Positions 1-64,000 of a DNA stretch of 64,000 bases are shown one piece after another. Source of the DNA: Methylotuvimicrobium alcaliphilum 20Z (GTDB taxonomy: Bacteria; Pseudomonadota; Gammaproteobacteria; Methylococcales; Methylomonadaceae). Positions within the stretch are counted from its first letter, which is position 1. The number at the start of each line of letters is the position of its first letter. Below the pieces are notes generated by a model. It had not been told where the DNA came from, made no database searches, and was given only the letters and a program-made list of their open reading frames with translations. A program made the position numbers and the translations under genes. The stretch is from the NCBI RefSeq assembly GCF_000968535.2, contig NC_016112.1, forward strand, positions 248,001 through 312,000. The letters run 5' to 3'.

Positions 1-110
1 TTGGGTAACAGCATAATGAAGTTTTTGCGACTACGACCGGCCCCTGCGCGGACACTTGGCTTCCGCAAGCGGAAGCATCTTGTTAATCAGGTAAGTTTTT
101 GCTACCTAAT
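1..110. repeat. Dispersed repeat R8, copy 1
   Basis: This stretch matches the reverse complement of 38585-38675 almost base for base, including the run around 'tttttgcgactacgac'. A shorter related piece lies at 56590-56650. No open frame is convincing. It is a non-coding dispersed repeat that the window start may cut. Confidence 0.7.
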
Positions 111-221
111 TTGGGCATCGGGTGCCCCGTTCGTTATTAGCGACTGGTAGAACTTTTGATGAATCCGCTTGAATTGGCCAAGGCTCCAATGGTTTCTTAC
201 ATCGAACCGAGTATCTAAATT

Positions 222-353
222 ATGGCAAAGCGGGAGATTGAGCGTTTGAATCGGGACGGCCCCATTTCTGATTATCCGTTGAGAAGTACAGTCATCAGCA
301 ACTATGAACGCATCGAGCTCAACGCAGAGCTTTTGGTTTCGGACGATGCTTAA
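222..353 (+). CDS. Possible 43-residue ORF, unrecognised
   Basis: An ATG at 222 opens a 43-codon frame ending TAA at 351-353, about 40 bp before a hairpin followed by a T-run. I recognise no family and see no strong ribosome-binding site. A second open stretch in another frame (about 141-215) ends just before it, so this could be the decayed 3' end of a larger gene. The only support is the open frame and the terminator downstream. Confidence 0.2.
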   Translation: MAKREIERLNRDGPISDYPLRSTVISNYERIELNAELLVSDDA

Positions 354-394
354 TTTACGATTGTTAGAATGACGTTAGTAATGCCATTACACCC

Positions 395-440
395 AGGACG
401 ACGGGCTTTATGCATTCATCTTTCTCGTCCTGCATTTTTT
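395..440 (+). terminator. Rho-independent-like hairpin
   Basis: An inverted pair AGGACGA (395-401) and TCGTCCT (425-431) with a long loop is followed by a T-run (435-440) on the plus strand. The T-run touches the 3' end of the minus-strand VTT gene. The long loop makes it a modest terminator candidate. Confidence 0.4.
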
Positions 441-1107
441 ACGAGCTTTTGTAACGGTATTTCTTGACGATCACCGGAAACAGCGAAATCGCGGCCACTA
501 CAGTCAATGACAGGATGATGTCGAATCGGAATATTTCCTGTAGTGAAGTAATCTGTTCGAGCTTGTCGCCGCCGTTCGCATAAATGAACGAAGCCGGCGT
601 AATGCCGGCTAGCGTGCTCGTCGCATATTTCCTGAAGGAAATTCGGGACAGGCCGGCCAAAATATTGATCAGAAAATAGGGTACGACCATAACTAACCGC
701 AACGACAAGAAATAATAAAATCCGTTTGTCTCAATTTCACTCTCAATCGTTTGCAATTTATCGTAATAACGTTTTTCAAATAGATCCTTGAATGTGTAAC
801 GGCTGATTCCGAAGCCGACCAGGCAGGCCAAAAGGGTTGCTCCGATGTTGTAAAACGCCCCCCAATAGAATCCGAAAAAGAAGCCGCCCAACACTTTCAG
901 CGGGGCGGCCAGCGGAATCGGCGAGTTGATGAAAAGCGTGCAGGCGACAAAAAACAACAGCACCGACAAACCATAATGGTCTTCGATGAAAACGCGCAGG
1001 TAGGCTTCATTGGTCTTGATATTGTCGAGCGTCAGGATACCGGCCATGTAAAAAGACATCAGGATGATCAGGCATATAATGGCCAACCATAACTTAACGT
1101 TTTTCAT
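439..1107 (-). CDS. TVP38/TMEM64-family (VTT domain) membrane protein
   Basis: The 222-residue polytopic protein starts with a transmembrane helix (residues about 7-27) and has the VTT/SNARE-associated core: an N-PIP turn near residues 62-66, a glycine-rich GGFFFGFYWG segment near 74-83 and further hydrophobic helices. This family sits in the inner membrane and is linked to lipid handling or scrambling (DedA superfamily); the substrate is unknown. Its ATG lies 9 bp after the stop of the PssA-like gene with GAGG between them, so the two are almost certainly co-transcribed and a membrane phospholipid role is plausible. Confidence 0.85.
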   Translation of the reverse strand: MKNVKLWLAIICLIILMSFYMAGILTLDNIKTNEAYLRVFIEDHYGLSVLLFFVACTLFINSPIPLAAPLKVLGGFFFGFYWGAFYNIGATLLACLVGFGISRYTFKDLFEKRYYDKLQTIESEIETNGFYYFLSLRLVMVVPYFLINILAGLSRISFRKYATSTLAGITPASFIYANGGDKLEQITSLQEIFRFDIILSLTVVAAISLFPVIVKKYRYKSS

Positions 1108-1116
1108 AGGCGAGCC

Positions 1117-1629
1117 TCAAAAGATTCGCGATATTTTTAGTGTCGAAACCATCAGCAAGCCTTGTATGACAATAATGAACGGCCATATATTCAGGCTTGC
1201 CGGAAAATTGTTGTAGATCAAAAAAAGAACCGGAAACAGTACGCCATTGACCGTAATCGGTACGCCTTCGAAACCTTGCGCTTCCGAAATATTGTATCGG
1301 GCCAGTCTGAACATGCCGCAGGTGATGAAAAATAACAACAAAACCGATACCCAGGGTGCCGGCGTTTGCAAGGCGTAAAAGAGAAACATCGGCGCGACGC
1401 CGAACGATATTAAATCGGACATTGAATCGATTTGTTTACCGAACGAATTCTTCTGATGCATCAAGCCGGCAACTTTGCCGTCCAAGATGTCGAAAATCAC
1501 CGCGATGAATAACAAAGTCGCACCGAGCACTAAATTTCCTTCGATCGACATGATGATCGAAAGAATGCCGCAGGACAGATTCGCTACCGTGAAAATGTCC
1601 GCTAGTTTCAGATATTTGATTAGATACAT
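1117..1629 (-). CDS. pssA: CDP-alcohol phosphatidyltransferase, PssA-like
   Basis: Probable CDP-diacylglycerol-serine O-phosphatidyltransferase, an integral membrane enzyme making phosphatidylserine for phosphatidylethanolamine. The CDP-alcohol transferase signature is visible from residue 50: D50-G51, A54, G64, D68, D72, followed by the SDLISFGVAP stretch typical of PssA. The Arg that normally follows Ala in DGxxAR is Gly55 here. I chose the ATG at 1629 because MYLIKYLKLADIFT matches the usual family start; an upstream ATG at 1704 would add 25 unlike residues. At 170 residues it is a short PssA. It overlaps nothing and is followed by the VTT gene. Confidence 0.8.
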   Translation of the reverse strand: MYLIKYLKLADIFTVANLSCGILSIIMSIEGNLVLGATLLFIAVIFDILDGKVAGLMHQKNSFGKQIDSMSDLISFGVAPMFLFYALQTPAPWVSVLLLFFITCGMFRLARYNISEAQGFEGVPITVNGVLFPVLFLIYNNFPASLNIWPFIIVIQGLLMVSTLKISRIF

Positions 1630-1828
1630 GACCGCCCCGCTGAAATTAACCCCGATACGCGATCGTAAAAAGATATTGTGACAGGATGATGAAGCGATAA
1701 CCATTTAGTCATCGCCGGCCGATCCCAGTTAAATCGAGAACAGTCATCGATTTGTCATATTATCGAGCCAATATAAGATTTCGGAATCGCAACACCGATA
1801 CGAATTTTCCAACTTTAAAATTTGTGCT

Positions 1829-2467
1829 ATGACCAACAATAATCTCGAGCATCATCTAAATTCCCGTCCGCTGGACACAATATTCAAAGAACATCTCGAT
1901 AATTCCCTCGACTGTGCACAGGCATTGGGCCTGCTGTTTTCGAATTTGGACGAACGCGGTCTCCACATCGCTCAAGCAAAGATTCTGGAGGAAAAGGGAG
2001 ACAAATTGACCGAGGAAGCGTTTCGCGCGCTCGAGCATTTGACCTACTCGGAGTACATTCGCATCACCGAGGAATTGATCAAACGCCTCGATGATATCGT
2101 CGATGGCCTCAACAATACCGCACGCCTGATTGATATCTGTCACCCCAAACAAATCGAAGACGCCGCGCATGTCATGCTCAAGGTAATACTATCGATGATC
2201 GACCGGCTCAGAATCGAAATCGGCGAGTATCCTAACAATGAATTGGCTAACGTCAGAGCGTGCTCCAAGGAACTCAAACACCATGAATCTAGCGCCGATG
2301 GCATCTATCACGACTGGCGTAAGAAACAACGCAGTCTTCTCGTAATGTCTTTGATCGACGAGAGCAATTGGACCGAAATTCTAGGTGTGCTCGAGGAAAC
2401 GACTGATGCTGCCTATCATGCAGCGCTGTTATTCGAGCGCATTATCCGTTATCGCCAGAGAGCTTGA
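1829..2467 (+). CDS. DUF47 family (PhoU-like) protein
   Basis: A 212-residue, all-helical soluble protein resembling the DUF47/TIGR00153 family, distant PhoU relatives usually encoded next to Pit-type low-affinity phosphate transporters. The EEKGDKLTEEAF stretch near residues 52-63 matches the E-x-x-x-D metal-binding helices of PhoU-like folds. No pit gene is adjacent. It lies alone between the pssA promoter side and a pseudogene. Family assignment is good; the role in phosphate control is inferred from the family. Confidence 0.75.
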   Translation: MTNNNLEHHLNSRPLDTIFKEHLDNSLDCAQALGLLFSNLDERGLHIAQAKILEEKGDKLTEEAFRALEHLTYSEYIRITEELIKRLDDIVDGLNNTARLIDICHPKQIEDAAHVMLKVILSMIDRLRIEIGEYPNNELANVRACSKELKHHESSADGIYHDWRKKQRSLLVMSLIDESNWTEILGVLEETTDAAYHAALLFERIIRYRQRA

Positions 2468-2703
2468 GCCGGGTTGGATCGTTGTTCATGAGGAGTTTTA
2501 CTGACGATATAGAGCTATTCACTATTCGCAGAGAAAAAGATGATTTGATAATAAAACAAGACAAAAAGCCGGAAACCGATCATTCCGGGTTTTGCAAGCC
2601 TTCTGCAGTCGAAATTATTGGCTTGTCCCTCAAGTGTGTAAAGTAATTATCGGTATTAGTCTCTCGACGAGTTAGCTTATCTCGAAGTGCCGATCAGACC
2701 GAA

Positions 2704-3142
2704 TTAGCAAGCGTTCAAGCGCTTTTTCAAGCACAGCAATCCCATCAGGCCGCTGCCTATCAGCCACACTGGGCTCGGTACAGGCACCTCGGCTACTTGC
2801 CCGGGACTGACTGCCCCCAGCGAAGTACTGAGAAGACTTGATGAAGTGGAGCTGAAGGCCGCTGAGGGTATCGAAGTGCCATGCGTTACCAGGAGAGGGT
2901 GCGCATTCAGTATCCGACCACTACGTTAAGGCTTGCTCGTTAATGAAGGTATTGGTGTCAAGGATAGGGCTAGATTTTAATCCACCCAGTTCGCTGTAGA
3001 ACAATTGACCCAGTTCACTGTCGGTTTGGTTAAATCCAGTTTGCGGATTGTTTCCAGTCGAAGGTAAGCGCCATTGGTTGCTGCCGCCGTATGTGATGTT
3101 GTTCAAGTAATTGACGAAGGCTTTGGCACCCCGGCAAGTCAT
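2704..3142 (-). pseudogene. Remnant of DUF1566 / PEP-CTERM exported protein
   Basis: Reading the minus strand, 3142-2924 encodes a DUF1566 (Lcl C-terminal-like) stretch with WRLPSTGNN and SELGQLFYSELGG. An in-frame TAG at 2921-2923 sits where the family has Tyr (TYWSDTE), after which the same frame continues as WSDTECAPSPGNAWHFDT. A +1 slip in the five-base C-run at 2814-2818 then leads into SPGQVAEVPVPSP and the hydrophobic PEP-CTERM anchor VWLIGSGLMGLLCLKKR, with TAA at 2704-2706. The 5' part is missing and is replaced by a scrap of repeat R1. Nonsense, frameshift and truncation together make this a dead gene. Confidence 0.8.
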
Positions 3143-3146
3143 TGAT

Positions 3147-3173
3147 GCCGAATTTTGATCTACGATGGGTATA
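3147..3173. repeat. R1 repeat, partial copy A
   Basis: The right end of repeat R1 (gccgaattttgatctac, then gggtata) survives here and directly abuts the broken 5' end of the DUF1566 remnant. The rest of R1 is absent. Confidence 0.75.
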
Positions 3174-3190
3174 CTCCGTGTGACGATGTA

Positions 3191-3226
3191 CGAAAAAGGC
3201 GCATCGGCATCAGCGCGATGCGCCTT
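3191..3226 (-). terminator. Rho-independent terminator of the phytase-like gene
   Basis: A perfect 11-bp stem (3196-3206 with 3216-3226) and a 9-base loop are followed, reading the minus strand, by a run of five T. It lies 18 bp past the stop of the phytase-like gene. Confidence 0.8.
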
Positions 3227-3243
3227 GTCTTAAGATCGCTGAT

Positions 3244-4632
3244 CTAGCGACCGAAACCGGCGCCTTTGACGATATCGACGCGGATTCGCTGGCCGGTGAT
3301 ACCGAAATCGTCGTCATTGATCAGCATCAATTCTTTTTGGTTGGTCAAGCCCAGTCCTTCCAGCTTCTCGGCGAATTGCGGCTCGGCGCCGTCAAGCGAA
3401 GAAGCAATGAAGCGGAGTTTTTTTTCGACCGGTTTAACGCCTACCGCCGACAAATCCGGATATTGTTCAAGCGTTGGAATGGTCAGAGGGTCGTCCCATT
3501 CGGAACCCGCAATGTTGGTCGCGTCTTTCAGATCGATCTCGTACAACGCGGTTGCTTGGTCGGTACGCTCGATGATCAAAAACTTTTCTTTATCGAGCCA
3601 CATCATTTCGCTGATGCGCAGATCGCGTACCCGGTTGGCATCAGTCACACCGACATTTTGTAAGATACTGACCGGATCGAGCTGATAGACCCATTCGCCG
3701 ATGACCTCGATCTTCGAACCTTTAGGATGTGCTTTCAGGCGCGCTTTATAGAGGCGAATGTTCGGCGTATCACGCACTGATGTATTCGGGTTGTCGAGCG
3801 GGCTTTGTACGATGAAATACAGAAACCGGAAATCCGGCGAGACCGCCATTGATTCGATGCCGCGATTGATGCGGCGCTTGGCCAACAACTCCGGCAACGA
3901 GCCTTCGACCGGGTAGCCGGCAGGCAAGCCTTCAATCGGATGTGTGTACTCGTTCTCGGTACCGGCCGGCACGAAACGTTTCAGAATGCGTCCGTCCGAG
4001 GCGACTTCGACAAAACCGGTAGCGTTCTCTTCGCCGATGAAAAACCGCCCGCCGAAATGAGGCAAGCGAACCAAGCCTTCGGCATCGATTGCGCCTGCAT
4101 CTTGATCGAGCACGTTACCGGCGCCGTCGCGCGGTATCTCGGTCGTGCCGGTGATTTGCGGGTTCAGCAAACCGCTGATCGGCGTGCCGTCAATATTGCG
4201 TAATGGAATGACTTTAAGCACTTTCAACAACCCGCTTTTTTCCATGCGCAGTTGATAGATACTGGGGGCGTAATCCGGACGTGGGTAGATACGCCCGACG
4301 CCGGCAGCGACTCCCCGCTGCGGATCGGCTGGACATGCAACTGCTGCGGTCAATCCCAATACCGAAGGCGCGGCATCGCAGGTAAAATTCGGTCCACGGT
4401 CCCCGACCGTCCAAATGATGTTGGGTGCATCGCCCGGTCCACGATAACTGCCGCTGCCGGCACCGCCGAACAACGAAAGCGTGTTTCCACCCGCCGGATG
4501 GGTGTAGTAACCCAAATCGAGCGATGGATCGTCGATTGCGGGCTCGAAAGAGGCCTTAATTTCAAGGGCCGATACGCCGGCAACCTGAACCAGGAGGCCC
4601 GCACCGATTAGTGATCGAATCATTTTTTTCAT
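3244..4632 (-). CDS. Exported esterase-like protein of the phytase-like family
   Basis: The 462-residue precursor has a clear signal peptide (MKKMIRSLIGAGLLVQ... ending near ALEI) followed by a domain resembling PF13449 'esterase-like activity of phytase', a beta-propeller-like fold: WTVGDRGPN near residue 70, DAEGLVRLP, FIGEEN and ERTDQATALYEIDL later on. Members are periplasmic or secreted; the natural substrate is usually unknown, so phosphate-ester hydrolysis is only suggested by the family name. The start at 4632 is preceded by GAGGA 6 bp away; the ATG at 4686 would bury the signal peptide. A strong terminator follows and it appears monocistronic. Confidence 0.8.
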   Translation of the reverse strand: MKKMIRSLIGAGLLVQVAGVSALEIKASFEPAIDDPSLDLGYYTHPAGGNTLSLFGGAGSGSYRGPGDAPNIIWTVGDRGPNFTCDAAPSVLGLTAAVACPADPQRGVAAGVGRIYPRPDYAPSIYQLRMEKSGLLKVLKVIPLRNIDGTPISGLLNPQITGTTEIPRDGAGNVLDQDAGAIDAEGLVRLPHFGGRFFIGEENATGFVEVASDGRILKRFVPAGTENEYTHPIEGLPAGYPVEGSLPELLAKRRINRGIESMAVSPDFRFLYFIVQSPLDNPNTSVRDTPNIRLYKARLKAHPKGSKIEVIGEWVYQLDPVSILQNVGVTDANRVRDLRISEMMWLDKEKFLIIERTDQATALYEIDLKDATNIAGSEWDDPLTIPTLEQYPDLSAVGVKPVEKKLRFIASSLDGAEPQFAEKLEGLGLTNQKELMLINDDDFGITGQRIRVDIVKGAGFGR

Positions 4633-5191
4633 TTTGTCCTCAATTGTTATGGTTGATTTGATCGGGCTGACTGCAGTCAAACTCAACCGCTCGATTGCAG
4701 CCAGACGGACGCTTTCTTTTACTGCAACTGGTTATGTAAGTGCGAAAGTGTTTATACCACTGACGATAATCCGCCAGCGTTACGCAACCGTCATTGTTGT
4801 CGATGCTAACGCAAGCAGAGTCTGCTCTCGAATCGTTATAAAATGATGACGGTTCAAAGGCATTTTGATGAAAAGTAATACGCAATAGATACAAGCCATG
4901 AAGCATGCCGAAGGTTTTCGAAAAATGTATGGGGATTGCGCGGTTCTGAAGAAGCAGGCTACGATCACGAAAAAAATATACATCCCTGGACATAGGATTC
5001 CGGCAGTGAGGATAGAGTGGTTTGCTTGCTTATGGTAATGGTGTGGTGATCGACTGCGTTGAAAATTCGGATGGCGCTGGAAGTTTAACCGGTTCACCGT
5101 CTAGCGTTTGTTGTAAGTAGTCGATCAAACCTTGCACGTAATTAATGAAGGTATCGGGGGGGCATTTTAAGGCGGGTAAAAAAACATGAAA
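4633..5191. other. 560-bp region without a supported gene
   Basis: No convincing gene is seen. On the minus strand one frame contains a calcium-loop-like DNNDGCVTL stretch (about 4797-4771), and another has a protein-like open tail ending TAA near 5036, neither with a credible start. They may be decayed fragments. The right end holds the promoter of the next gene. Confidence 0.4.
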
Positions 5192-5216
5192 AACAGTATA
5201 AACGGTATATACTGTT
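5192..5216. promoter_or_regulatory. Perfect 9-7-9 inverted repeat, probable operator
   Basis: AACAGTATA (5192-5200) and TATACTGTT (5208-5216) are exact inverted copies with a 7-base spacer, 25 bp upstream of the ATG of a ribbon-helix-helix-like gene. The position over the promoter fits autoregulation by that protein. This is inference from symmetry and location. Confidence 0.65.
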
Positions 5217-5241
5217 AATGAACTTGTCTTAAGGAGGCATC

Positions 5242-5655
5242 ATGAATACAACCAAGCCAAAATCAAAAAATTCGGCAATAGAATCAATTGAAACCGAAAC
5301 CCCGCTTCCGGCAAAAAAAGCGCCTAAAAAACAGGCTGCTGCTAAATCAGCCGAATTTGCCGAGCCGGAAATTAACGTTAAAAAAGCTGAAAGCGAAGCT
5401 AAAAAGCCGCTCAAAAAGAAAAAAGCCGCCAAGTCCAAAGTGATCCGCGACAGTTTTTCGTTTCCTGAAGAGGATTACCAGAAAATTTCGGAGTTGAAGA
5501 AAACCTGCCTAACGGCCGGCGTTCATGTCAAAAAAGGTGAAATTCTTCGTGCCGGACTACATTTATTAACGAAATTGGACATTGATGGTCTAAAACAGGC
5601 TGTGGAGCAAGTCGAAAAAGTCAAAACCGGCCGGCCAAACGCTTCTGAATCTTAG
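5242..5655 (+). CDS. Lys/Ala-rich protein with C-terminal ribbon-helix-helix-like domain
   Basis: The 137-residue protein has two parts. Residues 1-68 are a low-complexity Lys/Ala/Glu/Pro tail like histone H1 or AlgP tails, with repeated KK and AKK. Residues about 69-115 (VIRDSFSFPEEDYQKI then LKKTCLTAGVHVKKGEILRAGL) look like a short beta strand plus two helices of a ribbon-helix-helix DNA-binding fold, as found in small proteobacterial nucleoid or regulator proteins. A good Shine-Dalgarno (aaGGAGG) lies upstream. The perfect palindrome at 5192-5216 suggests it represses its own promoter. Exact function unknown. Confidence 0.7.
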   Translation: MNTTKPKSKNSAIESIETETPLPAKKAPKKQAAAKSAEFAEPEINVKKAESEAKKPLKKKKAAKSKVIRDSFSFPEEDYQKISELKKTCLTAGVHVKKGEILRAGLHLLTKLDIDGLKQAVEQVEKVKTGRPNASES

Positions 5656-5713
5656 CCGATAAGATCTATCGGATGGTTTTGGGCGTCTTCGTTAGCCATA
5701 CCCCTCATCTTCA

Positions 5714-5896
5714 TATACCTTTCACACTTCAAATTTCGGCAGTGCCAGAGGAGGCGCCTGGGTGCCCGGTCGATTTTCGCTCCTGCAAAATCGACATTCA
5801 CGCCATCCATGGCGCTGGCATAGAGACTACATGGACGTATTCACGGCGTCCTTTAGCGGACACCCAGGCGCCGAATTTTGATCTACGACGGGTATA
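5714..5896. repeat. R1 repeat, copy B
   Basis: Full-length R1: starts TATACCTTT, carries the shared core with ACATGGACGTATTCACGGCG and ends GATCTACGACGGGTATA. The outer TATACC and GGTATA are inverted. This copy holds an extra internal hairpin around 5762-5815. The following 60 bp (to about 5950) resemble the tail of repeat R3 (ttgagtat, agagggagta). Confidence 0.85.
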
Positions 5897-5990
5897 AAGT
5901 TAGACAATTTTTGAGTATAGAGGGAGTAATTGGTTTTAACTCAATTGTCTTTTTTTCATGCTAGAGTTTTGGGATGCTGAATAAAAAACA

Positions 5991-7022
5991 ATGCCATTGG
6001 CTGTCATGACCGGAGTTAAATTTCCTGAACTTGACCAATTAGAACGCATTATCGATCAACTCGGTACACGGGCTCAAACCGAGGTGATTTCGCGGATTCA
6101 ATGCCGGGAGCTTGAATTTCCGATACATTGCATCAGCATCGGAGCGGCAGGGCCCGATGTGCCCGTTCTGGGTTTTTTCGGCGGTGTGCATGGACTCGAA
6201 AAAATCGGTTCCGAGGTGATCTTGTCCTACCTTCAAACCGTCGTTCAATTGCTGGATTGGGATCGTGAGTTGCTGACCCGCCTCGAGCAATTGCGATTGG
6301 TATTCGTGCCCATCGTAAATCCGGTCGGAGTTTATCTCGGTACTCGTTGTAATGGCAACGGCGTCGATTTAATGCGCAACTCACCCGTCGAGGGTCCGGG
6401 CAAACGCCGATTATATAGCGGGCATCGAATCTCGGCCCGACTGCCTTGGTATCGAGGTAATAAAGTGAAAATGGAGCTGGAAGCGCAAGCTTTGTGTAAC
6501 GTCGTTGAGCGCCACCTTTTCAACTCGCCCTTATCGATTGCGCTTGATTTGCACTCGGGTTTCGGTGTTCGGGATCGCTTGTGGTTTCCGTACGCATCAA
6601 AAAAAACGCCTTTTACTTTTATTGCGGAAACCGTGGCCTTAAAGGAACGCTATGACCGTTGTTATCCGCATCATATCTACACGATTGAGCCGACTTGCAA
6701 AGAATACGTTATCAATGGCGATTTGTGGGATTACTTATTCGATGAGTTCATTGAAAGGTTTGGTACCGAGCGGCTATTTCTTCCGTTTACGTTGGAGATG
6801 GGGTCTTGGATTTGGTTACGCAAAAACCCGATGCATCTCTTTCAGAAACACGGTTTGTTTCATCCGATCTTACCGCATCGCCGGGAGAGAATTCTAAGGC
6901 GGCACTTTATGCTGTTCGACTTTCTACAACGGAGTTTATTGTATCCGGAACATTGGGCAAAGCTCGATCAGCAACAAAAACAACATAATCAAAATAAGGC
7001 ATTAGGTCTTTGGTATGGATGA
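5991..7022 (+). CDS. M14-family zinc carboxypeptidase-like protein
   Basis: The 343-residue cytoplasmic protein shows the M14 metallopeptidase signature: H67-x2-E70 (GGVHGLEK) as zinc ligands, the VNPVG substrate-binding turn near 110, an Asn-Arg pair in NGNGVDLMRNSP near 125-135, the third zinc ligand in ALDLHSGFG near 184, and the general-base Glu in FTLEMGSW near 270. It is closest in style to succinylglutamate desuccinylase/aspartoacylase-like M14 proteins acting on small peptides or acyl amino acids. No signal peptide is present. The start is uncertain (ATG at 5991 or 6006; neither has a strong ribosome-binding site). Its 3' end overlaps the next gene by 8 bp, so the pair is translationally coupled. 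Confidence 0.8.
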   Translation: MPLAVMTGVKFPELDQLERIIDQLGTRAQTEVISRIQCRELEFPIHCISIGAAGPDVPVLGFFGGVHGLEKIGSEVILSYLQTVVQLLDWDRELLTRLEQLRLVFVPIVNPVGVYLGTRCNGNGVDLMRNSPVEGPGKRRLYSGHRISARLPWYRGNKVKMELEAQALCNVVERHLFNSPLSIALDLHSGFGVRDRLWFPYASKKTPFTFIAETVALKERYDRCYPHHIYTIEPTCKEYVINGDLWDYLFDEFIERFGTERLFLPFTLEMGSWIWLRKNPMHLFQKHGLFHPILPHRRERILRRHFMLFDFLQRSLLYPEHWAKLDQQQKQHNQNKALGLWYG

Positions 7023-7815
7023 GGCGCTCGGAAAACATTGGATTCTGCTTAGAGGCTTGGCTAGGGAGTCCGCGCATTGGGGCGATTTTGTACCGCTATT
7101 GCAAGATGCATTTCCGGCATCCCGGATCAGCTTGATCGATTTGCCGGGCACAGGTTGCTATTATCGAAAGGCCAGTCCATGTTCGATACGAGCGATAGTA
7201 GAAAGTGTTCGTGGTGATGCACTCGCGAAAGGCTGGCTGGAAAAGCCTGTCTCAATTCTGGGACTTTCATTCGGCGCGATGGTTGCCTGGGAATGGTTGA
7301 GTCGTCATCCTGAAGACATTGCGGGCGAGGTTTTGATGAATACCAGCTTTGCCGATCTAAGTCCCTTTTATATGCGCTTACGTCGGCAAAGTTATCGCGA
7401 TTTTGCAGAATTGGCGATGACGCGCGATATTTTTCGACGAGAATCCCGCATTGTTCGTTTGGTTAGTAATCGTAAAGATCGGTATGAGGCGACAATCGAG
7501 GAATGGTCGCGGATACAAAAAGCACGGCCTATATCTACTAAAAATGCTTTACGGCAGATTGTTGCGGCAGCCACTTATAAGCCGAGTCATAGCAAGCCGC
7601 AACAGCCGGTTTTGTTATTGAACGGGCAGGGCGATCGTCTGGTATCGCCCGTATGTTCTGAGGCTATTCATAAAAAATGGCGTATTGAACTGCGTGCCCA
7701 TCCCTGGGCAGGCCATGATTTGACTCTCGATGACGGCGGATGGGTGGCGACGCAAATACAGGATTGGGTGTTTCAAAGAACGTCGTGCATCGACAGAGAG
7801 CCCGAGCAACTATAA
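7015..7815 (+). CDS. Alpha/beta-fold hydrolase
   Basis: A 266-residue alpha/beta hydrolase, BioH/lipase-like in layout. The nucleophile elbow is GLSFG with Ser85, an acid is likely in NGQGDRLVS near 203-211, and the catalytic His lies in WAGHDLTLDD near 234. No signal peptide, so cytosolic. It overlaps the M14 peptidase gene, suggesting a shared substrate pathway such as cleavage of an acylated peptide or amino acid; that link is inference. The stop TAA lies within the terminal TATA of repeat R1 copy C, which therefore borders directly on the coding end. Confidence 0.8.
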   Translation: MDEALGKHWILLRGLARESAHWGDFVPLLQDAFPASRISLIDLPGTGCYYRKASPCSIRAIVESVRGDALAKGWLEKPVSILGLSFGAMVAWEWLSRHPEDIAGEVLMNTSFADLSPFYMRLRRQSYRDFAELAMTRDIFRRESRIVRLVSNRKDRYEATIEEWSRIQKARPISTKNALRQIVAAATYKPSHSKPQQPVLLLNGQGDRLVSPVCSEAIHKKWRIELRAHPWAGHDLTLDDGGWVATQIQDWVFQRTSCIDREPEQL

Positions 7816-7972
7816 CCCATCGTAGATCAAAATTCGTCACCGGGGTGTTCGTCAAAGGACGCCGTGAATACATTCATGTAGGCTCTATGCCAGCTCCTTG
7901 CTGGCAAAGCCTTTGCCGCACACCCCAGTGCCTCCTCAGGCGCTGCCGAAATTTGAAGTACGAAAGGCATAG
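7811..7972. repeat. R1 repeat, copy C (inverted)
   Basis: Inverted full-length R1, running from TATAACCCATCGTAGATC to the CGAAAGGCATA end. Its first bases supply the stop codon of the hydrolase. The central hairpin (gccagctccttgctggc) is retained. Confidence 0.85.
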
Positions 7973-8101
7973 TTCAATAACTTGCTATGAGCATGTATAG
8001 AGCATTCACTCACCCAAGAGGTTAGCGAGAACGCTTAGCTAATGTCTTGAAATTCTTCAGGAACCTTGTTTTCTTCATGGTTAAGCTGCCAAATTTAGGA
8101 T
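7973..8101. repeat. Dispersed repeat R6, copy 1
   Basis: This stretch matches the reverse complement of 25672-25800 closely, including acccaagaggtta and the ttcatggttaa tail, with scattered substitutions. It is non-coding and joined directly to R1 copy C. Confidence 0.7.
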
Positions 8102-8113
8102 CATGAGCAATGA

Positions 8114-8299
8114 CTAGGCATAGACATCAATGCCGCCCTTGGCTGCGGACGTCGACTCGATCAACTTTACTACGGCTTCGCCTTCCGCTTCTTGTTGATC
8201 TTGAATTTTATTGAGTACCGCGACATTGGCATCGAGTGCGGTTTGCTGTACGGACATTCGGGTGGCTAGACTGGCTAAGCCCGAGACGGAATCTACCAT
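8114..8299 (-). CDS. YjfB family putative motility protein
   Basis: A 61-residue protein beginning MVDSVSGLASLATRMSVQQT matches the YjfB/PF14070 family of short helical proteins annotated as putative motility proteins. Alternating Ser/Ala/Gln and the LNKIQDQQEAEGEAV stretch are typical. The start at 8299 has GAGGAG 7 bp upstream; a further ATG at 8344 lacks this. No flagellar gene is nearby, so the motility role rests only on the family name. Confidence 0.7.
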   Translation of the reverse strand: MVDSVSGLASLATRMSVQQTALDANVAVLNKIQDQQEAEGEAVVKLIESTSAAKGGIDVYA

Positions 8300-8554
8300 G
8301 ACATACTCCTCTTTTTTATTTAATCGCAAACGGGTTATCGGCAAGACCTCACGTTACTTGAGATGCGGCGTGTTTCGATTTTATGAGAAGGACTAATTAT
8401 GGTTATGGCTCTCAGGTATGTATTGAAAACCGGAATGGTAGCGCCGCATTTCTATCGCAAGGAGCATTAAAAGGGGCCCCTATCAAGCGGCGCTGAAAAG
8501 GGAGAGAAACGTTGGAATTGTTATCCGATATAACGATGCTACTTAGTTAAAAAG

Positions 8555-8941
8555 CTATTTTTTTTGGAAATAATAAATGTCGCCGTATTTACCTTTGAGA
8601 GTCATGCTTTTTTCATCTTTTTCGATCAGGGAAAAAGTATCGAAGCGATCGGAGCGGCCTAATAGGGCAATTTTGAGTTTGCCGTCCTCTATTTCATACT
8701 TTACCGGCAATTGGTCATAGTATGAGCCCTCTCGAGGGATATTCGTTATAGTGACTTTTCCGTCATTAAAAGCCCAAGTATCTTCGCGTTTTATCGTTTC
8801 TTTGGTATCGAGTGACTTTTTAGTGTATTCCAATCTCCATTTTCCTTGAACGTCTTGTATCGATTCGAAGGCGGCTTCAGCCCACGCATGGCCTGTAATA
8901 GCCATTAAACCTAATAAAGCTGCAAATTTTATAATTTTCAT
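8555..8941 (-). CDS. Exported lipocalin-like protein
   Basis: The 128-residue precursor carries a signal peptide (MKIIKFAALLGLMAITGHAWA, cleavage near residue 21-22) and a small beta-rich domain with the G-x-W start of lipocalin-like proteins (VQGKWRLEY) and the closing segment SMTLKGKYGDIYYFQK. Probably periplasmic ligand-binding or stress protein; ligand unknown. It stands alone, with a GAGGTAAAATT ribosome-binding site upstream. Confidence 0.65.
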   Translation of the reverse strand: MKIIKFAALLGLMAITGHAWAEAAFESIQDVQGKWRLEYTKKSLDTKETIKREDTWAFNDGKVTITNIPREGSYYDQLPVKYEIEDGKLKIALLGRSDRFDTFSLIEKDEKSMTLKGKYGDIYYFQKK

Positions 8942-9438
8942 AATTTTACCTCTGTGTTAAATAAGCGGATTCATTGTACGCGCGTGCAGAAGGAAAGTAT
9001 CTCGAAATATTTCGAATGCGATTTGCTTTCGAATAGGCCTGCCAAAAAAGCAATGGGTGGTTAAATCCGCTAATTCATTTGCAAGCTACCATTTTGAATA
9101 AATTTAACTACAATCAATTCCACGCGTGCCTCCTTTTCGATTAAAGAGGCGAAGATGGGGTTTAATGTAAATAGTCTCACGCGCTTTTTTTTCTTATCAG
9201 GAGTCGGCATATCTGTGCTCCGATACCGATATAAACCGTTTTAGGAATATGCACAAATTTACTTCTACAAGTTTTAGGCATTGTGATGGTTCGGCGACTC
9301 GTTTGACAGGACGCCGTGAATACATCCATGTAAGCTCGGCGGCTATTTCTGCCGCCGACGCCCTTCAATCGAGCCACCGAACCCCCGCTCAGCATTTGTC
9401 GAAGTTATTTCATGCTCGTTCCTTATTTTGGATAATCA
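8942..9438. repeat. Intergenic region with R2-type repeat
   Basis: About 500 bp without a gene. Between about 9280 and 9405 there is a diverged R2 element: a GACAGGACGCCGTGAATAC core, the hairpin cggcggc/gccgccg and the far end atcgagccaccgaaccc. The rest shows nothing I can name; the NfeD/SPFH operon promoter should lie between 9400 and 9438. Confidence 0.55.
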
Positions 9439-9942
9439 ATGCAGGGATATGAAATTGTAAATATCTGGCTTATCGGCGGCATTATTCTCATGCTGCTGGA
9501 AATTTTGTTGCCCGGCGGGATAGTATTTTTTCTAGGTCTCGGCGCCGTTCTGGTTTCCGCTTTGCTATACGCCGGTTTGATAGAAGGCTGGTTACAAGCT
9601 TTTACCGTTTGGTTTATCGGCTCCCTAACGTTGGTCTTCGGATTGCGTGGGGTCGCCCAAAAATTCATTCCCGCACAAGTCGAACAGGGCAAGACCGATG
9701 AAGATCTGGATGCCTACGATGCAATTGCTAAAGTCTGCGAGGCTATACCCGCAGGCGGCGAGGGGCGCATTGCGTTTCGCGGAAGTACTTGGAAAGCAAG
9801 AAGCTATCGTAATGACCAAAATTTGGACGTTGGGGCCGAGGTGCGCATTATTTTTCGCGAAAATCTGGTGTGGGTGGTTGATGCCATCGAAACCAATAAA
9901 ACCATGAACGAAACCGACTCGAATAATAACTCAATAAAATAG
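9439..9942 (+). CDS. Short NfeD-family membrane protein
   Basis: A 167-residue NfeD/DUF107-type protein: transmembrane hairpins between residues about 8 and 72, then a small OB-fold-like domain (residues about 90-150) with the GRIAFRGSTWKARS and GAEVRI motifs characteristic of NfeD C-termini. Such proteins pair with SPFH/stomatin proteins in the inner membrane. It is 9 bp upstream of the first SPFH gene, which confirms the pairing. It lacks the ClpP-like protease domain found in the longer NfeD at 12185. Confidence 0.85.
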   Translation: MQGYEIVNIWLIGGIILMLLEILLPGGIVFFLGLGAVLVSALLYAGLIEGWLQAFTVWFIGSLTLVFGLRGVAQKFIPAQVEQGKTDEDLDAYDAIAKVCEAIPAGGEGRIAFRGSTWKARSYRNDQNLDVGAEVRIIFRENLVWVVDAIETNKTMNETDSNNNSIK

Positions 9943-9951
9943 GAGTACGTT

Positions 9952-10875
9952 ATGCTTACTACCCTTACGATATTCGTCATATTGGCCGGTATCATTTTTT
10001 GGAAGCTGTTGATTATCGTTCCGATGCGGCAATCTTGTGTCTTGGAGCGATTAGGCAATTTTCGATGCGTTCTGGAGCCCGGTTATCATGTTGTCGTGCC
10101 CTTTTTGGACAAGGTAGCCTATCGTCATGAGATTCGCGAGCAAGTGTTCGATATTCCGGCGCAAAGCTGCATCACCCGAGACAATATCCAGGTTGCGGTC
10201 GACGGTATCGTCTATTTGAAAGTGATGGATGCCAAACGGGCCAGTTACGGAATCGGCGATTATCAGATGGCCAGCGTTAATTTGGCGCAAACGACGATGC
10301 GTTCCGAAATCGGTAAGCTGACGCTCGGCGATACTTTTTATGAGCGCGATAAATTGAATGAAGCGATTGTACGAGAAATCGACAAAGCCTCGGACCCTTG
10401 GGGAATCAAGGTTATGCGTTACGAAATCAAAAATATTTCACCTTCTGCACAAGTGGTGCATACCTTGGAAAAGCAAATGGAGGCCGAACGCGAAAAGCGT
10501 GCGGAAATCACTTTGGCCATGGCGGAAAAAGAATCGAAAATTCTGATATCGGAAGGTCATCGTCAGGAGGCGATCAATATTTCCGAAGGCCAGAAACAAA
10601 AACGCATCAATGAGGCCTTAGGGCGCGCGAGTGAAATTGGGATACTAGCTGAAGCCTCCGCGGAGGGCTTGCAGAAAGTCGCGGCAGCCATCAAGAAGCC
10701 GGGCGGCGATATGGCGGTAAAAATGCGTTTGGTCGAGGATTTTATCGATCGAACAGGCGAGGTCATGAAAGGGGCCAACGTATCTGTGTTGCCTACCGAT
10801 CTTGCTCACATCAAAGGTCTGCTGTCGGCGCTTAATCAAAACCTGCCGGTCGCTAAAATGGGAGCAAACAAATGA
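9952..10875 (+). CDS. SPFH/stomatin-family protein 1
   Basis: A 307-residue stomatin/prohibitin homologue with one N-terminal transmembrane helix (residues about 3-25), the SPFH/Band 7 domain (VPMRQSCVLERLGNFRCVLEPG through residue about 180) and a coiled-coil flotillin-like tail rich in Glu/Ala (EKQMEAEREKRAEI, EGQKQKRINEALGRASE). These proteins form ring-like oligomers that organise membrane domains and regulate NfeD proteases. Its stop overlaps the start of the second SPFH gene by 4 bp. Confidence 0.9.
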   Translation: MLTTLTIFVILAGIIFWKLLIIVPMRQSCVLERLGNFRCVLEPGYHVVVPFLDKVAYRHEIREQVFDIPAQSCITRDNIQVAVDGIVYLKVMDAKRASYGIGDYQMASVNLAQTTMRSEIGKLTLGDTFYERDKLNEAIVREIDKASDPWGIKVMRYEIKNISPSAQVVHTLEKQMEAEREKRAEITLAMAEKESKILISEGHRQEAINISEGQKQKRINEALGRASEIGILAEASAEGLQKVAAAIKKPGGDMAVKMRLVEDFIDRTGEVMKGANVSVLPTDLAHIKGLLSALNQNLPVAKMGANK

Positions 10876-11819
10876 ATAACGAAGTTAGTCCAATCGATTT
10901 GTTTAATTTTGCCGTATGGGGCATCATTTTTCTTGTCATCATTACACAGCTATTTCGCTCCATACGCATTGTTTCCACGCGCACCGCTCTGATTGTAGAG
11001 CGTTTAGGCAAGTATAAGGCTACATTGGGGCCCGGTTTTCATGTGTTGATCCCGTTTATCGATGTCGTGACCGCGATACAGGACTTGCGTGAAGAAACCA
11101 TCGATGTTCCGCCGCAAGAATGTTTTTCCAAGGACGAGGTGCAGGTCGAAGTCGACGGCGTTATCTATATGTCGGTTTCCGACCCTATCAAAGCGACTTA
11201 TGGCGTGACCGATTATCGGTTTGCCGCGATGCAGTTGGCGCAGACCACAACCCGTTCGGTGATCGGTACGTTGGAGTTGGACAAAACTTTCGAAGAGCGC
11301 GACATGATCAGTCAAGCGGTGGTGGATACGCTCAATGCCGCGGGTGAAACCTGGGGCGTGCATGTGCATCGTTACGAAATTAAGAATATCAAACCGCCGA
11401 GCACGGTTCAGTGTGCGATGGAAAAACAAGTGACCGCCGAGCGGGAAAAGCGGGCTATTTTGGCCAGAGCCGAAGGCGACAAGCAAAGCCGAATCAACAC
11501 GTCCGAAGGTACGATGCGCGAACTGATCAATTTGTCGGAAGGCGAACGCCAACGCTTGGTCAACGAAGCCGAAGGTAGGGCGTCCGAAATTTTGGCCTTG
11601 GCGACCGCGACGGCCGAATCCATCGAGAAAATCGGTAATGCAGTCGTCCAGCCCGGCGGCGAGGAAGCCATTAAACTCAATTTATCGGAAAAGTTTATCA
11701 ATAATATCGCGCATTTGGCCGATGCTGAGACTTCGGTGATCTTTCCTGCCGATTTGACTAATTTGAACCAACTGTTGGAAGCGCTCGATTTACATATTGC
11801 GCGCAAGGCAAATGCATGA
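10872..11819 (+). CDS. SPFH/stomatin-family protein 2
   Basis: The 315-residue paralogue of the preceding gene has the same plan: N-terminal membrane anchor (about 12-30), SPFH domain starting at STRTALIVERLGKYKATLGPG, and the helical tail EKQVTAEREKRAILARAEGDKQS. The two probably form a hetero-oligomer, since they are translationally coupled (4-bp overlap). The arrangement of short NfeD, two SPFH and long NfeD is a membrane-protein quality-control cluster; the client proteins are unknown. Confidence 0.9.
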   Translation: MNNEVSPIDLFNFAVWGIIFLVIITQLFRSIRIVSTRTALIVERLGKYKATLGPGFHVLIPFIDVVTAIQDLREETIDVPPQECFSKDEVQVEVDGVIYMSVSDPIKATYGVTDYRFAAMQLAQTTTRSVIGTLELDKTFEERDMISQAVVDTLNAAGETWGVHVHRYEIKNIKPPSTVQCAMEKQVTAEREKRAILARAEGDKQSRINTSEGTMRELINLSEGERQRLVNEAEGRASEILALATATAESIEKIGNAVVQPGGEEAIKLNLSEKFINNIAHLADAETSVIFPADLTNLNQLLEALDLHIARKANA

Positions 11820-11821
11820 TC

Positions 11822-12122
11822 CTAACGTTCATGAAGGCTTGGCAATCACCCCTGGTGATGAAAGTTCTCGGGGAGGTGAGGATGCGGCCATTCGTCCGAC
11901 AGGACGCCGTGAATACGTCCATGTAGGCTCGGCGGCGGCGACTGATTGCCATGGATGGTATGAATGCAGATTTTGCAGGAGCAAAAATCTGCCCTGCCGC
12001 CGACGCCTGTCGGTCGAGCAACCGCACCCTCTCCGGAACCGGCATTTGCTCTGCCGAGCGCCGTATATCGAAAAATTAGATAACGAGTCTAAATCTACGA
12101 ACTTTCACAGTAAAGTTCACGA
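11822..12122. repeat. R2 repeat, long copy
   Basis: A near-complete R2 unit: left arm 'gttcatgaaggcttggcaat' with gatgaaagttctcggggaggtgagg, the core GACAGGACGCCGTGAATACGTCC, the hairpin cggcggcg...cgccgacg, the far arm GTCGGTCGAGCAACCGCACC and the tail ctacgaactttcacagtaa. It is closely similar to 52985-53243. It separates the SPFH genes from the long NfeD gene. Confidence 0.85.
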
Positions 12123-12184
12123 GAGCCTGGCAATCGCCTCAATAAATGAAGGTGCTAGGCGTTTGCACTTTTTAGGATGATGGG

Positions 12185-13960
12185 TTGACTTCTTTGATGA
12201 ACTTGTTTCGTGTACTCCCCTCAATCAAGTCGTTGCGAATGCTCGTCGGCGCTTGCCTGTTGTTATCGCTGTTTGTCGGTATAGGCGGCTTGGCGCACGG
12301 AAAAAAACCGAATGACTCAGCGGCTCCCGTATACCTGGTAAACATAGATGCCGTAATCAATCCGGGTACGGCCGCCCTGCTCGAGCATGCAATCGAAACA
12401 GCAGAAGCTTATTCCGCAGCTGCGTTGATCCTACGAATCAATACTCCGGGAGGCTTACTGAGTAGCACGCGAGACATGGTTCGCGCAATTTCGGAGTCTA
12501 AGGTGCCGGTCATCGGTTACGTGGGTCCTGCCGGCGCCAGCGCGACATCGGCCGGTGCATTTATTTTGCTGTCCACGCACCTTGCGGTGATGAATTCCGG
12601 TACGAATGTCGGGGCCGCATCGCCGGTTGCGGGCGATGGCGGCGAGATACAAGGTACCATGGCAAAGAAAATCATGAGCGATACCCGGGCTTTCATGCGG
12701 GGTATCGCCAAGCATCGCAATCGCAATGCGGATATTGCCGAACGTTTCGTTTCCGAAGCCGAAAGCCTATCCGCCGACGAAGCCTTGGAAGCCAATGTGG
12801 TCGATCTGGTGGTGCCGGGATTTTCTGATCTGATAAAAGCCGTTGACGGACGTGAAATTCAATTTCAAGGCCAATTGCTTAAACTGGCTCTCTCGGATAA
12901 AGAAATTCGCCAGATTACGCCGCGGTTTATCGATCATATTTTGGGGCTAGTCGCGCATCCGCAGATCGCGCACATGTTGATTTCTGTGGGCCTACTCGCG
13001 ATTTTTATCGAAATGCTCGCTCCGGGCCTAACTCTTCCCGGTATCCTTGGCACGATCGCGCTAGTTCTGGGCTTGGTCGGCATGCAAGCCTTACCCGTTA
13101 ATCTTGGTTTTCTAGTGCTGTTATTGTTCGGTATTGCGTTGATGATCGCCGAATATTTCGTTGCCGGCTTCGGCGTGCTGGGTATCGGCGGAGCGATCGC
13201 CTTCGTGCTGGGTAGTTTGAATCTATTCGACGGCCCCATCCCGGCCGATCAGAGCAACACGATATTGTCGGTGAGTATCGCTGTGAGTGCAGCAATGCTG
13301 CTCGCTACGTTGCTTATTACCGGCAGCTTTATTTTCGGTTCGCGCCAAAAGGGCTTGAAAGGCAAAATCGGGGAAGCAATGGTCGATTTCGATAGCAACG
13401 GCTATGTGCTGATCGATCAACAACGATTCTCTGCCGATACGCTCGAACCGCTGCGTCACGGCGATCGGATCGAGGTTGTTAAAATTGATCGGAACGACCG
13501 CTTGCTGGTTAAAAAAGCACAGCAAAATTTGCCCCGCACGACAGACGAATCAAACAATGAAGTCAAGCAGACGGTCGCCGAGTCCCGTAGCATGATTCGG
13601 CGAATCGAACAGGCCGGCAATCGAATTCATAATCACGAATTCAAAAATCGGATAGAGCGTATCTGTATGATTGCCGACAGTATTTTGAGCGAAATCGAAG
13701 CCGACCCGCGAGATATTCGCAAAGCTCGAAAATTTCTTAATGTTTATCTCGATGGAGCGATGCAAGTCACCGAAGGCTATGCCAAAACGCACAGTCATAT
13801 CCAATCCGGGCAATTGACACAGAATTTTCGTAATGTACTCGAAACAATTGAAGCGACCTTTCTGGAACAGCAACAAAAATTGTTTGAAGATGACCTATTC
13901 GATCTTGATGTCAAAATTGAAGTATTAAACGCGCAACTTAAGCGGGAAGGTATTCGTTGA
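12185..13960 (+). CDS. NfeD-type membrane serine protease fused to an XpaC-like domain
   Basis: The 591-residue protein has, in order: a signal/anchor (about 18-39), a ClpP-class protease domain (about 48-235) with the oxyanion loop RINTPGGLL and the active-site stretch GASATSAG (Ser122 the likely nucleophile), four or five transmembrane helices (about 255-395), an NfeD OB-fold (about 395-445) and a helical C-terminal extension (about 455-591). The extension matches the XpaC / '5-bromo-4-chloroindolyl phosphate hydrolysis' family: RKARKFLNVYL, GYAKTHSHI and LFEDDLFDLDVKIEVLNAQL. Long NfeD proteins normally end after the OB-fold near 430-460 residues. The start is TTG at 12185 or, more usual, ATG at 12197; neither has an outstanding ribosome-binding site. 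Confidence 0.85.
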   Translation: MTSLMNLFRVLPSIKSLRMLVGACLLLSLFVGIGGLAHGKKPNDSAAPVYLVNIDAVINPGTAALLEHAIETAEAYSAAALILRINTPGGLLSSTRDMVRAISESKVPVIGYVGPAGASATSAGAFILLSTHLAVMNSGTNVGAASPVAGDGGEIQGTMAKKIMSDTRAFMRGIAKHRNRNADIAERFVSEAESLSADEALEANVVDLVVPGFSDLIKAVDGREIQFQGQLLKLALSDKEIRQITPRFIDHILGLVAHPQIAHMLISVGLLAIFIEMLAPGLTLPGILGTIALVLGLVGMQALPVNLGFLVLLLFGIALMIAEYFVAGFGVLGIGGAIAFVLGSLNLFDGPIPADQSNTILSVSIAVSAAMLLATLLITGSFIFGSRQKGLKGKIGEAMVDFDSNGYVLIDQQRFSADTLEPLRHGDRIEVVKIDRNDRLLVKKAQQNLPRTTDESNNEVKQTVAESRSMIRRIEQAGNRIHNHEFKNRIERICMIADSILSEIEADPRDIRKARKFLNVYLDGAMQVTEGYAKTHSHIQSGQLTQNFRNVLETIEATFLEQQQKLFEDDLFDLDVKIEVLNAQLKREGIR

Positions 13961-14415
13961 TGCCGATCCTATCGTTTCCGCGCTCCAGCGTGGGAACAAC
14001 AATTGCCGGGGGACTGAATAGTAACAATTTCGACAGCATTCGTTACCCACTGGTTTTCTCTCTAACAGAGTACGTAAAAAGGTTTTCATCATTAATTCCT
14101 CTCATCGCCATCCAAGAAAAATATCTTGGTCCTCTCCATCCCAAGCTTGATGGGATAATTGAACGACAACATGTTTCGGTTTATTCTGAAACCAGTAAGA
14201 GACCTTGTCGCTATATGTCAAGTATAATAATCCGTCAAGTATAATAATTCCACTGGATACCGCAACGGACGCTCGGCTGGTTATACCTATCGTAATTCAA
14301 ATTACGGCATTAACGGATGGACCTGCCATAGAGCCGACACGGATATATCATTGTCTTTTGACTATGATGACAACCCTTTCGAACCTTATAAAAAGCACGT
14401 AGGAGCAGGCGCACG
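13961..14415. other. 455-bp intergenic region with duplicated -10-like sequence
   Basis: No supported gene. The left part resembles diverged intergenic repeat. At 14217-14231 and 14234-14248 the 15-mer GTCAAGTATAATAAT occurs twice in tandem, each containing TATAAT. A Tyr/Asn/Ser-rich open frame without a start runs from about 14231 to the TGA overlapping the next ATG at 14416; it may be a fragment or chance. Confidence 0.4.
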
Positions 14416-15951
14416 ATGACTGTTGAACTTATGATTAACTTTGCGGTGCAGTTTCTTGGAACCGTGGCAGTAGTATTCCTGGCCTATCGTTCCTTCCAAA
14501 AACGTCGGATTCAATTAGGCGCAGAACCGACGCTTCCGCAATATTTTATCCGCAGAAGCACCTATTGGTTAGGGGTTGCGTCGTACTGCGCGTTCATGGC
14601 GGCTCTATATTTATTACTGACTTTCCAGTGGTTGCCATTGGAGCCTTTGGTAACACTTATCGTTAAGAACCTTCGTTCTCGAGAATTAGTGGATCTTCTG
14701 AATGGCTTGGACGGTACTACGATCGTACCGTTGATTGCCGCTGGGCTATTTCTATTTTTTATCGCTTGGGAAAGCAAAATTAATCCTTTGCTGATTTTGA
14801 GAGATAGCATACATGATGCTTTTGCCATCCCAACTAAGGCGGTAGAAGTTTATAACGCTCTAGTCACCTCAAGATTGTCGGCGGTTGACGAGAAACTGAA
14901 AGAGCAAATTGCCAATCGATTGTTAGTGTCGAGCATCGACCCCGGGGACTTTGACATGTCCAGTGCCACGGTCGAATATAAATGGGCTCATAATTGCCTG
15001 CTGTTTGATCGGATACAATATTATGCGAATCAGTCGTCTTTTCGTCGACTGTTCAACGAACCGTCTCTGAAATGGGGGGAAATTTGTATCTCCTATAACG
15101 CCATGTCGGAAAAAGTGGCAGTTTGGAAGGAAGCGGAGCCGCATTACACCAAGACAGTCAATTTGATCAAAGAGTTGGATCAACTCACCGGTTTATTGTG
15201 CCGCATGCTTGCCTCCTTGATTGTGTTCGGTAGCGCTAGCGAAAACGATATTTGGACAACCGTGAAGCAACTCGGTGGAAATGTTCACGAAGCCCGCTTG
15301 AAACACACCTATAAGTATATTCTGATTTTCATGGCGGCCTCCGCTATCGGAGTCATATTAGGCCGAGAAATTTCGGTTTCGTTACATAATGCTTTCCTGT
15401 TTCCGGATAAGCCTTTGGCCCATTTTAGCTATACAACGCTTCGTTGGATGGCTTATGTCATGCCGATGTATGTCCTTCCTTTAGCGTTGATCTTCGTTTT
15501 GCGGACGCTTGTCTTCAGCCGCCAGCGAGAGCAATACGATCGCTATTACGGGTTTTATATGACGATGATGATCATGGGCTTCGTTGTTAGTACCACGGTC
15601 TCGACACTGGTACTCGAGTTAACCTTCTACCGCAGAGAGTATTTCTTTTTTTGGGAAAGCTTTTTTGATCATATGCGTTGGGGAATCCTGCCGGCGCTGA
15701 TATGCGGCTTTGTGGCTTATCGCATGGACACTCCGGTGACCGAATCGGAAACGCTAGGTAAATGCCTACTAGACGCGACGTTGCGATTTCTAGGATGGGG
15801 GGCGGTCGCCGTTATAATCATGCTTTATGCGACCGACGACTTGGGCATGCAAGAGTCGAATCTGCGTTTTACTGTGGTCGGTACGGCTTTCTTCGTAGTT
15901 GGTCTGCTTGGAGCCACGGCCCGTTTTAAAACCGCGCGTATCGACGATTAG
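14416..15951 (+). CDS. Polytopic inner-membrane protein of unknown function
   Basis: A 511-residue protein I do not recognise. It has hydrophobic helices near residues 7-25, 54-78, 95-120, 295-320, 345-370, 380-405, 425-445 and 455-500, separated by a soluble section (about 130-290) that begins after LRDSIHDAFAIPTKAVEVYNAL and contains many charged residues. No enzyme motif is visible. The ATG at 14416 has AGGAGCAGG just upstream. It lies downstream of the long NfeD gene in the same direction but 455 bp away, so a shared operon is doubtful. Confidence 0.6.
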   Translation: MTVELMINFAVQFLGTVAVVFLAYRSFQKRRIQLGAEPTLPQYFIRRSTYWLGVASYCAFMAALYLLLTFQWLPLEPLVTLIVKNLRSRELVDLLNGLDGTTIVPLIAAGLFLFFIAWESKINPLLILRDSIHDAFAIPTKAVEVYNALVTSRLSAVDEKLKEQIANRLLVSSIDPGDFDMSSATVEYKWAHNCLLFDRIQYYANQSSFRRLFNEPSLKWGEICISYNAMSEKVAVWKEAEPHYTKTVNLIKELDQLTGLLCRMLASLIVFGSASENDIWTTVKQLGGNVHEARLKHTYKYILIFMAASAIGVILGREISVSLHNAFLFPDKPLAHFSYTTLRWMAYVMPMYVLPLALIFVLRTLVFSRQREQYDRYYGFYMTMMIMGFVVSTTVSTLVLELTFYRREYFFFWESFFDHMRWGILPALICGFVAYRMDTPVTESETLGKCLLDATLRFLGWGAVAVIIMLYATDDLGMQESNLRFTVVGTAFFVVGLLGATARFKTARIDD

Positions 15952-15999
15952 GCGATTACCGTAAATAGACCGATAGTACTCAAATTTCAGTATTAGTGA

Positions 16000-16128
16000 A
16001 TGGGGTGTCGGGGTGTTAGGCGGATTTTTGCTCCTGCAAAATCTGCCCTGCTGCCGACATCCTCGCTAGCCACTCCCCATACCTTCATAAAGTTATACAT
16101 TATTTGAGTATAAAGGGAGGGACTGGTT
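16000..16128. repeat. Dispersed repeat R3, copy 1
   Basis: The stretch shares with 61483-61615 the runs 'gccgacatcctcgctagcca' and ccataccttcataaagtta, then ttgagtataaagggag. A shorter inverted copy lies at about 25861-25960. It contains an internal hairpin, gcggatttttgctcc with a matching aaaatctgc. Non-coding. Confidence 0.75.
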
Positions 16129-16131
16129 GTC

Positions 16132-17031
16132 TCAGGCGTTCATTTCTTGGGCGGCATCCAATAGTTCTTCAATAAAATGCCGGCTGTAGGCGGGTAAATA
16201 ATTCTGCCGCAAGTAAGCAATTTTGGTCATCGAGCTGGGTATGAGTCCGGGCAAATTTCGGACGACCAAATCAGTATCGGCTATCGGATCATAGGCCATA
16301 CTGGCGATTAAGCCGACACCCAAGCCCAAACGCACATAAGTTTTGATGATATCGGTATCGGCTGCCGCCAGCACCACATCCATTTGCAATTCCCGGTCGT
16401 TAAAGGCCTTTTCGATATTGGAACGGCCGGTAAAGCCGAGCGAGTAAGTGAGAATCGGAAAAGAGGCCAAGCGTTCCAAGGTCAAGTCCCCGCTAGCCAG
16501 CGGATGTTCTTTCGGGATGACGACGGCATGGTGCCATTCGTAACAGGGATTGATGATCAAGGTTTCATCTTCGGCGACCTTTTCGGTGCAAATGGCCAGA
16601 TCGGCCTGATCGTTATGCAGAAAGTCGATCAGGTGGTCGGGCGAGGACTGCACGATATAAACCTTGACGCCGGGATATTTGGCGCGGAAGCGTTGTATCG
16701 GCTTCGGTAAAAAGTATTTTGCCTGGGTATGCGTCGTCGCGACATGCAAAATTCCGCTGTCGCCATTGCGGTATTCCGAGGCGAGCGATTTGATATTTTT
16801 TTTGGCTTGTTGAATGGTTGATGCCTGCGCCAATACCTTTTGTCCCAGTTCGGTCAGACCGGTCAGTTTTTTGCCGTTTCTTGTCAATAAAGGCGAGCCC
16901 AATTCCTCCTCGAATAAATGTAATTGCCGGCTAACAGCCGATTGCACGATATGCATGCTGTCGGCGGCCTTGGAGAGGTTGAAACCGTTTTCATGCAAGG
17001 TGCGAAGTAATTCAAGCTGGCTGAGATTCAT
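16132..17031 (-). CDS. cysB: LysR-family regulator, CysB-like
   Basis: A 299-residue LysR-type transcription factor with an N-terminal winged helix-turn-helix (NLSKAADSMHIVQSAVSRQLHLFEEELGSPLL, residues about 18-50) and a two-lobed effector domain (about 92-299). The sequence HVATTHTQAKYFLP and the length match CysB/Cbl, which sense acetylserine or sulfate-derived ligands and activate sulfate uptake genes. The sulfate transporter operon begins about 8 kb further right on the same strand, and a 40-bp sequence 28 bp upstream of this gene recurs upstream of that operon (25533-25572), supporting the role. Cbl or another sulfur LysR is the main alternative. Confidence 0.85.
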   Translation of the reverse strand: MNLSQLELLRTLHENGFNLSKAADSMHIVQSAVSRQLHLFEEELGSPLLTRNGKKLTGLTELGQKVLAQASTIQQAKKNIKSLASEYRNGDSGILHVATTHTQAKYFLPKPIQRFRAKYPGVKVYIVQSSPDHLIDFLHNDQADLAICTEKVAEDETLIINPCYEWHHAVVIPKEHPLASGDLTLERLASFPILTYSLGFTGRSNIEKAFNDRELQMDVVLAAADTDIIKTYVRLGLGVGLIASMAYDPIADTDLVVRNLPGLIPSSMTKIAYLRQNYLPAYSRHFIEELLDAAQEMNA

Positions 17032-17058
17032 GAGATGCGATGGCCGGAAGCGTTTTTA

Positions 17059-17098
17059 ATATCTAATTTTTAGAAGTATAAATCGAATTATATCGTTT
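17059..17098 (-). promoter_or_regulatory. AT-rich element shared with the sulfate operon promoter
   Basis: On the minus strand this 40-mer begins AAACGATATAATT and ends TTAGATAT, like 25533-25572 upstream of the YezD/cys genes; most positions agree. It sits just upstream of the CysB-like gene. Likely a CysB binding site or shared promoter; inferred from the match and the gene pairing. Confidence 0.6.
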
Positions 17099-17287
17099 TA
17101 ATAAGCAATGAAATACCGTTATTCTGAGCCCAACAAATGGCCGGAGCCGTTTCGTTAGCGCGATTGAACGGATTCGTATTGAACTCCTCCTTAAATCATA
17201 GGGATATTTGTCAGGCGAAAAACATCTCCGCCTGTTTTTTTCGCTACCTGAACAGAGCAAAGCCTAAGTACAACAAGGAGCAGGATA

Positions 17288-18157
17288 ATGCCATTAGAAC
17301 AACTCGTCGAACACTTCAATGACCGCCTTGAATGGGAGCATCATACCAATTTCCGTCCCTTCTTTTTAAAAGAAGGAGTCGTGCATGGTTTATTCGGTCC
17401 CATTCATATCACTACTGAACTGGCGCCTCTGCGCGAAACGCGGAAACCCTCAACGATAGCAGGCTATATTGCCAAGCTTAATGTCAGCACTTCCGAAATT
17501 CCGCATCTGCAAAGCCATGAATTGGATTTGATTATATCGCTGCCTGCACGGCAATCAATTTGTCCCGATTCCATAGTCGATTTTGATCGTTTAGCTCGTA
17601 CCGTTCATATGCTCAATTTTTTGCCGATTTCCCATGAGCCGTTTTTTTTGCAACTAGAGGTCGATCCTAGGCATATTCTCGGCGTCAAGAAAGATCATGG
17701 AGCGTATTTTCAAGAAGTTATCGGGAAATGCGGTTTGGAGCCCAATAACATCGTAATTACTTTGAGTGTAAGCAGCGTCTATGCCAATTATTACGAAGCC
17801 TTGCTGAAGGGGCTTGAAAACTACCGGCAGCGCGGTTATCGAGTGGCCCTTAAATTTGATTACAACGGTTTGAGTGGTTCGGCTTTAGAGCTGATTACGG
17901 CCTTATCGCCAGATAATGTCGGTCTGTCGGCCAAGGATCTTGGCAGGATTCAAGACAATCAATTACCGCACAAACTGCATCGCTTGCACAAACTGACGGA
18001 TTCGGTCGGTGGGCAAACAGCGTTGCTTGATATCGAGGATGCCAATATCAAGGCTTTGGCTCGTACGATTGGATTCAATTGGGTGCAAGGCGCTTATTAC
18101 GAACAATCGGTTGCTTCGATCGAAGACACCGCTTTACATCTGTCGAGGGCTGTCTAA
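17288..18157 (+). CDS. Degenerate EAL-like domain protein
   Basis: The 289-residue protein resembles the second half of an EAL (c-di-GMP phosphodiesterase) barrel: NIVITLSVSSVYANY, then LENYRQRGYRVALKFDYNGLSG, ALSPDNVGLSAKDLG and a final IEDANIKALARTIGFNWVQGAYYEQ, which parallels the family's 'A..LG....QGYY' end. The E-A/V-L signature and most metal ligands are not visible, so it is probably catalytically inactive, perhaps a ligand-binding or protein-binding domain. An AAGGAG precedes the ATG. The stop overlaps the next start (TAATG), so it is coupled to the hydrolase. Confidence 0.6.
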   Translation: MPLEQLVEHFNDRLEWEHHTNFRPFFLKEGVVHGLFGPIHITTELAPLRETRKPSTIAGYIAKLNVSTSEIPHLQSHELDLIISLPARQSICPDSIVDFDRLARTVHMLNFLPISHEPFFLQLEVDPRHILGVKKDHGAYFQEVIGKCGLEPNNIVITLSVSSVYANYYEALLKGLENYRQRGYRVALKFDYNGLSGSALELITALSPDNVGLSAKDLGRIQDNQLPHKLHRLHKLTDSVGGQTALLDIEDANIKALARTIGFNWVQGAYYEQSVASIEDTALHLSRAV

Positions 18158-18789
18158 TGAAAACGAAAATAATCACCGTACCGGGTTTTCACGGCAGTGA
18201 TGTCAAACATTGGCAAACCTGGCTGGAGCGGCAATTGCCGGGCAGCGAGCGCGTTACCGGCATCGACTGGGAGAGTCCGCAAATTTTTAGCTGGGCCAAC
18301 GCGATCGAAAAGCATATCGATGCGACGCCCAACCGAGTGATTCTGGTCGCGCACAGTTTCGGCTGTCTGGCTAGCGCTTTGGTAGCATCACGTCTTCCTG
18401 AAAAAGTAGCCGGTTTGATCTTGGTCGCGCCGGCGTCGCCGCAGCGCTTTTCTATGACGGGGCCGATAGCTGTCGACTCGAGACCTCAAAACGATATTTC
18501 CGGTTTTTTGCCGAATCGACGACTCGATACATTGGGCTTGTTGGTAGCCAGTCAAAACGATCCCTGGATGCAATTCAGTCAGGCCGAACAATTCAGTCGT
18601 CAATGGGGTTTGACGCTTTATGACGCTGGCAATGCGGGCCACATCAACAGCGAGGCCGGCTATGGCGAGTGGCCGTTGATAGTGGAATGGGTCACGTCAC
18701 TGCAAGTTTTGCTTGAAAGCGCTATGGTCAATTTATCGATTCAACTACCGAAAAAACTGATGTTTTCATCATCGCCCTATTCCGCCTAA
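18157..18789 (+). CDS. RBBP9/YdeN-type alpha/beta hydrolase
   Basis: A 210-residue serine hydrolase of the RBBP9/YdeN family: VPGFHGSDVKHWQTWLE near the start, nucleophile elbow AHSFG (Ser about 66), acid in ASQNDPWM, and catalytic His in GNAGHINSEAGYG. This pattern is diagnostic of the family; substrates are unknown. I chose ATG at 18157, which overlaps the preceding stop, because it gives the family's normal start MKTKIITVPGF; an in-frame upstream ATG at 18079 lies inside the EAL-like gene. Confidence 0.8.
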   Translation: MKTKIITVPGFHGSDVKHWQTWLERQLPGSERVTGIDWESPQIFSWANAIEKHIDATPNRVILVAHSFGCLASALVASRLPEKVAGLILVAPASPQRFSMTGPIAVDSRPQNDISGFLPNRRLDTLGLLVASQNDPWMQFSQAEQFSRQWGLTLYDAGNAGHINSEAGYGEWPLIVEWVTSLQVLLESAMVNLSIQLPKKLMFSSSPYSA

Positions 18790-19101
18790 GGAAAGGCTGC
18801 TTCTTTCTCAATAAAGCTTCCAACCGGAGCAATCCTTTGACAAAGGATTGCGATGCAAACCCTGCCATGCTTACTATCTTAGCCATGTTTCCTCAATGGC
18901 GTTTATTCTAAATTCGGCAGTTTAACCATGAAGCGCATGAAGTCTTTCAACGGCTTGTCCTAAAATTTCGAATAACCTTTTAGGGGGCAAAAATGATTTG
19001 CATAGGCAGAATAAGCTATTGAGTTAACTTCATATTCTTCATGATCTTCATGGTGAAATGCTTTTTCTAGGATCGAATAGTTGAACTCGCCATCCATTCG
19101 T
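18790..19101. other. Intergenic region with hairpin and partial R6
   Basis: A perfect 10-bp stem hairpin (18829-18851, gcaatcctttg...) may end the plus-strand hydrolase transcript, though no T-run follows. From about 18910 to 19080 there are pieces of repeat R6 (attcggcagtttaaccatgaagc and ttcatggtgaaatgc). No gene. Confidence 0.5.
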
Positions 19102-20145
19102 TCAGTTAAACCAATGCGCATGTTTGATATGCAACGACACCCGGTCGCCTTTTTGCAAAGCCAGTTCGCGAAATTGCTCGTTCGGCATTTCCGCAAAGAT
19201 CGTTGTTGCCTTGCCGTTAGTGCCGTCCTTGTGTAATTCCAGCCGGATGATAGCGCCCAGATGTTGCCAATCTTTTAGGTAAACGGGGGCATTGGCGGGA
19301 TCTTGCGGTTTTTCGACTTGGATGTTGTGCGGACGCACATGAGCGATGATACCTTTGGGATCGTCGATACTGATTCCGGTGCCGGCAAGCCAGGCGCTGT
19401 CACCCTGTTCCAGCTGAAAGACATTGGTATGGCCAATGAAACGCGATACGAAATCGTTGTTTGGACTGTCGTAAATCTCGCTGGGCGAGCCTTTTTGCTC
19501 GATCTTGCCGTGATTGAGTACGACGATCTGGCTGGCGACTTCCATCGCTTCTTCCTGATCGTGCGTCACGAAAATGCTGGTGACGTTCAGCTCATGATGC
19601 AAATGCCGCAGCCACAGCCGCAAGTCCTTGCGCACACTGGCGTCGAGCGCGCCGAACGGCTCGTCGAGCAACAACACCGACGGCTCGACCGCCAAGGCGC
19701 GGGCCAATGCGATGCGTTGGCGTTGGCCGCCGGAAAGTTGATCGGGGAAACGGTCGGCCAACCAGTCCAATTGCACCAGATTGAGAAGCGCATGCACTTT
19801 TTCCTGGATTTTGGTTTCGCTAGGACGTTCCTTTCTCGGTTTGACCCTGAGACCGAAGGCGATATTGTCGAATACCGTCATGTGCCGGAATAGCGCGTAA
19901 TGTTGAAAAACAAAGCCGATTTGCCGGTTTTTTACCGGTTGGTCGGTGACATCGCTGCCATTCAATAAAACCTGTCCTCGATCCGCTTGTTCCAGTCCGG
20001 CGATGATGCGTAGTAAGGTGGTCTTGCCACAGCCGGACGGCCCCAGTAAAGCGACCAATTCGCCTTCGGGGATTTCCAGGTTGATGTTTTTCAGGGCAGC
20101 GAAATTACCGAAGCGTTTGCTGATATTGTTTAAAGTAATGCTCAT
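19102..20145 (-). CDS. cysA: Sulfate/thiosulfate ABC transporter ATP-binding protein CysA
   Basis: A 347-residue ATPase energising sulfate/thiosulfate import. Walker A is GPSGCGKTT (about 35-43), the ABC signature [15 protein letters not shown] lies near 135-149, Walker [12 protein letters not shown] follows, and the H-loop is in [12 protein letters not shown]. The C-terminal regulatory TOBE-like domain contains [13 protein letters not shown]. The start at 20145 ([13 protein letters not shown]) has GAGAGC upstream; an ATG at 20190 adds an unlike leader. It is the last gene of the sbp-cysT-cysW-cysA series but is separated from cysW by a 264-bp palindromic insert. Confidence 0.95.
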
Positions 20146-20214
20146 AGTGATGCTCTCGTTCAATTTGTTTATGTAGGTGGGGTTGAACAACGTGAAACCC
20201 AGCTTAATGGTTTT

Positions 20215-20398
20215 TCAAATGGTTCCCACGCTCTGCGTCACTGCCATTAAGTTAAGGTAAGTCCGTCATTCCGCCATGGACTGGCGGAATCCAGTGCCAT
20301 GGATGGCAAGCTTTTGAGGCACAGTAGAGCCTGAATGCAAGCATTACTTCTCTCTGTGACGGCTTCACTTAATGGCAGTGACGCGGAGCTTGGGAATG
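20215..20398. repeat. Large imperfect palindrome inside the cys operon
   Basis: The arms GGTTCCCACGCTCTGCGTCACTG (about 20220) and the inverted CAGTGACGCGGAGCTTGGGAA (about 20377) enclose roughly 130 bp with a further hairpin (gccatggactggc and ggaatccagtgccatgg). The arms also share TGCCATTAAG / CTTAATGGCA. It separates cysW from cysA. Confidence 0.7.
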
Positions 20399-20409
20399 AT
20401 GAAAGCAGT

Positions 20410-21276
20410 TTATACCGCCTTCCTATCCTGCTTTTGCCGCCATTCCAAATAGGTTTTCACAATCAAGGTAACCACCGCCAAGCCTGCCAGCAGCGAGGCG
20501 CTGGCGAACGAGCCGACGAAGTCGTATTCGTTGTAGGTAATTTCGACATGCAGCGGCAGAGTATTGGTCAGCCCTCGAATATGGCCGGAAACCACCGACA
20601 CCGCGCCGAACTCGCCCATCGCCCGGGCATTACAAAGTAGTACGCCGTACAGCAGCCCCCATTTGATATTGGGAAGGGTAACTTTAAAAAAAGTTTGCCA
20701 ACCGCTGGCGCCCAGCGATAAAGCGGCTTCTTCCTCTTCATGCCCCATTTCCTGCATCAATGGGATCAACTCGCGGGCGACGAACGGAAAGGTCACGAAC
20801 AAAGTCGCTAGAATGATGCCGGGCACCGCGAAGATGACCTTGATATCGTATTCGGACAGCCATGGGCCTAGCCAGCCTTGAGCGCCGAATACCAGCACGA
20901 AGATCAAACCGGCGATGACCGGCGACACCGAGAACGGCAGGTCGATCAGCGTGATCAATAAACTTTTACCGCGAAACTCGAAACGGGCGATGGCCCACGC
21001 CGCGCAAATGCCGAAAAAAGTTGTTAGCGGCACGGTCACTGCGGCGGTCAACAGCGTCAGCCGTATTGCCGCTAGGGTGTCGGGGTGAGACAGGCTGTCG
21101 CTGTATGCCGTCCAGCCTTTGCTGAAGGCTTCGATCAGTACGGTCGCCAGCGGCAGGATCAAGAACAGCCCGATAATCGCCAAGGTTACGCCTATCAGTC
21201 CAAAGCGAACCCAGCCCGGATCGTTTAGCGCGATCGGTTTAGGTTGGTATGCATGAGTTGCAGTCACTGTATTCAT
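20410..21276 (-). CDS. cysW: Sulfate ABC transporter permease CysW
   Basis: A 288-residue inner-membrane permease with six predicted helices and the EAA loop (EEEAALSLGASGWQTFFKVTLPNIKWGLLYG) that docks onto CysA. The N-terminal half includes PLATVLIEAFSKGW, and RAMGEFGAVSVVSGHIRG near residue 215 is typical of CysW. I start at ATG 21276 (MNTVTATHAYQ), downstream of the cysT end; an upstream in-frame ATG at 21321 would overlap cysT. Confidence 0.93.
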   Translation of the reverse strand: MNTVTATHAYQPKPIALNDPGWVRFGLIGVTLAIIGLFLILPLATVLIEAFSKGWTAYSDSLSHPDTLAAIRLTLLTAAVTVPLTTFFGICAAWAIARFEFRGKSLLITLIDLPFSVSPVIAGLIFVLVFGAQGWLGPWLSEYDIKVIFAVPGIILATLFVTFPFVARELIPLMQEMGHEEEEAALSLGASGWQTFFKVTLPNIKWGLLYGVLLCNARAMGEFGAVSVVSGHIRGLTNTLPLHVEITYNEYDFVGSFASASLLAGLAVVTLIVKTYLEWRQKQDRKAV

Positions 21277-21287
21277 TTGAGCGTCTC

Positions 21288-22115
21288 TCAGAGTTGGCCG
21301 CTGCGGCGGCGTACCCACCATTGCAGCGCATTGACCAGTAATAACAATAAAAACGAAATGACCAGCATGGTCAGTCCGATCGCGGTCGCGCCGGCATAGT
21401 CGTATTGCTCCAGCTTCGTGATGATCAGCAGCGGCACGATTTCGGACACATAAGGCATGTTGCCGGCGATGAAAATGACCGAGCCGTACTCGCCGACTCC
21501 GCGCGCGAAGGCCAGTGCGAAACCGGTCAGTGTTGCCGGCAGGATATTGGGCAGAATGATTCGGATAAAAGTCTGCAGACGATTGGCGCCGAGGCTCGCG
21601 GCCGCTTCCTCCATTGCCGTGTCGAATTCCTGCAGCACCGGTTCGACTGTACGCACGACAAACGGTAGTCCGATAAAAATCAGCGCAAACACGATACCAA
21701 GGGGCTTATAGGCGATTTGCACGCCCAGCGTGTCCATGACGATACGACCGATCCAGCCATTAGGCTCGTAGATCGCCGCCAACACGATGCCGGCAACGGC
21801 GGTGGGCAGCGCGAACGGCAGATCGATCAGCGCGTCGAATAGTTTTTTGCCGGGAAACGGATAGCGCACCAGGGTCCAGGCGATGATAAAGCCGAACAGC
21901 GCGGCGATACCGGCCGCGATCAACGCTGAAACAAAACTGACGCGGAACGAAGCTTGAACCCGGGCATTGGTCAGTATGTCCCAGTATTGATCCAGGCTGA
22001 GCTGCATACTTTTGAACACCAGTGCACTCAAGGGAATCAGCACGATCAACGCCAGATAAAACAGCGTAAAACCCAGTGTGGGACGAAACCCCGGCATAAT
22101 ATGGCTTTGTGGCAT
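21288..22115 (-). CDS. cysT: Sulfate ABC transporter permease CysT
   Basis: A 275-residue permease partner of CysW. Helices begin at residue about 11; the EAA loop reads EEAAASLGANRLQTFIRIILPNILPA and the family stretch ARGVGEYGSVIFIAGNMPYVSEI is present. In the inner membrane it forms the sulfate channel with CysW. The gene is 11 bp upstream of the cysW start, and 558 bp of repeats separate it from sbp. Confidence 0.93.
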   Translation of the reverse strand: MPQSHIMPGFRPTLGFTLFYLALIVLIPLSALVFKSMQLSLDQYWDILTNARVQASFRVSFVSALIAAGIAALFGFIIAWTLVRYPFPGKKLFDALIDLPFALPTAVAGIVLAAIYEPNGWIGRIVMDTLGVQIAYKPLGIVFALIFIGLPFVVRTVEPVLQEFDTAMEEAAASLGANRLQTFIRIILPNILPATLTGFALAFARGVGEYGSVIFIAGNMPYVSEIVPLLIITKLEQYDYAGATAIGLTMLVISFLLLLLVNALQWWVRRRSGQL

Positions 22116-22673
22116 TTCGGTAGCCTTTAATAAATTGCAAAAAACAGCGGTTTGATAGCTCTCATCCGTTCTTTGTGACGATAAAGCGGCCGGGTATTCC
22201 TGTTACCCAAACTCCGGTTTGGGTAACCATTCCCGCAAGCTCTAGCATTCCCACGCAGAACACTCATCGTTAGACATAAATCGTGTATTACCGTCATGCC
22301 ATCATAGCTAATGTGGGCTCGATACCATTTATAGTCTCCTAACTTTCCCGGCTTCGAAATCGCGATCAGGGGATCGCTCCCACAGAACATTCGGAACCCT
22401 TGTGGGAGCGACGCCTTCGTCGCGATTATCGAAGCCACTGACTTTCAATATCCGCAGATTTATCAAACAGCACTATCCCCAGATATTCGATAATCTTTGT
22501 TCAGCACGTTTGTTTCTGGTTCCCACGGTCTCCCCGTGGGAATCCATAATTTGGTTGTCGAGGTAATAGCGGTATGCATTCCCAGGCTGGAGCGGAGGGG
22601 ATGAGGAAAAACTCTGCGCCTCCGTGCGAGAACTTTCTGGTCTCCAAGGTCCTCCGTGTGAGCGATGCGGATA
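22116..22673. repeat. 558-bp repeat-filled gap between sbp and cysT
   Basis: No gene. It holds a hairpin (22200-22226, gttacccaaac/gtttgggtaac), and from about 22350 to 22525 repeat R5: CGCGATCAGGGGATCGCTCCCACAG..., TGTGGGAGCGACGCC, then cgaagccactgactttcaatatccgcagatttatcaaacag. The second half recurs at 52780-52870 and the first half inverted at 30720-30795. A further hairpin, ttcccacggtctccccgtgggaa, sits at 22520-22542. Confidence 0.65.
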
Positions 22674-23678
22674 TTACGGTGCATAGATTTGATCGAAGGT
22701 GCCGCCGTCATCGAAGTGCTCGGCCTGTGCCTTATGCCAGCTGCCGAAGAATTCATCCACGGAAAGCCGTTCCAATTTCGGGAAGCGCTCCAAATCTTTT
22801 GGGTCGGCGTGTTCCGGTTGGAATGGGCGGTAATAATATCGGGCCGCCAGTTTTTGCCCGACCGGCGAGTACAAATATTTCAAATAAGCTTCAGCCAAGT
22901 CACGGGTACCGCGTTTCTCGACGGTCTTGTCCACGACCGTGACCGGTGTTTCAGCCAAAATGCTGATCGGCGGCACGACGATTTCGAATTGATCGGTGCC
23001 GTATTGATCGATAGCCAGAAAGGCTTCGTTTTCCCAGGCCAGCAAGACATCGCCGATGCGGCGTTGGACGAAGGTGGTTGTTGAGCCGCGCGCGCCGGAA
23101 TCCAGAATCGGTACGTTTTTAAACAGTTTGTTGACGAAATCCTTGGCGGCTTCGGGACTGCCGTATTTTTTCTCGGCGAAGGCCCAGGCGGCCAGATAAT
23201 TGTAACGGGCGCCGCCGGAGGTTTTCGGGTTCGGCGTGATGACCGCCACGCCGTCCTTGATCAGATCGTCCCAATCCTTGATGCCTTTCGGGTTGCCCTT
23301 ACGCACCAGAAACACGATGGTCGAAGTATAGGGGGCACTGTTGTTCGGCAGGCGCTTTTGCCAGTCTTTATCGAGCTTCCCGGAAATTTCGGCAATCTGG
23401 TCGATGTCATACGACAAGGCCAGCGTCAACACATCGCCTTCCAAACCGTCGATGACCGCGCGCGCCTGCTTGCCGGCGCCGCCGTGCGATTGTTGTATCG
23501 TGACCGTCTCGCCGGTCTTGGTTTTCCAATCGGCGATGAATGCTTTATTGAACGCCTGATACAGCTCTCGGGTCGGGTCGTAGGAGATGTTCAGCAACGT
23601 TCGGTCGGCAAACGCGCCGGTAGCGCTTAATAATCCTGCCGCGAGCAGGGCGGTTTTGAGCCATTTTTGAGGTTTCAT
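22674..23678 (-). CDS. sbp: Periplasmic sulfate-binding protein
   Basis: A 334-residue periplasmic receptor for the CysTWA importer. A signal peptide (residues 1-24, ending ATGAFA) precedes [23 protein letters not shown], the N-terminal signature of sulfate-binding proteins. [31 protein letters not shown] and [24 protein letters not shown] carry the ligand-binding loops. It is 21 bp downstream of the porin gene, in one transcript with it. Confidence 0.95.
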
Positions 23679-23699
23679 AAGTGTTCCTGGTTTCGAGGG

Positions 23700-25172
23700 T
23701 TATTTGAAAATATCGAGTGCGTTGAACGACAATTCCACATAGATAAAGTCCGATTGGTTCGATTTCGTGCCATTGGCGGCCACTTGTCGGTTGTTGGTAA
23801 ATTCGCCATTGGTGAAATGGGTATAACCGACATTGGCGGCAATATAAGGCGTTATGTTGTAGCGGGCGCGAAAATCGAGACCGTGACCCAAAAAGTCGCC
23901 GCTATTGCCGGTCGGGTCGCGATTGAAACTACTCCCGTCTAACAGGTTGTTAAAACGGTCGGTATTACTCTCCAGCCAGAAGGCGCTGTAACCGCCGTCG
24001 AGTTTTAGCCCCTTGATCGGTTCGAATTCGATTTTGACCTTGGGCGCGATCACGTTTTCAGGGATCATGTAATCATCCGATGACCAAGGCCTGGCGAAGC
24101 CGAAGAAGCGTTCGAAGCGATTGTTTTTGTAGTCGTTGGGGTCTTTATCCCCGGTGACATGACCGTAAAATGCGCTGATCCGAGGTTTCCATGGGTGCTC
24201 CAAGAAGGTGTAACCGACTTCGGCGGTGACCATATAGGCATCATGTTGCCGTCCGTCGTCGCGGCCGAATTGATAGGTGCCGGTCAGATCGTAATTGATG
24301 CCGGTATCGCTTACCCAGCCGGACAAGCGCAACCCTGTGGCGTGAATATCCCTCGCTCGGTTGCGATTGCCGGGACTCGCATCTTGTCTAAGCGCCATGT
24401 AATAAGGCTCGATAGTCACGATATCGGACCATTTGCGCCAGTGACCGATGATCGATGAAAACCATTGGTCTTGATTCGGTTTGTCGAAATCGGTCATCAG
24501 TCGGGTCAACGGTTGCAGGGCCAGTAAATCGAGTGCCCAATCGTTGGCGTCTTCTCCCAGACTGGCGCGAAAACCTTGAAAAGTATTGGTGGTGTTGCGC
24601 CATTTGTTCAAGCCGATCAAGCGCCTGTCCAAAAATTCGAACGCCATGCGCCCCGCACGAATGAAGGCAGGCCGGGCATTGCCGCGATCGTCGTAACCCA
24701 GTGCATCCTTGAAATGCAGCTCCATATAGCCTTGAATCAGTTCGAATTCGTTGATGTCGCGGTTATCGCGGTCAAACTGGCTGTTATAGCGGCGCGCATC
24801 TTCGAATTCGGCGACGGCGCGCAACGGGTCCAGAATTTCTTTGATCCCGAGATAGGCGCGGGTTCGGAGTAAAATAGGCTCGTCCAAACTGCGGCTAGGA
24901 CGGCGGCGCACGTCGTTTTCACGGCGTTCATAGCGCATCCGGTAATCGAGACCGACATCCAGCCACGTGATATCTTCCGTACCTTTTATTCCAGTTTTAC
25001 TGAGATTGCGGACATAGTCGGGCGGGTCGGTTTCGCGTTTGGTTCCGTAGCTCCCCGGTTCTATATAATAGCTGCTTGGCTGCTCGTCCGTTTTGGCCAC
25101 AGCATGCTGAGCCGGATGAATCAATAAACTGCCGGCCACGAGCCATCCGGCAGTCTTTCTATAAATCGACAT
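23700..25172 (-). CDS. Alginate-export-family outer-membrane porin
   Basis: A 490-residue beta-barrel precursor with a signal peptide (ending near AVA, residue 26). The sequence alternates aromatic/hydrophobic and polar residues and ends in a Phe-rich strand (DFIYVELSFNALDIFK). RMRYERRENDV, FRASLGEDANDWALDLLALQPL and the glycine/aspartate loops fit the PF13372 alginate_exp barrel family. Placed first in front of sbp-cysTWA, it probably carries sulfate or an organosulfur compound across the outer membrane instead of alginate; that role is inference from context. Confidence 0.8.
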   Translation of the reverse strand: MSIYRKTAGWLVAGSLLIHPAQHAVAKTDEQPSSYYIEPGSYGTKRETDPPDYVRNLSKTGIKGTEDITWLDVGLDYRMRYERRENDVRRRPSRSLDEPILLRTRAYLGIKEILDPLRAVAEFEDARRYNSQFDRDNRDINEFELIQGYMELHFKDALGYDDRGNARPAFIRAGRMAFEFLDRRLIGLNKWRNTTNTFQGFRASLGEDANDWALDLLALQPLTRLMTDFDKPNQDQWFSSIIGHWRKWSDIVTIEPYYMALRQDASPGNRNRARDIHATGLRLSGWVSDTGINYDLTGTYQFGRDDGRQHDAYMVTAEVGYTFLEHPWKPRISAFYGHVTGDKDPNDYKNNRFERFFGFARPWSSDDYMIPENVIAPKVKIEFEPIKGLKLDGGYSAFWLESNTDRFNNLLDGSSFNRDPTGNSGDFLGHGLDFRARYNITPYIAANVGYTHFTNGEFTNNRQVAANGTKSNQSDFIYVELSFNALDIFK

Positions 25173-25275
25173 GGTTTATTCCCCCTTGAAAATACAGCCA
25201 CTTCCGGTGTTCCGGTCAGGCAACCGCTAAATTTTATGATCTATCGCCGATGGCTCGGTGGATTAAGCGTTTATT

Positions 25276-25449
25276 TTATCTAGTTTTGATCCGAAATTTT
25301 TCGTGCCGGTCGATTTGCACGATGCGGCCGTCGTGCACCACAATCTCAATCGAGCCGAAACGAATCGTCTGCAAAATCGATATGATGTGTGCAGCGATTT
25401 CCTGATGGTTATCCAGTTTTAATAAATCAAGATCTAATGGTTTATTCAT
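25276..25449 (-). CDS. YezD-like (DUF2292) small protein
   Basis: A 57-residue protein: HQEIAAHIISILQTIRFGSIEIVVHDGRIVQIDRHEKFRI matches the YezD/DUF2292 family, small proteins found repeatedly beside sulfate and sulfonate uptake genes. I start at ATG 25449; an upstream ATG at 25467 is possible. It is the first gene after the shared 40-bp element, so it is likely sulfur-regulated. Its biochemical role is unknown. Confidence 0.75.
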   Translation of the reverse strand: MNKPLDLDLLKLDNHQEIAAHIISILQTIRFGSIEIVVHDGRIVQIDRHEKFRIKTR

Positions 25450-25532
25450 ACAATTTCCGCGCTTCACTTAATTCTGTGTTGATGTGCTGAATTGGTGTTG
25501 TGCGAATGTTAATGAAATAGCAGAAACAAATG

Positions 25533-25572
25533 AAACGATATAATTAGATTTTTATATCTAATTATTAGATAT
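25533..25572. promoter_or_regulatory. AT-rich element shared with the cysB promoter
   Basis: AAACGATATAATTAGATT..., ending TTATTAGATAT, matches the 40-mer upstream of the CysB-like gene (17059-17098, minus strand). It is 84 bp upstream of the YezD start and also holds the inverted pair ATTAGAT / ATCTAAT. Probable CysB target controlling yezD-porin-sbp-cysTWA. Confidence 0.6.
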
Positions 25573-26050
25573 TTGAATATAGAGGCGACGCCATTATTCG
25601 GCAAGTTGATACAAGGCTAACGAAGGAGGAGAGATAGTTGGAAATGAGTCATCGATAAACCTAAATTCGGTAGTTTAACCATGAAGCATATGAAGTTCCT
25701 GAAGATTTTCAAGATATTACCTAGGCGTTCTCGTTAACCTCTTGGGCGAGTGAAAGTTCTATGCAAACACATAACAAGTTGTTGAATTAACTATATATTC
25801 TTCATAGTGAAATGTTTTTTTGGATAAATGGAGTTCATAGGCTTCCCACTTAAGGTGGGGCAAAAGCACTACTCCCTTTATATTCAAAAGTTAGCAAATT
25901 TTAATGAAGGCATGGGGTGTGGCTAGCGAGGATGTCGGCAGCAGGGGGCGCTGCCGAAGGGCTCAACACGAACGGATTAACCTTAAACTGTCCCGCGTTA
26001 ATGAGTAGCCGAGCTAACATATGACCCTTGGGATCTGCGGAATGACAGAT
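25573..26050. repeat. Gap with R6 copy 2 and inverted R3
   Basis: No gene in 478 bp. 25672-25800 is R6 (inverted relative to 7973-8101). 25861-25960 is an inverted, shortened R3 (ctccctttatattcaaaagttagc, then ggtgtggctagcgaggatgtcggc). The remaining 80 bp show nothing further. Confidence 0.65.
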
Positions 26051-27127
26051 TTATTGATAACCGTCGCCCGTACCTAATAAAGCAGCGATGATGTTTTTCT
26101 GAATTTCGGACGAGCCGGAGAATAGCCGGCTAGCAAGGGCATCCTGGATTCGTTCGAGCTGTTGACCGCCTTCGAGCAAGCCGCTTGCGCCGAAAATATG
26201 CGCCGCGTCCAGGCTCGATTGCAGAAAGGCTTCGGCGGCGAATAACTTGGTCTGCGCGCTGGCCAGCGTGATGCGTTGCTTTCGATCTTTCAGGCGCGCG
26301 CACTCGTTTACCCAAAGCCGAATCGTATCCAGTCGGGTTTTCATATCTGCGATTTTATGACCGATCGCCTGGTTTTTGCCTAGATGCGCGCCGTTGACTC
26401 TGCGTTCCCGGCTGAACCGAATCACGCCTTCCAATTGCCGCTCCATCACGCCGCGGATGCCGGCAAAAATGAAGGCCCGTTCCAACTCCAGCGCTTGCTG
26501 AATCATCATGTTGCCGGCACCGGTCTTGCCCAGTTGCCGGTCGAGAGGAATCCGGCAATCGTCAAGACGAACATCGCCCATCGTGGCGTTTTTGCAGCCG
26601 GAGACTTGCGGCGTGTCGAGAAAGGCGGCGCCGGGGTCGTCGGCGTGCACGATGAAGGCGGACAATCGCGTGCCGGATCTCGCATAAACGACCAGTAAGT
26701 CTGCGATCGGCGTATTGGTGATGAAGCGTTTATGTCCGTTCAATGTGAATCCGGCATCGGTCTGCTCCGCAGTCATTGTCAACGCAGTGAGGTCGGAGCC
26801 GGCCTGGGGTTCTGTAATCGCATGACCGCCGATGCGTTTGCCTTCGAGCAGGTCATTTAGATAAGTCGCCTGTTGCTCGGCATTGCCGTAGTTCAACAGC
26901 GGAAAAACCGTGCCCCACAGATGGGCGTTGATCGATAACAACAAGCCAGGGTCCTGGCAGGCTTTGCCGAGTTGTTCATGGGCCTGCACGAGATCGGCGA
27001 AATGGTTGCCGTGACCGCCGCGGTTTTGCGGCACGGCATGTTTCAATAGGCCGAAACCGGCGCAATGACGAAAACGCGCCCGTGCGGCTTGGCTTCCGCC
27101 GGCGGCGGGTAGATTGCCGATATCCAT
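26051..27127 (-). CDS. Acyl-CoA-dehydrogenase-family enzyme, probable prolyl-carrier oxidase (PltE/RedW-like)
   Basis: A 358-residue flavoprotein of the acyl-CoA dehydrogenase fold: helical N-domain, FAD-binding ITEPQAGSDLTAL near 105 and GHKRFITNT near 131, C-terminal helices ending in SGSSEIQKNIIAALLG. The glutamate common in medium-chain enzymes (YEGT) is Ser337 here (LFSGSS), but Glu216 in LELER occupies the alternative catalytic position used by isovaleryl-CoA dehydrogenase. With the adjoining proline-like adenylation enzyme and carrier protein this fits the PltE/RedW class, which oxidises prolyl-S-carrier to pyrrolyl-2-carboxyl-S-carrier. The ATG directly follows the adenylation gene's TGA. 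Reaction is inferred, not shown. Confidence 0.75.
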   Translation of the reverse strand: MDIGNLPAAGGSQAARARFRHCAGFGLLKHAVPQNRGGHGNHFADLVQAHEQLGKACQDPGLLLSINAHLWGTVFPLLNYGNAEQQATYLNDLLEGKRIGGHAITEPQAGSDLTALTMTAEQTDAGFTLNGHKRFITNTPIADLLVVYARSGTRLSAFIVHADDPGAAFLDTPQVSGCKNATMGDVRLDDCRIPLDRQLGKTGAGNMMIQQALELERAFIFAGIRGVMERQLEGVIRFSRERRVNGAHLGKNQAIGHKIADMKTRLDTIRLWVNECARLKDRKQRITLASAQTKLFAAEAFLQSSLDAAHIFGASGLLEGGQQLERIQDALASRLFSGSSEIQKNIIAALLGTGDGYQ

Positions 27128-28573
27128 TCAGTTTCGCTCCAGTTGGCGTTGCAAGGTTTGATAATCGGTCTTGCCGTTGTCCAGTAGAGGCAAGGCATCC
27201 ATCACGCTGAACCGGCACGGCTGCATGTAGGCCGGCAGCGCCTGCTTGACTGTTTTGACAATACCGTTCAATTGGCCGCCGGGATGCAGTACCAGCGCGG
27301 CGGCGGGGCGTTGGCCGCTAGTGCTGTCTTCGATGCCGACTACGGCGCAACCGGCGACTTCCGGACATTGCAGGATCAGCGCTTCGATTTCGGCAGGTTC
27401 CACCCGGTAACCGGAACATTTGAGCATGCGGTCGAGGCGGCCGTGATAGCAGTATTCGCCGCGCTCGTTCAACGAGACTTTGTCGCCGGTCCGGTAATAG
27501 CCGCCGTCTTCCATGGCTTCGGTCAGGCGCCCTTGGCGCCAATATCCGGACAGATTGTTCGCGCTATTTACCAGCAATTCGCAGGTTTCCGTGTCGATCT
27601 TCAATTCCGAAGCGCAAGCAGGATGGCCGATCGGTATTGGTTGATCGCCGTCGAGCCGAGCCCGATCGACCGGCCAATAACAACAGACATTGGTTTCGGT
27701 CGGGCCGTAGAGATTGTAAAAATCGGTTTCGGGCAAAAGTTCGCAGAGTTTTTTCAATTGCGGCGTCGGAAATACTTCTCCGGCGAACAGTAGTGTAGTT
27801 AAATCCGGCAACGGCTGTTCGGTCAATCCGCCCTTTAGCGCGATGAAGCCGAGCAAAGAGGGCACCGTGTAAAACACGGTGATGCGCTGCTCAAGCAGCC
27901 AGGCCGTCAGGCGGCTGGGCGACAAGGTCAGGCCGGCCGGCACGAAATTAACGCTAGCGCCGGCGCTCAGACTGCTGAATATATCGAATACGGACAAATC
28001 GAAATAAAAAGGCGCCAGCGAAGCGATACGGTCGTCGGCTTTGAGCTTGAACGTGCGCGCCGCCCAATCGGCGAAATTGTGCAATGCGCGATGACTCAAC
28101 GCGACGCCCTTCGGCGTGCCGGTCGAACCCGAAGTGTACAGAATTGCCGCCAAGGCTTCGGGGTCGATGGCAACGGGAGGCTTGACCAATTTGGCAGGCT
28201 TGGGCAGTTGCTCGATATCGAGCCAAAGCGCCGGTGTGTCGAGCCAATCGGGACAGCTTCCTTGGCCGATGATGCAGTGAACGTTGGCGTCGTTGACGAT
28301 GAAGCGCAAGCGTTGAGCCGGATTTTTGATATCCAGCGGGATGTAACACGCGCCGCAACGCAGGATCGACAGAATCGCTATGACCGCATCGATACCGCGG
28401 TCCAATGCCAGCGCGATGCGAGCGCCGGGCTCGATCCGTGTGGCCAAATGGGCGGCAAGGTGTTCAGTGTTAACCCTGACTTCGCGGTAACTCAGTCGAC
28501 GTTCGCTTTCAATCAGCGCCGGGCGGTCCGGTGCGTTTCGGCATTGCCGGTCGAATGCTGTCAGTAAGGGCAT
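27128..28573 (-). CDS. Stand-alone amino-acid adenylation enzyme with proline-like pocket (PltF-like)
   Basis: A 481-residue member of the ANL superfamily. Core motifs: A3 YTSGSTGTPKG (146-156), A4 FYFDLSVFD (189-197), A5 NLYGPTE (287-293), A7 YRTGD, A8 near GRLDRMLKCSGYRVEPAE, A10 NGKTD. Aligning by eye to GrsA gives pocket residues D192, L193, F196, Y235, L262, A264, L288, V296, C297 plus the A10 Lys. That agrees at all but the third position with the DLLYLALVCK code I recall for prolyl-AMP ligases PltF and RedM. It should load an amino acid, probably proline, onto the neighbouring carrier protein. The gene is separated from the upstream gene by a repeat insertion and abuts the dehydrogenase gene. 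Confidence 0.82.
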   Translation of the reverse strand: MPLLTAFDRQCRNAPDRPALIESERRLSYREVRVNTEHLAAHLATRIEPGARIALALDRGIDAVIAILSILRCGACYIPLDIKNPAQRLRFIVNDANVHCIIGQGSCPDWLDTPALWLDIEQLPKPAKLVKPPVAIDPEALAAILYTSGSTGTPKGVALSHRALHNFADWAARTFKLKADDRIASLAPFYFDLSVFDIFSSLSAGASVNFVPAGLTLSPSRLTAWLLEQRITVFYTVPSLLGFIALKGGLTEQPLPDLTTLLFAGEVFPTPQLKKLCELLPETDFYNLYGPTETNVCCYWPVDRARLDGDQPIPIGHPACASELKIDTETCELLVNSANNLSGYWRQGRLTEAMEDGGYYRTGDKVSLNERGEYCYHGRLDRMLKCSGYRVEPAEIEALILQCPEVAGCAVVGIEDSTSGQRPAAALVLHPGGQLNGIVKTVKQALPAYMQPCRFSVMDALPLLDNGKTDYQTLQRQLERN

Positions 28574-28582
28574 GATCGAGAA

Positions 28583-28866
28583 TTAGGATTTCGTAATAAA
28601 TAACGTCCTGGAACTATGAGCTTTGTTGAGGGTACGCTAACTCGCATGGTAGGACGCCGTGAATACGTCCGTGTAGGCTTGACGGCGGCGACTAATTGCC
28701 ATGGATGGCATGAATGCAGATTTTGCATTACGCCATGGATGGCGTGTATTAGGGCAATGCAGGAGCAATTGCCGAGGAGCAAAAATCTGCCCTGCCGCCG
28801 ACACCTGCCAATCGAGCAACCGAACCCTCCGTAAAATAGGGGAGTTATTTACGACCAAATCCTTAA
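28583..28866. repeat. R7 hairpin repeat carrying an R2 insertion
   Basis: The outer arms (28583-28633 and 28828-28866) reproduce the roughly 89-bp repeat seen uninterrupted at 61192-61280. Between them lies a roughly 194-bp R2-type unit (TAGGACGCCGTGAATACGTCC core, cggcggcg hairpin, atcgagcaaccgaaccctc end). It fills the whole space between the condensation-like and adenylation genes. Confidence 0.8.
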
Positions 28867-28872
28867 AACGAT

Positions 28873-30204
28873 TCAATCCGTCTCTCCCAGCAGTTCCGCC
28901 AGCATCAGCCGGTGCAATGCATCAATGGCTTCGGCATCGGCTATCGGTTCGATATAGTTATAGCTCAAGGTCAAACGATTGCGGAAAATACAGTTCAGAA
29001 AAGCCAGCGACGGCGGTGACGTGACTTGGCAGGCATGGAACACGTCGGTGATTTCGGCGCCGGGGAAACTGTCCGCTGGAAGATCCAGACGGCCGATATC
29101 GGAAAACCAGAATGAACTGCGCTCCCGACCGGAACCGTAAGAAAGGCGCAAGACCTTGCCGTATTCGGCCAGCGACAGCCAACTGCCGGCCCACATCAGC
29201 GGCAGAAAGGCATAGTCTTCTTGTTGACGAATCACTTGGGCGTTTTGTTGTTTCAGATGTTCGAACAGTTTTTGCCGGTCCTTGACGACTTCCCGAGGCG
29301 CCTGTGCGAACAACGCGCTGAGATGATTACCGTTGACCGGCGATAAGGCGCGCTGTTTGCGCAAATTGAATGCATAAGGCACGCAATAAGCCTCGCCCGG
29401 ACTGTCGGGACGCCATTTTTCGAGGGCGCGCATCAGACAGCCGATGTAATAAAGACTGGTGCCGGTTAAGCCGACCTGTTGCCTGGCCAGTTTGACGATC
29501 CGTTCGGTTTGTTCCTCGCTGAGCCTGCGAACCGCGAACTCGAGGCGTTGCGGCGGTTGTTCGTGGCGCAACGGTTGAATGCTGCTCAGTCTATCCAGCC
29601 TGTCGATATAGCGTTTGCCTTTCAGCAATAGCGAAATTTTTTGCCACCAGCGGTATTTACGTAACTGTTCGAATACAAGCGGACCGGTTTCGGGATGGCC
29701 GAAGCGTTGACGTTGTTCGGCATCGGCGGTACACAGATATTTGATGATCAGATCCGCGCCGCGCGCATCGCAAAAAGGATGCAGCCAACGCATCAGAAAA
29801 ACGTTTTCGGACGGGCCGGTCAGCAGATGAAACTCGAGCGGAGCGACGCTCTCCCGAGGCTGCTTTTCGTTCATGATCCGGTCGAGCGTGGCGTGCCGGA
29901 ATTCTGCTTCATCCGCGCCGGTCGGGCAATGATGCTGAAAAAACAAGTCGGGCGGATCGGAGCGCTTGCACCAATAGAAACGTTTGCCGATTTGACTCAG
30001 GCTGGCGCGGGCTACCGGAAAACGCCGACCGAATTCGTCGATTCGCTGTTGTAATGCGTCGATATCCGGAATATTGGCGAGTTCCAATCCGTAACACGCC
30101 AAACTGCCGGCCAAGCCGTCTCGGCGGATTTCCTCGTCCATTGCCAGCGTGAAACTGTCGGCCGGGTTCAGCCTTTCCAAAATGGCGGACTTATCGGTGC
30201 TCAT
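28873..30204 (-). CDS. Condensation-domain-like acyltransferase
   Basis: The 443-residue soluble protein resembles stand-alone condensation/PapA/wax-synthase-type CoA- or carrier-dependent acyltransferases. The catalytic motif appears as H142-PFC-D146-AR-G149 in MRWLHPFCDARGADL, a variant of HHxxxDG in which the first His is Leu. The C-terminal half contains VPYAFNLRKQRAL and a SYGSGRERSSFWFSDIG stretch comparable to the family's latch and D-F-G region. It overlaps the carrier-protein gene by 4 bp, so it probably transfers an acyl group from that carrier; acceptor unknown. Confidence 0.65.
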   Translation of the reverse strand: MSTDKSAILERLNPADSFTLAMDEEIRRDGLAGSLACYGLELANIPDIDALQQRIDEFGRRFPVARASLSQIGKRFYWCKRSDPPDLFFQHHCPTGADEAEFRHATLDRIMNEKQPRESVAPLEFHLLTGPSENVFLMRWLHPFCDARGADLIIKYLCTADAEQRQRFGHPETGPLVFEQLRKYRWWQKISLLLKGKRYIDRLDRLSSIQPLRHEQPPQRLEFAVRRLSEEQTERIVKLARQQVGLTGTSLYYIGCLMRALEKWRPDSPGEAYCVPYAFNLRKQRALSPVNGNHLSALFAQAPREVVKDRQKLFEHLKQQNAQVIRQQEDYAFLPLMWAGSWLSLAEYGKVLRLSYGSGRERSSFWFSDIGRLDLPADSFPGAEITDVFHACQVTSPPSLAFLNCIFRNRLTLSYNYIEPIADAEAIDALHRLMLAELLGETD

Positions 30205-30440
30205 CCGTTTTTATACCTTAATATCCAACGTTCCAATGCGTTAAAGGATTGCACATTGTCCGGTTCGATTTCGGTATCGGGCAGGGTGACGCCGAATTCG
30301 TTTTCGATGTACATAATCAAGCGCATGATGCCCATGCTGTCCAGGCCCGCTTCGAGCAAATCGTCGTCGTCGCCGAATTGATTCGGCTCGGCGACGAAAA
30401 CGAGCTCTTGAAAGATAAAGTCGCGCAGTTTCTTTTTCAT
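30201..30440 (-). CDS. Peptidyl/acyl carrier protein (PltL-like)
   Basis: A 79-residue four-helix carrier protein with the phosphopantetheine site Ser35 in EAGLDSMGIMRL and the acidic helix ENEFGVTLPDTEIEPDN that follows in ACP/PCP proteins. It is the first gene of the leftward arm and overlaps the acyltransferase start by 4 bp. It probably receives the aminoacyl group from the adenylation enzyme and presents it to the dehydrogenase. It is the only carrier protein visible in the cluster, so the ketosynthases must use it or a carrier encoded elsewhere. Confidence 0.9.
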   Translation of the reverse strand: MKKKLRDFIFQELVFVAEPNQFGDDDDLLEAGLDSMGIMRLIMYIENEFGVTLPDTEIEPDNVQSFNALERWILRYKNG

Positions 30441-30997
30441 GACTCAGGTAAGGTATAATTTGTCGGTTAAATGATAGCCGATTAAGGCAAGTAGAGTCAC
30501 GGAAAAGGGCGATTCCCTTTGGGATTAGGTACTGAACATCACGCAGGGCGGGTTATTTAACCATGCGCATCAAGCCAGGGATGTCGCTAAAATTATCTTC
30601 CTGATTCGCTTCGAGTTTCGTGTAGAGTCAAATTCATTGAATTCAGGACGCTGAGGACTTCGAAATAAACCGTGGAAGTTGAGCGTCGGTGGCTTTCCCT
30701 CACCTAGCGTTAGGTGAGGGACGACGAAGGCGTCGCTCCCACAGCGGGTGATTCATGCACCGTGGCAGCGATCCCCTGATCGCGATTTCGATGCCGAAAA
30801 TGTCAAGCTACAATAAATGGCATCGATGTCACAAAGACTAAAATATGCGGTTACCCAAGCTGGGGCTTGGGAAAGAGCGGGGTACGGATTGGCCGTTTTT
30901 AGCTTGACGCGTATGGATTACAACCTTCGTCCTGCTTAGGCACAAATTATTTATAAACATCCACATAGGTTAGCAATGGCAAAACAGGCGGGTTCGC
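30441..30997. promoter_or_regulatory. 557-bp divergent promoter region with repeats
   Basis: Both arms of the biosynthetic cluster start from here. A TATAAT-like hexamer lies at about 30463-30468. 30696-30721 is a perfect 11-bp stem hairpin (tccctcaccta-gcgt-taggtgaggga) repeated at 62138-62163. 30720-30795 is an inverted R5 fragment, and 30835-30905 matches 38800-38852 (cccaagctgg...gcttgggaaagagcg). No gene is seen. Confidence 0.55.
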
Positions 30998-32233
30998 ATG
31001 AGAGCTGAAAAAGGCAATATCGTTATTATCGGAGCGGGGCCTGCGGGCAGTATTGCCGCGGCATTGCTCAATAACAAAGGATACCGGGCCGTGATCTTGG
31101 AGCGGGATGCTTTTCCGCGCTTCAGCATCGGCGAAAGCCTACTGCCGCAATGCATGGAGTTCATCGAACAGGCCGGCATGCTCGATGCCGTGCGCAATGC
31201 CGGTTTTCAATTGAAGGACGGTGCGGCGTTTTTATTTCAAGGCAAGCACTGCGAATTCTGGTTCGCCGACAAATTCACGGCCGGCTTCGATTCGACCTAT
31301 CAAGTTCAGCGCGACCGCTTCGATGCGCTGCTAGCCGCCGAGGCGCAACGTATGGGCGTGGACATCCGCTGGCGTCAGGAAGTCGTCGAGGCCGACTTCA
31401 GCGGCGAGCAGCCGGTGTTGACGGTCAAGGATAGGGACAGCGAAGACCGCTACCGCATGACCGCCGATTTCGTGCTCGATGCCAGCGGTTTCGGGCGGGT
31501 GTTGCCGCGTTTGTTGGATTTGGAAAAACCGTCCGGTTTTCCGGTGCGACAGGCCGTGTTCACGCATATCGAAGACAGAATCGACGATCCGCGCTACGAT
31601 CGCAACAAAATTCGCATCATCGTGCATCCCGAATTGACCGATGTCTGGTATTGGCTGATTCCGTTCAGCAATGGGCGTTGCAGTCTCGGCGTGGTCGGCG
31701 AAGCGAAGATTCTTAAGGTTTCGGAGCGCGACCCGCAAGCGGTGCTGAAGCAATTCGTCGACGCCGAGCCGGGCTTGTCGGCGCTGCTGCATAATGCCGT
31801 GTTCGATACGCCGGTCAATAGCATCGGCGGTTACAGTGCCAACGTCAAGCGGCTGCACGGCAAAGGCTACGCGCTATTGGGTAATGCCGGCGAGTTTCTC
31901 GATCCGGTCTTTTCCTCGGGCGTCACGATCGCGATGAAATCGGCAAGCCTCGCCGCCGAGGTAGTGGACCGGCAGCTCCGCGGCATGGCAGTCGATTGGC
32001 AAAAGGAATTTGCCGAACCCTTGCAAAAAGGCGTCGATACCTTCCGCACTTTCGTCAGCTCATGGTATGACGGCGGCTTGCAGGATGTGGTGCTTTATCA
32101 ACAGCAGCAGCCCAATATCAAAGCGATGATTTGTTCGATTCTGGCCGGCTATGTTTGGGATGAAAACAATCCGTATGTCAAAAACTCCGAACCTCGGTTG
32201 AAGACCCTGGTCGAATTGTGTCGCGAGCCTTGA
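30998..32233 (+). CDS. FAD-dependent oxidoreductase of the flavin-halogenase family
   Basis: A 411-residue flavoprotein. Residues 12-17 are the GAGPAG dinucleotide motif; GESLLPQCMEF (45-55) and DASGFGRVLP (161-170) are further FAD contacts. W217-Y-W-L-I-P222 fits the WxWxIP signature of FADH2 halogenases, and Lys73 in FQLKDGAAF lies where phenol/pyrrole halogenases keep their catalytic lysine. The same protein type also occurs in aryl polyene clusters, where halogenation has not been shown, so oxidoreductase is the safe call. It is 5 bp upstream of the first ketosynthase and leads the rightward operon. Confidence 0.78.
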   Translation: MRAEKGNIVIIGAGPAGSIAAALLNNKGYRAVILERDAFPRFSIGESLLPQCMEFIEQAGMLDAVRNAGFQLKDGAAFLFQGKHCEFWFADKFTAGFDSTYQVQRDRFDALLAAEAQRMGVDIRWRQEVVEADFSGEQPVLTVKDRDSEDRYRMTADFVLDASGFGRVLPRLLDLEKPSGFPVRQAVFTHIEDRIDDPRYDRNKIRIIVHPELTDVWYWLIPFSNGRCSLGVVGEAKILKVSERDPQAVLKQFVDAEPGLSALLHNAVFDTPVNSIGGYSANVKRLHGKGYALLGNAGEFLDPVFSSGVTIAMKSASLAAEVVDRQLRGMAVDWQKEFAEPLQKGVDTFRTFVSSWYDGGLQDVVLYQQQQPNIKAMICSILAGYVWDENNPYVKNSEPRLKTLVELCREP

Positions 32234-32237
32234 GAAA

Positions 32238-33419
32238 ATGACGCTGTATCTCAATGATCTCGGCATCCTATCGGTGGCCGGCGGCAATGGCGTCGAAATG
32301 TTGTCGAGACTGCTGGCGGGAAACCGTTCCGGCTTGATCGAGACCGATGAATATTCGCCGGGCAAGCCGTTTTATGTTGGCGAGATTCGTGCCGAACTAC
32401 CTGAAATCGAAAAACGATACAGCGTTTACGATTGCAAAAACAATCGATTGTTACTCGCGGCCTTGAATCAAATTCAAGCGGGCGTCGACCGCATTAAACG
32501 GAAATACCGCACGGATCGAATCGGCGTGGTGATCGGCACCAGCACTTCCGGCGTCAGAAATACCGAGCTGGCGATTGCCGCGGTTGCAGGCGGTCTCGAA
32601 AAGCCGTCCGGATTTCATTACAAGCAACAACAATTGGCCGGCGGAGCCGATTTTTTGGCGCATCGGCTCGATTTGAAAGGCCCGGCCTATTCGGTATCGA
32701 CGGCCTGTTCCTCGAGTGGCCGGGCTTTTGTTTCGGCCCGAAGGTTGATCGAGCTGGATATTTGCGATGCCGTCATCGTCGGCGGCGCGGATAGTCTGTG
32801 CCGCTTCACCGTGAACGGTTTCGCTGCATTGGAGTCGGTATCGGCGGGTTTGTGCAAGCCTTTCGGACGGCACCGGGACGGCATCAATTTATCGGAAGCC
32901 GCAGCCTTGTTCATCTTGAGCCGGGACGAAGGCCCCGTGCGACTCGGCGGAATCGGTGCCAGCAGCGATGCGTATCATTTTTCCGCGCCCGACCCCGGCG
33001 GCGCGGCCGTGGTTAAGGCGATGCAAACGGCATTGATCGAAGCCCGGATGACCGCCGAGCAAATAGACTATATTAATCTACATGGCACGGCCACGCCGTT
33101 GAACGATGCGATGGAAAGCGCGGCGGTCGTCGAAGTTTTCGACCGTTCGGTCGCGGCCAGTTCGACCAAAGGCATGACCGGGCACGCCTTAGGCGCGGCC
33201 GGCGCACTCGAGCTGGGTCTGTGTTGGCTGCTGCTGAATAGCGATGATGAAGAGGGCGCATTGCCGCCGAACGTCAACGGCGATGCGTTGGACGACTCGT
33301 TGCCGTCCTTGAATTTAGTGCAGGCGGGGCAAGTTTTAGGCAGGCGTATCGAACATTGCCAGAGCAATTCTTTCGCTTTCGGCGGCAATAATATTTCGAT
33401 TGTCGTGTCGCGTGTATGA
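32238..33419 (+). CDS. Beta-ketoacyl-ACP synthase, ApeO-like
   Basis: A 393-residue thiolase-fold ketosynthase with the complete triad: Cys157 in VSTACSSSGRAF, His in NLHGTATPLND (about 284) and His in GMTGHALGAAG (about 318). It is shorter than FabF (about 412). Position and size match ApeO, the first of the two ketosynthases of aryl polyene loci, which are followed by dehydratase, ketoreductase and a second ketosynthase. Its stop overlaps the dehydratase ATG (ATGA). It should extend the polyene chain by decarboxylative condensation with malonyl-ACP. Confidence 0.87.
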   Translation: MTLYLNDLGILSVAGGNGVEMLSRLLAGNRSGLIETDEYSPGKPFYVGEIRAELPEIEKRYSVYDCKNNRLLLAALNQIQAGVDRIKRKYRTDRIGVVIGTSTSGVRNTELAIAAVAGGLEKPSGFHYKQQQLAGGADFLAHRLDLKGPAYSVSTACSSSGRAFVSARRLIELDICDAVIVGGADSLCRFTVNGFAALESVSAGLCKPFGRHRDGINLSEAAALFILSRDEGPVRLGGIGASSDAYHFSAPDPGGAAVVKAMQTALIEARMTAEQIDYINLHGTATPLNDAMESAAVVEVFDRSVAASSTKGMTGHALGAAGALELGLCWLLLNSDDEEGALPPNVNGDALDDSLPSLNLVQAGQVLGRRIEHCQSNSFAFGGNNISIVVSRV

Positions 33420-33856
33420 TCGCTTATTCGATAGAGCAATTATTGCCGCATGCCGGCAAGTTGATGTTGTTGGATCATGTGTTGACCTACGACGACGAGT
33501 CGATGAGTGCGCAAGTAACCGTGCGCGGCGACGGTCTGTTCGGCGACAACACCGGCGTTCCGGCTTGGTTGGGTATCGAATACATGGCGCAAACGGTGGC
33601 GGCGCATGGCGGCTTGATGTGCCGTTTGGCCGGAAAACCGCTCAATCCCGGCTTTTTATTGGGTACGCGGCGTTATCATTGCAATGTGAGCCGGCTTAAC
33701 GCCGGGGCGGTGCTGGTCGTGACGGTCAAGCGCCTTATACAGGATCAAGGCTTGGGCGTGTTCGATTGCCGAGTGACCGGCGATAGCGTGGAAATTTCGG
33801 CTAAACTGAGTGTTTATCAACCCGATACGGCAATCAATCGGGTCATCACAAACTAA
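33416..33856 (+). CDS. Hotdog-fold 3-hydroxyacyl-ACP dehydratase, ApeP-like
   Basis: A 146-residue single hotdog domain. The catalytic His lies in LPHAGKLMLLD (residue about 11) and the acid in WLGIEYMAQTVAAHGG (Glu about 59), the arrangement of ApeP-type dehydratases. It removes water after ketoreduction to leave a conjugated double bond. It is translationally coupled to the preceding ketosynthase. The last 99 bp are repeated at 34140-34238, just before the ketoreductase gene, with some 280 bp of repeats between the copies. Confidence 0.85.
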   Translation: MIAYSIEQLLPHAGKLMLLDHVLTYDDESMSAQVTVRGDGLFGDNTGVPAWLGIEYMAQTVAAHGGLMCRLAGKPLNPGFLLGTRRYHCNVSRLNAGAVLVVTVKRLIQDQGLGVFDCRVTGDSVEISAKLSVYQPDTAINRVITN

Positions 33857-34139
33857 GTAATTGTTTCAAAATAATTACCCGGTTTTATCGGCCAGTATCA
33901 GGTAACGCTTCCAGAAGACGCCGTGAATATATCCCTATAGGCTTGGGCGCGGCGTCCATGCCGCGCACACTTCTTCCAGCGTTACCTGATACTAGCCAAA
34001 TCGGGAAATAAATTTTGGACCCTAGCAGGACGGGGTTTGCAACCCCGTCCTAAACGTTTTGACTTTGGCCGAAGTCAGCCGAAATGTTTAGGGCAAACCG
34101 AAACGTTGGGGACGGGTTAAATAACCCGTCCCGCAGAAG
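33857..34139. repeat. Repeat insertion within the polyene operon, including R4
   Basis: 33893-34008 is a hairpin element with arms ggccagtatcaggtaacgcttcc and gcgttacctgatactagcc around an R-type core (gacgccgtgaatata). 34020-34136 is repeat R4: AGGACGGGG..CCCCGTCCT and GGGACGGG..CCCGTCCC hairpins joined by a gtcagccgaaatgtt linker; an inverted near-identical copy lies at 56654-56775. It splits the dehydratase and ketoreductase genes. Confidence 0.8.
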
Positions 34140-34238
34140 GTGTTCGATTGCCGAGTGACCGGCGACGGCGTGGAAATTTCGGCCAAACTGAGTGTTTATC
34201 AACCCGATACGGCAATCAATCGGGTCATCACGAAATAA
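34140..34238 (+). pseudogene. Duplicated 3' end of the dehydratase gene
   Basis: These 99 bp repeat 33758-33856 with only a handful of differences and would encode the same last 32 residues (VFDCRVTGD ... INRVIT) with a TAA stop. There is no start codon in frame. It looks like the original gene-border sequence left behind, or a duplicate made, when the repeats moved in. Confidence 0.9.
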
Positions 34239-34247
34239 AGAAACAGC

Positions 34248-34973
34248 ATGAATGAAACAGTATTAGTGACGGGCTCCAGCCGGGGCATCGGCAAGGCGAT
34301 CGCTTTGTATCTGGCGCGCAAGGGTTACGATGTAGTCGTGCATTGCCGCAGCCGCCGAAGCGAGGCCGAGCAAGTTGCGCAGGAAATTAAGGCCATCGGC
34401 CGGGCAGCCCGCATTTTGCAATTCGATTTGGCGGACCGCAAGCAATGCAGTGCGGCGATCGAGCAAGATATCGACGAATACGGCGCTTATTACGGCGTGG
34501 TCTGTAATGCCGGCGTGACTTGCGACAATGCCTTTCCGGCTTTGACCGGCGAGGAATGGGACAGCGTCATACATACTAATCTGGACGGTTTTTATAACGT
34601 ACTGAATCCTCTGATTATGCCGATGATCCGGCGGCGCAAACCCGGCCGTATCGTCACGCTGTCGTCGGTTTCGGGCCTGATCGGCAATCGCGGCCAGGTC
34701 AACTACAGCGCCGCGAAGGCCGGCATCATCGGCGCGACCAAGGCGTTGGCGTTGGAACTGGCTAAACGCAATATCACGGTCAATTGCGTCGCGCCGGGCT
34801 TGATCGATACCGAAATGCTCGACGAGTTGCCGCTTGAGGAAATCAAAAAAATGATTCCGATGCGTCGGGTCGGTTCGGCCGATGAAGTCGCGGCCACGGT
34901 CGGTTTTTTAATGTCAGAGGAAGCCGCATATATCACCAGGCAGGTGATTTCGGTCAACGGAGGGTTGTGCTGA
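34248..34973 (+). CDS. 3-oxoacyl-ACP reductase (FabG/ApeQ-like)
   Basis: A 241-residue short-chain dehydrogenase. NADPH motif TGSSRGIGKAIA (7-18), NAG in VVCNAGVTCDN, catalytic Ser in SSVSGLIG and Tyr-x-x-x-Lys in VNYSAAKAG (about 151-155), and the FabG-type ending VISVNGGLC. It reduces the 3-keto intermediate of the polyene chain. Its stop (TGA) overlaps the ATG of the second ketosynthase. Confidence 0.9.
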   Translation: MNETVLVTGSSRGIGKAIALYLARKGYDVVVHCRSRRSEAEQVAQEIKAIGRAARILQFDLADRKQCSAAIEQDIDEYGAYYGVVCNAGVTCDNAFPALTGEEWDSVIHTNLDGFYNVLNPLIMPMIRRRKPGRIVTLSSVSGLIGNRGQVNYSAAKAGIIGATKALALELAKRNITVNCVAPGLIDTEMLDELPLEEIKKMIPMRRVGSADEVAATVGFLMSEEAAYITRQVISVNGGLC

Positions 34974-36193
34974 TGAAACGCGTCGTGGTAACGGGCATGG
35001 CCGCGATCACGCCTATCGGCAACGATTGGGCGACGGTCGCGGATAATCTGAAAGCGCAAAACACCGGCATTCGCCGGATGGACGATTGGGATAAATACAA
35101 CGGCTTGAATACCCGGCTCGGCGGGCCGGTCGATTTCACGCGGCCCGCGCATTATTCGCGCAAGCAAGTACGGGGCATGGGCCGGGTCGCGATGCTGGCG
35201 ACCTATGCCACCGAATTGGCCTTGCAGGATGCCGGATTGCTGAATGACCCGGTTTTGAAAAGCGGCCGTACCGGGGTCTCTTACGGCAGTTCGTCCGGTA
35301 GTTTCGACGGCTTGATCGACTTTACCAAGATGCTGCTGAATTTCGACAAGGGCGGCTTGAACGCGACATCCTATATCCGCATGATGGGGCATACCTGCCC
35401 GGTCAATATCAGTCTGCATTTCGGCGTCAACGGCCGCATTATTCCGACCTCGAGCGCTTGTACATCGAGCAGTCAGGGCATCGGTTATGCCTACGAAGCG
35501 ATCAAACACGGCCAACAAACCGTGATGATCGCAGGCGGCAGCGACGAATTGTCCGCCTCGCAAGCGGCGGTGTTCGACACCTTGTTCGCGACCAGTCTGC
35601 GCAACGACGAACCGGATAAATCGCCGCGTCCGTTCGACCGGGACCGCGACGGCCTGGTCATCGGCGAAGGCGGCGGCACCTTCATTCTGGAAGAGCGCGA
35701 ACATGCCTTGAGCCGCGGGGCGACGATTCATGCCGAGATCGTCGGTTTCGGCACCAATTGCGACGGTCTGCATGTCACGCAACCGGACAGCACGAGCATG
35801 CAGGTCGCAATGCAATTGGCGCTGCAAGACTCGGGTCTGGATCCTGCGGCAATCGGTTATGTCAGCGCACACGGCACCGCGACCGAGTTGGGTGACATCG
35901 CCGAAAGTCATGCTACGGCAGCCGTATTGGGCAGCAAGATTCCGATCAGCTCAATGAAAAGTTATACCGGCCATACGCTCGGCGCTTGCGGCTCGATCGA
36001 AGCCTGGGCGGCGGTCCGGATGATGAACGAAGGTTGGTTCCATCCGACCGCGAATCTGGATGCTGTCGACCCCAAATGCGCGGAGCTCGATTATATTCAA
36101 GGAGCTGTGCGTAAGCTGGAATGCGATTATTTGATGAGTAATAATTTCGCCTTCGGCGGCATCAATACCTCATTAATTTTCAAGCGGGTTTGA
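34973..36193 (+). CDS. Beta-ketoacyl-ACP synthase II-like, ApeR-like
   Basis: A 406-residue ketosynthase of FabF size. Cys in TSSACTSSSQGIGYA (about 164), His in SAHGTATELGD (about 302) and His in SYTGHTLGACGS (about 335) complete the catalytic triad. It corresponds to ApeR, the last gene of the apeO-P-Q-R block. I use the ATG at 34973 that overlaps the reductase stop; a GTG 6 bp upstream is possible. Both ketosynthases of the cluster look active, so neither is a simple chain-length factor with lost cysteine. Confidence 0.88.
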   Translation: MKRVVVTGMAAITPIGNDWATVADNLKAQNTGIRRMDDWDKYNGLNTRLGGPVDFTRPAHYSRKQVRGMGRVAMLATYATELALQDAGLLNDPVLKSGRTGVSYGSSSGSFDGLIDFTKMLLNFDKGGLNATSYIRMMGHTCPVNISLHFGVNGRIIPTSSACTSSSQGIGYAYEAIKHGQQTVMIAGGSDELSASQAAVFDTLFATSLRNDEPDKSPRPFDRDRDGLVIGEGGGTFILEEREHALSRGATIHAEIVGFGTNCDGLHVTQPDSTSMQVAMQLALQDSGLDPAAIGYVSAHGTATELGDIAESHATAAVLGSKIPISSMKSYTGHTLGACGSIEAWAAVRMMNEGWFHPTANLDAVDPKCAELDYIQGAVRKLECDYLMSNNFAFGGINTSLIFKRV

Positions 36194-36203
36194 GTGGCAG
36201 GCC

Positions 36204-37154
36204 ATGGCGAAACTCATGACCGTGACCGCCAATACGGCGATCGATTTATTGCTCGAAGTCGAAAGTTTTGCGTTTGGCGAAACGCTGTCGGCCAGTCGTA
36301 GCGCCGAATTCGCCTGCGGAAAAGGCATCAATGTCGCGAAGGCTATCGAGTCGCAGGGTAGTGAGGTTTTATGTCTGGGCTTTGCGGGAGCCCGGTCGGT
36401 CGACGCGTTTCATGCCTTGCAAACCGAGCGGCTCACAACCGATTTGACAGTGGTCTCCGGCAAGACGCGCACCAACATTACGCTGCATGATTCGGCGAGC
36501 GGCCGGGAAACCCATATACGAACCGCAGGGTTTAGCGTTACGGAAGACGATTGCCGCCGCTTATGCGAAAGCGTCGAATCTCATGCCGAGCCCGGCGCTA
36601 TCGTGATCATTTCCGGCAGTCTGCCGCCCGGAGCGCCAAACGATTTCTATCGTAGCCTCATCAAGGTCTGTCGCGAGCGCGGGGTGACGACGTTTTTGGA
36701 TGCCAGCGACTCCGGCTTGAGTCTCGGCATCGAAGCCAAGCCTGATGCGATCAAACCGAATCAACAAGAGCTCGAAGCCTTGCTCGGTAAGTCCTTGCCG
36801 GACGAACGCAGTATCGCCGAAGCTGCCAAGGAACTGGTCGGTCAAGGCATTCAACGGGTCTATGTCTCAAGGGGCGAGCACGGCTGCATTGCCGCCTACG
36901 AGAACATGGCGGTATCGGCTTATCTGAATACAGCGCCGGAACGAATCGTCAGTCGCGTCGGCTGCGGCGATGCGCTGGTGGCAGGTCTAGCGGTCGCGGC
37001 GCGGCAAGGTCTGGATGCTAAGACCGCGTTGAGACTGGGCGTGGCTTGCGGTTCGGCGAATCTGTTTTCGCCGGAGCCGGGCCGGTTTGAACCGACCCGT
37101 GTCAATGAGATTATTTCACGTATCGTGGTTGAGGATATCCTGACTTCTGTCTGA
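36204..37154 (+). CDS. PfkB-family sugar kinase (1-phosphofructokinase-like)
   Basis: A 316-residue ribokinase-fold kinase. GKGINVAKAIESQG near 39-52 matches the N-terminal PfkB signature, IISGSLPPGAP and KPNQQELEALLG are typical of the FruK/LacC/PfkB branch, and the anion hole with the catalytic Asp is RVGCGDALVAGLA (about 251). It phosphorylates a hexose phosphate or related sugar. It begins 11 bp after the second ketosynthase, so it is co-transcribed with the polyene genes; why a sugar kinase belongs there is unclear (sugar modification or chance read-through). Confidence 0.85.
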   Translation: MAKLMTVTANTAIDLLLEVESFAFGETLSASRSAEFACGKGINVAKAIESQGSEVLCLGFAGARSVDAFHALQTERLTTDLTVVSGKTRTNITLHDSASGRETHIRTAGFSVTEDDCRRLCESVESHAEPGAIVIISGSLPPGAPNDFYRSLIKVCRERGVTTFLDASDSGLSLGIEAKPDAIKPNQQELEALLGKSLPDERSIAEAAKELVGQGIQRVYVSRGEHGCIAAYENMAVSAYLNTAPERIVSRVGCGDALVAGLAVAARQGLDAKTALRLGVACGSANLFSPEPGRFEPTRVNEIISRIVVEDILTSV

Positions 37155-37259
37155 TCGAAAAAGGGTCTAATTTCCCGTACATTCCAAGCTTGAACGACTT
37201 TTCAGTATGAAAAGTATCCATAATCACCTCACTGAAGGCGAGGCTAACAGAGAATCGAT

Positions 37260-38471
37260 ATGAGCAACAAAAACCAACATTTATCGCCCGAAGATGCCGA
37301 GATCATAAAAAATCAGGCGTTCAGTGATACCCTGCCGGGTACTTTGCTGAAAGATTTTCAGGCGCTGCTGGATTTCATTGGGAGCGATGGCATCGAAGTG
37401 ACCAAAACAACCCAGCATATCGGCATGAAATACTTGTTTGAACTCAATGAGCGGATGACTCGGCCTGTTGAAACCGAACTGAAGCGGCCTCAACAAAAGG
37501 CGTTTCCCAATCTTCACGGGCTTTATTTGTTGCTGCGAGTGTCCGGTCTGGCGCGTTTGGTCAAGGATAAGAACAAAACACTGTTAAAACTCGATCCGGA
37601 TGTATTGGCTTCCTGGCAGCAGCTCAATGCCGTGGAGCGTTATTTTTCGTTGTTGTTTTGTTGGATCGTACGCGGCGATGAGGAAATTCTTGGTGAGTCA
37701 AGAAGCTGGAACAATCAGAGTTTTCGCCGATGTTTGGAGGTTTATCAAAGCACGAAGCCTTCCGGCTCCAAGGAGCATGGCAGCCGGGGGTATATGATGG
37801 CTTTGTATTTCGTCAGCTTGCATAATGTCGCGCTGATGGCGTTATTCGGTTTCTTGATCCGCACGAAATTCAATCCCGGCGGATCGCTCGAGGGTGTCGA
37901 GTTATCGGATTTCGGCCGCGCCTTGCTAGCCTATTTTGACACGGCTACTGAGCTGTATATGGATGAAAACGATTATGAGTTGTCGGATGGTTTCTACGAT
38001 TTTTGCGCGAAGGATTTGATGCCGCTGTTTCCGGATTGGCAAAACCGTTTATTGATAAAGGAGAGAGAGGTTTTGACGGAAGGTTATTCGGTGATCGCCG
38101 TTAAAGTGCGTGACGCGGTGCGAAAACTGGCGGTCCCTCACGATGCGGTTCTCCACGATTTTGCGATGAGCATTCTGGATGCATTCAACTTCGATGACGA
38201 TCATTTGTACGAGTTCGTTTATAAAAACGAACTTGGGAAAAACGAGACGGTGATGCATCCTTTTTCCGATGACGGCGATTATTGGGCCGATGATATGACA
38301 CTCGGAGAAATGCCGATACACGAAGGCATGACCTTTGTTTTTCATTACGACTTCGGCGACGACTGGCGGTTTGAGTGTCAAATCGAGTCGCTTATCAAGG
38401 AGGCAGGAAAATATAAGGAACCGAAAGTCATCGAAAAAAAGGGTAGAGCGCCGAAGCAGTATTACTATTAA
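37260..38471 (+). CDS. Plasmid pRiA4b ORF-3 family protein
   Basis: The 403-residue protein has an uncharacterised helical N-terminal part (about 1-285) and a C-terminal pRiA4b ORF-3-like domain (PF07929; about 300-400), seen in DAFNFDDDHLYEFVY, FVFHYDFGDDWRFECQIES and EKKGRAPKQYY. These domains occur across bacteria in scattered, often mobile, contexts with no established activity. It has a separate promoter region (37155-37259) after pfkB. Function unknown. Confidence 0.75.
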   Translation: MSNKNQHLSPEDAEIIKNQAFSDTLPGTLLKDFQALLDFIGSDGIEVTKTTQHIGMKYLFELNERMTRPVETELKRPQQKAFPNLHGLYLLLRVSGLARLVKDKNKTLLKLDPDVLASWQQLNAVERYFSLLFCWIVRGDEEILGESRSWNNQSFRRCLEVYQSTKPSGSKEHGSRGYMMALYFVSLHNVALMALFGFLIRTKFNPGGSLEGVELSDFGRALLAYFDTATELYMDENDYELSDGFYDFCAKDLMPLFPDWQNRLLIKEREVLTEGYSVIAVKVRDAVRKLAVPHDAVLHDFAMSILDAFNFDDDHLYEFVYKNELGKNETVMHPFSDDGDYWADDMTLGEMPIHEGMTFVFHYDFGDDWRFECQIESLIKEAGKYKEPKVIEKKGRAPKQYYY

Positions 38472-38516
38472 AAAATTTGGCTGAATCAGCCAGTTACTCC
38501 AGCCGAAATTTTATCC

Positions 38517-38850
38517 TAGAAAAAGCATTCACCATGAAGATCATGAAGAATAAGAAGTTAACTCAATAGCTTCTTATGTGTTTTCCTGATTATCAAGATA
38601 CTTCAGCTTGCCGAAGCCAAGTGTCCGAGCAGGGGCCAGTCGTAGTCGCAAAAACTAAAATATGCTGTTACCCAAGCTCCATGTTCAGGAAGCTCTAGCT
38701 TCCCGACAATCAAGAAAGATTAAACGAGCGAGTCGGGGTTGATTGAGAATGTGCGGAGGTTGTGTCGGTCTCAGGAAGCTGGAGCTTCCGGGGTGTCTTT
38801 CCCAAGCTGGAGCTTGGGAAAGAGCGTGATGTGGGTTGGCCGTTTCCCGC
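38517..38850. repeat. Mosaic of dispersed repeats (R6 fragment, R8)
   Basis: Between the pRiA4b-like gene and the cyclase lie an R6-like piece (caccatgaagatcatgaag, ttaactcaatag), R8 (38585-38675, inverted copy of 1-105), and hairpins built on ggaagct and cccaagctggagcttgggaaagagcg (shared with 30850-30880). No gene. Confidence 0.7.
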
Positions 38851-38856
38851 TTTAGC

Positions 38857-40131
38857 CTAGATTTCGGCAATCGTTGCCATTTCCGCATCGTCGATTTGTT
38901 TCTGATCGAATTGTTCAACGCGATTTCTGCCGTTTTGTTTAGCTAGATATAACGCCTTGTCGGCAAAATCGAGCAAACGGGCTGCGCTTAGAGTGTTGTT
39001 TGGAACGACCGTGGCAACTCCCAGACTCAATGTCACATAATGAGACACGGGCGAATTCGGGTGCCTTAATCGTCTTTTTTCGACGGCGTCTCTCAGCTTC
39101 TCGGCCAACGATTGGCTTTGCTCTGCATTACAAGCCGTAACCACGCAAAACTCTTCACCTCCGTAACGGCAAACGAAATCGTCCGAGCGCTTTGAAAATA
39201 ATTTAAGTACTTTGGCTAACTCAATCAGACATTGGTCGCCGGCAGGATGGCCCTCGGCATCGTTGTAATTCTTGAAATAATCGATATCGAGCATGATTAT
39301 CGATAAGGGATATTGATGACGCAATGCGCGTTGCCATTCTTTTTGCACATACTGATCGTAATAACGCCGGTTCGGCAAGCGGGTCAACGAATCGATGTAA
39401 GCCAGGTGTAATTTGGACTTTGCTCGACTAAGTTGTTTTTGGGTGAGTCGCTCGGTGTAGTGAAAAACGATTAACAACATCACGCCGAGTGAAGCGATTA
39501 CGGTATGTAGCAAATAGATATGGCTTAACTGGTTTTCGACATAAGGGATAATCTTGGTCTTGGGGATGCTAACGCTGATGCCGCCCCGGATGTCGCCGAT
39601 TTGATAATTTTGATGGCAACGCAGACAGTCTTCGGTAATTTTAAGAGGTTCCATGTAGCGGTAAAACGGTTCGTCATGCAAGGTTGCGATATCCATAAAA
39701 ACGGAGTCGCCTTCTTCAAATGCCAATAGCGCATTCGTTTCCCAGTCGTCTGCTTTATTTTCCGGGCGTTTCGGATGAAGGCTGGTTATATGGAATTGAA
39801 TCCCGGATTTGTCGTGTTCCAGTTCAGCCAGTTGACGCGTCATATAAGCCGGGTTGATCAACGTTAGCCGACGCCCGTCGAGAGTAACGATATCGCGTCC
39901 GGGAATATCCAAGTAAGGATTGGGTGGAGTATCTTCGGTAACCGTTACGTAGACGCCGCCGTGTCGGGCATTCCAATGCCGCATCGTGACGATGTGTTGA
40001 AAAAACAGCTTGCCTTGCGAGAAAGCGATTTTTTTGGCGGTATCTTGAGCATTATAGACTTGAAGCAATAGCGAAATACCGTTAAGTCCCAACCACAGCA
40101 ACACAAAAAAAATAAAAAACCTCGTTTTCAT
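38857..40131 (-). CDS. Diguanylate cyclase with Tll0287/DUF3365-type sensor
   Basis: The 424-residue membrane protein has a helix at about 5-25, a periplasmic DUF3365/Tll0287-like sensor (about 35-195) with C169-L-R-C172-H173, a c-type haem attachment motif, a second membrane helix (about 205-225), and a C-terminal GGDEF domain (about 245-410). The active loop is GGEEF (324-328), with an intact inhibitory site R315-x-x-D318 five residues before it, so c-di-GMP synthesis with product inhibition is expected. The haem motif suggests redox or gas sensing. Start ATG at 40131; monocistronic. Confidence 0.88.
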   Translation of the reverse strand: MKTRFFIFFVLLWLGLNGISLLLQVYNAQDTAKKIAFSQGKLFFQHIVTMRHWNARHGGVYVTVTEDTPPNPYLDIPGRDIVTLDGRRLTLINPAYMTRQLAELEHDKSGIQFHITSLHPKRPENKADDWETNALLAFEEGDSVFMDIATLHDEPFYRYMEPLKITEDCLRCHQNYQIGDIRGGISVSIPKTKIIPYVENQLSHIYLLHTVIASLGVMLLIVFHYTERLTQKQLSRAKSKLHLAYIDSLTRLPNRRYYDQYVQKEWQRALRHQYPLSIIMLDIDYFKNYNDAEGHPAGDQCLIELAKVLKLFSKRSDDFVCRYGGEEFCVVTACNAEQSQSLAEKLRDAVEKRRLRHPNSPVSHYVTLSLGVATVVPNNTLSAARLLDFADKALYLAKQNGRNRVEQFDQKQIDDAEMATIAEI

Positions 40132-40223
40132 GCAAAACCAACATCAACAACAATGGCGGAATATGATAACCGAGCGAACAGTTTTCGGTTGAAAAAATAG
40201 AGCGCGGAGTTATTGAATTGAGT

Positions 40224-40451
40224 TATACCCCGTAGATCAAAATTCGGCGCCGAGGTGACCGTCAAAGGACGCCGTGAACCCAGCACCTAAATTATCCAAG
40301 ATAGTTAACCATAACCAATGGGCTATGGAATTTAGGTGCTGGGTGAATACGTCCATGTAGACTCTATGCCAGCAACCGTGCTGGCAAAGCCATTGTCGAT
40401 CACCCCGGTGCCTCTTTAAGCATCGCCGAAATTTTAAGTGCGAAAGGTATA
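40224..40451. repeat. R1 repeat, copy D (with nested 65-bp element)
   Basis: Inverted R1 from TATACCCCGTAGATC to CGAAAGGTATA, interrupted after CGCCGTGAA by a 65-bp palindromic insertion (40279-40343). It borders the remains of a DUF72 gene on its right. Confidence 0.88.
40279..40343. mobile_element. 65-bp palindromic insertion in R1 with TGAA target duplication
   Basis: Perfect 15-bp terminal inverted repeats (CCCAGCACCTAAATT / AATTTAGGTGCTGGG) enclose 35 bp. TGAA occurs on both sides (40275-40278, 40344-40347) where uninterrupted R1 copies have it once. A related insertion sits at the identical R1 position at 62046-62108. It encodes nothing and looks like a miniature non-autonomous transposable element. 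Confidence 0.75.
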
Positions 40452-40876
40452 AATCCAGGACCGATGCTGCAATAGAGCTTGCAGAGTCAATGCATTGAAT
40501 GGCGCGGCGCACTCGGCATCATTGTTGAAACAAACGTGTACGGTTCGGCCTTGTTGTAAGTATTCGGCAATCGTTTTCGCCGATTGTTTCGATGCCTCAA
40601 CAAAACCGTACAATTGGTCGAGGTCTTTTTTAACGGCTGAGGCAATTGCCAAAGTATGGCCGACAGTTTTTCGGCCAGCGGCAAGGCATACCATTTTTCG
40701 AATGTCGACGTTTTTTGCAGCCGATAGAAGGTGCCGTTGATTTCGATGGCGTTGAATCGTTCGGAATAAAACTTGAGCCAAGCTTTTTGTGTTGTCTTTT
40801 GATAGAAACAGTCGCGCCAGTGTCTGTAGCACCAATCGCTGGTGCCGATATAAAGCTTGGTCAGCCCTTGATGCAA
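40452..40876 (-). pseudogene. Remnant of a DUF72 (YecE-like) gene
   Basis: The minus strand starts with LYIGTSDWCYRHWRDCFY...FNAIEINGTFYRL, the clear N-terminus of DUF72/YecE. Roughly 30 residues are then missing before LAEKLSAILWQLPQPLKK. A slip in the T-run at 40626-40631 shifts the frame to KKDLDQLYGFVEAS, then about 100 residues are absent before GRTVHVCFNNDAE, the family's C-terminal motif. The frame runs into repeat R1. Two deletions and a frameshift mean it cannot make an intact DUF72 protein. It overlaps the rtcB 3' end by 16 bp. Confidence 0.8.
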
Positions 40877-42291
40877 ATGACAGGCTCGAGGCGCGCGACT
40901 TTTTTCGCAAGACCAGCCTTATCGGCGGAGTCGACGACCGCACTGACGTCTTTGTAAGCGGCCGGCGCCTCTTCGGCGACGCCTCGTAATGATGGGCTGC
41001 GAATCAGAATGCCTTGTTCGGCCAATTGATCGACCAACGCCCGTCCGTGCCACTGTTTTGTGGCCTGGCGTCGACTCATTGCCCGCCCCGCGCCGTGGCA
41101 AGCAGAACTGAACGAGCGTTGCTCTGCCTGTTTGGTGCCGCACAAAATATAGGAACTCGTGCCCATCGAGCCGCCTATCAAGACCGGTTGGCCGACAGAT
41201 TGGTATTCGGTAGGCAAGTCGGCATGGCCGGGGCCGAAGGCTCGCGTCGCGCCTTTGCGATGGACGAAGACTGTCTGTGCCGAACCGGCAACGATATGGC
41301 GTTCTTCTTTGCAGGTATTATGCGAGACGTCGTAGAGCAGGTCGATTGAAATGCCCGGAAAAATTTCGTTCATCGCTTGGCGCGTCAAATGCGTGATGAT
41401 TTGTCGGTTCGCGAGCGCGCAATTGATGCCGGCACGCATCGCGCCGAGATAGCGCTTGCCCAGCGGCGAATTCAGCGGCGCGCAGGCCAGTTCGCGGTCG
41501 GGCAGGGTAATATGATATTGAGACGCCGCGAGCGCCATATCTTTCAAGAACTCGGTGCCGATTTGATGCCCCAGTCCCCGGGAACCGCAATGAATGCTGA
41601 TCACGATCGCATCAAGCTTGAGCCGGTAGGCTTCGGCGACCTCCTGATCGAAAATTTCGACGACACGCTGTACTTCAAGATAATGATTGCCGGAGCCGAG
41701 TGTGCCCATTTCGTCTTTTTGCCGCTCGCGAGCGCGCGGCGATACATCGCGCGGTTCGGCGCCGTCGACGCGGCCGCGTTCCTCGGTGAATTCGAGATCG
41801 CGTGCTTCGCCGAAGCCCTGATCGACGGCCCATTGCGCGCCGCCGGTCAGCATCGCGCGCATTTCGTCGTGATTCAAATGAATGAGGCCTCGGCTGCCGA
41901 CCCCGGCCGGCACGGAGCGGTAGAGTTCGTCGGCTAGGTCTTTTTTGACGCCTTGCAAGTCGTTCATCGTCAGGCCTGTATGCAATGTGCGAACGCCGCA
42001 GGAGATGTCGAAGCCGACGCCGCCGGCAGAAATCACGCCGCCTTGGTCCGCATCGAACGCCCCGACGCCGCCGATAGGAAAACCGTAGCCCCAATGCGCG
42101 TCGGGCATCGCATAGGCCGCCTCGACGATGCCCGGTAGCGCCGCGACATTGCAAATCTGTTCATGGACTTTCTGGTCCATCGCTTGCAACAGCGAGGCAT
42201 CGGCATAAATAATTGCCGGCACTCGCATCGCGCCTTTCGCCGGGATTTTCCAGCAAGTTTCATCGCGTTGAATGAATTGTTTGAGGTCCAT
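40861..42291 (-). CDS. rtcB: RNA-splicing ligase RtcB
   Basis: A 476-residue RNA ligase joining 2',3'-cyclic phosphate (or 3'-phosphate) and 5'-OH RNA ends with GTP and manganese. Family motifs: AAYAMPDAHWGYGFPIGGVGA near 58-78, GGVGFDISCGVRT (metal Cys), GTLGSGNHYLEVQ, HCGSRGLGHQIG, DVSHNTCKEE and the final GVAEEAPAAYKDV. It functions in tRNA or stress RNA repair in the cytoplasm. The archease gene lies 43 bp upstream on the same strand, matching the common archease-rtcB operon. Confidence 0.96.
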   Translation of the reverse strand: MDLKQFIQRDETCWKIPAKGAMRVPAIIYADASLLQAMDQKVHEQICNVAALPGIVEAAYAMPDAHWGYGFPIGGVGAFDADQGGVISAGGVGFDISCGVRTLHTGLTMNDLQGVKKDLADELYRSVPAGVGSRGLIHLNHDEMRAMLTGGAQWAVDQGFGEARDLEFTEERGRVDGAEPRDVSPRARERQKDEMGTLGSGNHYLEVQRVVEIFDQEVAEAYRLKLDAIVISIHCGSRGLGHQIGTEFLKDMALAASQYHITLPDRELACAPLNSPLGKRYLGAMRAGINCALANRQIITHLTRQAMNEIFPGISIDLLYDVSHNTCKEERHIVAGSAQTVFVHRKGATRAFGPGHADLPTEYQSVGQPVLIGGSMGTSSYILCGTKQAEQRSFSSACHGAGRAMSRRQATKQWHGRALVDQLAEQGILIRSPSLRGVAEEAPAAYKDVSAVVDSADKAGLAKKVARLEPVICIKG

Positions 42292-42334
42292 CGATTTTAC
42301 CCTTTATGCAGAATGTGGAAGTATATTGCCGTAT

Positions 42335-42769
42335 TCATACATCCACCACGCACTGAGCCAGCCAAAGCCCGTCTTCGGTTTGGCGCACGGCAAGTTCGGT
42401 CAAGGTCGCGCCCTTGATTTCGACGGCGGGTTGGTGTTTGGCGGGATCGGCCGGTTCGCCGGAAGCCGTCGCAATTAAAAAGTTGCCATTGATCTCGACC
42501 TGAAACCGCTTGAACAAAAAGCCTTTGACAGCCATCAGATAAATCAATTCATTGATCCAATCCAGAAATAAGAATTCGATATCGTCCGCTTGACAGGATA
42601 CTTCGACCGATTGATGTTCTAGAATCAAGTCGGGATCGCAGATGACCGAGGTCATCGCCAGCGCGGCCTGCTCGAAAGCTGCGGCGAGCGTAGGCGCAAT
42701 ACCGCGAATACCGATATCGGCTTTATGTTCGAAGTGTTCCCAATGAGGAATCTGAGCGTTATCGTTCAC
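42335..42769 (-). CDS. Archease, RtcB activator
   Basis: A 144-residue protein of the archease family. HWEHFEHKADIGIRGIAPTLAAAFEQAALAM carries the family N-terminus with the conserved Asp (HKADIGI), and FLFLDWINELIYLM follows. Archease speeds guanylylation and turnover of RtcB. It directly precedes rtcB on the same strand. Confidence 0.92.
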   Translation of the reverse strand: MNDNAQIPHWEHFEHKADIGIRGIAPTLAAAFEQAALAMTSVICDPDLILEHQSVEVSCQADDIEFLFLDWINELIYLMAVKGFLFKRFQVEINGNFLIATASGEPADPAKHQPAVEIKGATLTELAVRQTEDGLWLAQCVVDV

Positions 42770-42920
42770 GATAAGTCTCCCGGGTGAGGATTACTTTGTG
42801 AGCAATGTCGCAAAATTATGGACATTACGTCAAGATAGTATTCAAATTAAGTTGCCGAATAAATTTATATGCTTGTTACGATGCTAAAGTGAAGTATTTT
42901 TTGGGAAGGGAGCTGAGAAG

Positions 42921-43079
42921 TATACCTTTCGCACTTCAAATTTTGGCAGTGCCAGAGGAGGTGCCTGGGTGTCCGACAAAGGCTTTGCCAGCATGGAGCT
43001 GGCATAGAGCCTACATGGACGTATTCACGGCGTCCTTTGGCGGACACCAGGCGCCGAATTTTGATCTACGACGGGTATA
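42921..43079. repeat. R1 repeat, copy E
   Basis: A clean 159-bp R1 running TATACCTTTCGCACTTC to GATCTACGACGGGTATA, with the hairpin gccagcatggagctggc in the middle. It is a good reference for the uninterrupted element and lies between archease and the quinone oxidoreductase gene. Confidence 0.9.
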
Positions 43080-43274
43080 TGTAAAATATATTAGACTTCT
43101 CTAATATACGAATCTATAATCCGAATCCAACAGGATCGGAAATTCAGGATGGTGACCGATCCGTCGGCTAATCATGCAAGTTAATCAAAGGCTTGCGCTA
43201 TTTTACTCGCTGCAGTCATGTTTTGTCGGGAGCGACGCGGACATCTTGCGATTTTTTACAGCAGGTGAGGGCTT

Positions 43275-44492
43275 ATGAGCACAACAACGCAACATCACCG
43301 TATTGTCGTTGCCGGAAGCGGCCCCGGCGGATTGTCGATCGCGGCGCGGGTGGCTGCGCAAGGCCTTGAGGTCGCATTGATCGAGCCGTCCTCTAGGCAC
43401 GTTTATCAACCCTTCTGGACCTTAGCAGGGGCCGGCATCGTCGATCACGAATTATCGGTTAGGCCAATGGCGGATATGATTCCATCCGCGGTCAAATGGC
43501 TAAAGACCTCTGTCACGGGATTTCAGCCGGAACTTAATCAATTACAAACCGAAGACGGGCAGACGCTCTCTTACGATTTCCTGGTTGTCGCGCTGGGACT
43601 TCAGATCGATTGGCATAAAATTCCGGGGTTGCCCGAACGCCTGGGGCAACAGGGCGTCTGCAGCATCTACGATTTTTCAGGCTCCGAGCAGACCTGGGAG
43701 TTGATCCGAAATTTCAAGGGCGGCCACGCCATATTCACGTTTCCACCGCCGCCGATCAAATGCGCCGGCGCACCTCAGAAGATCCTGTATTTGGCCGAGG
43801 AATATTTCCGCAAGGCCAATGTTCGAGATAAAACCCGAGTCAGTTATTTTTGCGCGACACCGACGATCTTCAGCGTCAAAAAATATGCCGATGCGTTGAT
43901 TCGTCAATGCGTCAAGCCCCGTGATATCGCCACCCATTTCAATATGCGCCTGAAATCGGTCGATGCCGAAAATCGCCAGGCGCTGTTCGAAAATAGCGAA
44001 AGCGGCGAGGAACAGCGGATCGATTACGATTTGTTGCATGTCGTACCGCCGATGAGCGCACCCGATGTGATCGAGAACAGCTCGTTGGCGAATGCCGAGG
44101 GCTGGGTCGACGTCGATAAAGCCACGTTGCGGCACAAGCATTTCGATAATGTATTTGCGATCGGCGATTGCGCGGGGCTGCCGACTTCAAAAACCGCCGC
44201 GGCGATTCGCGCGCAATCGCCGGTGCTGGCCGCGAACTTGCTGGCAGCCGTTAACGGACAAGCGCCGGTGGCGACTTACGACGGCTACACGGCTTGTCCG
44301 TTGGTGACCGGCTACGGCAAGGCAATTCTGGCCGAATTCGATTATGAATTACAACCTCAGGAAACCTTTCCGTTCGATCAAAGTAAGGAAAGCCTACTGC
44401 TGTATTTGTTGAAACGCTTCGTGTTGCCGCAGTTGTATTGGCGGGCTTTGATCAAGGGGCGCAAGTGGCCCTGGTCGAAAGTCGGCACTTAG
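43275..44492 (+). CDS. Sulfide:quinone oxidoreductase-like flavoprotein
   Basis: A 405-residue FAD protein of the SQR family: GSGPGGLSIAARV (14-26), VYQPFWTLAGAG (43-54), SQR-type Cys163 in PPPPIKCAGAPQK and Cys341 in TACPLVTGYGK, plus the VFAIGDCAGLPTSK FAD loop. The two cysteines fit the pair that carries persulfide in type II SQR. It would oxidise sulfide and reduce quinone at the inner face of the membrane; the C-terminal amphipathic tail may anchor it. It is followed 9 bp later by cydP and the bd oxidase genes, so electrons could pass to that terminal oxidase. Good Shine-Dalgarno (GGTGAGG). Confidence 0.88.
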   Translation: MSTTTQHHRIVVAGSGPGGLSIAARVAAQGLEVALIEPSSRHVYQPFWTLAGAGIVDHELSVRPMADMIPSAVKWLKTSVTGFQPELNQLQTEDGQTLSYDFLVVALGLQIDWHKIPGLPERLGQQGVCSIYDFSGSEQTWELIRNFKGGHAIFTFPPPPIKCAGAPQKILYLAEEYFRKANVRDKTRVSYFCATPTIFSVKKYADALIRQCVKPRDIATHFNMRLKSVDAENRQALFENSESGEEQRIDYDLLHVVPPMSAPDVIENSSLANAEGWVDVDKATLRHKHFDNVFAIGDCAGLPTSKTAAAIRAQSPVLAANLLAAVNGQAPVATYDGYTACPLVTGYGKAILAEFDYELQPQETFPFDQSKESLLLYLLKRFVLPQLYWRALIKGRKWPWSKVGT

Positions 44493-44501
44493 GAGGTCCT
44501 T

Positions 44502-44684
44502 ATGAAAGTCTCGTTGACGCGTCAATTGGCGGGCGTGCTTGCCGTCAAGTTTTTGTTACTGTGGGGACTGTGGTTCGCATTTTTCCGCCCCGAACCCCGC
44601 CCGCAAGACCGCTCCGATTTGGCGGCTCGTCTGTATGGCGAGCGCCCATCGTCCGATTTTTCTAGTTCCGTAGGGGAGAAATGA
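44502..44684 (+). CDS. cydP: Cytochrome bd small subunit CydP
   Basis: A 60-residue single-span membrane protein: LTRQLAGVLAVKFLLLWGLWFAFF then RPEPRPQDR, the pattern of the putative cytochrome oxidase small subunit CydP found just upstream of cydA. A strong AGGAGG precedes the ATG. It ends 3 bp before cydA. Confidence 0.8.
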   Translation: MKVSLTRQLAGVLAVKFLLLWGLWFAFFRPEPRPQDRSDLAARLYGERPSSDFSSSVGEK

Positions 44685-44687
44685 ACC

Positions 44688-46262
44688 ATGTTTACCGGTG
44701 AAGAGGTTGTCAATCTGTCGCGGCTGCAATTCGGATTGACGGCCATGTATCATTTTCTGTTCGTGCCGCTGACCTTGGGTTTGAGTTTCATCATCGCGAT
44801 CATGGAGTCGGTCTATGTGATGACGCACAAGGAAGTCTACAAGGACATGGCGAAATTTTGGGGCAAGTTGTTCGGCATCAATTTCGCGATGGGTGTGACG
44901 ACGGGGCTGACGCTGGAGTTCCAGTTCGGCACCAACTGGGCCTATTACTCGCACTATGTAGGCGATATCTTCGGCGCGATTCTTGCGAGCGAAGGGCTGA
45001 TGGCATTTTTCCTCGAATCGACGCTGGTCGGCCTGTTCTTCTTCGGCTGGAACCGCCTGACCAAAGTTCAGCATTTGACCGTGACTTGGCTAATGGCGTT
45101 CGGCACCAACTTGTCGGCGCTGTGGATCTTGATAGCGAACGGCTGGATGCAATACCCAGTGGGGGCCGAATTCAATTATGAAACTCTGCGCATGGAGCTG
45201 ACCAGTTTCGCCGACGTGTTTTTTAACCCGGTTGCGCAGGTCAAATTCGTGCATACCGTGGCGGCGGGCTATGTGACCGGCTCGATGTTCGTGCTCGGCA
45301 TCAGCGCCTGGTACATGCGCAAACGCCAGGATCTGGGATTTGCACGGCGCTCGTTCGCGGTTGCGACTTCGTTTGGTTTGGCATCGATTTTGTCGGTGAT
45401 CGTGCTAGGCGATGAAAGCGGCTACAGCGCCGGCGAGACGCAAAAAGTCAAGTTGGCCGCGATCGAGTCGGAATGGGAAACGCACGAGGCGCCGGCCGGA
45501 TTTACCGTGATCGGTTTTCCGGATCAGGAAGCGGAAACCACGCATTTCGCGGTCAAAATCCCTTACGTGCTCGGATTGATCGCGACGCGTTCGGTCGATG
45601 AAGAAGTGAAGGGCCTGACCGAGCTGCGTACCGAAAACATCGATAAGATTCGCAACGGCATGATTGCCTATCGCGAATTGGAAAAAATGCGCGGCGGCGA
45701 TCAACGCCCGGAAACGCGAGCATTGTTTGAAGAGCACAAAAACAATCTCGGCCATGCATTATTGCTGAAACGCTATATCGACGACGTCAGTCAGGCCGAC
45801 GAGGCGATGATTCAACAGGCCTCGAAAGACAGTCTACCGAGAGTCGCGCCGTTGTTTTGGGCGTTCCGCGTGATGGTCGCGAGCGGCTTTTTGATGTTGT
45901 TCATTTTTGCCGCATCCTTTTATTACTGTGCGACGCGCCGTGCGGGGCAGCAGCAGTGGTTGATGCGCCTTGCGACCTGGAGCATTCCGCTGCCGTGGAT
46001 CGCCTCGGAAATGGGATGGTTCGTAGCCGAAAACGGCCGTCAACCTTGGACGATCAGCGGCGTGTTGCCGACATTTCTGAGCGTTTCGGAAATCAGTCCT
46101 AGCGATGTTTATTTAAGTTTGATCGGGTTCGCGGTGTTCTATACTGCGTTGCTCGTCGTCGAATTGTTTTTGATGTTCAAATTCATTCGACTGGGACCGA
46201 GCAGCCTGCATACAGGTAAATATCATTTCGAAACGGCCGAAACCCCGGCAATCGCGCACTGA
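44688..46262 (+). CDS. cydA: Cytochrome bd ubiquinol oxidase subunit I
   Basis: The 524-residue subunit I binds haems b558, b595 and d and oxidises quinol. Visible features: the haem His in FGLTAMYHFLFVPLTLG (about 19), the EGLMAFFLEST helix with conserved Glu (about 99-107), VKFVHTVAAGY with the b558 His (about 186), and RVMVASGFLM with the Met ligand. The Q-loop between about 230 and 385 is long (L-type, as in E. coli). It is in the operon sqr-cydP-cydA-cydB. Confidence 0.96.
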   Translation: MFTGEEVVNLSRLQFGLTAMYHFLFVPLTLGLSFIIAIMESVYVMTHKEVYKDMAKFWGKLFGINFAMGVTTGLTLEFQFGTNWAYYSHYVGDIFGAILASEGLMAFFLESTLVGLFFFGWNRLTKVQHLTVTWLMAFGTNLSALWILIANGWMQYPVGAEFNYETLRMELTSFADVFFNPVAQVKFVHTVAAGYVTGSMFVLGISAWYMRKRQDLGFARRSFAVATSFGLASILSVIVLGDESGYSAGETQKVKLAAIESEWETHEAPAGFTVIGFPDQEAETTHFAVKIPYVLGLIATRSVDEEVKGLTELRTENIDKIRNGMIAYRELEKMRGGDQRPETRALFEEHKNNLGHALLLKRYIDDVSQADEAMIQQASKDSLPRVAPLFWAFRVMVASGFLMLFIFAASFYYCATRRAGQQQWLMRLATWSIPLPWIASEMGWFVAENGRQPWTISGVLPTFLSVSEISPSDVYLSLIGFAVFYTALLVVELFLMFKFIRLGPSSLHTGKYHFETAETPAIAH

Positions 46263-46272
46263 GGAGACGACG

Positions 46273-47412
46273 ATGTTCGATTATGAAACTTTACGCGTGA
46301 TTTGGTGGCTGTTCATGGGAGTGCTTATCTCGGGATTCATCCTCAGCAGCGGCTTCGACCTTGGGGTTGGTATCTTGCTGCCCTTTTTCGGCCGCGACGA
46401 CATGCAGCGCCGCGTACTGCTCAATTCGATCGGCCCGACCTGGGAGGGCAATCAGGTTTGGCTGGTCACGCTGGGTGGTGCGATGTTCGCGGTTTGGCCG
46501 TTGGTCTACGCGACGCTGTTCTCGGGGTTGTATCTGGCGATGATTCTGGTGTTGTTCACGCTGTTTCTGAGGCCGCCGGCATTCGATTACCGCGGCAAGC
46601 TGGAGTCGCCCAAATGGCGATCGACCTGGGATTGGGTGTTGTTCACCGGCAGCGCGGTGCCGACCCTGTTGCTCGGCGTGCTGGTCGGCAACCTGATACG
46701 CGGCGTGCCGTTTCATCTGAACCATGAATTACGCTCTTTTTACGACGGCAGCTTTTTCGATTTGCTCAATCCGTTCTCGCTGCTGTGCGGCGTGATGGCG
46801 GTGTTGCTGCTGATGCTGCATGGCGCGATTTATCTGCAATGGCGCACCGAAGGCGAGTTGTATTTCCGTGCCCGAGCGTTCGTGTCCAGATTCGGCCTGA
46901 TCATCTTAGGCCTGTTGACGCTGCTGGCCGTTTGGGTGTTGCTGAGCATGGACGTCTACCGCCTGCCGGATGACGCGCTCTTCAACGCCGCTTCGAACCC
47001 GCTCGCGAAAACGGTCGAAAAACAAAGCGGCGGTTGGCTCGCGCATTTCTTCCTACATCCGTGGATGCTGTTCGCGCCGATTACCGCCTATGCAGGCTTG
47101 TGGGCAGCCTATTTGCTTGCGCGCGAGCATACCTGCAAGGCGGCGTTTATCGCGAGTTGTTTCGGCTTGCTCGGCGTATTGTTCACGGTCGGTTTCGGCC
47201 TGTTTCCGTTCTTGCTGATTTCGAGCACCGATCCCGGCAGCAGTCTGACTATCTGGGACGGCAGCGCGAGTCATTTGACGCTCAGCATCACGTTCTGGAT
47301 TACCGTCGTGTTTTTGCCGATCGTGCTCATGTACACGCGCTGGGCTTACAAAGTGATGTGGGGGCCGGTGACTGAGAAAATGATCAGCGAAGATAAGCAT
47401 GGGTGGTATTAA
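46273..47412 (+). CDS. cydB: Cytochrome bd ubiquinol oxidase subunit II
   Basis: The 379-residue partner of CydA with nine predicted helices: YETLRVIWWLFMGVLISGFILSSGFDLGVG at the start, GPTWEGNQVWLVTLGGAMFAVWP near 56-78, and SLTIWDGSASHLTLSITFW near 330. It stabilises the di-haem site in the inner membrane. A GGAGA ribosome-binding site overlaps the end of cydA. The tail KMISEDKHGWY is echoed about 150 bp downstream. Confidence 0.96.
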   Translation: MFDYETLRVIWWLFMGVLISGFILSSGFDLGVGILLPFFGRDDMQRRVLLNSIGPTWEGNQVWLVTLGGAMFAVWPLVYATLFSGLYLAMILVLFTLFLRPPAFDYRGKLESPKWRSTWDWVLFTGSAVPTLLLGVLVGNLIRGVPFHLNHELRSFYDGSFFDLLNPFSLLCGVMAVLLLMLHGAIYLQWRTEGELYFRARAFVSRFGLIILGLLTLLAVWVLLSMDVYRLPDDALFNAASNPLAKTVEKQSGGWLAHFFLHPWMLFAPITAYAGLWAAYLLAREHTCKAAFIASCFGLLGVLFTVGFGLFPFLLISSTDPGSSLTIWDGSASHLTLSITFWITVVFLPIVLMYTRWAYKVMWGPVTEKMISEDKHGWY

Positions 47413-47736
47413 AAAGGGGCAAGGTGAAAGATGAAAGCTTAGTAGGGTACGCTGCGCGTACCATGGCAACCCCATCTATGTTACGTGTAAGTAGGTGCGC
47501 TTAGATACCTACAACTGACAAACTCCCTCAGGCTCAAAGTCATGGGAAGCCCGAGGATCGATAAAATGATCTACGAAGATAAGCGCGATGGGTATTGAAA
47601 GATACAAGGTGCAAGGTGCAAGATGCAAGATGCAAGATGAAAGCCTTGTAGGGTATGTATTGCGTACCTTTTGCGGGGCGCATCGGATGTGACAGACAAA
47701 CGGTGCTTGCTTTAAAACCGAATCGAGGAATTTATT
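47413..47736 (+). pseudogene. Spacer with a decayed duplicate of the cydB 3' end
   Basis: At about 47560-47600 the plus strand reads DKMIYEDKRDGY-stop, a worn copy of the CydB C-terminus EKMISEDKHGWY-stop, and each copy is followed by a related tail (caaggtgaaagatgaaagc / caaggtgcaaggtgcaag...gatgaaagcc, gtagggtac/gtagggtatg). The short tandem unit gcaagat repeats several times. No start codon or full frame exists. Confidence 0.7.
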
Positions 47737-47880
47737 ATGTGGTATTTCAGTTGGATATTGGGCGTTGGCTTTGCCTGCGCGTTCGGCATCATCAACGCAA
47801 TGTGGCTTGAGGCCGAATGCGATTTCGATCACTGCGACATGGATAAAGCGATGCCGGGCGAAAAGTGTGACGAGAGTTAG
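47737..47880 (+). CDS. cydX: Cytochrome bd oxidase small subunit CydX
   Basis: A 47-residue single-helix subunit. MWYFSWILGVGFACAFGI then NAMWLE is the CydX/YbgT signature; the Asp/Cys/Glu-rich tail is an extension. It stabilises haems b595 and d in CydAB. GAGGAA lies 7-12 bp before the ATG. It normally follows cydB directly but here is 324 bp away behind the duplicated tail. Confidence 0.93.
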   Translation: MWYFSWILGVGFACAFGIINAMWLEAECDFDHCDMDKAMPGEKCDES

Positions 47881-47993
47881 GCGTAGGTCGGGTTAGGCAA
47901 TAGATATAATGCGACACAACCACGCAAAAATCGGGTGATGCTATCCTGAAAAAGGGGGATATGGGGGCACGCAAGTGGCTCATGAAGGGATCA

Positions 47994-50900
47994 ATGAAAA
48001 TATCGCAGAAGAACAAGCAAATTAAGCTTTCCATCAAGATCACTGTTGTCAGCCTGTTTTTATTGATTACGTCGCTGACTGTGATTGTCGCCATTAGTTT
48101 GCAATTTTATTTTACGAGCTCATTGGCGGTCGAATCGACTCTGATTACCTATCGCCAATCCGCTGCGAGTACCAGTGACTATTTGACGGCCATGGATCGA
48201 AGCGCGGTTGATGCCACGCGCATTCTGGCCGGTAATCCCGATATTTTGAGCGAAGGCCGAGTGACAGAGCGAACACGCGACATCTTTGCCGAAGTGCTCG
48301 ATGAAAACCCTTTGTTCTATGCCGCTTATATCGGTTTTGGCGATGGCGACTTTTACGAGCTGATCAATCTGAATACGAGCGAAGCCGTGCGCATGCAATT
48401 ACGGGCATTGCCGCAGGACAGGTGGGTCGTTATCACGGTCTTGGGCAAAGGCGATCGGCGAATTCGGGCATTTCACTATTATGACGAACAATTTAATCTC
48501 CGAACCAGCCGAACAGAGCGGAGCGACTATTTAGCCAGCAAGCGACCGTGGTATATACAAGCCAAATTGGGCAAAGTCCATAAAACCGCTCCCTATCAAT
48601 TTCAACATCTTCAAGCGCCAGGCCAGACTTATTCGATGCGGATTGCCGGTCAGGATGCGGTTCTGGCGGTCGATATTGCGTTGTCTGCTATGTCCGATAA
48701 GCTCAATGAACAAATGTTGAGCAAAGATAGCCGCATTTATCTCTATCAAGGCAGTGGCGAAATCATTGCCTCTAGTGAAAGTCGAATGCCGCCGACTGTG
48801 ATGCCGAAAGTCGAGCCCCTCGTACTTAACGATGAACAGCGGCAATTGGTAGAGAAAAATCCCATATTGACGGTATCGAACGAGCTCGATTGGCCGCCGT
48901 TCGATTTTGTCATCGCCGGCGAACCATTCGGCTATGCTATCGACGTATTATCGATGATCGAGCAAATGACCGGCTTGCAGTTCGACTATGTCAACGGTTA
49001 TAGCTGGCCTCAGCTGGTCGCGATGTATCGTACCGGTCAGATCGATATTTTGCAGCCGGTGGTCGGTACCGAACAAAACGCCGCTTTAGGTATATTGAGC
49101 AAGGCCTTTGCCGAGCCATCGGATGGTATTCTGATGCGCAAGGATCAAACGCCTGTTACATCAATCCGACAATTGCAGGGAAAACGGCTTGCAATACCGG
49201 CCGGGTGGTCCATCATCGCTTCTTTCAAGCAAATGTTTCCGGACATCGACATTGTCGAAGTCGATGGCGTTCGGGGATTATTCGATGCGGTGCGGCGAGG
49301 CGAGGTCGATGCCGGGCTCGATACTGCCGCAATCCTGCATTATACGACACGGCAATTTTTCTTCGATGATGTCGCGATCTATGAGGAGTTGGATTGGGGG
49401 GAATCAAGCATTCCCAACAGTCTGCACTTTGTAGTGCGGCCGCAACTAAAAGAAGTTATCGAGTTGATTAACTTGGCTCTGGATAATTTAGGCGAACAGC
49501 AGCACAGTTGGTTAAATGCGCGCTGGCTGGTCGATGCGGAAAGGGACATTGCTCAGGATGCCATGGTCCCATTCCAAGAACTCATCAGTTTGGCTTCGGA
49601 ATCGGCCGAACATAATCGGCTGCATAAAATGGAGTTTGATGGCGAGCCGCACTTCGTCTATGTGCAGGCCATTGGCCAAAATCATCGGGCGGCCGACTTT
49701 TTTGCCGTGATTACGCCGGAATCCGCCGTGCTAGCCCCTGCCGTTGCTCAAGTCAATGCCGTGTTATTGATTACCGGCGGCTGCCTTTTGTTATTGTTGC
49801 CGCTTGCATTTTGGCTGGCCTCGTTGATTGTTAAGCCGATCAAGCATCTCGCTCTGGAAAACGAAAAGATTCAACGGCGCCGATATGGCGAACTCGATCC
49901 GATGGACAGCCATATTATCGAAATCGATGAGCTATCGGGTTCGATGATGACTATGGCGCATTCGATACAGCGGCATGCCAAAGAACGGGAAGAATTGATG
50001 GAATCATTCATCCAGTTGATCGCCCAAGCCATCGATGACAAATCAGCCTATACGGCTGAGCACTGTGCGAGGGTTCCGGAGCTGGCCATCTTGTTGGCGC
50101 AAAAAGCCGAAGAGAGTCGTCGACCGCCATTCGATACATTCGGTTTCGGTAACGAAGATGCCTGGCGCGAATTCCGTATCGGGGCTTGGCTGCACGACTG
50201 CGGCAAGATTACGACGCCTGAGCACATCATCGATAAAAGCACCAAGCTTGAGACGATTTATAACCGCATTCACGAAATCCGAATGCGCTTCGAAGTGTTG
50301 TGGCGCGATGCCGAAATCGACTATTGGAAGCAGTACTTGACCGCGCCGAGTGATGAGGAACGAAATCGTCATGAATTAGAGCAACGCCAACGACAATTAC
50401 AAGAGGATTTTGCCTTCGTTGCCAACTGCAATTTGGGCGGTGAAAGCATGAGCGAGGCCGATATCGATAGGCTGAATCAATTGGCTCGCATTACTTGGCG
50501 GCGGCATTTCGACGACCGATTAGGTTTATCTCCGATCGAACTTGCACGCTATCCCGAGGAGCAAACACCGCTGCCGGCCACGGAGCCACTGTTGGCGGAT
50601 AAGTCTTGGCATATCATCAAGCGCCTGCGAAACAACATTCATGATGAGCGCTTGGGCATCAAAATGGCGATACCGGAACATCTTTACAATCTGGGCGAAT
50701 TGCACAATCTCACTGTATCACGAGGTACCTTGACCGAAGAAGATCGCTTCAAGATTAACGAGCACATGATCAGCACGATCAAAATGCTCGATAAATTGCC
50801 GTTGCCCGAAGATTTGCTCCAGGTGCCGCGCTATGCTTCTACTCATCATGAAACGCTAGATGGGCGCGGTTATCCGCGCATGCTGACCGCCAAAGACCTT

Positions 50901-51152
50901 TCGATTCCGGAACGCATCATGGTGTTGGCCGACATTTTCGAAGCATTGACAGCGGCCGATCGACCGTATAAAGATGCAAAGCCGATCAGCGCCGCGCTCG
51001 ATATACTACATCGAATGGTGCAAGAACAGCATGTGGACTGTGATGTCTTCGAGCTTTTCTTGCGTAGCGGCGCCTATTTGGAGTACGCAAAACGTTACCT
51101 GCGCACTGATCAGATCGATGCAGTGGATATTCGGCGCTATCTCGGCCAATGA
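47994..51152 (+). CDS. Large membrane sensor with solute-binding and HD-GYP domains
   Basis: About 1052 residues. Order: transmembrane helix (about 15-38), periplasmic Cache-like sensor (about 45-270), a bacterial solute-binding (PBPb/SBP_bac_3) domain (about 292-512: NPILTVSNELDWPPFDF, GWSIIASFKQMFPDI), a second helix (about 589-612), HAMP (about 612-665) and a C-terminal HD-GYP phosphodiesterase. HD is at AWLHDCGK (about 731) and GYP in LDGRGYP (about 956); roughly 160 residues lie between HDCGK and the next metal-binding stretch TEEDRFKINEHM, far more than usual. It probably degrades c-di-GMP in response to an amino-acid-like ligand. Start ATG 47994 (AAGGGA upstream) preferred; 47961 is the alternative. 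Confidence 0.83.
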   Translation: MKISQKNKQIKLSIKITVVSLFLLITSLTVIVAISLQFYFTSSLAVESTLITYRQSAASTSDYLTAMDRSAVDATRILAGNPDILSEGRVTERTRDIFAEVLDENPLFYAAYIGFGDGDFYELINLNTSEAVRMQLRALPQDRWVVITVLGKGDRRIRAFHYYDEQFNLRTSRTERSDYLASKRPWYIQAKLGKVHKTAPYQFQHLQAPGQTYSMRIAGQDAVLAVDIALSAMSDKLNEQMLSKDSRIYLYQGSGEIIASSESRMPPTVMPKVEPLVLNDEQRQLVEKNPILTVSNELDWPPFDFVIAGEPFGYAIDVLSMIEQMTGLQFDYVNGYSWPQLVAMYRTGQIDILQPVVGTEQNAALGILSKAFAEPSDGILMRKDQTPVTSIRQLQGKRLAIPAGWSIIASFKQMFPDIDIVEVDGVRGLFDAVRRGEVDAGLDTAAILHYTTRQFFFDDVAIYEELDWGESSIPNSLHFVVRPQLKEVIELINLALDNLGEQQHSWLNARWLVDAERDIAQDAMVPFQELISLASESAEHNRLHKMEFDGEPHFVYVQAIGQNHRAADFFAVITPESAVLAPAVAQVNAVLLITGGCLLLLLPLAFWLASLIVKPIKHLALENEKIQRRRYGELDPMDSHIIEIDELSGSMMTMAHSIQRHAKEREELMESFIQLIAQAIDDKSAYTAEHCARVPELAILLAQKAEESRRPPFDTFGFGNEDAWREFRIGAWLHDCGKITTPEHIIDKSTKLETIYNRIHEIRMRFEVLWRDAEIDYWKQYLTAPSDEERNRHELEQRQRQLQEDFAFVANCNLGGESMSEADIDRLNQLARITWRRHFDDRLGLSPIELARYPEEQTPLPATEPLLADKSWHIIKRLRNNIHDERLGIKMAIPEHLYNLGELHNLTVSRGTLTEEDRFKINEHMISTIKMLDKLPLPEDLLQVPRYASTHHETLDGRGYPRMLTAKDLSIPERIMVLADIFEALTAADRPYKDAKPISAALDILHRMVQEQHVDCDVFELFLRSGAYLEYAKRYLRTDQIDAVDIRRYLGQ

Positions 51153-51242
51153 GCGAGTTGACATTCCGGCCATTGCCCGCTTATGGCTGATTCAGCGCGT
51201 GTGGTAGCATGACCGCAACTTGAGTCGGTTAAGGAGTTTACA

Positions 51243-52706
51243 ATGAAAACAGTGTTGATCGGAGGAACGGCCAACGGCCAACTCTTGATGGATGCCGCGA
51301 TGGCGAATCGTCACGGCGTCATTTCCGGGGCAACTGGGACGGGCAAGACCGTAACCCTGCAAGTTTTGGCGGAAGGTTTTTCGAGATTGGGCGTTCCGGT
51401 ATTCTTGGCCGATATCAAAGGAGACTTGTCGGGAATCGCGACGGCAGGGCAATCGCACGAAAAAATTTCCGAACGCGTGACGGGAATCGGTATCGCCGAC
51501 TTCCAATTTCGTGGAAATCCTTCGGTCTTTTGGGATTTGTTCGGCCGAAACGGGCATCCGGTGCGCACGACGATGTCCGATTTAGGCCCTTTGCTGCTCA
51601 GTAATCTGTTGGAATTGAACGACACGCAAACCGGCGTGATTTATAGCGGCTTTAAAATCGCCGACGACGAAGGGTTGTTATTGCTGGACCTTAAAGATTT
51701 GCGCGCGATGTTGAATTGGATGGGCGAAAACTCAGCGGCACTGTCCAAACAATACGGGAACATCACATCGGCAAGCATCGGTGCGATACAGCGACGGCTG
51801 TTGGTGCTCGAGGAACAAGGCGCAGAACATTTCTTTGCCGAACCTGCGGTCGAGCTCGATGATTTTCGCAGGACCGATTTTTCCGGCAACGGTGTGATTA
51901 GCATTCTCGACGCGACCGAGTTGACGGCGAAATCGCCGCGGCTGTATGCGACCTTTCTGCTGTGGATGTTGTCGGAATTGTTCGAAACCTTGCCCGAAGT
52001 GGGCGATAGCGATAGGCCGAAGCTGGTGCTCTTTTTCGACGAAGCGCATCTGTTGTTCAATCAGGCACCGAAGGTCTTGCTCGACAAGATCGAACAAATC
52101 GTTCGCTTAATCCGTTCGAAAGGCGTCGGCGTCTATTTCATTAGTCAAAGTCCCTTGGATGTTCCTGCGCCGATACTCGGTCAGATGGGGCTGAAAATCC
52201 AGCATGCGCTACGAGCATTTACGCCGGCCGATCGCAAGGTACTGAAAAGCGTCGCGCAAACGTTCAGAGCCAATCCTGGCTTCGATACCGAAACCGTGTT
52301 GCAAGAGCTGAAGACCGGCGAAGCGCTGGTTTCGGTGCTGAACAAGGACGGCAGCCCGACTCCGGTCGAGCGTACGTTGATCCGGCCGCCCGAGTCGAAA
52401 ATAGGACCGCTGTCTCAGGAACAGCGCGATGAATTGATCGGCCGTTCCCCTTTCAAGGGGCGCTATGATCAGATGGTCGACCGCGAATCGGCCTACGAAA
52501 TGCTGAAGCACAAAGCCGAACAGCAGGCATTTCAGGCGCAGGCCGCGCGCGATCTCAAGGCGTCGGCAACGAGACGGACCGGCACATCGAATCGGCAAAG
52601 CGTCGGCGAGGCGCTGATCAAGAGCACCGCGAGAACCATCGGCTCGCAGCTCGGCCGCCAGATCGTGCGCGGCATCATGGGCTCGTTGCTCGGCGGGAAG
52701 CGCTGA
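51243..52706 (+). CDS. HerA/YjgR-type ATPase (DUF853)
   Basis: A 487-residue P-loop ATPase of the YjgR/DUF853 branch of HerA-FtsK helicases. Walker A GATGTGKT at 29-36, Walker B LVLFFDEAHLLF near 257-268, and the arginine-bearing IVRLIRSKGVGVYFISQSPLDVP near 284-306. The C-terminus is Ala/Arg-rich and ends RQIVRGIMGSLLGGKR. Family members are soluble or membrane-associated ATPases of unknown cellular role. AAGGAG precedes the ATG by 6 bp; monocistronic. Confidence 0.9.
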   Translation: MKTVLIGGTANGQLLMDAAMANRHGVISGATGTGKTVTLQVLAEGFSRLGVPVFLADIKGDLSGIATAGQSHEKISERVTGIGIADFQFRGNPSVFWDLFGRNGHPVRTTMSDLGPLLLSNLLELNDTQTGVIYSGFKIADDEGLLLLDLKDLRAMLNWMGENSAALSKQYGNITSASIGAIQRRLLVLEEQGAEHFFAEPAVELDDFRRTDFSGNGVISILDATELTAKSPRLYATFLLWMLSELFETLPEVGDSDRPKLVLFFDEAHLLFNQAPKVLLDKIEQIVRLIRSKGVGVYFISQSPLDVPAPILGQMGLKIQHALRAFTPADRKVLKSVAQTFRANPGFDTETVLQELKTGEALVSVLNKDGSPTPVERTLIRPPESKIGPLSQEQRDELIGRSPFKGRYDQMVDRESAYEMLKHKAEQQAFQAQAARDLKASATRRTGTSNRQSVGEALIKSTARTIGSQLGRQIVRGIMGSLLGGKR

Positions 52707-52870
52707 ACGCGGACGCACAAGGCGTCGCTCTCACAAGGGAACTGGATGCTCCTTGGGAGAGCGCGATACCCAGATCCCGATTTCGAAGCCACTGATGTGC
52801 AATATTCGCAGATTTATCAAACAGTACCGTTTCCAGGTATACGACGACCTCTGTTTAGCAAGTTTGCCGA
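52707..52870. repeat. R5 repeat, copy 2
   Basis: The right part (cgatttcgaagccactgatgtgcaatattcgc, then agatttatcaaacagtacc) repeats 22430-22520, preceded by GAGCGCGATACCCAGATCCC in place of the CGATCAGGGGATCGC hairpin. No gene. Confidence 0.65.
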
Positions 52871-52984
52871 TATTTGTGGATAACGATGAGCGCAGAGCGT
52901 AGGAACGAAGATTCATGGCGGTCCTCGATGGACACATCCCATACCTTTTATTCTTAGACGGTTTTTCGATCAAAAGGGAGTAGA

Positions 52985-53243
52985 ATCTGCGAACTTTCAC
53001 AGTAACGTCCATGAAGGTCTAGCCATCGCCCCGGCAAATGAAAGTTCTCTGGTGGGGAGGGTACGGTCACTCGCCCGACAGGACGCCGTGAATACATCCA
53101 TGTAGGCTCGACGGCGGCTTTCCCTGCCGCCGACGCCTGTCGGTCGAGCAACCGCACCCTCTCCGGAACCGGCATTTGCTCTGTCGAGCGCCGTATATCG
53201 AAAAATTAGATAAAGGGTCTATATCTACGAACTTTCACAGTAA
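52985..53243. repeat. R2 repeat, long copy, with direct repeats at its ends
   Basis: A nearly complete R2 (matching 11822-12122): GAAAGTTCTCTGGTGGGGAGGG, GACAGGACGCCGTGAATACATCC, cgacggcgg hairpin, GTCGGTCGAGCAACCGCACC, and tcgaaaaattagata. The sequence GCGAACTTTCACAGTAA begins it (52989) and ACGAACTTTCACAGTAA closes it (about 53227), possibly a target-site or internal duplication. Confidence 0.8.
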
Positions 53244-53387
53244 TTACGGATTAATCGATCTCGTCGATCGCTATTTTTAATTTCACGGCATGTATCGGCC
53301 GCATTCTTCGTCTGCATCGTGTACCTTTATCAAAAATTACCGGCAACAGATGCGCGCTCTTTCGGGATTCTTTATCAATACTCTCAT

Positions 53388-54122
53388 TTACGAACTGTTA
53401 GCAAGCTTTTCGAATCGAGGTAACCATTCGGCAAACTTCATCACAGAGTCATAGCTGCAGACCGTTTCTAACTTTCTGGTTTCGACGACTTCAAAAATAC
53501 GGCGCGCGCGCTTTAGAGTTTCCTGCTCGGGCCCGAACGGATTGAAACGCATCCCCGCATCTGTCAAAAAGACATAGTCGCAGATGAACAGTACGTCACG
53601 GTAAATATAAAAAGTGAATCCGGGCGTGTGTCCGCCGGTATGGAAGGCTTCGATGCCGTAGGCGATAGAGTCGCCGGTAAAGCGCAGATCGACATCGAAC
53701 GAGGCCGCCAACGGATGCCGCGCGTCCAAGTCGTGCATGCGCACTTCGGCATTCCAGAGCTTTCGGTATTGATTCGACGCGCCCATGAAATGATGATGCG
53801 TGAACAAGATGGCGCGCACCGGCGACAAATCCCGGTTGAAAGCCGAGGGTGCGTCGATCCAGACCGCGCCTTGGTCGGTTTCGATTCGATAGGCCGCATG
53901 TTCCAATCCCAATTTCGGCACCGAAAGTAGTTGACCGACATATTCGTTGACCGGTCGTGCGGTCACGCGATAAGTTTTTTCGGCCTCAACCCATGATAAA
54001 AAGCGATCATGCCGGGCTCCGCAGAACGGACAAACCTCGGGCATTTCGCCGATCATGTTATAACCGCATTCGAGGCAAACCCATTGCGGCGTGTCGTCGA
54101 AGAGTTTGGGTTCGTTAGGCAT
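53388..54122 (-). CDS. Rubredoxin-domain metallo-beta-lactamase-fold protein
   Basis: The 244-residue protein starts with a rubredoxin-like zinc/iron knuckle (WVCLECGYNM ... VCPFCGARHD, residues 14-38) and continues with a metallo-beta-lactamase fold (about 60-240). The HxHxDH motif is degraded to THHHFMGAS, with Met and Gly replacing Asp and His, while HTGGHTPG is kept. Such fusions act in NO/O2 detoxification-like electron transfer in other bacteria; with the active site altered the role here is uncertain. It is the last gene of the ferritin-fumC-glcG operon (39 bp spacing). Confidence 0.78.
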   Translation of the reverse strand: MPNEPKLFDDTPQWVCLECGYNMIGEMPEVCPFCGARHDRFLSWVEAEKTYRVTARPVNEYVGQLLSVPKLGLEHAAYRIETDQGAVWIDAPSAFNRDLSPVRAILFTHHHFMGASNQYRKLWNAEVRMHDLDARHPLAASFDVDLRFTGDSIAYGIEAFHTGGHTPGFTFYIYRDVLFICDYVFLTDAGMRFNPFGPEQETLKRARRIFEVVETRKLETVCSYDSVMKFAEWLPRFEKLANSS

Positions 54123-54160
54123 GGAATTGTCTGCCTTTACTTTTTTATAATTGATGCGTT

Positions 54161-54595
54161 TCAGGTTCGCCAGGGATGCGACGGTAAATCGGCGAGGCCG
54201 ATCACATCGACGCCGGCTTTGGCAACTTGATGATCGTTCTCCACCGAACTGCCGCTGACGCCGATCGCGCCGATCAAAACACCATCTTCATCGACAATCG
54301 GGACGCCGCCGGGAAAGGTGATTAAGCCGTCGTTGGAGTGTTCGATTCCGTAAAGCGGTCCGCCCGGTTGCGATAGCTGACCGATTTGTCCGGTGTTCAT
54401 GCCGAAGAAACAGGCGGTCTTGGCTTTTTTGAGGGCAATGTCGATGCTGCCGACCCACGCGCCGTTCATTCTGGTGAACGCTTTCAAATCGGCGCCTGAA
54501 TCGACCACGGCGATACACATTTGCGTGCCGATTTTGTTGGCCTCTGCGATGGCTGCCGCAATCGCTTTCTCTGCTTGTTCATAGCTTACGTGCAT
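54161..54595 (-). CDS. GlcG/HbpS family heme-binding-like protein
   Basis: A 144-residue protein of the GlcG/HbpS family: [44 protein letters not shown] at the start and [33 protein letters not shown] near the end are diagnostic. Members bind haem or small ligands and are often linked to oxidative stress. It lies 41 bp after fumC and 39 bp before the rubredoxin-MBL gene in one operon. Confidence 0.85.
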
Positions 54596-54635
54596 GGTTT
54601 TTCTCCCGCTTGTTGTCGTTATTAAACCGGATGGC

Positions 54636-56039
54636 TCATTTCGGCATGATCATCCGTTCCGGCCGGACGATCGCATCGAACTGTTCGGCGCTCACCAGGC
54701 CGACGGCAATGGCCTCTTCGCGAAGCGTCGTGCCGTTTTGCATGGCCGTTTTGGCAATTTGTGCGGCCTTGTCGTAGCCGATCTGCGGAACCAGAGCGGT
54801 GACCAGCATCAGCGATTGCTCCATTAACTCCGCTATCCGCTCGGCATTCGGTTGTATGCCTGCCACACAATGTTCGGTAAAACTATGCGCCGCGTCGCCG
54901 AGAAGGCGTATCGATTGCAACACGTTATAAATCATCACCGGCTTGAAGGTATTGAGTTCCAGATGACCTTGCGCGCCGGCCAGGGTCACCGTCGTATGAT
55001 TGCCGATGACTTGTGTGCAAACCATCGTTAATGCCTCGCATTGGGTCGGATTGATTTTGCCCGGCATGATCGATGAGCCGGGTTCGTTTGCCGGCAAAAT
55101 CAGTTCACCGAGTCCCGAGCGCGGACCGGAACTCAAGAGGCGAATGTCGTTAGCGATTTTATTAAGGCTGACCGCGCTGCAGTTCAACACGCCGGATAGT
55201 TCCACCAGTGCGTCGTGCGCGGCCATCGCTTCGAATTTGTTGGCGGCGGATGTGAAAGGATGCCCGGTGAATTTAGCGACTTCGTCGGCGAATAGTTCGG
55301 CAAAACCCTGGCTCGAATTCAAGCCCGTTCCGACTGCGGTACCGCCTTGCGCGAGAGGATACAGGCGTTTGAGACTGTCCTGTAGCCGTTCGATGCTGAG
55401 TTGAACTTGGGTCGCGTAACCGGAAAACTCCTGGCCCAATGACAGTGGCGTCGCATCTTGCAGATGCGTGCGTCCGATCTTAATGATGTCGGCCCATGCC
55501 TGAGATTTATCGGACAGCGTTTTTTGCAAGCGCTGCAATGACGGGATCAGTAGACATTGGAGTTGTTCGACCGCTGCGATATGCATCGCGCTTGGAAACA
55601 CATCGTTCGAAGACTGGCTGAGGTTGCAGTGATCGTTGGGGTGAACCGGCGATTTCGAACCGAGCGCGCCGCCCAGGCGTTCGTTGACCCGGTTGGCGAT
55701 CACTTCGTTGGCATTCATATTGGATTGCGTGCCGGAGCCGGTTTGCCAGATCACCAGCGGAAAGTGTTCATCCAGTGCGCCGTCGATGACTTCCTGCGCC
55801 GCATCGACGATTGCGCGGCCGAGTTTTTCATCGAGCTTGTTTTGGGCGATATTGCTTAAGGCCGCACAGCGTTTGACGATCCCGAGCGCGCGGATCAGCG
55901 GGCGAGGTAGGCGTTCGTCGCCGATCGCGAAATAGTGCAGGGAACGCTGCGTTTGAGCGCCCCAATATTTGTCGGCGGGGACTTCAATGGAGCCCAGTGC
56001 GTCGCTTTCAATTCGCCCGGCCGAACTTCCGATTGTCAT
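54636..56039 (-). CDS. fumC: Class II fumarate hydratase
   Basis: A 467-residue fumarase of the iron-free, oxidant-stable FumC type. Motifs: [17 protein letters not shown] near 104, [22 protein letters not shown], and the catalytic signature [16 protein letters not shown] near 320. It interconverts fumarate and malate in the citric acid cycle. Its partners (ferritin-like upstream, GlcG-like downstream) suggest use under iron limitation or oxidative stress. Confidence 0.95.
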
Positions 56040-56071
56040 GGTTATTATGCAAATGCGCTAACAGCGATGGA

Positions 56072-56515
56072 TTATTCGCTTGGTTTACTCAGCATTTTTC
56101 GCACCTCGCCCACATGAATTTCTTCCTGGGCGATCATTCGGCGCGCATATTCCTCGAGCAGAACGCTACGGCCGTCGACCAACTCCAATAAACGATGATA
56201 TTCGGCCAGTGCCGATGCTTCATGATCCAACGATTCCCGGAGAATGGCGCCGATATCGTGGCGATGCGTTTCCAGTAACGGGCCGATTCCCAAAGAGGGA
56301 TGACCGTCCAAATGGGTAATCATTTCTCCGGCTTCGTTGGCATGGAGTAACGATTCATTCGCTTGGCCGCGCATCCAGGAAACGATGGGGATTCGATTGT
56401 AGCCGACAACCATCAAGGCATAATGCGTATAACGAACCACGCCCGCCAGTTCCGCTTCCAGAATGTTATTCAGCACTTTGATCACGGCGTCGTTATCGAT
56501 TTCGGTGTTTGTCAT
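56072..56515 (-). CDS. Ferritin-like/bacterioferritin-type protein
   Basis: A 147-residue four-helix protein. Diiron ligands are visible as Glu in LEAELAGVVRYTHYAL (about 18), ANESLLHANEAGEMITH (E and H near 53-57), and LDHEASALAEYHRLLEL followed by AQEEIHVGEVRKML. Likely ferroxidase/iron storage of the bacterioferritin or ferritin-like branch; the haem Met of Bfr is not evident. It leads the operon, 32 bp before fumC, with GGAGACAC as ribosome-binding site. Confidence 0.82.
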   Translation of the reverse strand: MTNTEIDNDAVIKVLNNILEAELAGVVRYTHYALMVVGYNRIPIVSWMRGQANESLLHANEAGEMITHLDGHPSLGIGPLLETHRHDIGAILRESLDHEASALAEYHRLLELVDGRSVLLEEYARRMIAQEEIHVGEVRKMLSKPSE

Positions 56516-56569
56516 GAGTGTCTCCTGAAGTCAGAATGGGGAGAGTCTGACTATAGCGCTTTTTTGATC

Positions 56570-56895
56570 GTTGAGATAGTAAACTTTAACCTGATTAGCA
56601 AGATGCTTCAGCTTGCTGAGGCCAACTGTCCAAGCAGTGGCCAGTCTTAGCCACTTCTGCGGGACGGGTTATTTAACCCGTCCCCAACTTTTCGGTTTGC
56701 CCTAAACATTTCGGCTGACTTCGGCCAAAGTCAAAACGTTTAGGACGGGGTTGCAAACCCCGTCCTGCTAGGGATATGCTGGTTTTTGGGCTTTAGCTGA
56801 AGAAACTTGCTAATCAGGAACTTTAATCCTAGAAAAAGCATTTCACCATGAAGGTCGTGAAGGATAAGAAGTTAATTCAATAACTTGTTAAGCGC
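56570..56895. repeat. R8 fragment, R4 copy 2 and R6 fragment
   Basis: 56590-56650 is an R8 piece (ctgattagcaagatgcttcagcttgc). 56654-56775 is R4, the inverted near-identical partner of 34020-34136. 56825-56895 is R6-like (catttcaccatgaaggtcgtgaagg). No gene. Confidence 0.78.
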
Positions 56896-56936
56896 TTGTA
56901 TAGAGCTTTCGTCCACTTCGGCGCCTAATTTTGATC

Positions 56937-57096
56937 TATACCTTTCGCACTTCAATTTTCGGCAGTTTCTTAGGAGGCGCCGGGGTGCTCGGCTAAGGCT
57001 TTGCCAGCATGGAGCTGGCATAGAGCCTACATGGATGTATTCACGGCGTCCTTTGACGGGCACCCCGGTGCCGAATTTTGATCTACGATAGGTATA
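56937..57096. repeat. R1 repeat, copy F, next to a scrap of another
   Basis: Full R1 from TATACCTTTCGCACTTC to ATCTACGATAGGTATA with the gccagcatggagctggc hairpin. Just left (56917-56939) is a lone R1 right end (ggcgcctaattttgatcta), so two copies were once adjacent. Confidence 0.87.
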
Positions 57097-57122
57097 CGAT
57101 GGGTTTATTGATGCCCAAATCC

Positions 57123-58019
57123 TTAATAGCGTGACGGTAAACGAGCGACCGAATTTAATTTCCAGGGTTTCGGATTAATGGCTGCCTCTAACTTATCTTC
57201 CAATGGGTCGTCTAACTCATGAAAAAAGTCCAAGCCGGTTAATTCTTCGATAGTGTCCACGGAGACGATAAAGTCGGTCAGAGGCTCATTGCCTCGCACC
57301 GTTTGCGGGACCAGGAACGCCAACATTTTGATTCCGGAACTTGTTTCCGCGGCATAAATTTTATAAAAAGCATCCGGTATTTCCACTTTCCAGCTGCTCT
57401 TCAATCGATTCAGCGGATTCGAAAATACGGGGCCGGTTATTACCCAGACGCGTCGATGCAATTTGGTAAAGTAGTCGACTTCAACGGCTTCCAATCGCTG
57501 CCACACTTTTTGATTTAGATTCGATTTTTGAGGGGTAATGTTGGTCATTAAAAACGTATCCAATTGCGCTTGTTTGCCATAGAGTCGGCTGATGGCATAG
57601 TTAGGCGCCATATGGCCTCGGTCGAAACCGCTGCGGGTATAGTCTTGATGGCTGATACGCGTCAGGCTGCGCCAATCTGTGCTGAATGTTTGCGGCCGTT
57701 TATGAGGCGTCGCATTGTCCTTAATCGCTGTGACTTGATAGATTACCCAAAGTGGATTGCCACGAATGTCTGAGTATCCGACCATGAATCCATCATTGCG
57801 AAATACTCTCGACCAGGTCAGCGGCTGATACCAGACTTGAGTTTGCGGGACGCCTTGAAATGCCATGTCGGGCCTAGCCAGCATGACTTCATAACTGTAG
57901 CCGCCAATTAGAGGGAGTAGGGTCAGTACGCTAATGCGCGGATATTTTTTACCAACTCTAAAAAACGTGATGAATGTAGCGAGTAAAAAGCGATGTTTTT
58001 TCTGTCTTCTTCTTGCCAT
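57123..58019 (-). CDS. DNA/RNA non-specific endonuclease (NucA-like)
   Basis: A 298-residue beta-beta-alpha-metal nuclease with an N-terminal membrane segment (about 30-47) that may be a signal anchor. The catalytic motif is GFDRGHMAPN (about 132-141; His is the general base) and NITPQKSNLNQKVWQRLE carries the metal-binding Asn. RVWVITGPVFSN near 191 is typical. Probably periplasmic or exported, degrading extracellular nucleic acid; no immunity gene is apparent next to it. Confidence 0.85.
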   Translation of the reverse strand: MARRRQKKHRFLLATFITFFRVGKKYPRISVLTLLPLIGGYSYEVMLARPDMAFQGVPQTQVWYQPLTWSRVFRNDGFMVGYSDIRGNPLWVIYQVTAIKDNATPHKRPQTFSTDWRSLTRISHQDYTRSGFDRGHMAPNYAISRLYGKQAQLDTFLMTNITPQKSNLNQKVWQRLEAVEVDYFTKLHRRVWVITGPVFSNPLNRLKSSWKVEIPDAFYKIYAAETSSGIKMLAFLVPQTVRGNEPLTDFIVSVDTIEELTGLDFFHELDDPLEDKLEAAINPKPWKLNSVARLPSRY

Positions 58020-58340
58020 GTCGATTAGCTAACGATGTTCAAAAATGCCGCATCAAATAGGGTGCTGCGGATTTTTATTAAGTGACTTAAGTGATTATTG
58101 TAACTGTATGATTATACGGTAATTAATCGGGTATTGTTGGCCGGAGTGGATTAAAAGCCGATGGGTAACTATAGCTTTTAGATTATTAGACGCTTTTTCG
58201 CTCGCAAATAGGAGTAAGAGCGTGCTCCCAATAGTTGAAACCAAGGTTGAATTGAAGGCTGAGGTGAGTGCTTTATAATCGAACCTCAATGATGACGTAT
58301 TTTTTCGAAATGATAACTTTTTCCGGCTCAAGATTTTACT
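58020..58340. other. 320-bp divergent intergenic region
   Basis: It lies between the minus-strand nuclease and the plus-strand hydrolase. AT-rich stretches around 58090-58135 and a TATAAT-like hexamer (tataat at 58274-58279) could be promoter parts. No gene or recognisable repeat. Confidence 0.4.
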
Positions 58341-59990
58341 ATGCGCAAGATTGACGAATTGATTACCAAATTAAGCTTCGGCTTTTCCATACCCGGCTTA
58401 TTGTTGGCGACACTTTTTTTCGCATTTTCGCTTACACCAAGTCTAGTGCCTCGTTCTTTTTTGTTTCAAGGGGTGATTTCCGGTTTGTCTTTTACGGCGG
58501 GATACGCGCTTGGTGTTTTCGGTCGATGGTTTTGGGATTATGTCGAGTTGCCGTTGCCTGGTCGCGATGCAATCAGAATTTTTAGGATCGTTGCATCGGG
58601 CGTCTGTTCGATCGTTGCAATCGCCTTTCTTTGGCAGGCTTCGCAATGGCAAGACGATTTGCGCTCCATGATGGGGATGATGCCGGAGGGTGCGATGCCT
58701 TCTTATGGTATTGCCTTGATGACCTTATTCGTTTTTGGCGTATTAATACAGTTTGCTCGATTGTTTCGGAGGACGTTTCAATTTTTGTCTCTAAGGCTAG
58801 CGCGCTACATATCCGATCATGTCGCGCATGCGATAAGCATACTGGCAGCTGGGATGTTGTTTTGGTCGGTTATCGATGGCGTGGTTGTTTCTTTGTTTTT
58901 ACGCGCGACGAACAATTCTTATCAACAATTAGACGCGCTGATTCAGGATGATTTGGAGCGTCCCGACGATCCGATGAAGACCGGTAGCGAAGCCTCTTTG
59001 ATCGCTTGGTCGGACTTGGGAAGGCAAGGGCGTAACTTTATGTCTTCAGGCCCGACAGCTCAAGCGTTGAGCGATTTTTTCGGTGAGCCGGTGCCTGAGC
59101 CCGTGCGCATCTATGTCGGGTTGAATGCGGCGAATACGCCGGAAGAAAGAGCCGAATTGGCTTTGCAAGAGCTGAAACGCGTCAATGCTTTCGACTGTTC
59201 GGTTTTGTTGTTGGTGACGCCCACGGGTACCGGTTGGATAGACCCGGCCGCACTGGATACCGTCGAATATTTACATCGAGGCGACATCGCGACGGTCACC
59301 GCGCAATATTCGTATTTGCCCAGCGCCTTGTCGTTGATAACCGAAGGGGAGTACGGTGCGGAAATGGCTAGAGCGCTGTTCGAAAAAGTTTATGTCTATT
59401 GGACGAACTTGCCTAGCGACCATCGACCGAAATTGTATTTACACGGACTGAGCTTGGGCGCGCTGAATTCCGATCGTTCTTTCGATGTGTACGACATCAT
59501 TCAAGACCCATTCGACGGAGCATTATGGAGCGGTCCGCCATTTCGTAGCGAAACCTGGCGCAAAGTGACGCAAGAAAGGGAACCCGGCTCTCCGGTATGG
59601 CTCCCTCGTTTTCGCGATGGCGCGGTGGTTAGATTCATGAATCAATATACGGGATTAAATGACGATAGTACGCCGTGGGGACCTTTTAGAATCGCTTATC
59701 TGCAATATGCCAGCGACCCGATAACGTTTTTCGATAGCCATGCGTTCTTTCGTGAGCCGGAATGGATGCAAGCTCCCAGAGGGCCGGACGTCTCGCCGCA
59801 TCTAAGGTGGTATCCGGTTGTCACGATGCTGCAATTGGCGGCCGACATGGCGGTCGGGTCTACTCCGCCGGGGTTCGGTCATGTTTTTGCCGCTAAACAT
59901 TACATCGATGCATGGCTGGCCTTGACCGAACCTAAAGGTTGGAGCGAAGAGCAATTGAATCGTCTGCGGGCCTTGTTCGAAGGACGATAA
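58341..59990 (+). CDS. Membrane-anchored alpha/beta hydrolase (PF10081-type)
   Basis: The 549-residue protein has an N-terminal membrane part with four or five helices (about 12-205) and a C-terminal hydrolase of the Abhydrolase_9 family. Nucleophile elbow is LHGLSLGALN (Ser about 377), with FDVYDIIQDPFDGALWSGPPF following, as in the family; DPITFF and a His in FGHVFAAKHYIDAW near the end may complete the triad. Substrate unknown. ATG at 58341 with a weak ribosome-binding site. Confidence 0.8.
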   Translation: MRKIDELITKLSFGFSIPGLLLATLFFAFSLTPSLVPRSFLFQGVISGLSFTAGYALGVFGRWFWDYVELPLPGRDAIRIFRIVASGVCSIVAIAFLWQASQWQDDLRSMMGMMPEGAMPSYGIALMTLFVFGVLIQFARLFRRTFQFLSLRLARYISDHVAHAISILAAGMLFWSVIDGVVVSLFLRATNNSYQQLDALIQDDLERPDDPMKTGSEASLIAWSDLGRQGRNFMSSGPTAQALSDFFGEPVPEPVRIYVGLNAANTPEERAELALQELKRVNAFDCSVLLLVTPTGTGWIDPAALDTVEYLHRGDIATVTAQYSYLPSALSLITEGEYGAEMARALFEKVYVYWTNLPSDHRPKLYLHGLSLGALNSDRSFDVYDIIQDPFDGALWSGPPFRSETWRKVTQEREPGSPVWLPRFRDGAVVRFMNQYTGLNDDSTPWGPFRIAYLQYASDPITFFDSHAFFREPEWMQAPRGPDVSPHLRWYPVVTMLQLAADMAVGSTPPGFGHVFAAKHYIDAWLALTEPKGWSEEQLNRLRALFEGR

Positions 59991-60061
59991 GGCATCGAAT
60001 AATTTTACAAATGTGAAAGCCTATCGATTTTTCATTCAATGGTTCGAGTTATGACTATCGC

Positions 60062-60193
60062 ATTGCCAGTTTCGGTAGTACCCGAGGAGGGATTAGGCCA
60101 GCATGGATTTGGCATAGAGCCTACATGGACGTATTCCCGGCATCTTTTAGCGGACACCCAGGCGCCGAATTTTGATCTACGATGATAGGTATA
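60062..60193. repeat. R1 repeat, copy G (left end shortened)
   Basis: Starts inside R1 (gccagtttcggtag instead of the TATACC end) and finishes GATCTACGATGATAGGTATA. The central hairpin is shortened to gccagcatggatttggc. Confidence 0.8.
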
Positions 60194-60454
60194 CATGGAG
60201 GGGCGGGTTTTTGAGGAAAAATCCGCCAAATACTTCGCGACTTTTATTTGTTGCTGAAAGATGGGGCGTGATAGGTAGATGGTCAAGAGAAATAATTCGC
60301 ATCCGAGTTGACAGTTCCACGTTATTAGCTAGTTTTTATTTGATAACAGTAGATTGATTTTTCTTTTCTGGGCGTCATCGGAAGTCATGGGGCATTAAAG
60401 GACTCACATAACATCGTAGGCGCGAGCCTATTTGATTGTCGAAGGTGTAAATTT

Positions 60455-61042
60455 ATGAGCATATATTTGAGAAATGATAGCGATAACATTGTTCATCAGG
60501 TCATGGCGCAACAGCAAGCGAGTTCATGCGCCGTTGCCAGTATTTGGATGGCGCGAAATCAAACCAAACAGATGACGATCGATGAATCGGAATGGGCGTT
60601 GGCATGGAATATGTATCACCGAGTGGTTCAGGATGCGGATTTTATCCCGGAAGCGCCTGCACCTATGTCTTTAGATCCAAGCGCGCATAGCAACGACCAA
60701 GATACTTTTGGAAACATGTTTTCAAGAATGGGGACATTCATGGATCAAGTCGCCCAGGCGCTTAGAAATGATGGCCTGAAGGTGACCTTCAAAACTAGGT
60801 TTTCACCCGGAATAACTGTTGATGCTTGGCGGCTTTCGGATACTACTCCCGCGATTATTTTACTCGGTTGGTACAATGGAGCACGCCGAAATGGCGGTCA
60901 TTTCATTGTCGCATCGCGCAGAACATCACGTGGTCGCGTCGTATATCTCGACCCTTGGGAAGGGCAATTGCGCGAATTAGGTATCGGTCCTCAATATCTG
61001 TCTACAGGCCGATTTGAGCAGGTTATTTATATTTCGACTTGA
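60455..61042 (+). CDS. Papain-like cysteine protease
   Basis: A 195-residue protein with a papain-like catalytic layout: Cys25 at the start of a helix (QQQASSCAVASIWMAR), His149 in RNGGHFIVASRR and Asp166 in RVVYLDPWEGQL. This spacing and the GGHF/LDPW motifs resemble AvrRpt2-type and C39-like proteases (PF12385/PF13529). No signal peptide, no ABC exporter and no leader peptide nearby, so substrate and location are unknown. GAAGGTG precedes the ATG. It is flanked by repeats on both sides. Confidence 0.7.
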   Translation: MSIYLRNDSDNIVHQVMAQQQASSCAVASIWMARNQTKQMTIDESEWALAWNMYHRVVQDADFIPEAPAPMSLDPSAHSNDQDTFGNMFSRMGTFMDQVAQALRNDGLKVTFKTRFSPGITVDAWRLSDTTPAIILLGWYNGARRNGGHFIVASRRTSRGRVVYLDPWEGQLRELGIGPQYLSTGRFEQVIYIST

Positions 61043-61191
61043 GCTAATAGAAAGCAGCATAATCGAACGATATAGGTATAGTGTGTGGAGTCTGTTAAAT
61101 TCGATGAACATGCTCAGGCTTGTATTAGGCAATCAGTTTAGCCGTTCAATCAGCGCACTGATCGATTGTTTTCGAATGGGTCGAATTGCCT
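61043..61191. other. Spacer downstream of the protease
   Basis: Part of a 722-bp stretch without a gene up to 61764. This first part shows only a run with atcagcgcactgatcgattg near 61148 that can form a small hairpin. The rest of the stretch is listed separately below. Confidence 0.35.
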
Positions 61192-61280
61192 AAGGATTTC
61201 GTGATAAATAACGTCCTGGAGCTATGGGCTTTGTTGAGGGTTCGGTAAAATAGGGAAGTTATTTACGACCAAGCCCTTAG
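61192..61280. repeat. R7 hairpin repeat, empty copy
   Basis: An 89-bp imperfect palindrome: GGATTTCGTGATAAATAACG at the left and AGTTATTTACGACCAAGCCC at the right. The copy at 28583-28866 has the same ends but carries an R2 unit inserted after gagggt. This is the uninterrupted version. Confidence 0.8.
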
Positions 61281-61380
61281 AAAGGTTGTGCTTCTGCGAT
61301 AAAAGTAACTTGCCCCTCCTTTTTTTCGATCGCGACTAAAGCATACTTGATTGTTGGGCCTAACAATGCTTTCCTACCCC

Positions 61381-61426
61381 CAGGGATAACACATTAAAAT
61401 AATTAATATATCAATATGTTATCCTG
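61381..61426. repeat. Inverted repeat around an AT-rich spacer
   Basis: CAGGGATAACA (61381-61391) and TGTTATCCTG (61417-61426) are inverted copies (one base bulged) around 25 A/T-rich bases. It could be an operator or a cruciform; no gene follows within 300 bp. Confidence 0.4.
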
Positions 61427-61482
61427 TCGCTTAGAACGCTTAATCAATTTGATTTAACTTATGGTACCCTCCCTGGGCCCCG

Positions 61483-61615
61483 TCAGCGCGCAGGATGCAG
61501 CGGCCAATGCAGATTTTGCATGGAGCAAAAATCTGCCCTGTTGCCGACATCCTCGCTAGCCACACCCCATACCTTCATAAAGTTAGCTAATTTTTGAGTA
61601 TAAAGGGAGTAGATA
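61483..61615. repeat. Dispersed repeat R3, copy 2
   Basis: It shares the GCCGACATCCTCGCTAGCCA, CCATACCTTCATAAAGTTA and TTGAGTATAAAGGGAG blocks with 16000-16128. The hairpin gcagattttgc-atggagc-aaaaatctgc is better preserved here. Confidence 0.75.
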
Positions 61616-61764
61616 ATTGATTGACTTTTTATCCCTTGCTTTGTAGTATCGATTCGCTATTAGGATGGCGCTTAAGTTTTCCCATAAAAGGTGAATCGCT
61701 TAATTGCGTTATAGAAGCGGATGTTTAGTAATCAAATATAACGACAAATACGAGGCAATCAACA

Positions 61765-61932
61765 ATGAACGGAACTCCTGTAAAAGATAGATTTTGGTTA
61801 TATACCGGTTTTATTTCTTTGGCATTAGTTGCAACTTTGATACTAGTGAAGTTCAATGATGACGGCTTGTGCGGGACATGCCAGTACTTTACGATTTTAG
61901 TCGATGATCTTTTTTATCAAGCAGAAGAATGA
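61765..61932 (+). CDS. Small membrane protein with a CxxC pair
   Basis: A 55-residue ORF: hydrophilic start (MNGTPVKDR), one transmembrane helix (about FWLYTGFISLALVATLILV, residues 10-28), then KFNDDGLCGTCQYFTILVDDLFYQAEE. The two cysteines (C36, C39) could bind metal or form a disulfide. GAGG lies 9 bp before the ATG. No family recognised; coding status rests on the composition and ribosome-binding site. Confidence 0.5.
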   Translation: MNGTPVKDRFWLYTGFISLALVATLILVKFNDDGLCGTCQYFTILVDDLFYQAEE

Positions 61933-61989
61933 TGATGAGAAAACTGTTCGGAAACTTCTATACAATTTGAAGGGTTGAGAGCTGATGTC

Positions 61990-62219
61990 ATACTCATCGT
62001 ATATCAAAATTCGGCGCCGAGGTGTCCGTCGGCGGACGCCGTGAATCCAGCCCTAAATTATCCAAGATAGTTAAACATAGCCAATCAACTAAGGAATTAG
62101 GTGCTGGATGAATAAGTCTCTGTAGGCTCCATGCCGATCCCTCACCTAGCGTTAGGTGAGGGATCGAGCACCCCAACGCCTCCTCGGACATTGCCGAAAT
62201 TTGAAGTGCGAAAGGTATA
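61990..62219. repeat. R1 repeat, copy H (with nested element and hairpin)
   Basis: Inverted R1 ending CGAAAGGTATA. It contains the nested 63-bp palindromic element (62046-62108) at the same site as in copy D and a perfect hairpin tccctcaccta-gcgt-taggtgaggga (62138-62163), also found at 30696-30721, in place of the usual gccagc hairpin. Confidence 0.87.
62046..62108. mobile_element. 63-bp palindromic element nested in R1, second copy
   Basis: TCCAGCCCTAAATT at the left and AATTAGGTGCTGGA at the right, around 'atccaagatagttaaacata'; TGAA flanks it on both sides (62042-62045, 62109-62112). It is diverged from the copy at 40279-40343 but at the same R1 position. Confidence 0.72.
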
Positions 62220-62424
62220 GTAGTAAGCGAAAATTTAACTATAGATGCTTGATTGGAAGACTTTATACTGTTTTTCCTCTCGCTCGGGTTATGTCTTTCG
62301 CTGATCTTTGGGGGTGGGAGTTGCCAGTCTCATAACCCTTGGCAGGAAAAGCGAGGCCGGCTCGTCATAGTCGTCTTTCCAGCATCACTGCCTGAAGAAG
62401 AAGGTTCAGAAGCCTTCTGCAGAC

Positions 62425-63270
62425 TCATGCGGGTACCTCGAAGTCGGACGCGATCTCCGCCAGGCCGCGAGGCGCGGCGGTATCGGGCTGAAAGCAGGGC
62501 CGTGGAGCACGATAAAGAATCCCGGTACCGATGCCGTCGTCGTCAAGTAACCTGAGGTAGGCCTCGCGCTTGTCGGCGGTCGGCGTAAAAGCCTCGTGTA
62601 CCTGTTTCTTCCAGTTGAGCTGCTCCGGACGGAAAGTAACGCACGGACTCAATATCTGCACAAAAGCGAAACCGGGAAACTTGATGGCCTCGCTGATGAT
62701 CTGCGCCAGTTCGTTGGGGGCATTCGAGAAGGCCCTCGCGATGAACGGCGCTCCCGCAGCCAGCGCCATTTCCAGCGGCTGGAAGGGGGGTTGATGCGTG
62801 CCTTGTGGCGCCAGTTTCGAACCGGTCCAGTCACTCTCAGTGGTCGGCGAAGCCTGTCCCTTCGTCATACCGTAGACCGCGTTGTCCATCACCAGGTAAC
62901 TGAAATTGGCGTTGCGCCGGCAGGCATGGATGAAGTGGTTGCCGCCGATCGAGAAACCGTCTCCGTCGCCGCCTACGGCGATGACCGTGAGCTCCGGCCG
63001 GCTTATGGCTAACCCTGCGGCCACCGGCAATGCACGGCCGTGTACGCCGTGGAAACCGTAGGCCCGGGTGTAGGCCGGAAGCCGCGATGAGCAACCGATG
63101 CCGGCAATCAGGGCAACCTGTTCAGTGGGAATTTCCAGTGCTGCGAGCGACTTCGTGAGCGCGTTGAGCACGCCGTAATCACCGCAGCCTGCGCACCACA
63201 CGGGCTTGTAGCTCGACTTGTAGTCCTTGTGCGCGTGGGTACGGATCTTGACTTGAGGTTCGCTGCTCAT
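62425..63270 (-). CDS. 2-oxoacid:acceptor oxidoreductase beta subunit
   Basis: A 281-residue thiamine-diphosphate-binding subunit of a 2-oxoacid (2-oxoglutarate-like) oxidoreductase. PVWCAGCGDYGVLNALTKSL and GIGCSSRLPAYTRAYGFHGVHGRALPVAAG carry the conserved Cys and cofactor residues; GGDGDGFSIGGNHFIHACRRN is the GDG...N ThDP motif. It forms an alpha-beta enzyme with the next gene (4-bp overlap), coupling 2-oxoacid decarboxylation to ferredoxin reduction. Strings of GCC/CGG codons suggest higher GC than in the rest of the window. Confidence 0.92.
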   Translation of the reverse strand: MSSEPQVKIRTHAHKDYKSSYKPVWCAGCGDYGVLNALTKSLAALEIPTEQVALIAGIGCSSRLPAYTRAYGFHGVHGRALPVAAGLAISRPELTVIAVGGDGDGFSIGGNHFIHACRRNANFSYLVMDNAVYGMTKGQASPTTESDWTGSKLAPQGTHQPPFQPLEMALAAGAPFIARAFSNAPNELAQIISEAIKFPGFAFVQILSPCVTFRPEQLNWKKQVHEAFTPTADKREAYLRLLDDDGIGTGILYRAPRPCFQPDTAAPRGLAEIASDFEVPA

Positions 63271-64000
63271 TTGACCTCCTCCATTTCTAGTACGCGAAGC
63301 GCGGCGGCGATCCGACCCGGCCGGAACAGCAGGGGGCCGGGCTCGGCAAGGCTACGAGTGTGCGGCGGCAGCTCGCAGCTGGCCCGCAGATACTGAAAGA
63401 ACTGAGCTCCGTGGCTTTGTTCGACCACCAACAGTCGCTTGATCCCGTCTAAAGCTGTAGTTAGTCGCACAGGATCAAGCGGTGCGATAAGCCTTAGCGA
63501 CACGAGGCGTACCGCCAATCCATCGGCACGAACCCGCGCAACGGCCTCGCGAGCCGCTTGGGTGGAGGAACCCCAGGTCAGTAACCCAAGAGATCCATCG
63601 CCCTCGATATCGGCCCAGTCATCACCGTAATCGAATTGCTCGAGCTTGCGGCGGCGCTTGTCCAACTGTAGGCGATGGTCGGCGGGCATGGCCGAGGGAC
63701 GCGCCGACGGCTTGTGGCTTAACCCCGTGGCTGTGTATTCGCTGCCCGGCGTGCCGGGAATGCCCATCATCGAGATGCCGTCGCTGCAATCCCTGAAACG
63801 TTGAAAATCCGCGATGTTCGCCGGCGCCCTGCGCCGCTTGGCGCGCCACTCGCGATCTTTCGGCGGCATAATGGCAGCGCGTGACTGGCCCAGAAACTGG
63901 TCGCTTAACACCACTGCCGGACATTGCAACGCCTCGGCCAGATATACGGCCCACTGGGTGGTCGTCATGCAGTCGCCAATGCCGTTGGGCGCCAACACCA
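63267..64000 (-). CDS. 2-oxoacid:acceptor oxidoreductase alpha subunit, partial
   Basis: The 3' part of the alpha subunit; the gene runs off the right edge, so its start is not seen. NGIGDCMTTTQWAVYLAEALQCPAVVLSDQFLGQS matches the pyrimidine-binding domain, and LLTWGSSTQAAREAVARVRADGLAVRLVSLRLIAPLDP is the transketolase C-like domain. Subunit identity (2-oxoglutarate versus pyruvate) cannot be settled from the visible part. Confidence 0.9.
   Translation of the reverse strand, partial: VLAPNGIGDCMTTTQWAVYLAEALQCPAVVLSDQFLGQSRAAIMPPKDREWRAKRRRAPANIADFQRFRDCSDGISMMGIPGTPGSEYTATGLSHKPSARPSAMPADHRLQLDKRRRKLEQFDYGDDWADIEGDGSLGLLTWGSSTQAAREAVARVRADGLAVRLVSLRLIAPLDPVRLTTALDGIKRLLVVEQSHGAQFFQYLRASCELPPHTRSLAEPGPLLFRPGRIAAALRVLEMEEVK

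Follow-up and report, generated by a model that had tools for sequence, protein, structure and literature searches.

We analyzed a 64,000-nucleotide stretch of DNA (the window) from the methanotroph Methylotuvimicrobium alcaliphilum 20Z (NC_016112.1, positions 248,001 to 312,000, forward strand). The ten open reading frames (ORFs) named in an initial annotation were all found where it had placed them, confirming the gene set. Positions 26051-30440 on the minus strand hold a prolyl cassette, comprising an adenylation enzyme, a flavoprotein of the prolyl-PCP dehydrogenase type, a carrier protein and a stand-alone condensation-fold enzyme, and positions 30998-36193 on the plus strand hold a halogenase-family flavoprotein followed by ApeO-, ApeP-, ApeQ- and ApeR-type enzymes of an aryl polyene (APE) core. 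Pfam over the ten ORFs gave Acyl-CoA_dh, AMP-binding, PP-binding, Trp_halogenase, ketoacyl-synt, ApeP-like, adh_short, ketoacyl-synt and PfkB; the condensation-fold enzyme (CLIKE) was assigned no family by Pfam or NCBIfam.

26051..27127 (-), ACAD: candidate prolyl-PCP dehydrogenase-type flavoprotein, PltE/RedW/AnaB-like (Pfam Acyl-CoA_dh, PDB profile)
27128..28573 (-), ADEN: predicted stand-alone L-proline adenylation enzyme (pocket residues, PDB relatives PltF/PigI)
28873..30204 (-), CLIKE: predicted stand-alone condensation-fold enzyme, H142PFCDARG (AlphaFold, Foldseek)
30201..30440 (-), PCP: carrier protein, GLDSMG (Pfam PP-binding)
30998..32233 (+), FLAVO: halogenase-family flavoprotein of the APE core (Pfam Trp_halogenase, GAGPAG, WYWLIP)
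32238..33419 (+), KS1: ApeO-type ketosynthase (C157, H282, H315)
33416..33856 (+), DH: ApeP-type hotdog dehydratase (Pfam ApeP-like, PF22817, 69.8 bits, cut-off 27)
34248..34973 (+), KR: ketoreductase in the ApeQ position, FabG family
34973..36193 (+), KS2: ApeR-type ketosynthase (PDB 4ewg, 7f27)

The gene set goes beyond chance: out of 121 related genomes, 36 (this one among them; hereafter the cassette holders) retain CLIKE at E<=1e-60, and the four cassette genes have dN/dS values of 0.08-0.20 against a congener. The PfkB gene, which has no match in the sister locus L024, is probably not part of the cluster; its dN/dS (0.31 against the congener) was the highest among the ten genes, and its ORF cluster comprises eight records, some duplicating one genome. 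Rfam and tRNA scans gave no matches, and a promoter/terminator scan gave a site count not above that of shuffled sequences.

The pocket of ADEN reads DLFYLALVCK, agreeing with PltF at eight of the nine places read in an alignment to PltF and PigI, and is identical in 15 of 21 aligned prolyl-type proteins; literature searches on this string returned nothing useful. Its top PDB matches were NRPS modules (linear gramicidin synthase), and the best stand-alone relatives were PltF (6o6e) and, two places below, PigI (7thn). Judged by its pocket residues, ADEN is predicted to be a proline-selective stand-alone adenylation enzyme. For ACAD, the top NCBIfam models were PigA and RedW, with scores under the cut-offs of both; its profile in the PDB ranked the prolyl-ACP dehydrogenase 4irn best, then 6cxt, then the prolyl-PCP dehydrogenase 5zw0, and E216 was invariant across 19 aligned rows. 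PCP carries DSM at residues 34-36, and its gene overlaps that of CLIKE by 4 bases. The ADEN pocket and the PDB relatives of ADEN (PltF, PigI) and ACAD bear out, at the level of sequence, the earlier proposal that this module loads proline.

The AlphaFold model of CLIKE (pLDDT 93) predicts with high confidence a condensation-type fold, within which lies an HxxxDxxG motif starting at residue 142. H142, D146 and G149 were invariant in a 27-row alignment; in a 46-row alignment, H142 and D146 were invariant and G149 was present in at least 90%. The nearest fold by Foldseek was AzeD (8s6l, TM 0.79/0.80, 15% identity), and the other 49 matches listed, including NRPS condensation domains, TRI3 and PapA5, had TM scores of at most 0.69 (normalized to CLIKE). 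A transfer role for CLIKE is not certain, since 8s6l is named a dehydratase. CLIKE shares its fold and single-chain size with AzeD and with stand-alone condensation-fold acyltransferases (PapA5, 1q9j), but identity is about 15%, the pathways differ, and the reaction of CLIKE is putative. A PDB sequence search with CLIKE gave four matches with no condensation enzyme among them, and literature searches on AzeD mostly matched unrelated words.

The proposed APE-type KS-DH-KR-KS core stood up well, given the ApeP-like Pfam match and the PDB matches of both ketosynthases. The best PDB chains for KS1 (6qsp and 7f28) scored far above FabF-type chains, and KS2 matched 4ewg at 524 bits and 7f27 at 517, with the next chain at 259; KS1 passes NCBIfam PRK09185 and KS2 passes PRK09116. 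By similarity comparison rather than a tree, KS1 goes with ApeO and KS2 with ApeR, so that neither grouped away from aryl polyene synthases. Read by eye, the residues reported around modelled 4-HB are kept in KS2 (ApeR Y135/F202) and KS1 (ApeO H138/A166/F205). KS2 probably starts at ATG 34973 rather than at GTG 34967, which opens the ORF. KR passes two NCBIfam FabG equivalog models and sits between DH and KS2 in relatives. FLAVO is placed in the halogenase family by sequence, and its relatives include non-halogenating enzymes.

The usual ACP pair, LolA, MMPL exporter and thioesterase had been described as absent, which is correct within the window but not for the genome, where all are encoded elsewhere on the chromosome:

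C2:4189184-4199430: ApeC, ApeE, ApeF, ApeG, ApeHI, glycosyltransferase (GT), acyltransferase and thioesterase (TE), by homology
C2:4195919-4197613: ApeH-ApeI fusion, AMP-binding joined to ApeI-like (PF22818), conserved core
C2:4198717-4199430: ApeC CLF, a Ketoacyl-synt_2 protein
C2:4233233-4236182: LolA and MMPL (PF19574, PF03176)

An ApeO-type ketosynthase (KS1) and its ApeC CLF are thus both found, as are both dehydratase types, ApeP-like in DH and ApeI-like in the ApeH fusion. ApeE and ApeF are two adjacent free-ACP ORFs (LGLDSID and DFDSIDA) identified by reading the sequence, and the TE-like stretch shows 60% identity over L142:4710-5111. The ApeH reading frame is open; ApeH is predicted to be an aryl-ACP ligase with a putative substrate, and a different acid could take that place. 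A second Methylomonas-type ketosynthase was rejected for this genome, its other ketosynthase matches being FabF/FabB-like, KS2 itself, or a 1984-residue PKS frame. Common to this genome and APE systems of the E. coli CFT073, Xenorhabdus doucetiae and A. baumannii type are homologues of ApeO, ApeC, ApeR, KR, ApeP and ApeI, together with ApeE/ApeF, ApeG, ApeH, thioesterase, LolA and MMPL/RND. Unlike in those systems, the genes here are spread across at least three chromosomal places, and the genome additionally has the prolyl cassette, halogenase-family flavoproteins and a CrtISO-like enzyme.

In 29 of the cassette holders, a single contig carried all four cassette genes; in the other seven, these genes were divided among two or three contigs. 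An ApeH-type match (E<=1e-20) was found in 35 of the 36, one of them broken (G020, below); in the cassette genome G103, only the ApeI part was matched. ApeH active-site blocks were alike in seven cassette-bearing and 14 cassette-free aligned genomes, with one column passing the discrimination cut. In Fisher tests, which ignore the relatedness of genomes, the cassette occurred together with the CrtISO-like gene in 35 genomes (p=7e-24) and with MMPL-B in 34 (p=3e-23). FLAVO (E<=1e-100) was present in 38 of the 121 genomes, and 23 of those 38 lacked the prolyl cassette; FLAVO and the cassette showed no association over the 121 genomes (p=0.14), and their adjacency in the window is therefore lineage-specific. 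In three other genomes, a parallel cassette of ligase, carrier, FAD and condensation-fold genes flanks the same core on the same side. It was rejected as a strict alternative to the prolyl cassette, as it adjoins a prolyl adenylation gene in one genome (G023, L058). Strong ApeHI matches without either cassette occurred in 22 of the 121 genomes, and a PDB sequence search with CL2 gave no matches.

The initial annotation had a pyrrole starter replacing the 4-hydroxyphenyl unit. The ApeH-ApeI fusion and ACP pair on the same chromosome speak against this, as do the breadth of ApeH retention among cassette holders and the likeness of its active-site blocks with and without the cassette. Because the usual aryl-starter gene is present elsewhere on the chromosome, the pyrrole is more likely to be attached as an extra group than to take the place of the starter. 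The gene set, proline pocket, ApeO/ApeR identity, ApeH retention and co-occurrence are read from the sequences themselves; beyond them, we tentatively favor, at slightly under an even chance, the reading that the prolyl cassette is an accessory to an APE core that is scattered but otherwise complete, and that CLIKE attaches a prolyl or pyrrolyl group to an aryl-primed polyene. Going by family and pocket, ADEN would load L-proline onto PCP and ACAD would oxidize the prolyl group to a dehydroprolyl or pyrrole-2-carboxyl thioester. Separately, and going by homology, ApeH-ApeI, ApeE/ApeF, KS1-ApeC, KR, the dehydratases and KS2 would build the aryl polyene, with 4-hydroxybenzoate as the presumed starting acid. 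CLIKE would move the prolyl or pyrrolyl group to the polyene or its lipid-sugar anchor, forming an ester or amide, and the finished product would leave through the co-occurring MMPL/LolA route.

Rather unlikely, in our judgment, is that KS1-ApeC or KS2 is primed by pyrrolyl-PCP and yields polyenes with a pyrrole end, either alongside those with an aryl end or in their place, with CLIKE shifting the starter from PCP to ACP. This would suit the proline pocket of ADEN and the arrangement of the genes: the cassette is divergent from and adjoins the ketosynthase core in the window, its genus and the sister loci L024, L025 and L028, and a second ketosynthase, CLF, ACP and flavoprotein adjoin it in the Methylomonas-type loci L039, L108 and L109. 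It also fits the pyoluteorin and prodigiosin pathways, in which a ketosynthase takes pyrrolyl-PCP directly. However, ApeH is kept with unchanged active-site blocks, the ketosynthases retain the residues reported around 4-HB, FLAVO, the first gene of the core, is found in the 23 genomes mentioned above without the prolyl cassette, and the ketosynthase matches of this genome include no second one of the Methylomonas type.

The Gigantopelta symbiont (G020) bears on another account, which we consider improbable, namely that the product of the cassette is a small, separate compound derived from proline, and that the cassette lies by APE genes through a neighborhood effect. The fused ApeH match of this symbiont bears stop codons while the reading frames of PCP, CLIKE, ADEN and ACAD are open, and none of the other queried genes were seen within 20 kb at its cassette locus (L027); yet it keeps KS1, FLAVO, KS2 and MMPL elsewhere in the genome. 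The near-perfect co-occurrence of the cassette with the CrtISO-like gene and MMPL-B also argues against a separate product, as do the single-block clusters L099/L231, which unite the cassette with an ApeH-type ligase, KS, CLF and MMPL. Quite improbable, finally, is an AzeD-like CLIKE that modifies (dehydrates) a carrier-bound or released intermediate while another acyltransferase attaches the unit: the lead of AzeD over the other folds listed points that way, but the low identity and the conservation of H142, D146 and G149 point against it.

The prolyl cassette shares a stand-alone proline adenylation enzyme, an ACAD-type dehydrogenase and a carrier protein with PltF/PltE/PltL, PigI/PigA/PigG, RedM/RedW/RedO and AnaC/AnaB/AnaD. 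Unlike those pyrrolyl-PCP modules, it has a stand-alone condensation-fold enzyme as its fourth gene, and it accompanies an APE system whereas they accompany a pyrrole-extending PKS. Flexirubin and xanthomonadin pathways, as in this genome, combine an APE core with tailoring and a halogenase-family flavoprotein; flexirubins bear a dialkylresorcinol, not proline, and neither pathway is known to have a prolyl module. Literature searches for a prolyl cassette combined with an APE system found no description. Few bacterial pigments are as widespread as the aryl polyenes. As a broader conjecture, held more loosely than the add-on reading itself, the Methylococcales pigment may be a two-ended membrane compound, an aryl-primed polyene with a proline-derived pyrrole on its other end or sugar-lipid anchor; which end group it bears would depend on an exchangeable cassette (ligase, carrier, flavin oxidoreductase and condensation-fold transferase), with the prolyl one as one version. 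The part of PMC8253772 available to us names methylation and halogenation as aryl polyene tailoring. If true, a proline-derived add-on kept across methanotrophs, which limit methane release, would be a new kind of aryl polyene, and its hosts include the culturable Methylotuvimicrobium and Methylomonas.

ORF calling and Pfam searches showed that the ten open reading frames proposed at 26051-37154 are real and lie where the initial annotation placed them. The leftward genes of the prolyl cassette encode, in order, a carrier protein (PCP), a condensation-fold enzyme (CLIKE), a proline adenylation enzyme (ADEN) and a prolyl-PCP dehydrogenase-type flavoprotein (ACAD); the PCP and CLIKE genes overlap by 4 bases and the ACAD start abuts the ADEN stop. 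The rightward order is FLAVO (a halogenase-family flavoprotein), KS1, DH, KR and KS2, with PfkB next.

We compared the two ketosynthases with solved structures. KS1 scored 322 bits against 6qsp and 283 against 7f28 (next chain, 141), and KS2 524 against 4ewg and 517 against 7f27 (next chain, 259). According to excerpts of PMC8358021, 6QSP is ApeO-ApeC and 4EWG an ApeR; the paper also describes the A. baumannii pair, which, from names and residue numbers, we read as 7f28 and 7f27. Scores so far above the next chains bear out the proposed aryl polyene (APE)-type KS-DH-KR-KS core. In the same excerpts, modelled 4-hydroxybenzoate (4-HB) lies close to three residues of ApeO (H138, A166, F205) and two of ApeR (Y135, F202); KS1 and KS2 retain all five residues in printed alignments read by eye.

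Aligned to GrsA-type landmarks, at what we take to be the pocket positions, ADEN reads DLFYLALVCK. Fifteen of 21 aligned prolyl-type proteins (the window ADEN and 20 of the 32 found) share this string at all ten places, and the other six carry one or two substitutions, to other hydrophobic residues. At nine of these columns, by eye, PltF has D-L-L-Y-L-A-L-V-C and PigI D-L-F-Y-I-A-W-V-C. The closest solved relatives of ACAD are 4irn (prolyl-ACP dehydrogenase), 6cxt (deposited as butyryl-CoA dehydrogenase) and 5zw0 (prolyl-PCP dehydrogenase). Since its scores against the NCBIfam PigA (284 bits, cut-off 500) and RedW (274 bits, cut-off 650) models fall below the cut-offs, ACAD is a divergent relative of PigA/RedW-type enzymes.

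Further APE-type genes lie elsewhere on the contig that contains the window (C2, window at 248001-312000) of this genome (4,796,711 bases, two contigs):

C2:4189184-4199430, CrtISO-like FAD enzyme, thioesterase-like stretch, acyltransferase, glycosyltransferase, ApeH-ApeI fusion; also ApeG-like gene, ApeF, ApeE, ApeC
C2:4229983-4236182, lipo gene (no match in Pfam and NCBIfam scans), second ApeG-like stretch, LolA, MMPL
C2:4249081-4250403, FL2, a second halogenase-family flavoprotein

According to excerpts of PMC8253772, 4-HB activation by ApeH is the predicted first step in E. coli, and X. doucetiae ApeH activates 4-HB in vitro without a CoA intermediate. The ApeH studied here retains SHQHIYGLLF and YGSSETGGIAWR. 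Our alignment of fused ApeHI proteins covered 24, of which 7 came from genomes with the prolyl cassette (our own included, the broken G020 protein excluded), 3 from genomes with a parallel cassette and 14 from genomes with neither. At a cut of at most one exception in the own group and two in the cassette-free group, a single column discriminated, in the ApeI half, and none in the ApeH half. This near absence of discriminating columns, with the ApeH motifs kept, is what chiefly weighs against a pyrrole starter instead of the 4-hydroxyphenyl unit, as had been proposed.

Across 121 genomes (our own and 120 relatives), CLIKE matched in 40 at E≤0.001, 36 of them at E≤1e-60. Among 41 genomes searched for ADEN and ACAD, all 36 had both (the G006 ACAD is doubtful, at 37% identity), and G070 had both with no CLIKE match. 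In 29 of the 36, one contig carries all four cassette genes; in the other seven (G006, G007, G011, G023, G037, G059, G060; partly fragmented assemblies) they are spread over two or three. ApeH-type matches (E≤1e-20) occurred in 71 of the 121 genomes and 35 of the 36, G103 having the ApeI part only. The CrtISO-like gene (E≤1e-60) was found in 40 genomes, comprising 35 with the cassette (all but G059) and G012, G034, G053, G070 and G073; MMPL-B (E≤1e-140) in 38, comprising 34 with the cassette (all but G038 and G100) and G012, G034, G053 and G070. FLAVO (E≤1e-100) was present in 38, 15 with the prolyl cassette and 23 without (p=0.14, which, like all our co-occurrence p-values, ignores relatedness). 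Strong ApeHI matches with neither cassette occurred in 22 of the 121.

A scan of named genomes confirmed 68 of 86 candidates, giving 68 loci labelled Methylococcales, methanotrophic symbionts or a higher rank alone, with one Thiotrichaceae. A class-wide draw of 369 genomes gave 8 profile matches at E≤0.001: our own, G004, G179 (E 2e-198; locus identical to L099) and five weak ones. The G052 CLIKE match contains stop codons; at ~9700-9970 of its locus L219 (contig C56), a CLIKE remnant (42%) adjoins a short KS1-like stretch, which suggests cassette loss in that lineage. In the Gigantopelta endosymbiont G020 (L187, L027), the fused ApeH match has stop codons and the prolyl cassette is open; its pathway could be partly decayed.

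Two gene sets can be distinguished. Set A (FLAVO, KS1, DH, KR, KS2, ApeC-E-F-G-HI, glycosyltransferase, acyltransferase, thioesterase) is found in cassette-free genomes (loci L163-L182, some lacking some genes). Set B consists of the prolyl cassette, the CrtISO-like gene, FL2 and MMPL/LolA, to which many loci add their own ApeH-type ligase, KS, CLF (chain-length factor) and ACP; in L099/L231 and L101 most of the set forms a single block. In G041 and G063 (Methylomonas type), both sets occupy one region (L039 with L192, L040 with L193). Because searches of our own genome found no second Methylomonas-type KS and no second ApeH-type ligase of near similarity, and because its prolyl cassette adjoins the set A core, two APE-type systems seem to have merged in the window, which makes a swap of starters the less likely reading.

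CLIKE matched no family in Pfam or NCBIfam and has an HxxxDxxG motif at 142. Its structure, modelled from 46 aligned sequences (pLDDT 93, pTM 0.92), had as best Foldseek match 8s6l, "AzeD dehydratase" (TM 0.79/0.80). Of the 50 matches listed, the remaining 49 reached TM≤0.69 (normalised to CLIKE) and included NRPS condensation, epimerisation and heterocyclisation domains, TRI3 (0.69) and PapA5 (0.61). By its modelled fold, CLIKE is a stand-alone condensation-fold enzyme, and we infer that it transfers a group; an AzeD-like role, to which the best match points, seems the least probable of the alternatives.

Since the same systems include both an aryl ligase and a prolyl cassette, we tentatively favour, on gene content, a polyene that would be primed by an aryl unit and then given a prolyl or pyrrolyl group, over a separate product of the prolyl cassette, which we consider improbable. 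The KS cavity around modelled 4-HB might also fit pyrrole, and a pyrrole starter used alongside the aryl one is somewhat unlikely. APE clusters are dominant in Methylococcaceae according to excerpts of PMC11964084, whose main text does not contain the word pyrrole; among titles and abstract openings of the open-licence literature, we found no description of APE combined with pyrrolyl or prolyl groups, methanotrophs included.

In G012, G034 and G053 (L057, L056, L189), a parallel cassette of carrier, condensation-like protein, FAD oxidoreductase and AMP ligase lies directly before FLAVO; the letters at the ligase's pocket columns differ from the prolyl type. In L056, on which Pfam was run, the condensation-like protein has HVLMDARG and no Pfam family, and the FAD protein is FAD_oxidored. 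Both cassettes having the same plan, ligase, carrier, flavin enzyme and putative condensation-fold enzyme may form interchangeable end-group modules. Genes of the parallel type adjoin a prolyl adenylation gene in G023 and occur outside Methylococcales, at 22-34% identity, in G148. Parallel cassette loci are L056, L057, L189, L058, L059 and L232, with distant relatives beyond Methylococcales.

The nearest named relative found, Methylotuvimicrobium buryatense 5G (L070), is 100% identical over CLIKE, which puts the window in that genus. Loci of the genus carry the PfkB-type 1-phosphofructokinase gene (36204-37154) beside the core; this gene has no match at sister locus L024 and is under weaker constraint than the other window genes examined. 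The DH-KR gap contains an insertion-like segment, despite which DH keeps its 146 aa: the last 99 bases of DH (33758-33856) are duplicated at 34140-34238 (95% identity), and the 120 bases at 34020-34139 recur in inverted orientation at 56654-56773 (99%). Dispersed repeats of several families (40-160 bases), mostly between called genes, also occupy the CLIKE-ADEN gap and occur at other loci of the genus; in the window they lie at:

5714-5896, 7815-7977, 9284-9384, 11877-12113, 28585-28873
42921-43080, 53056-53243, 56937-57096, 60050-60190, 61998-62221
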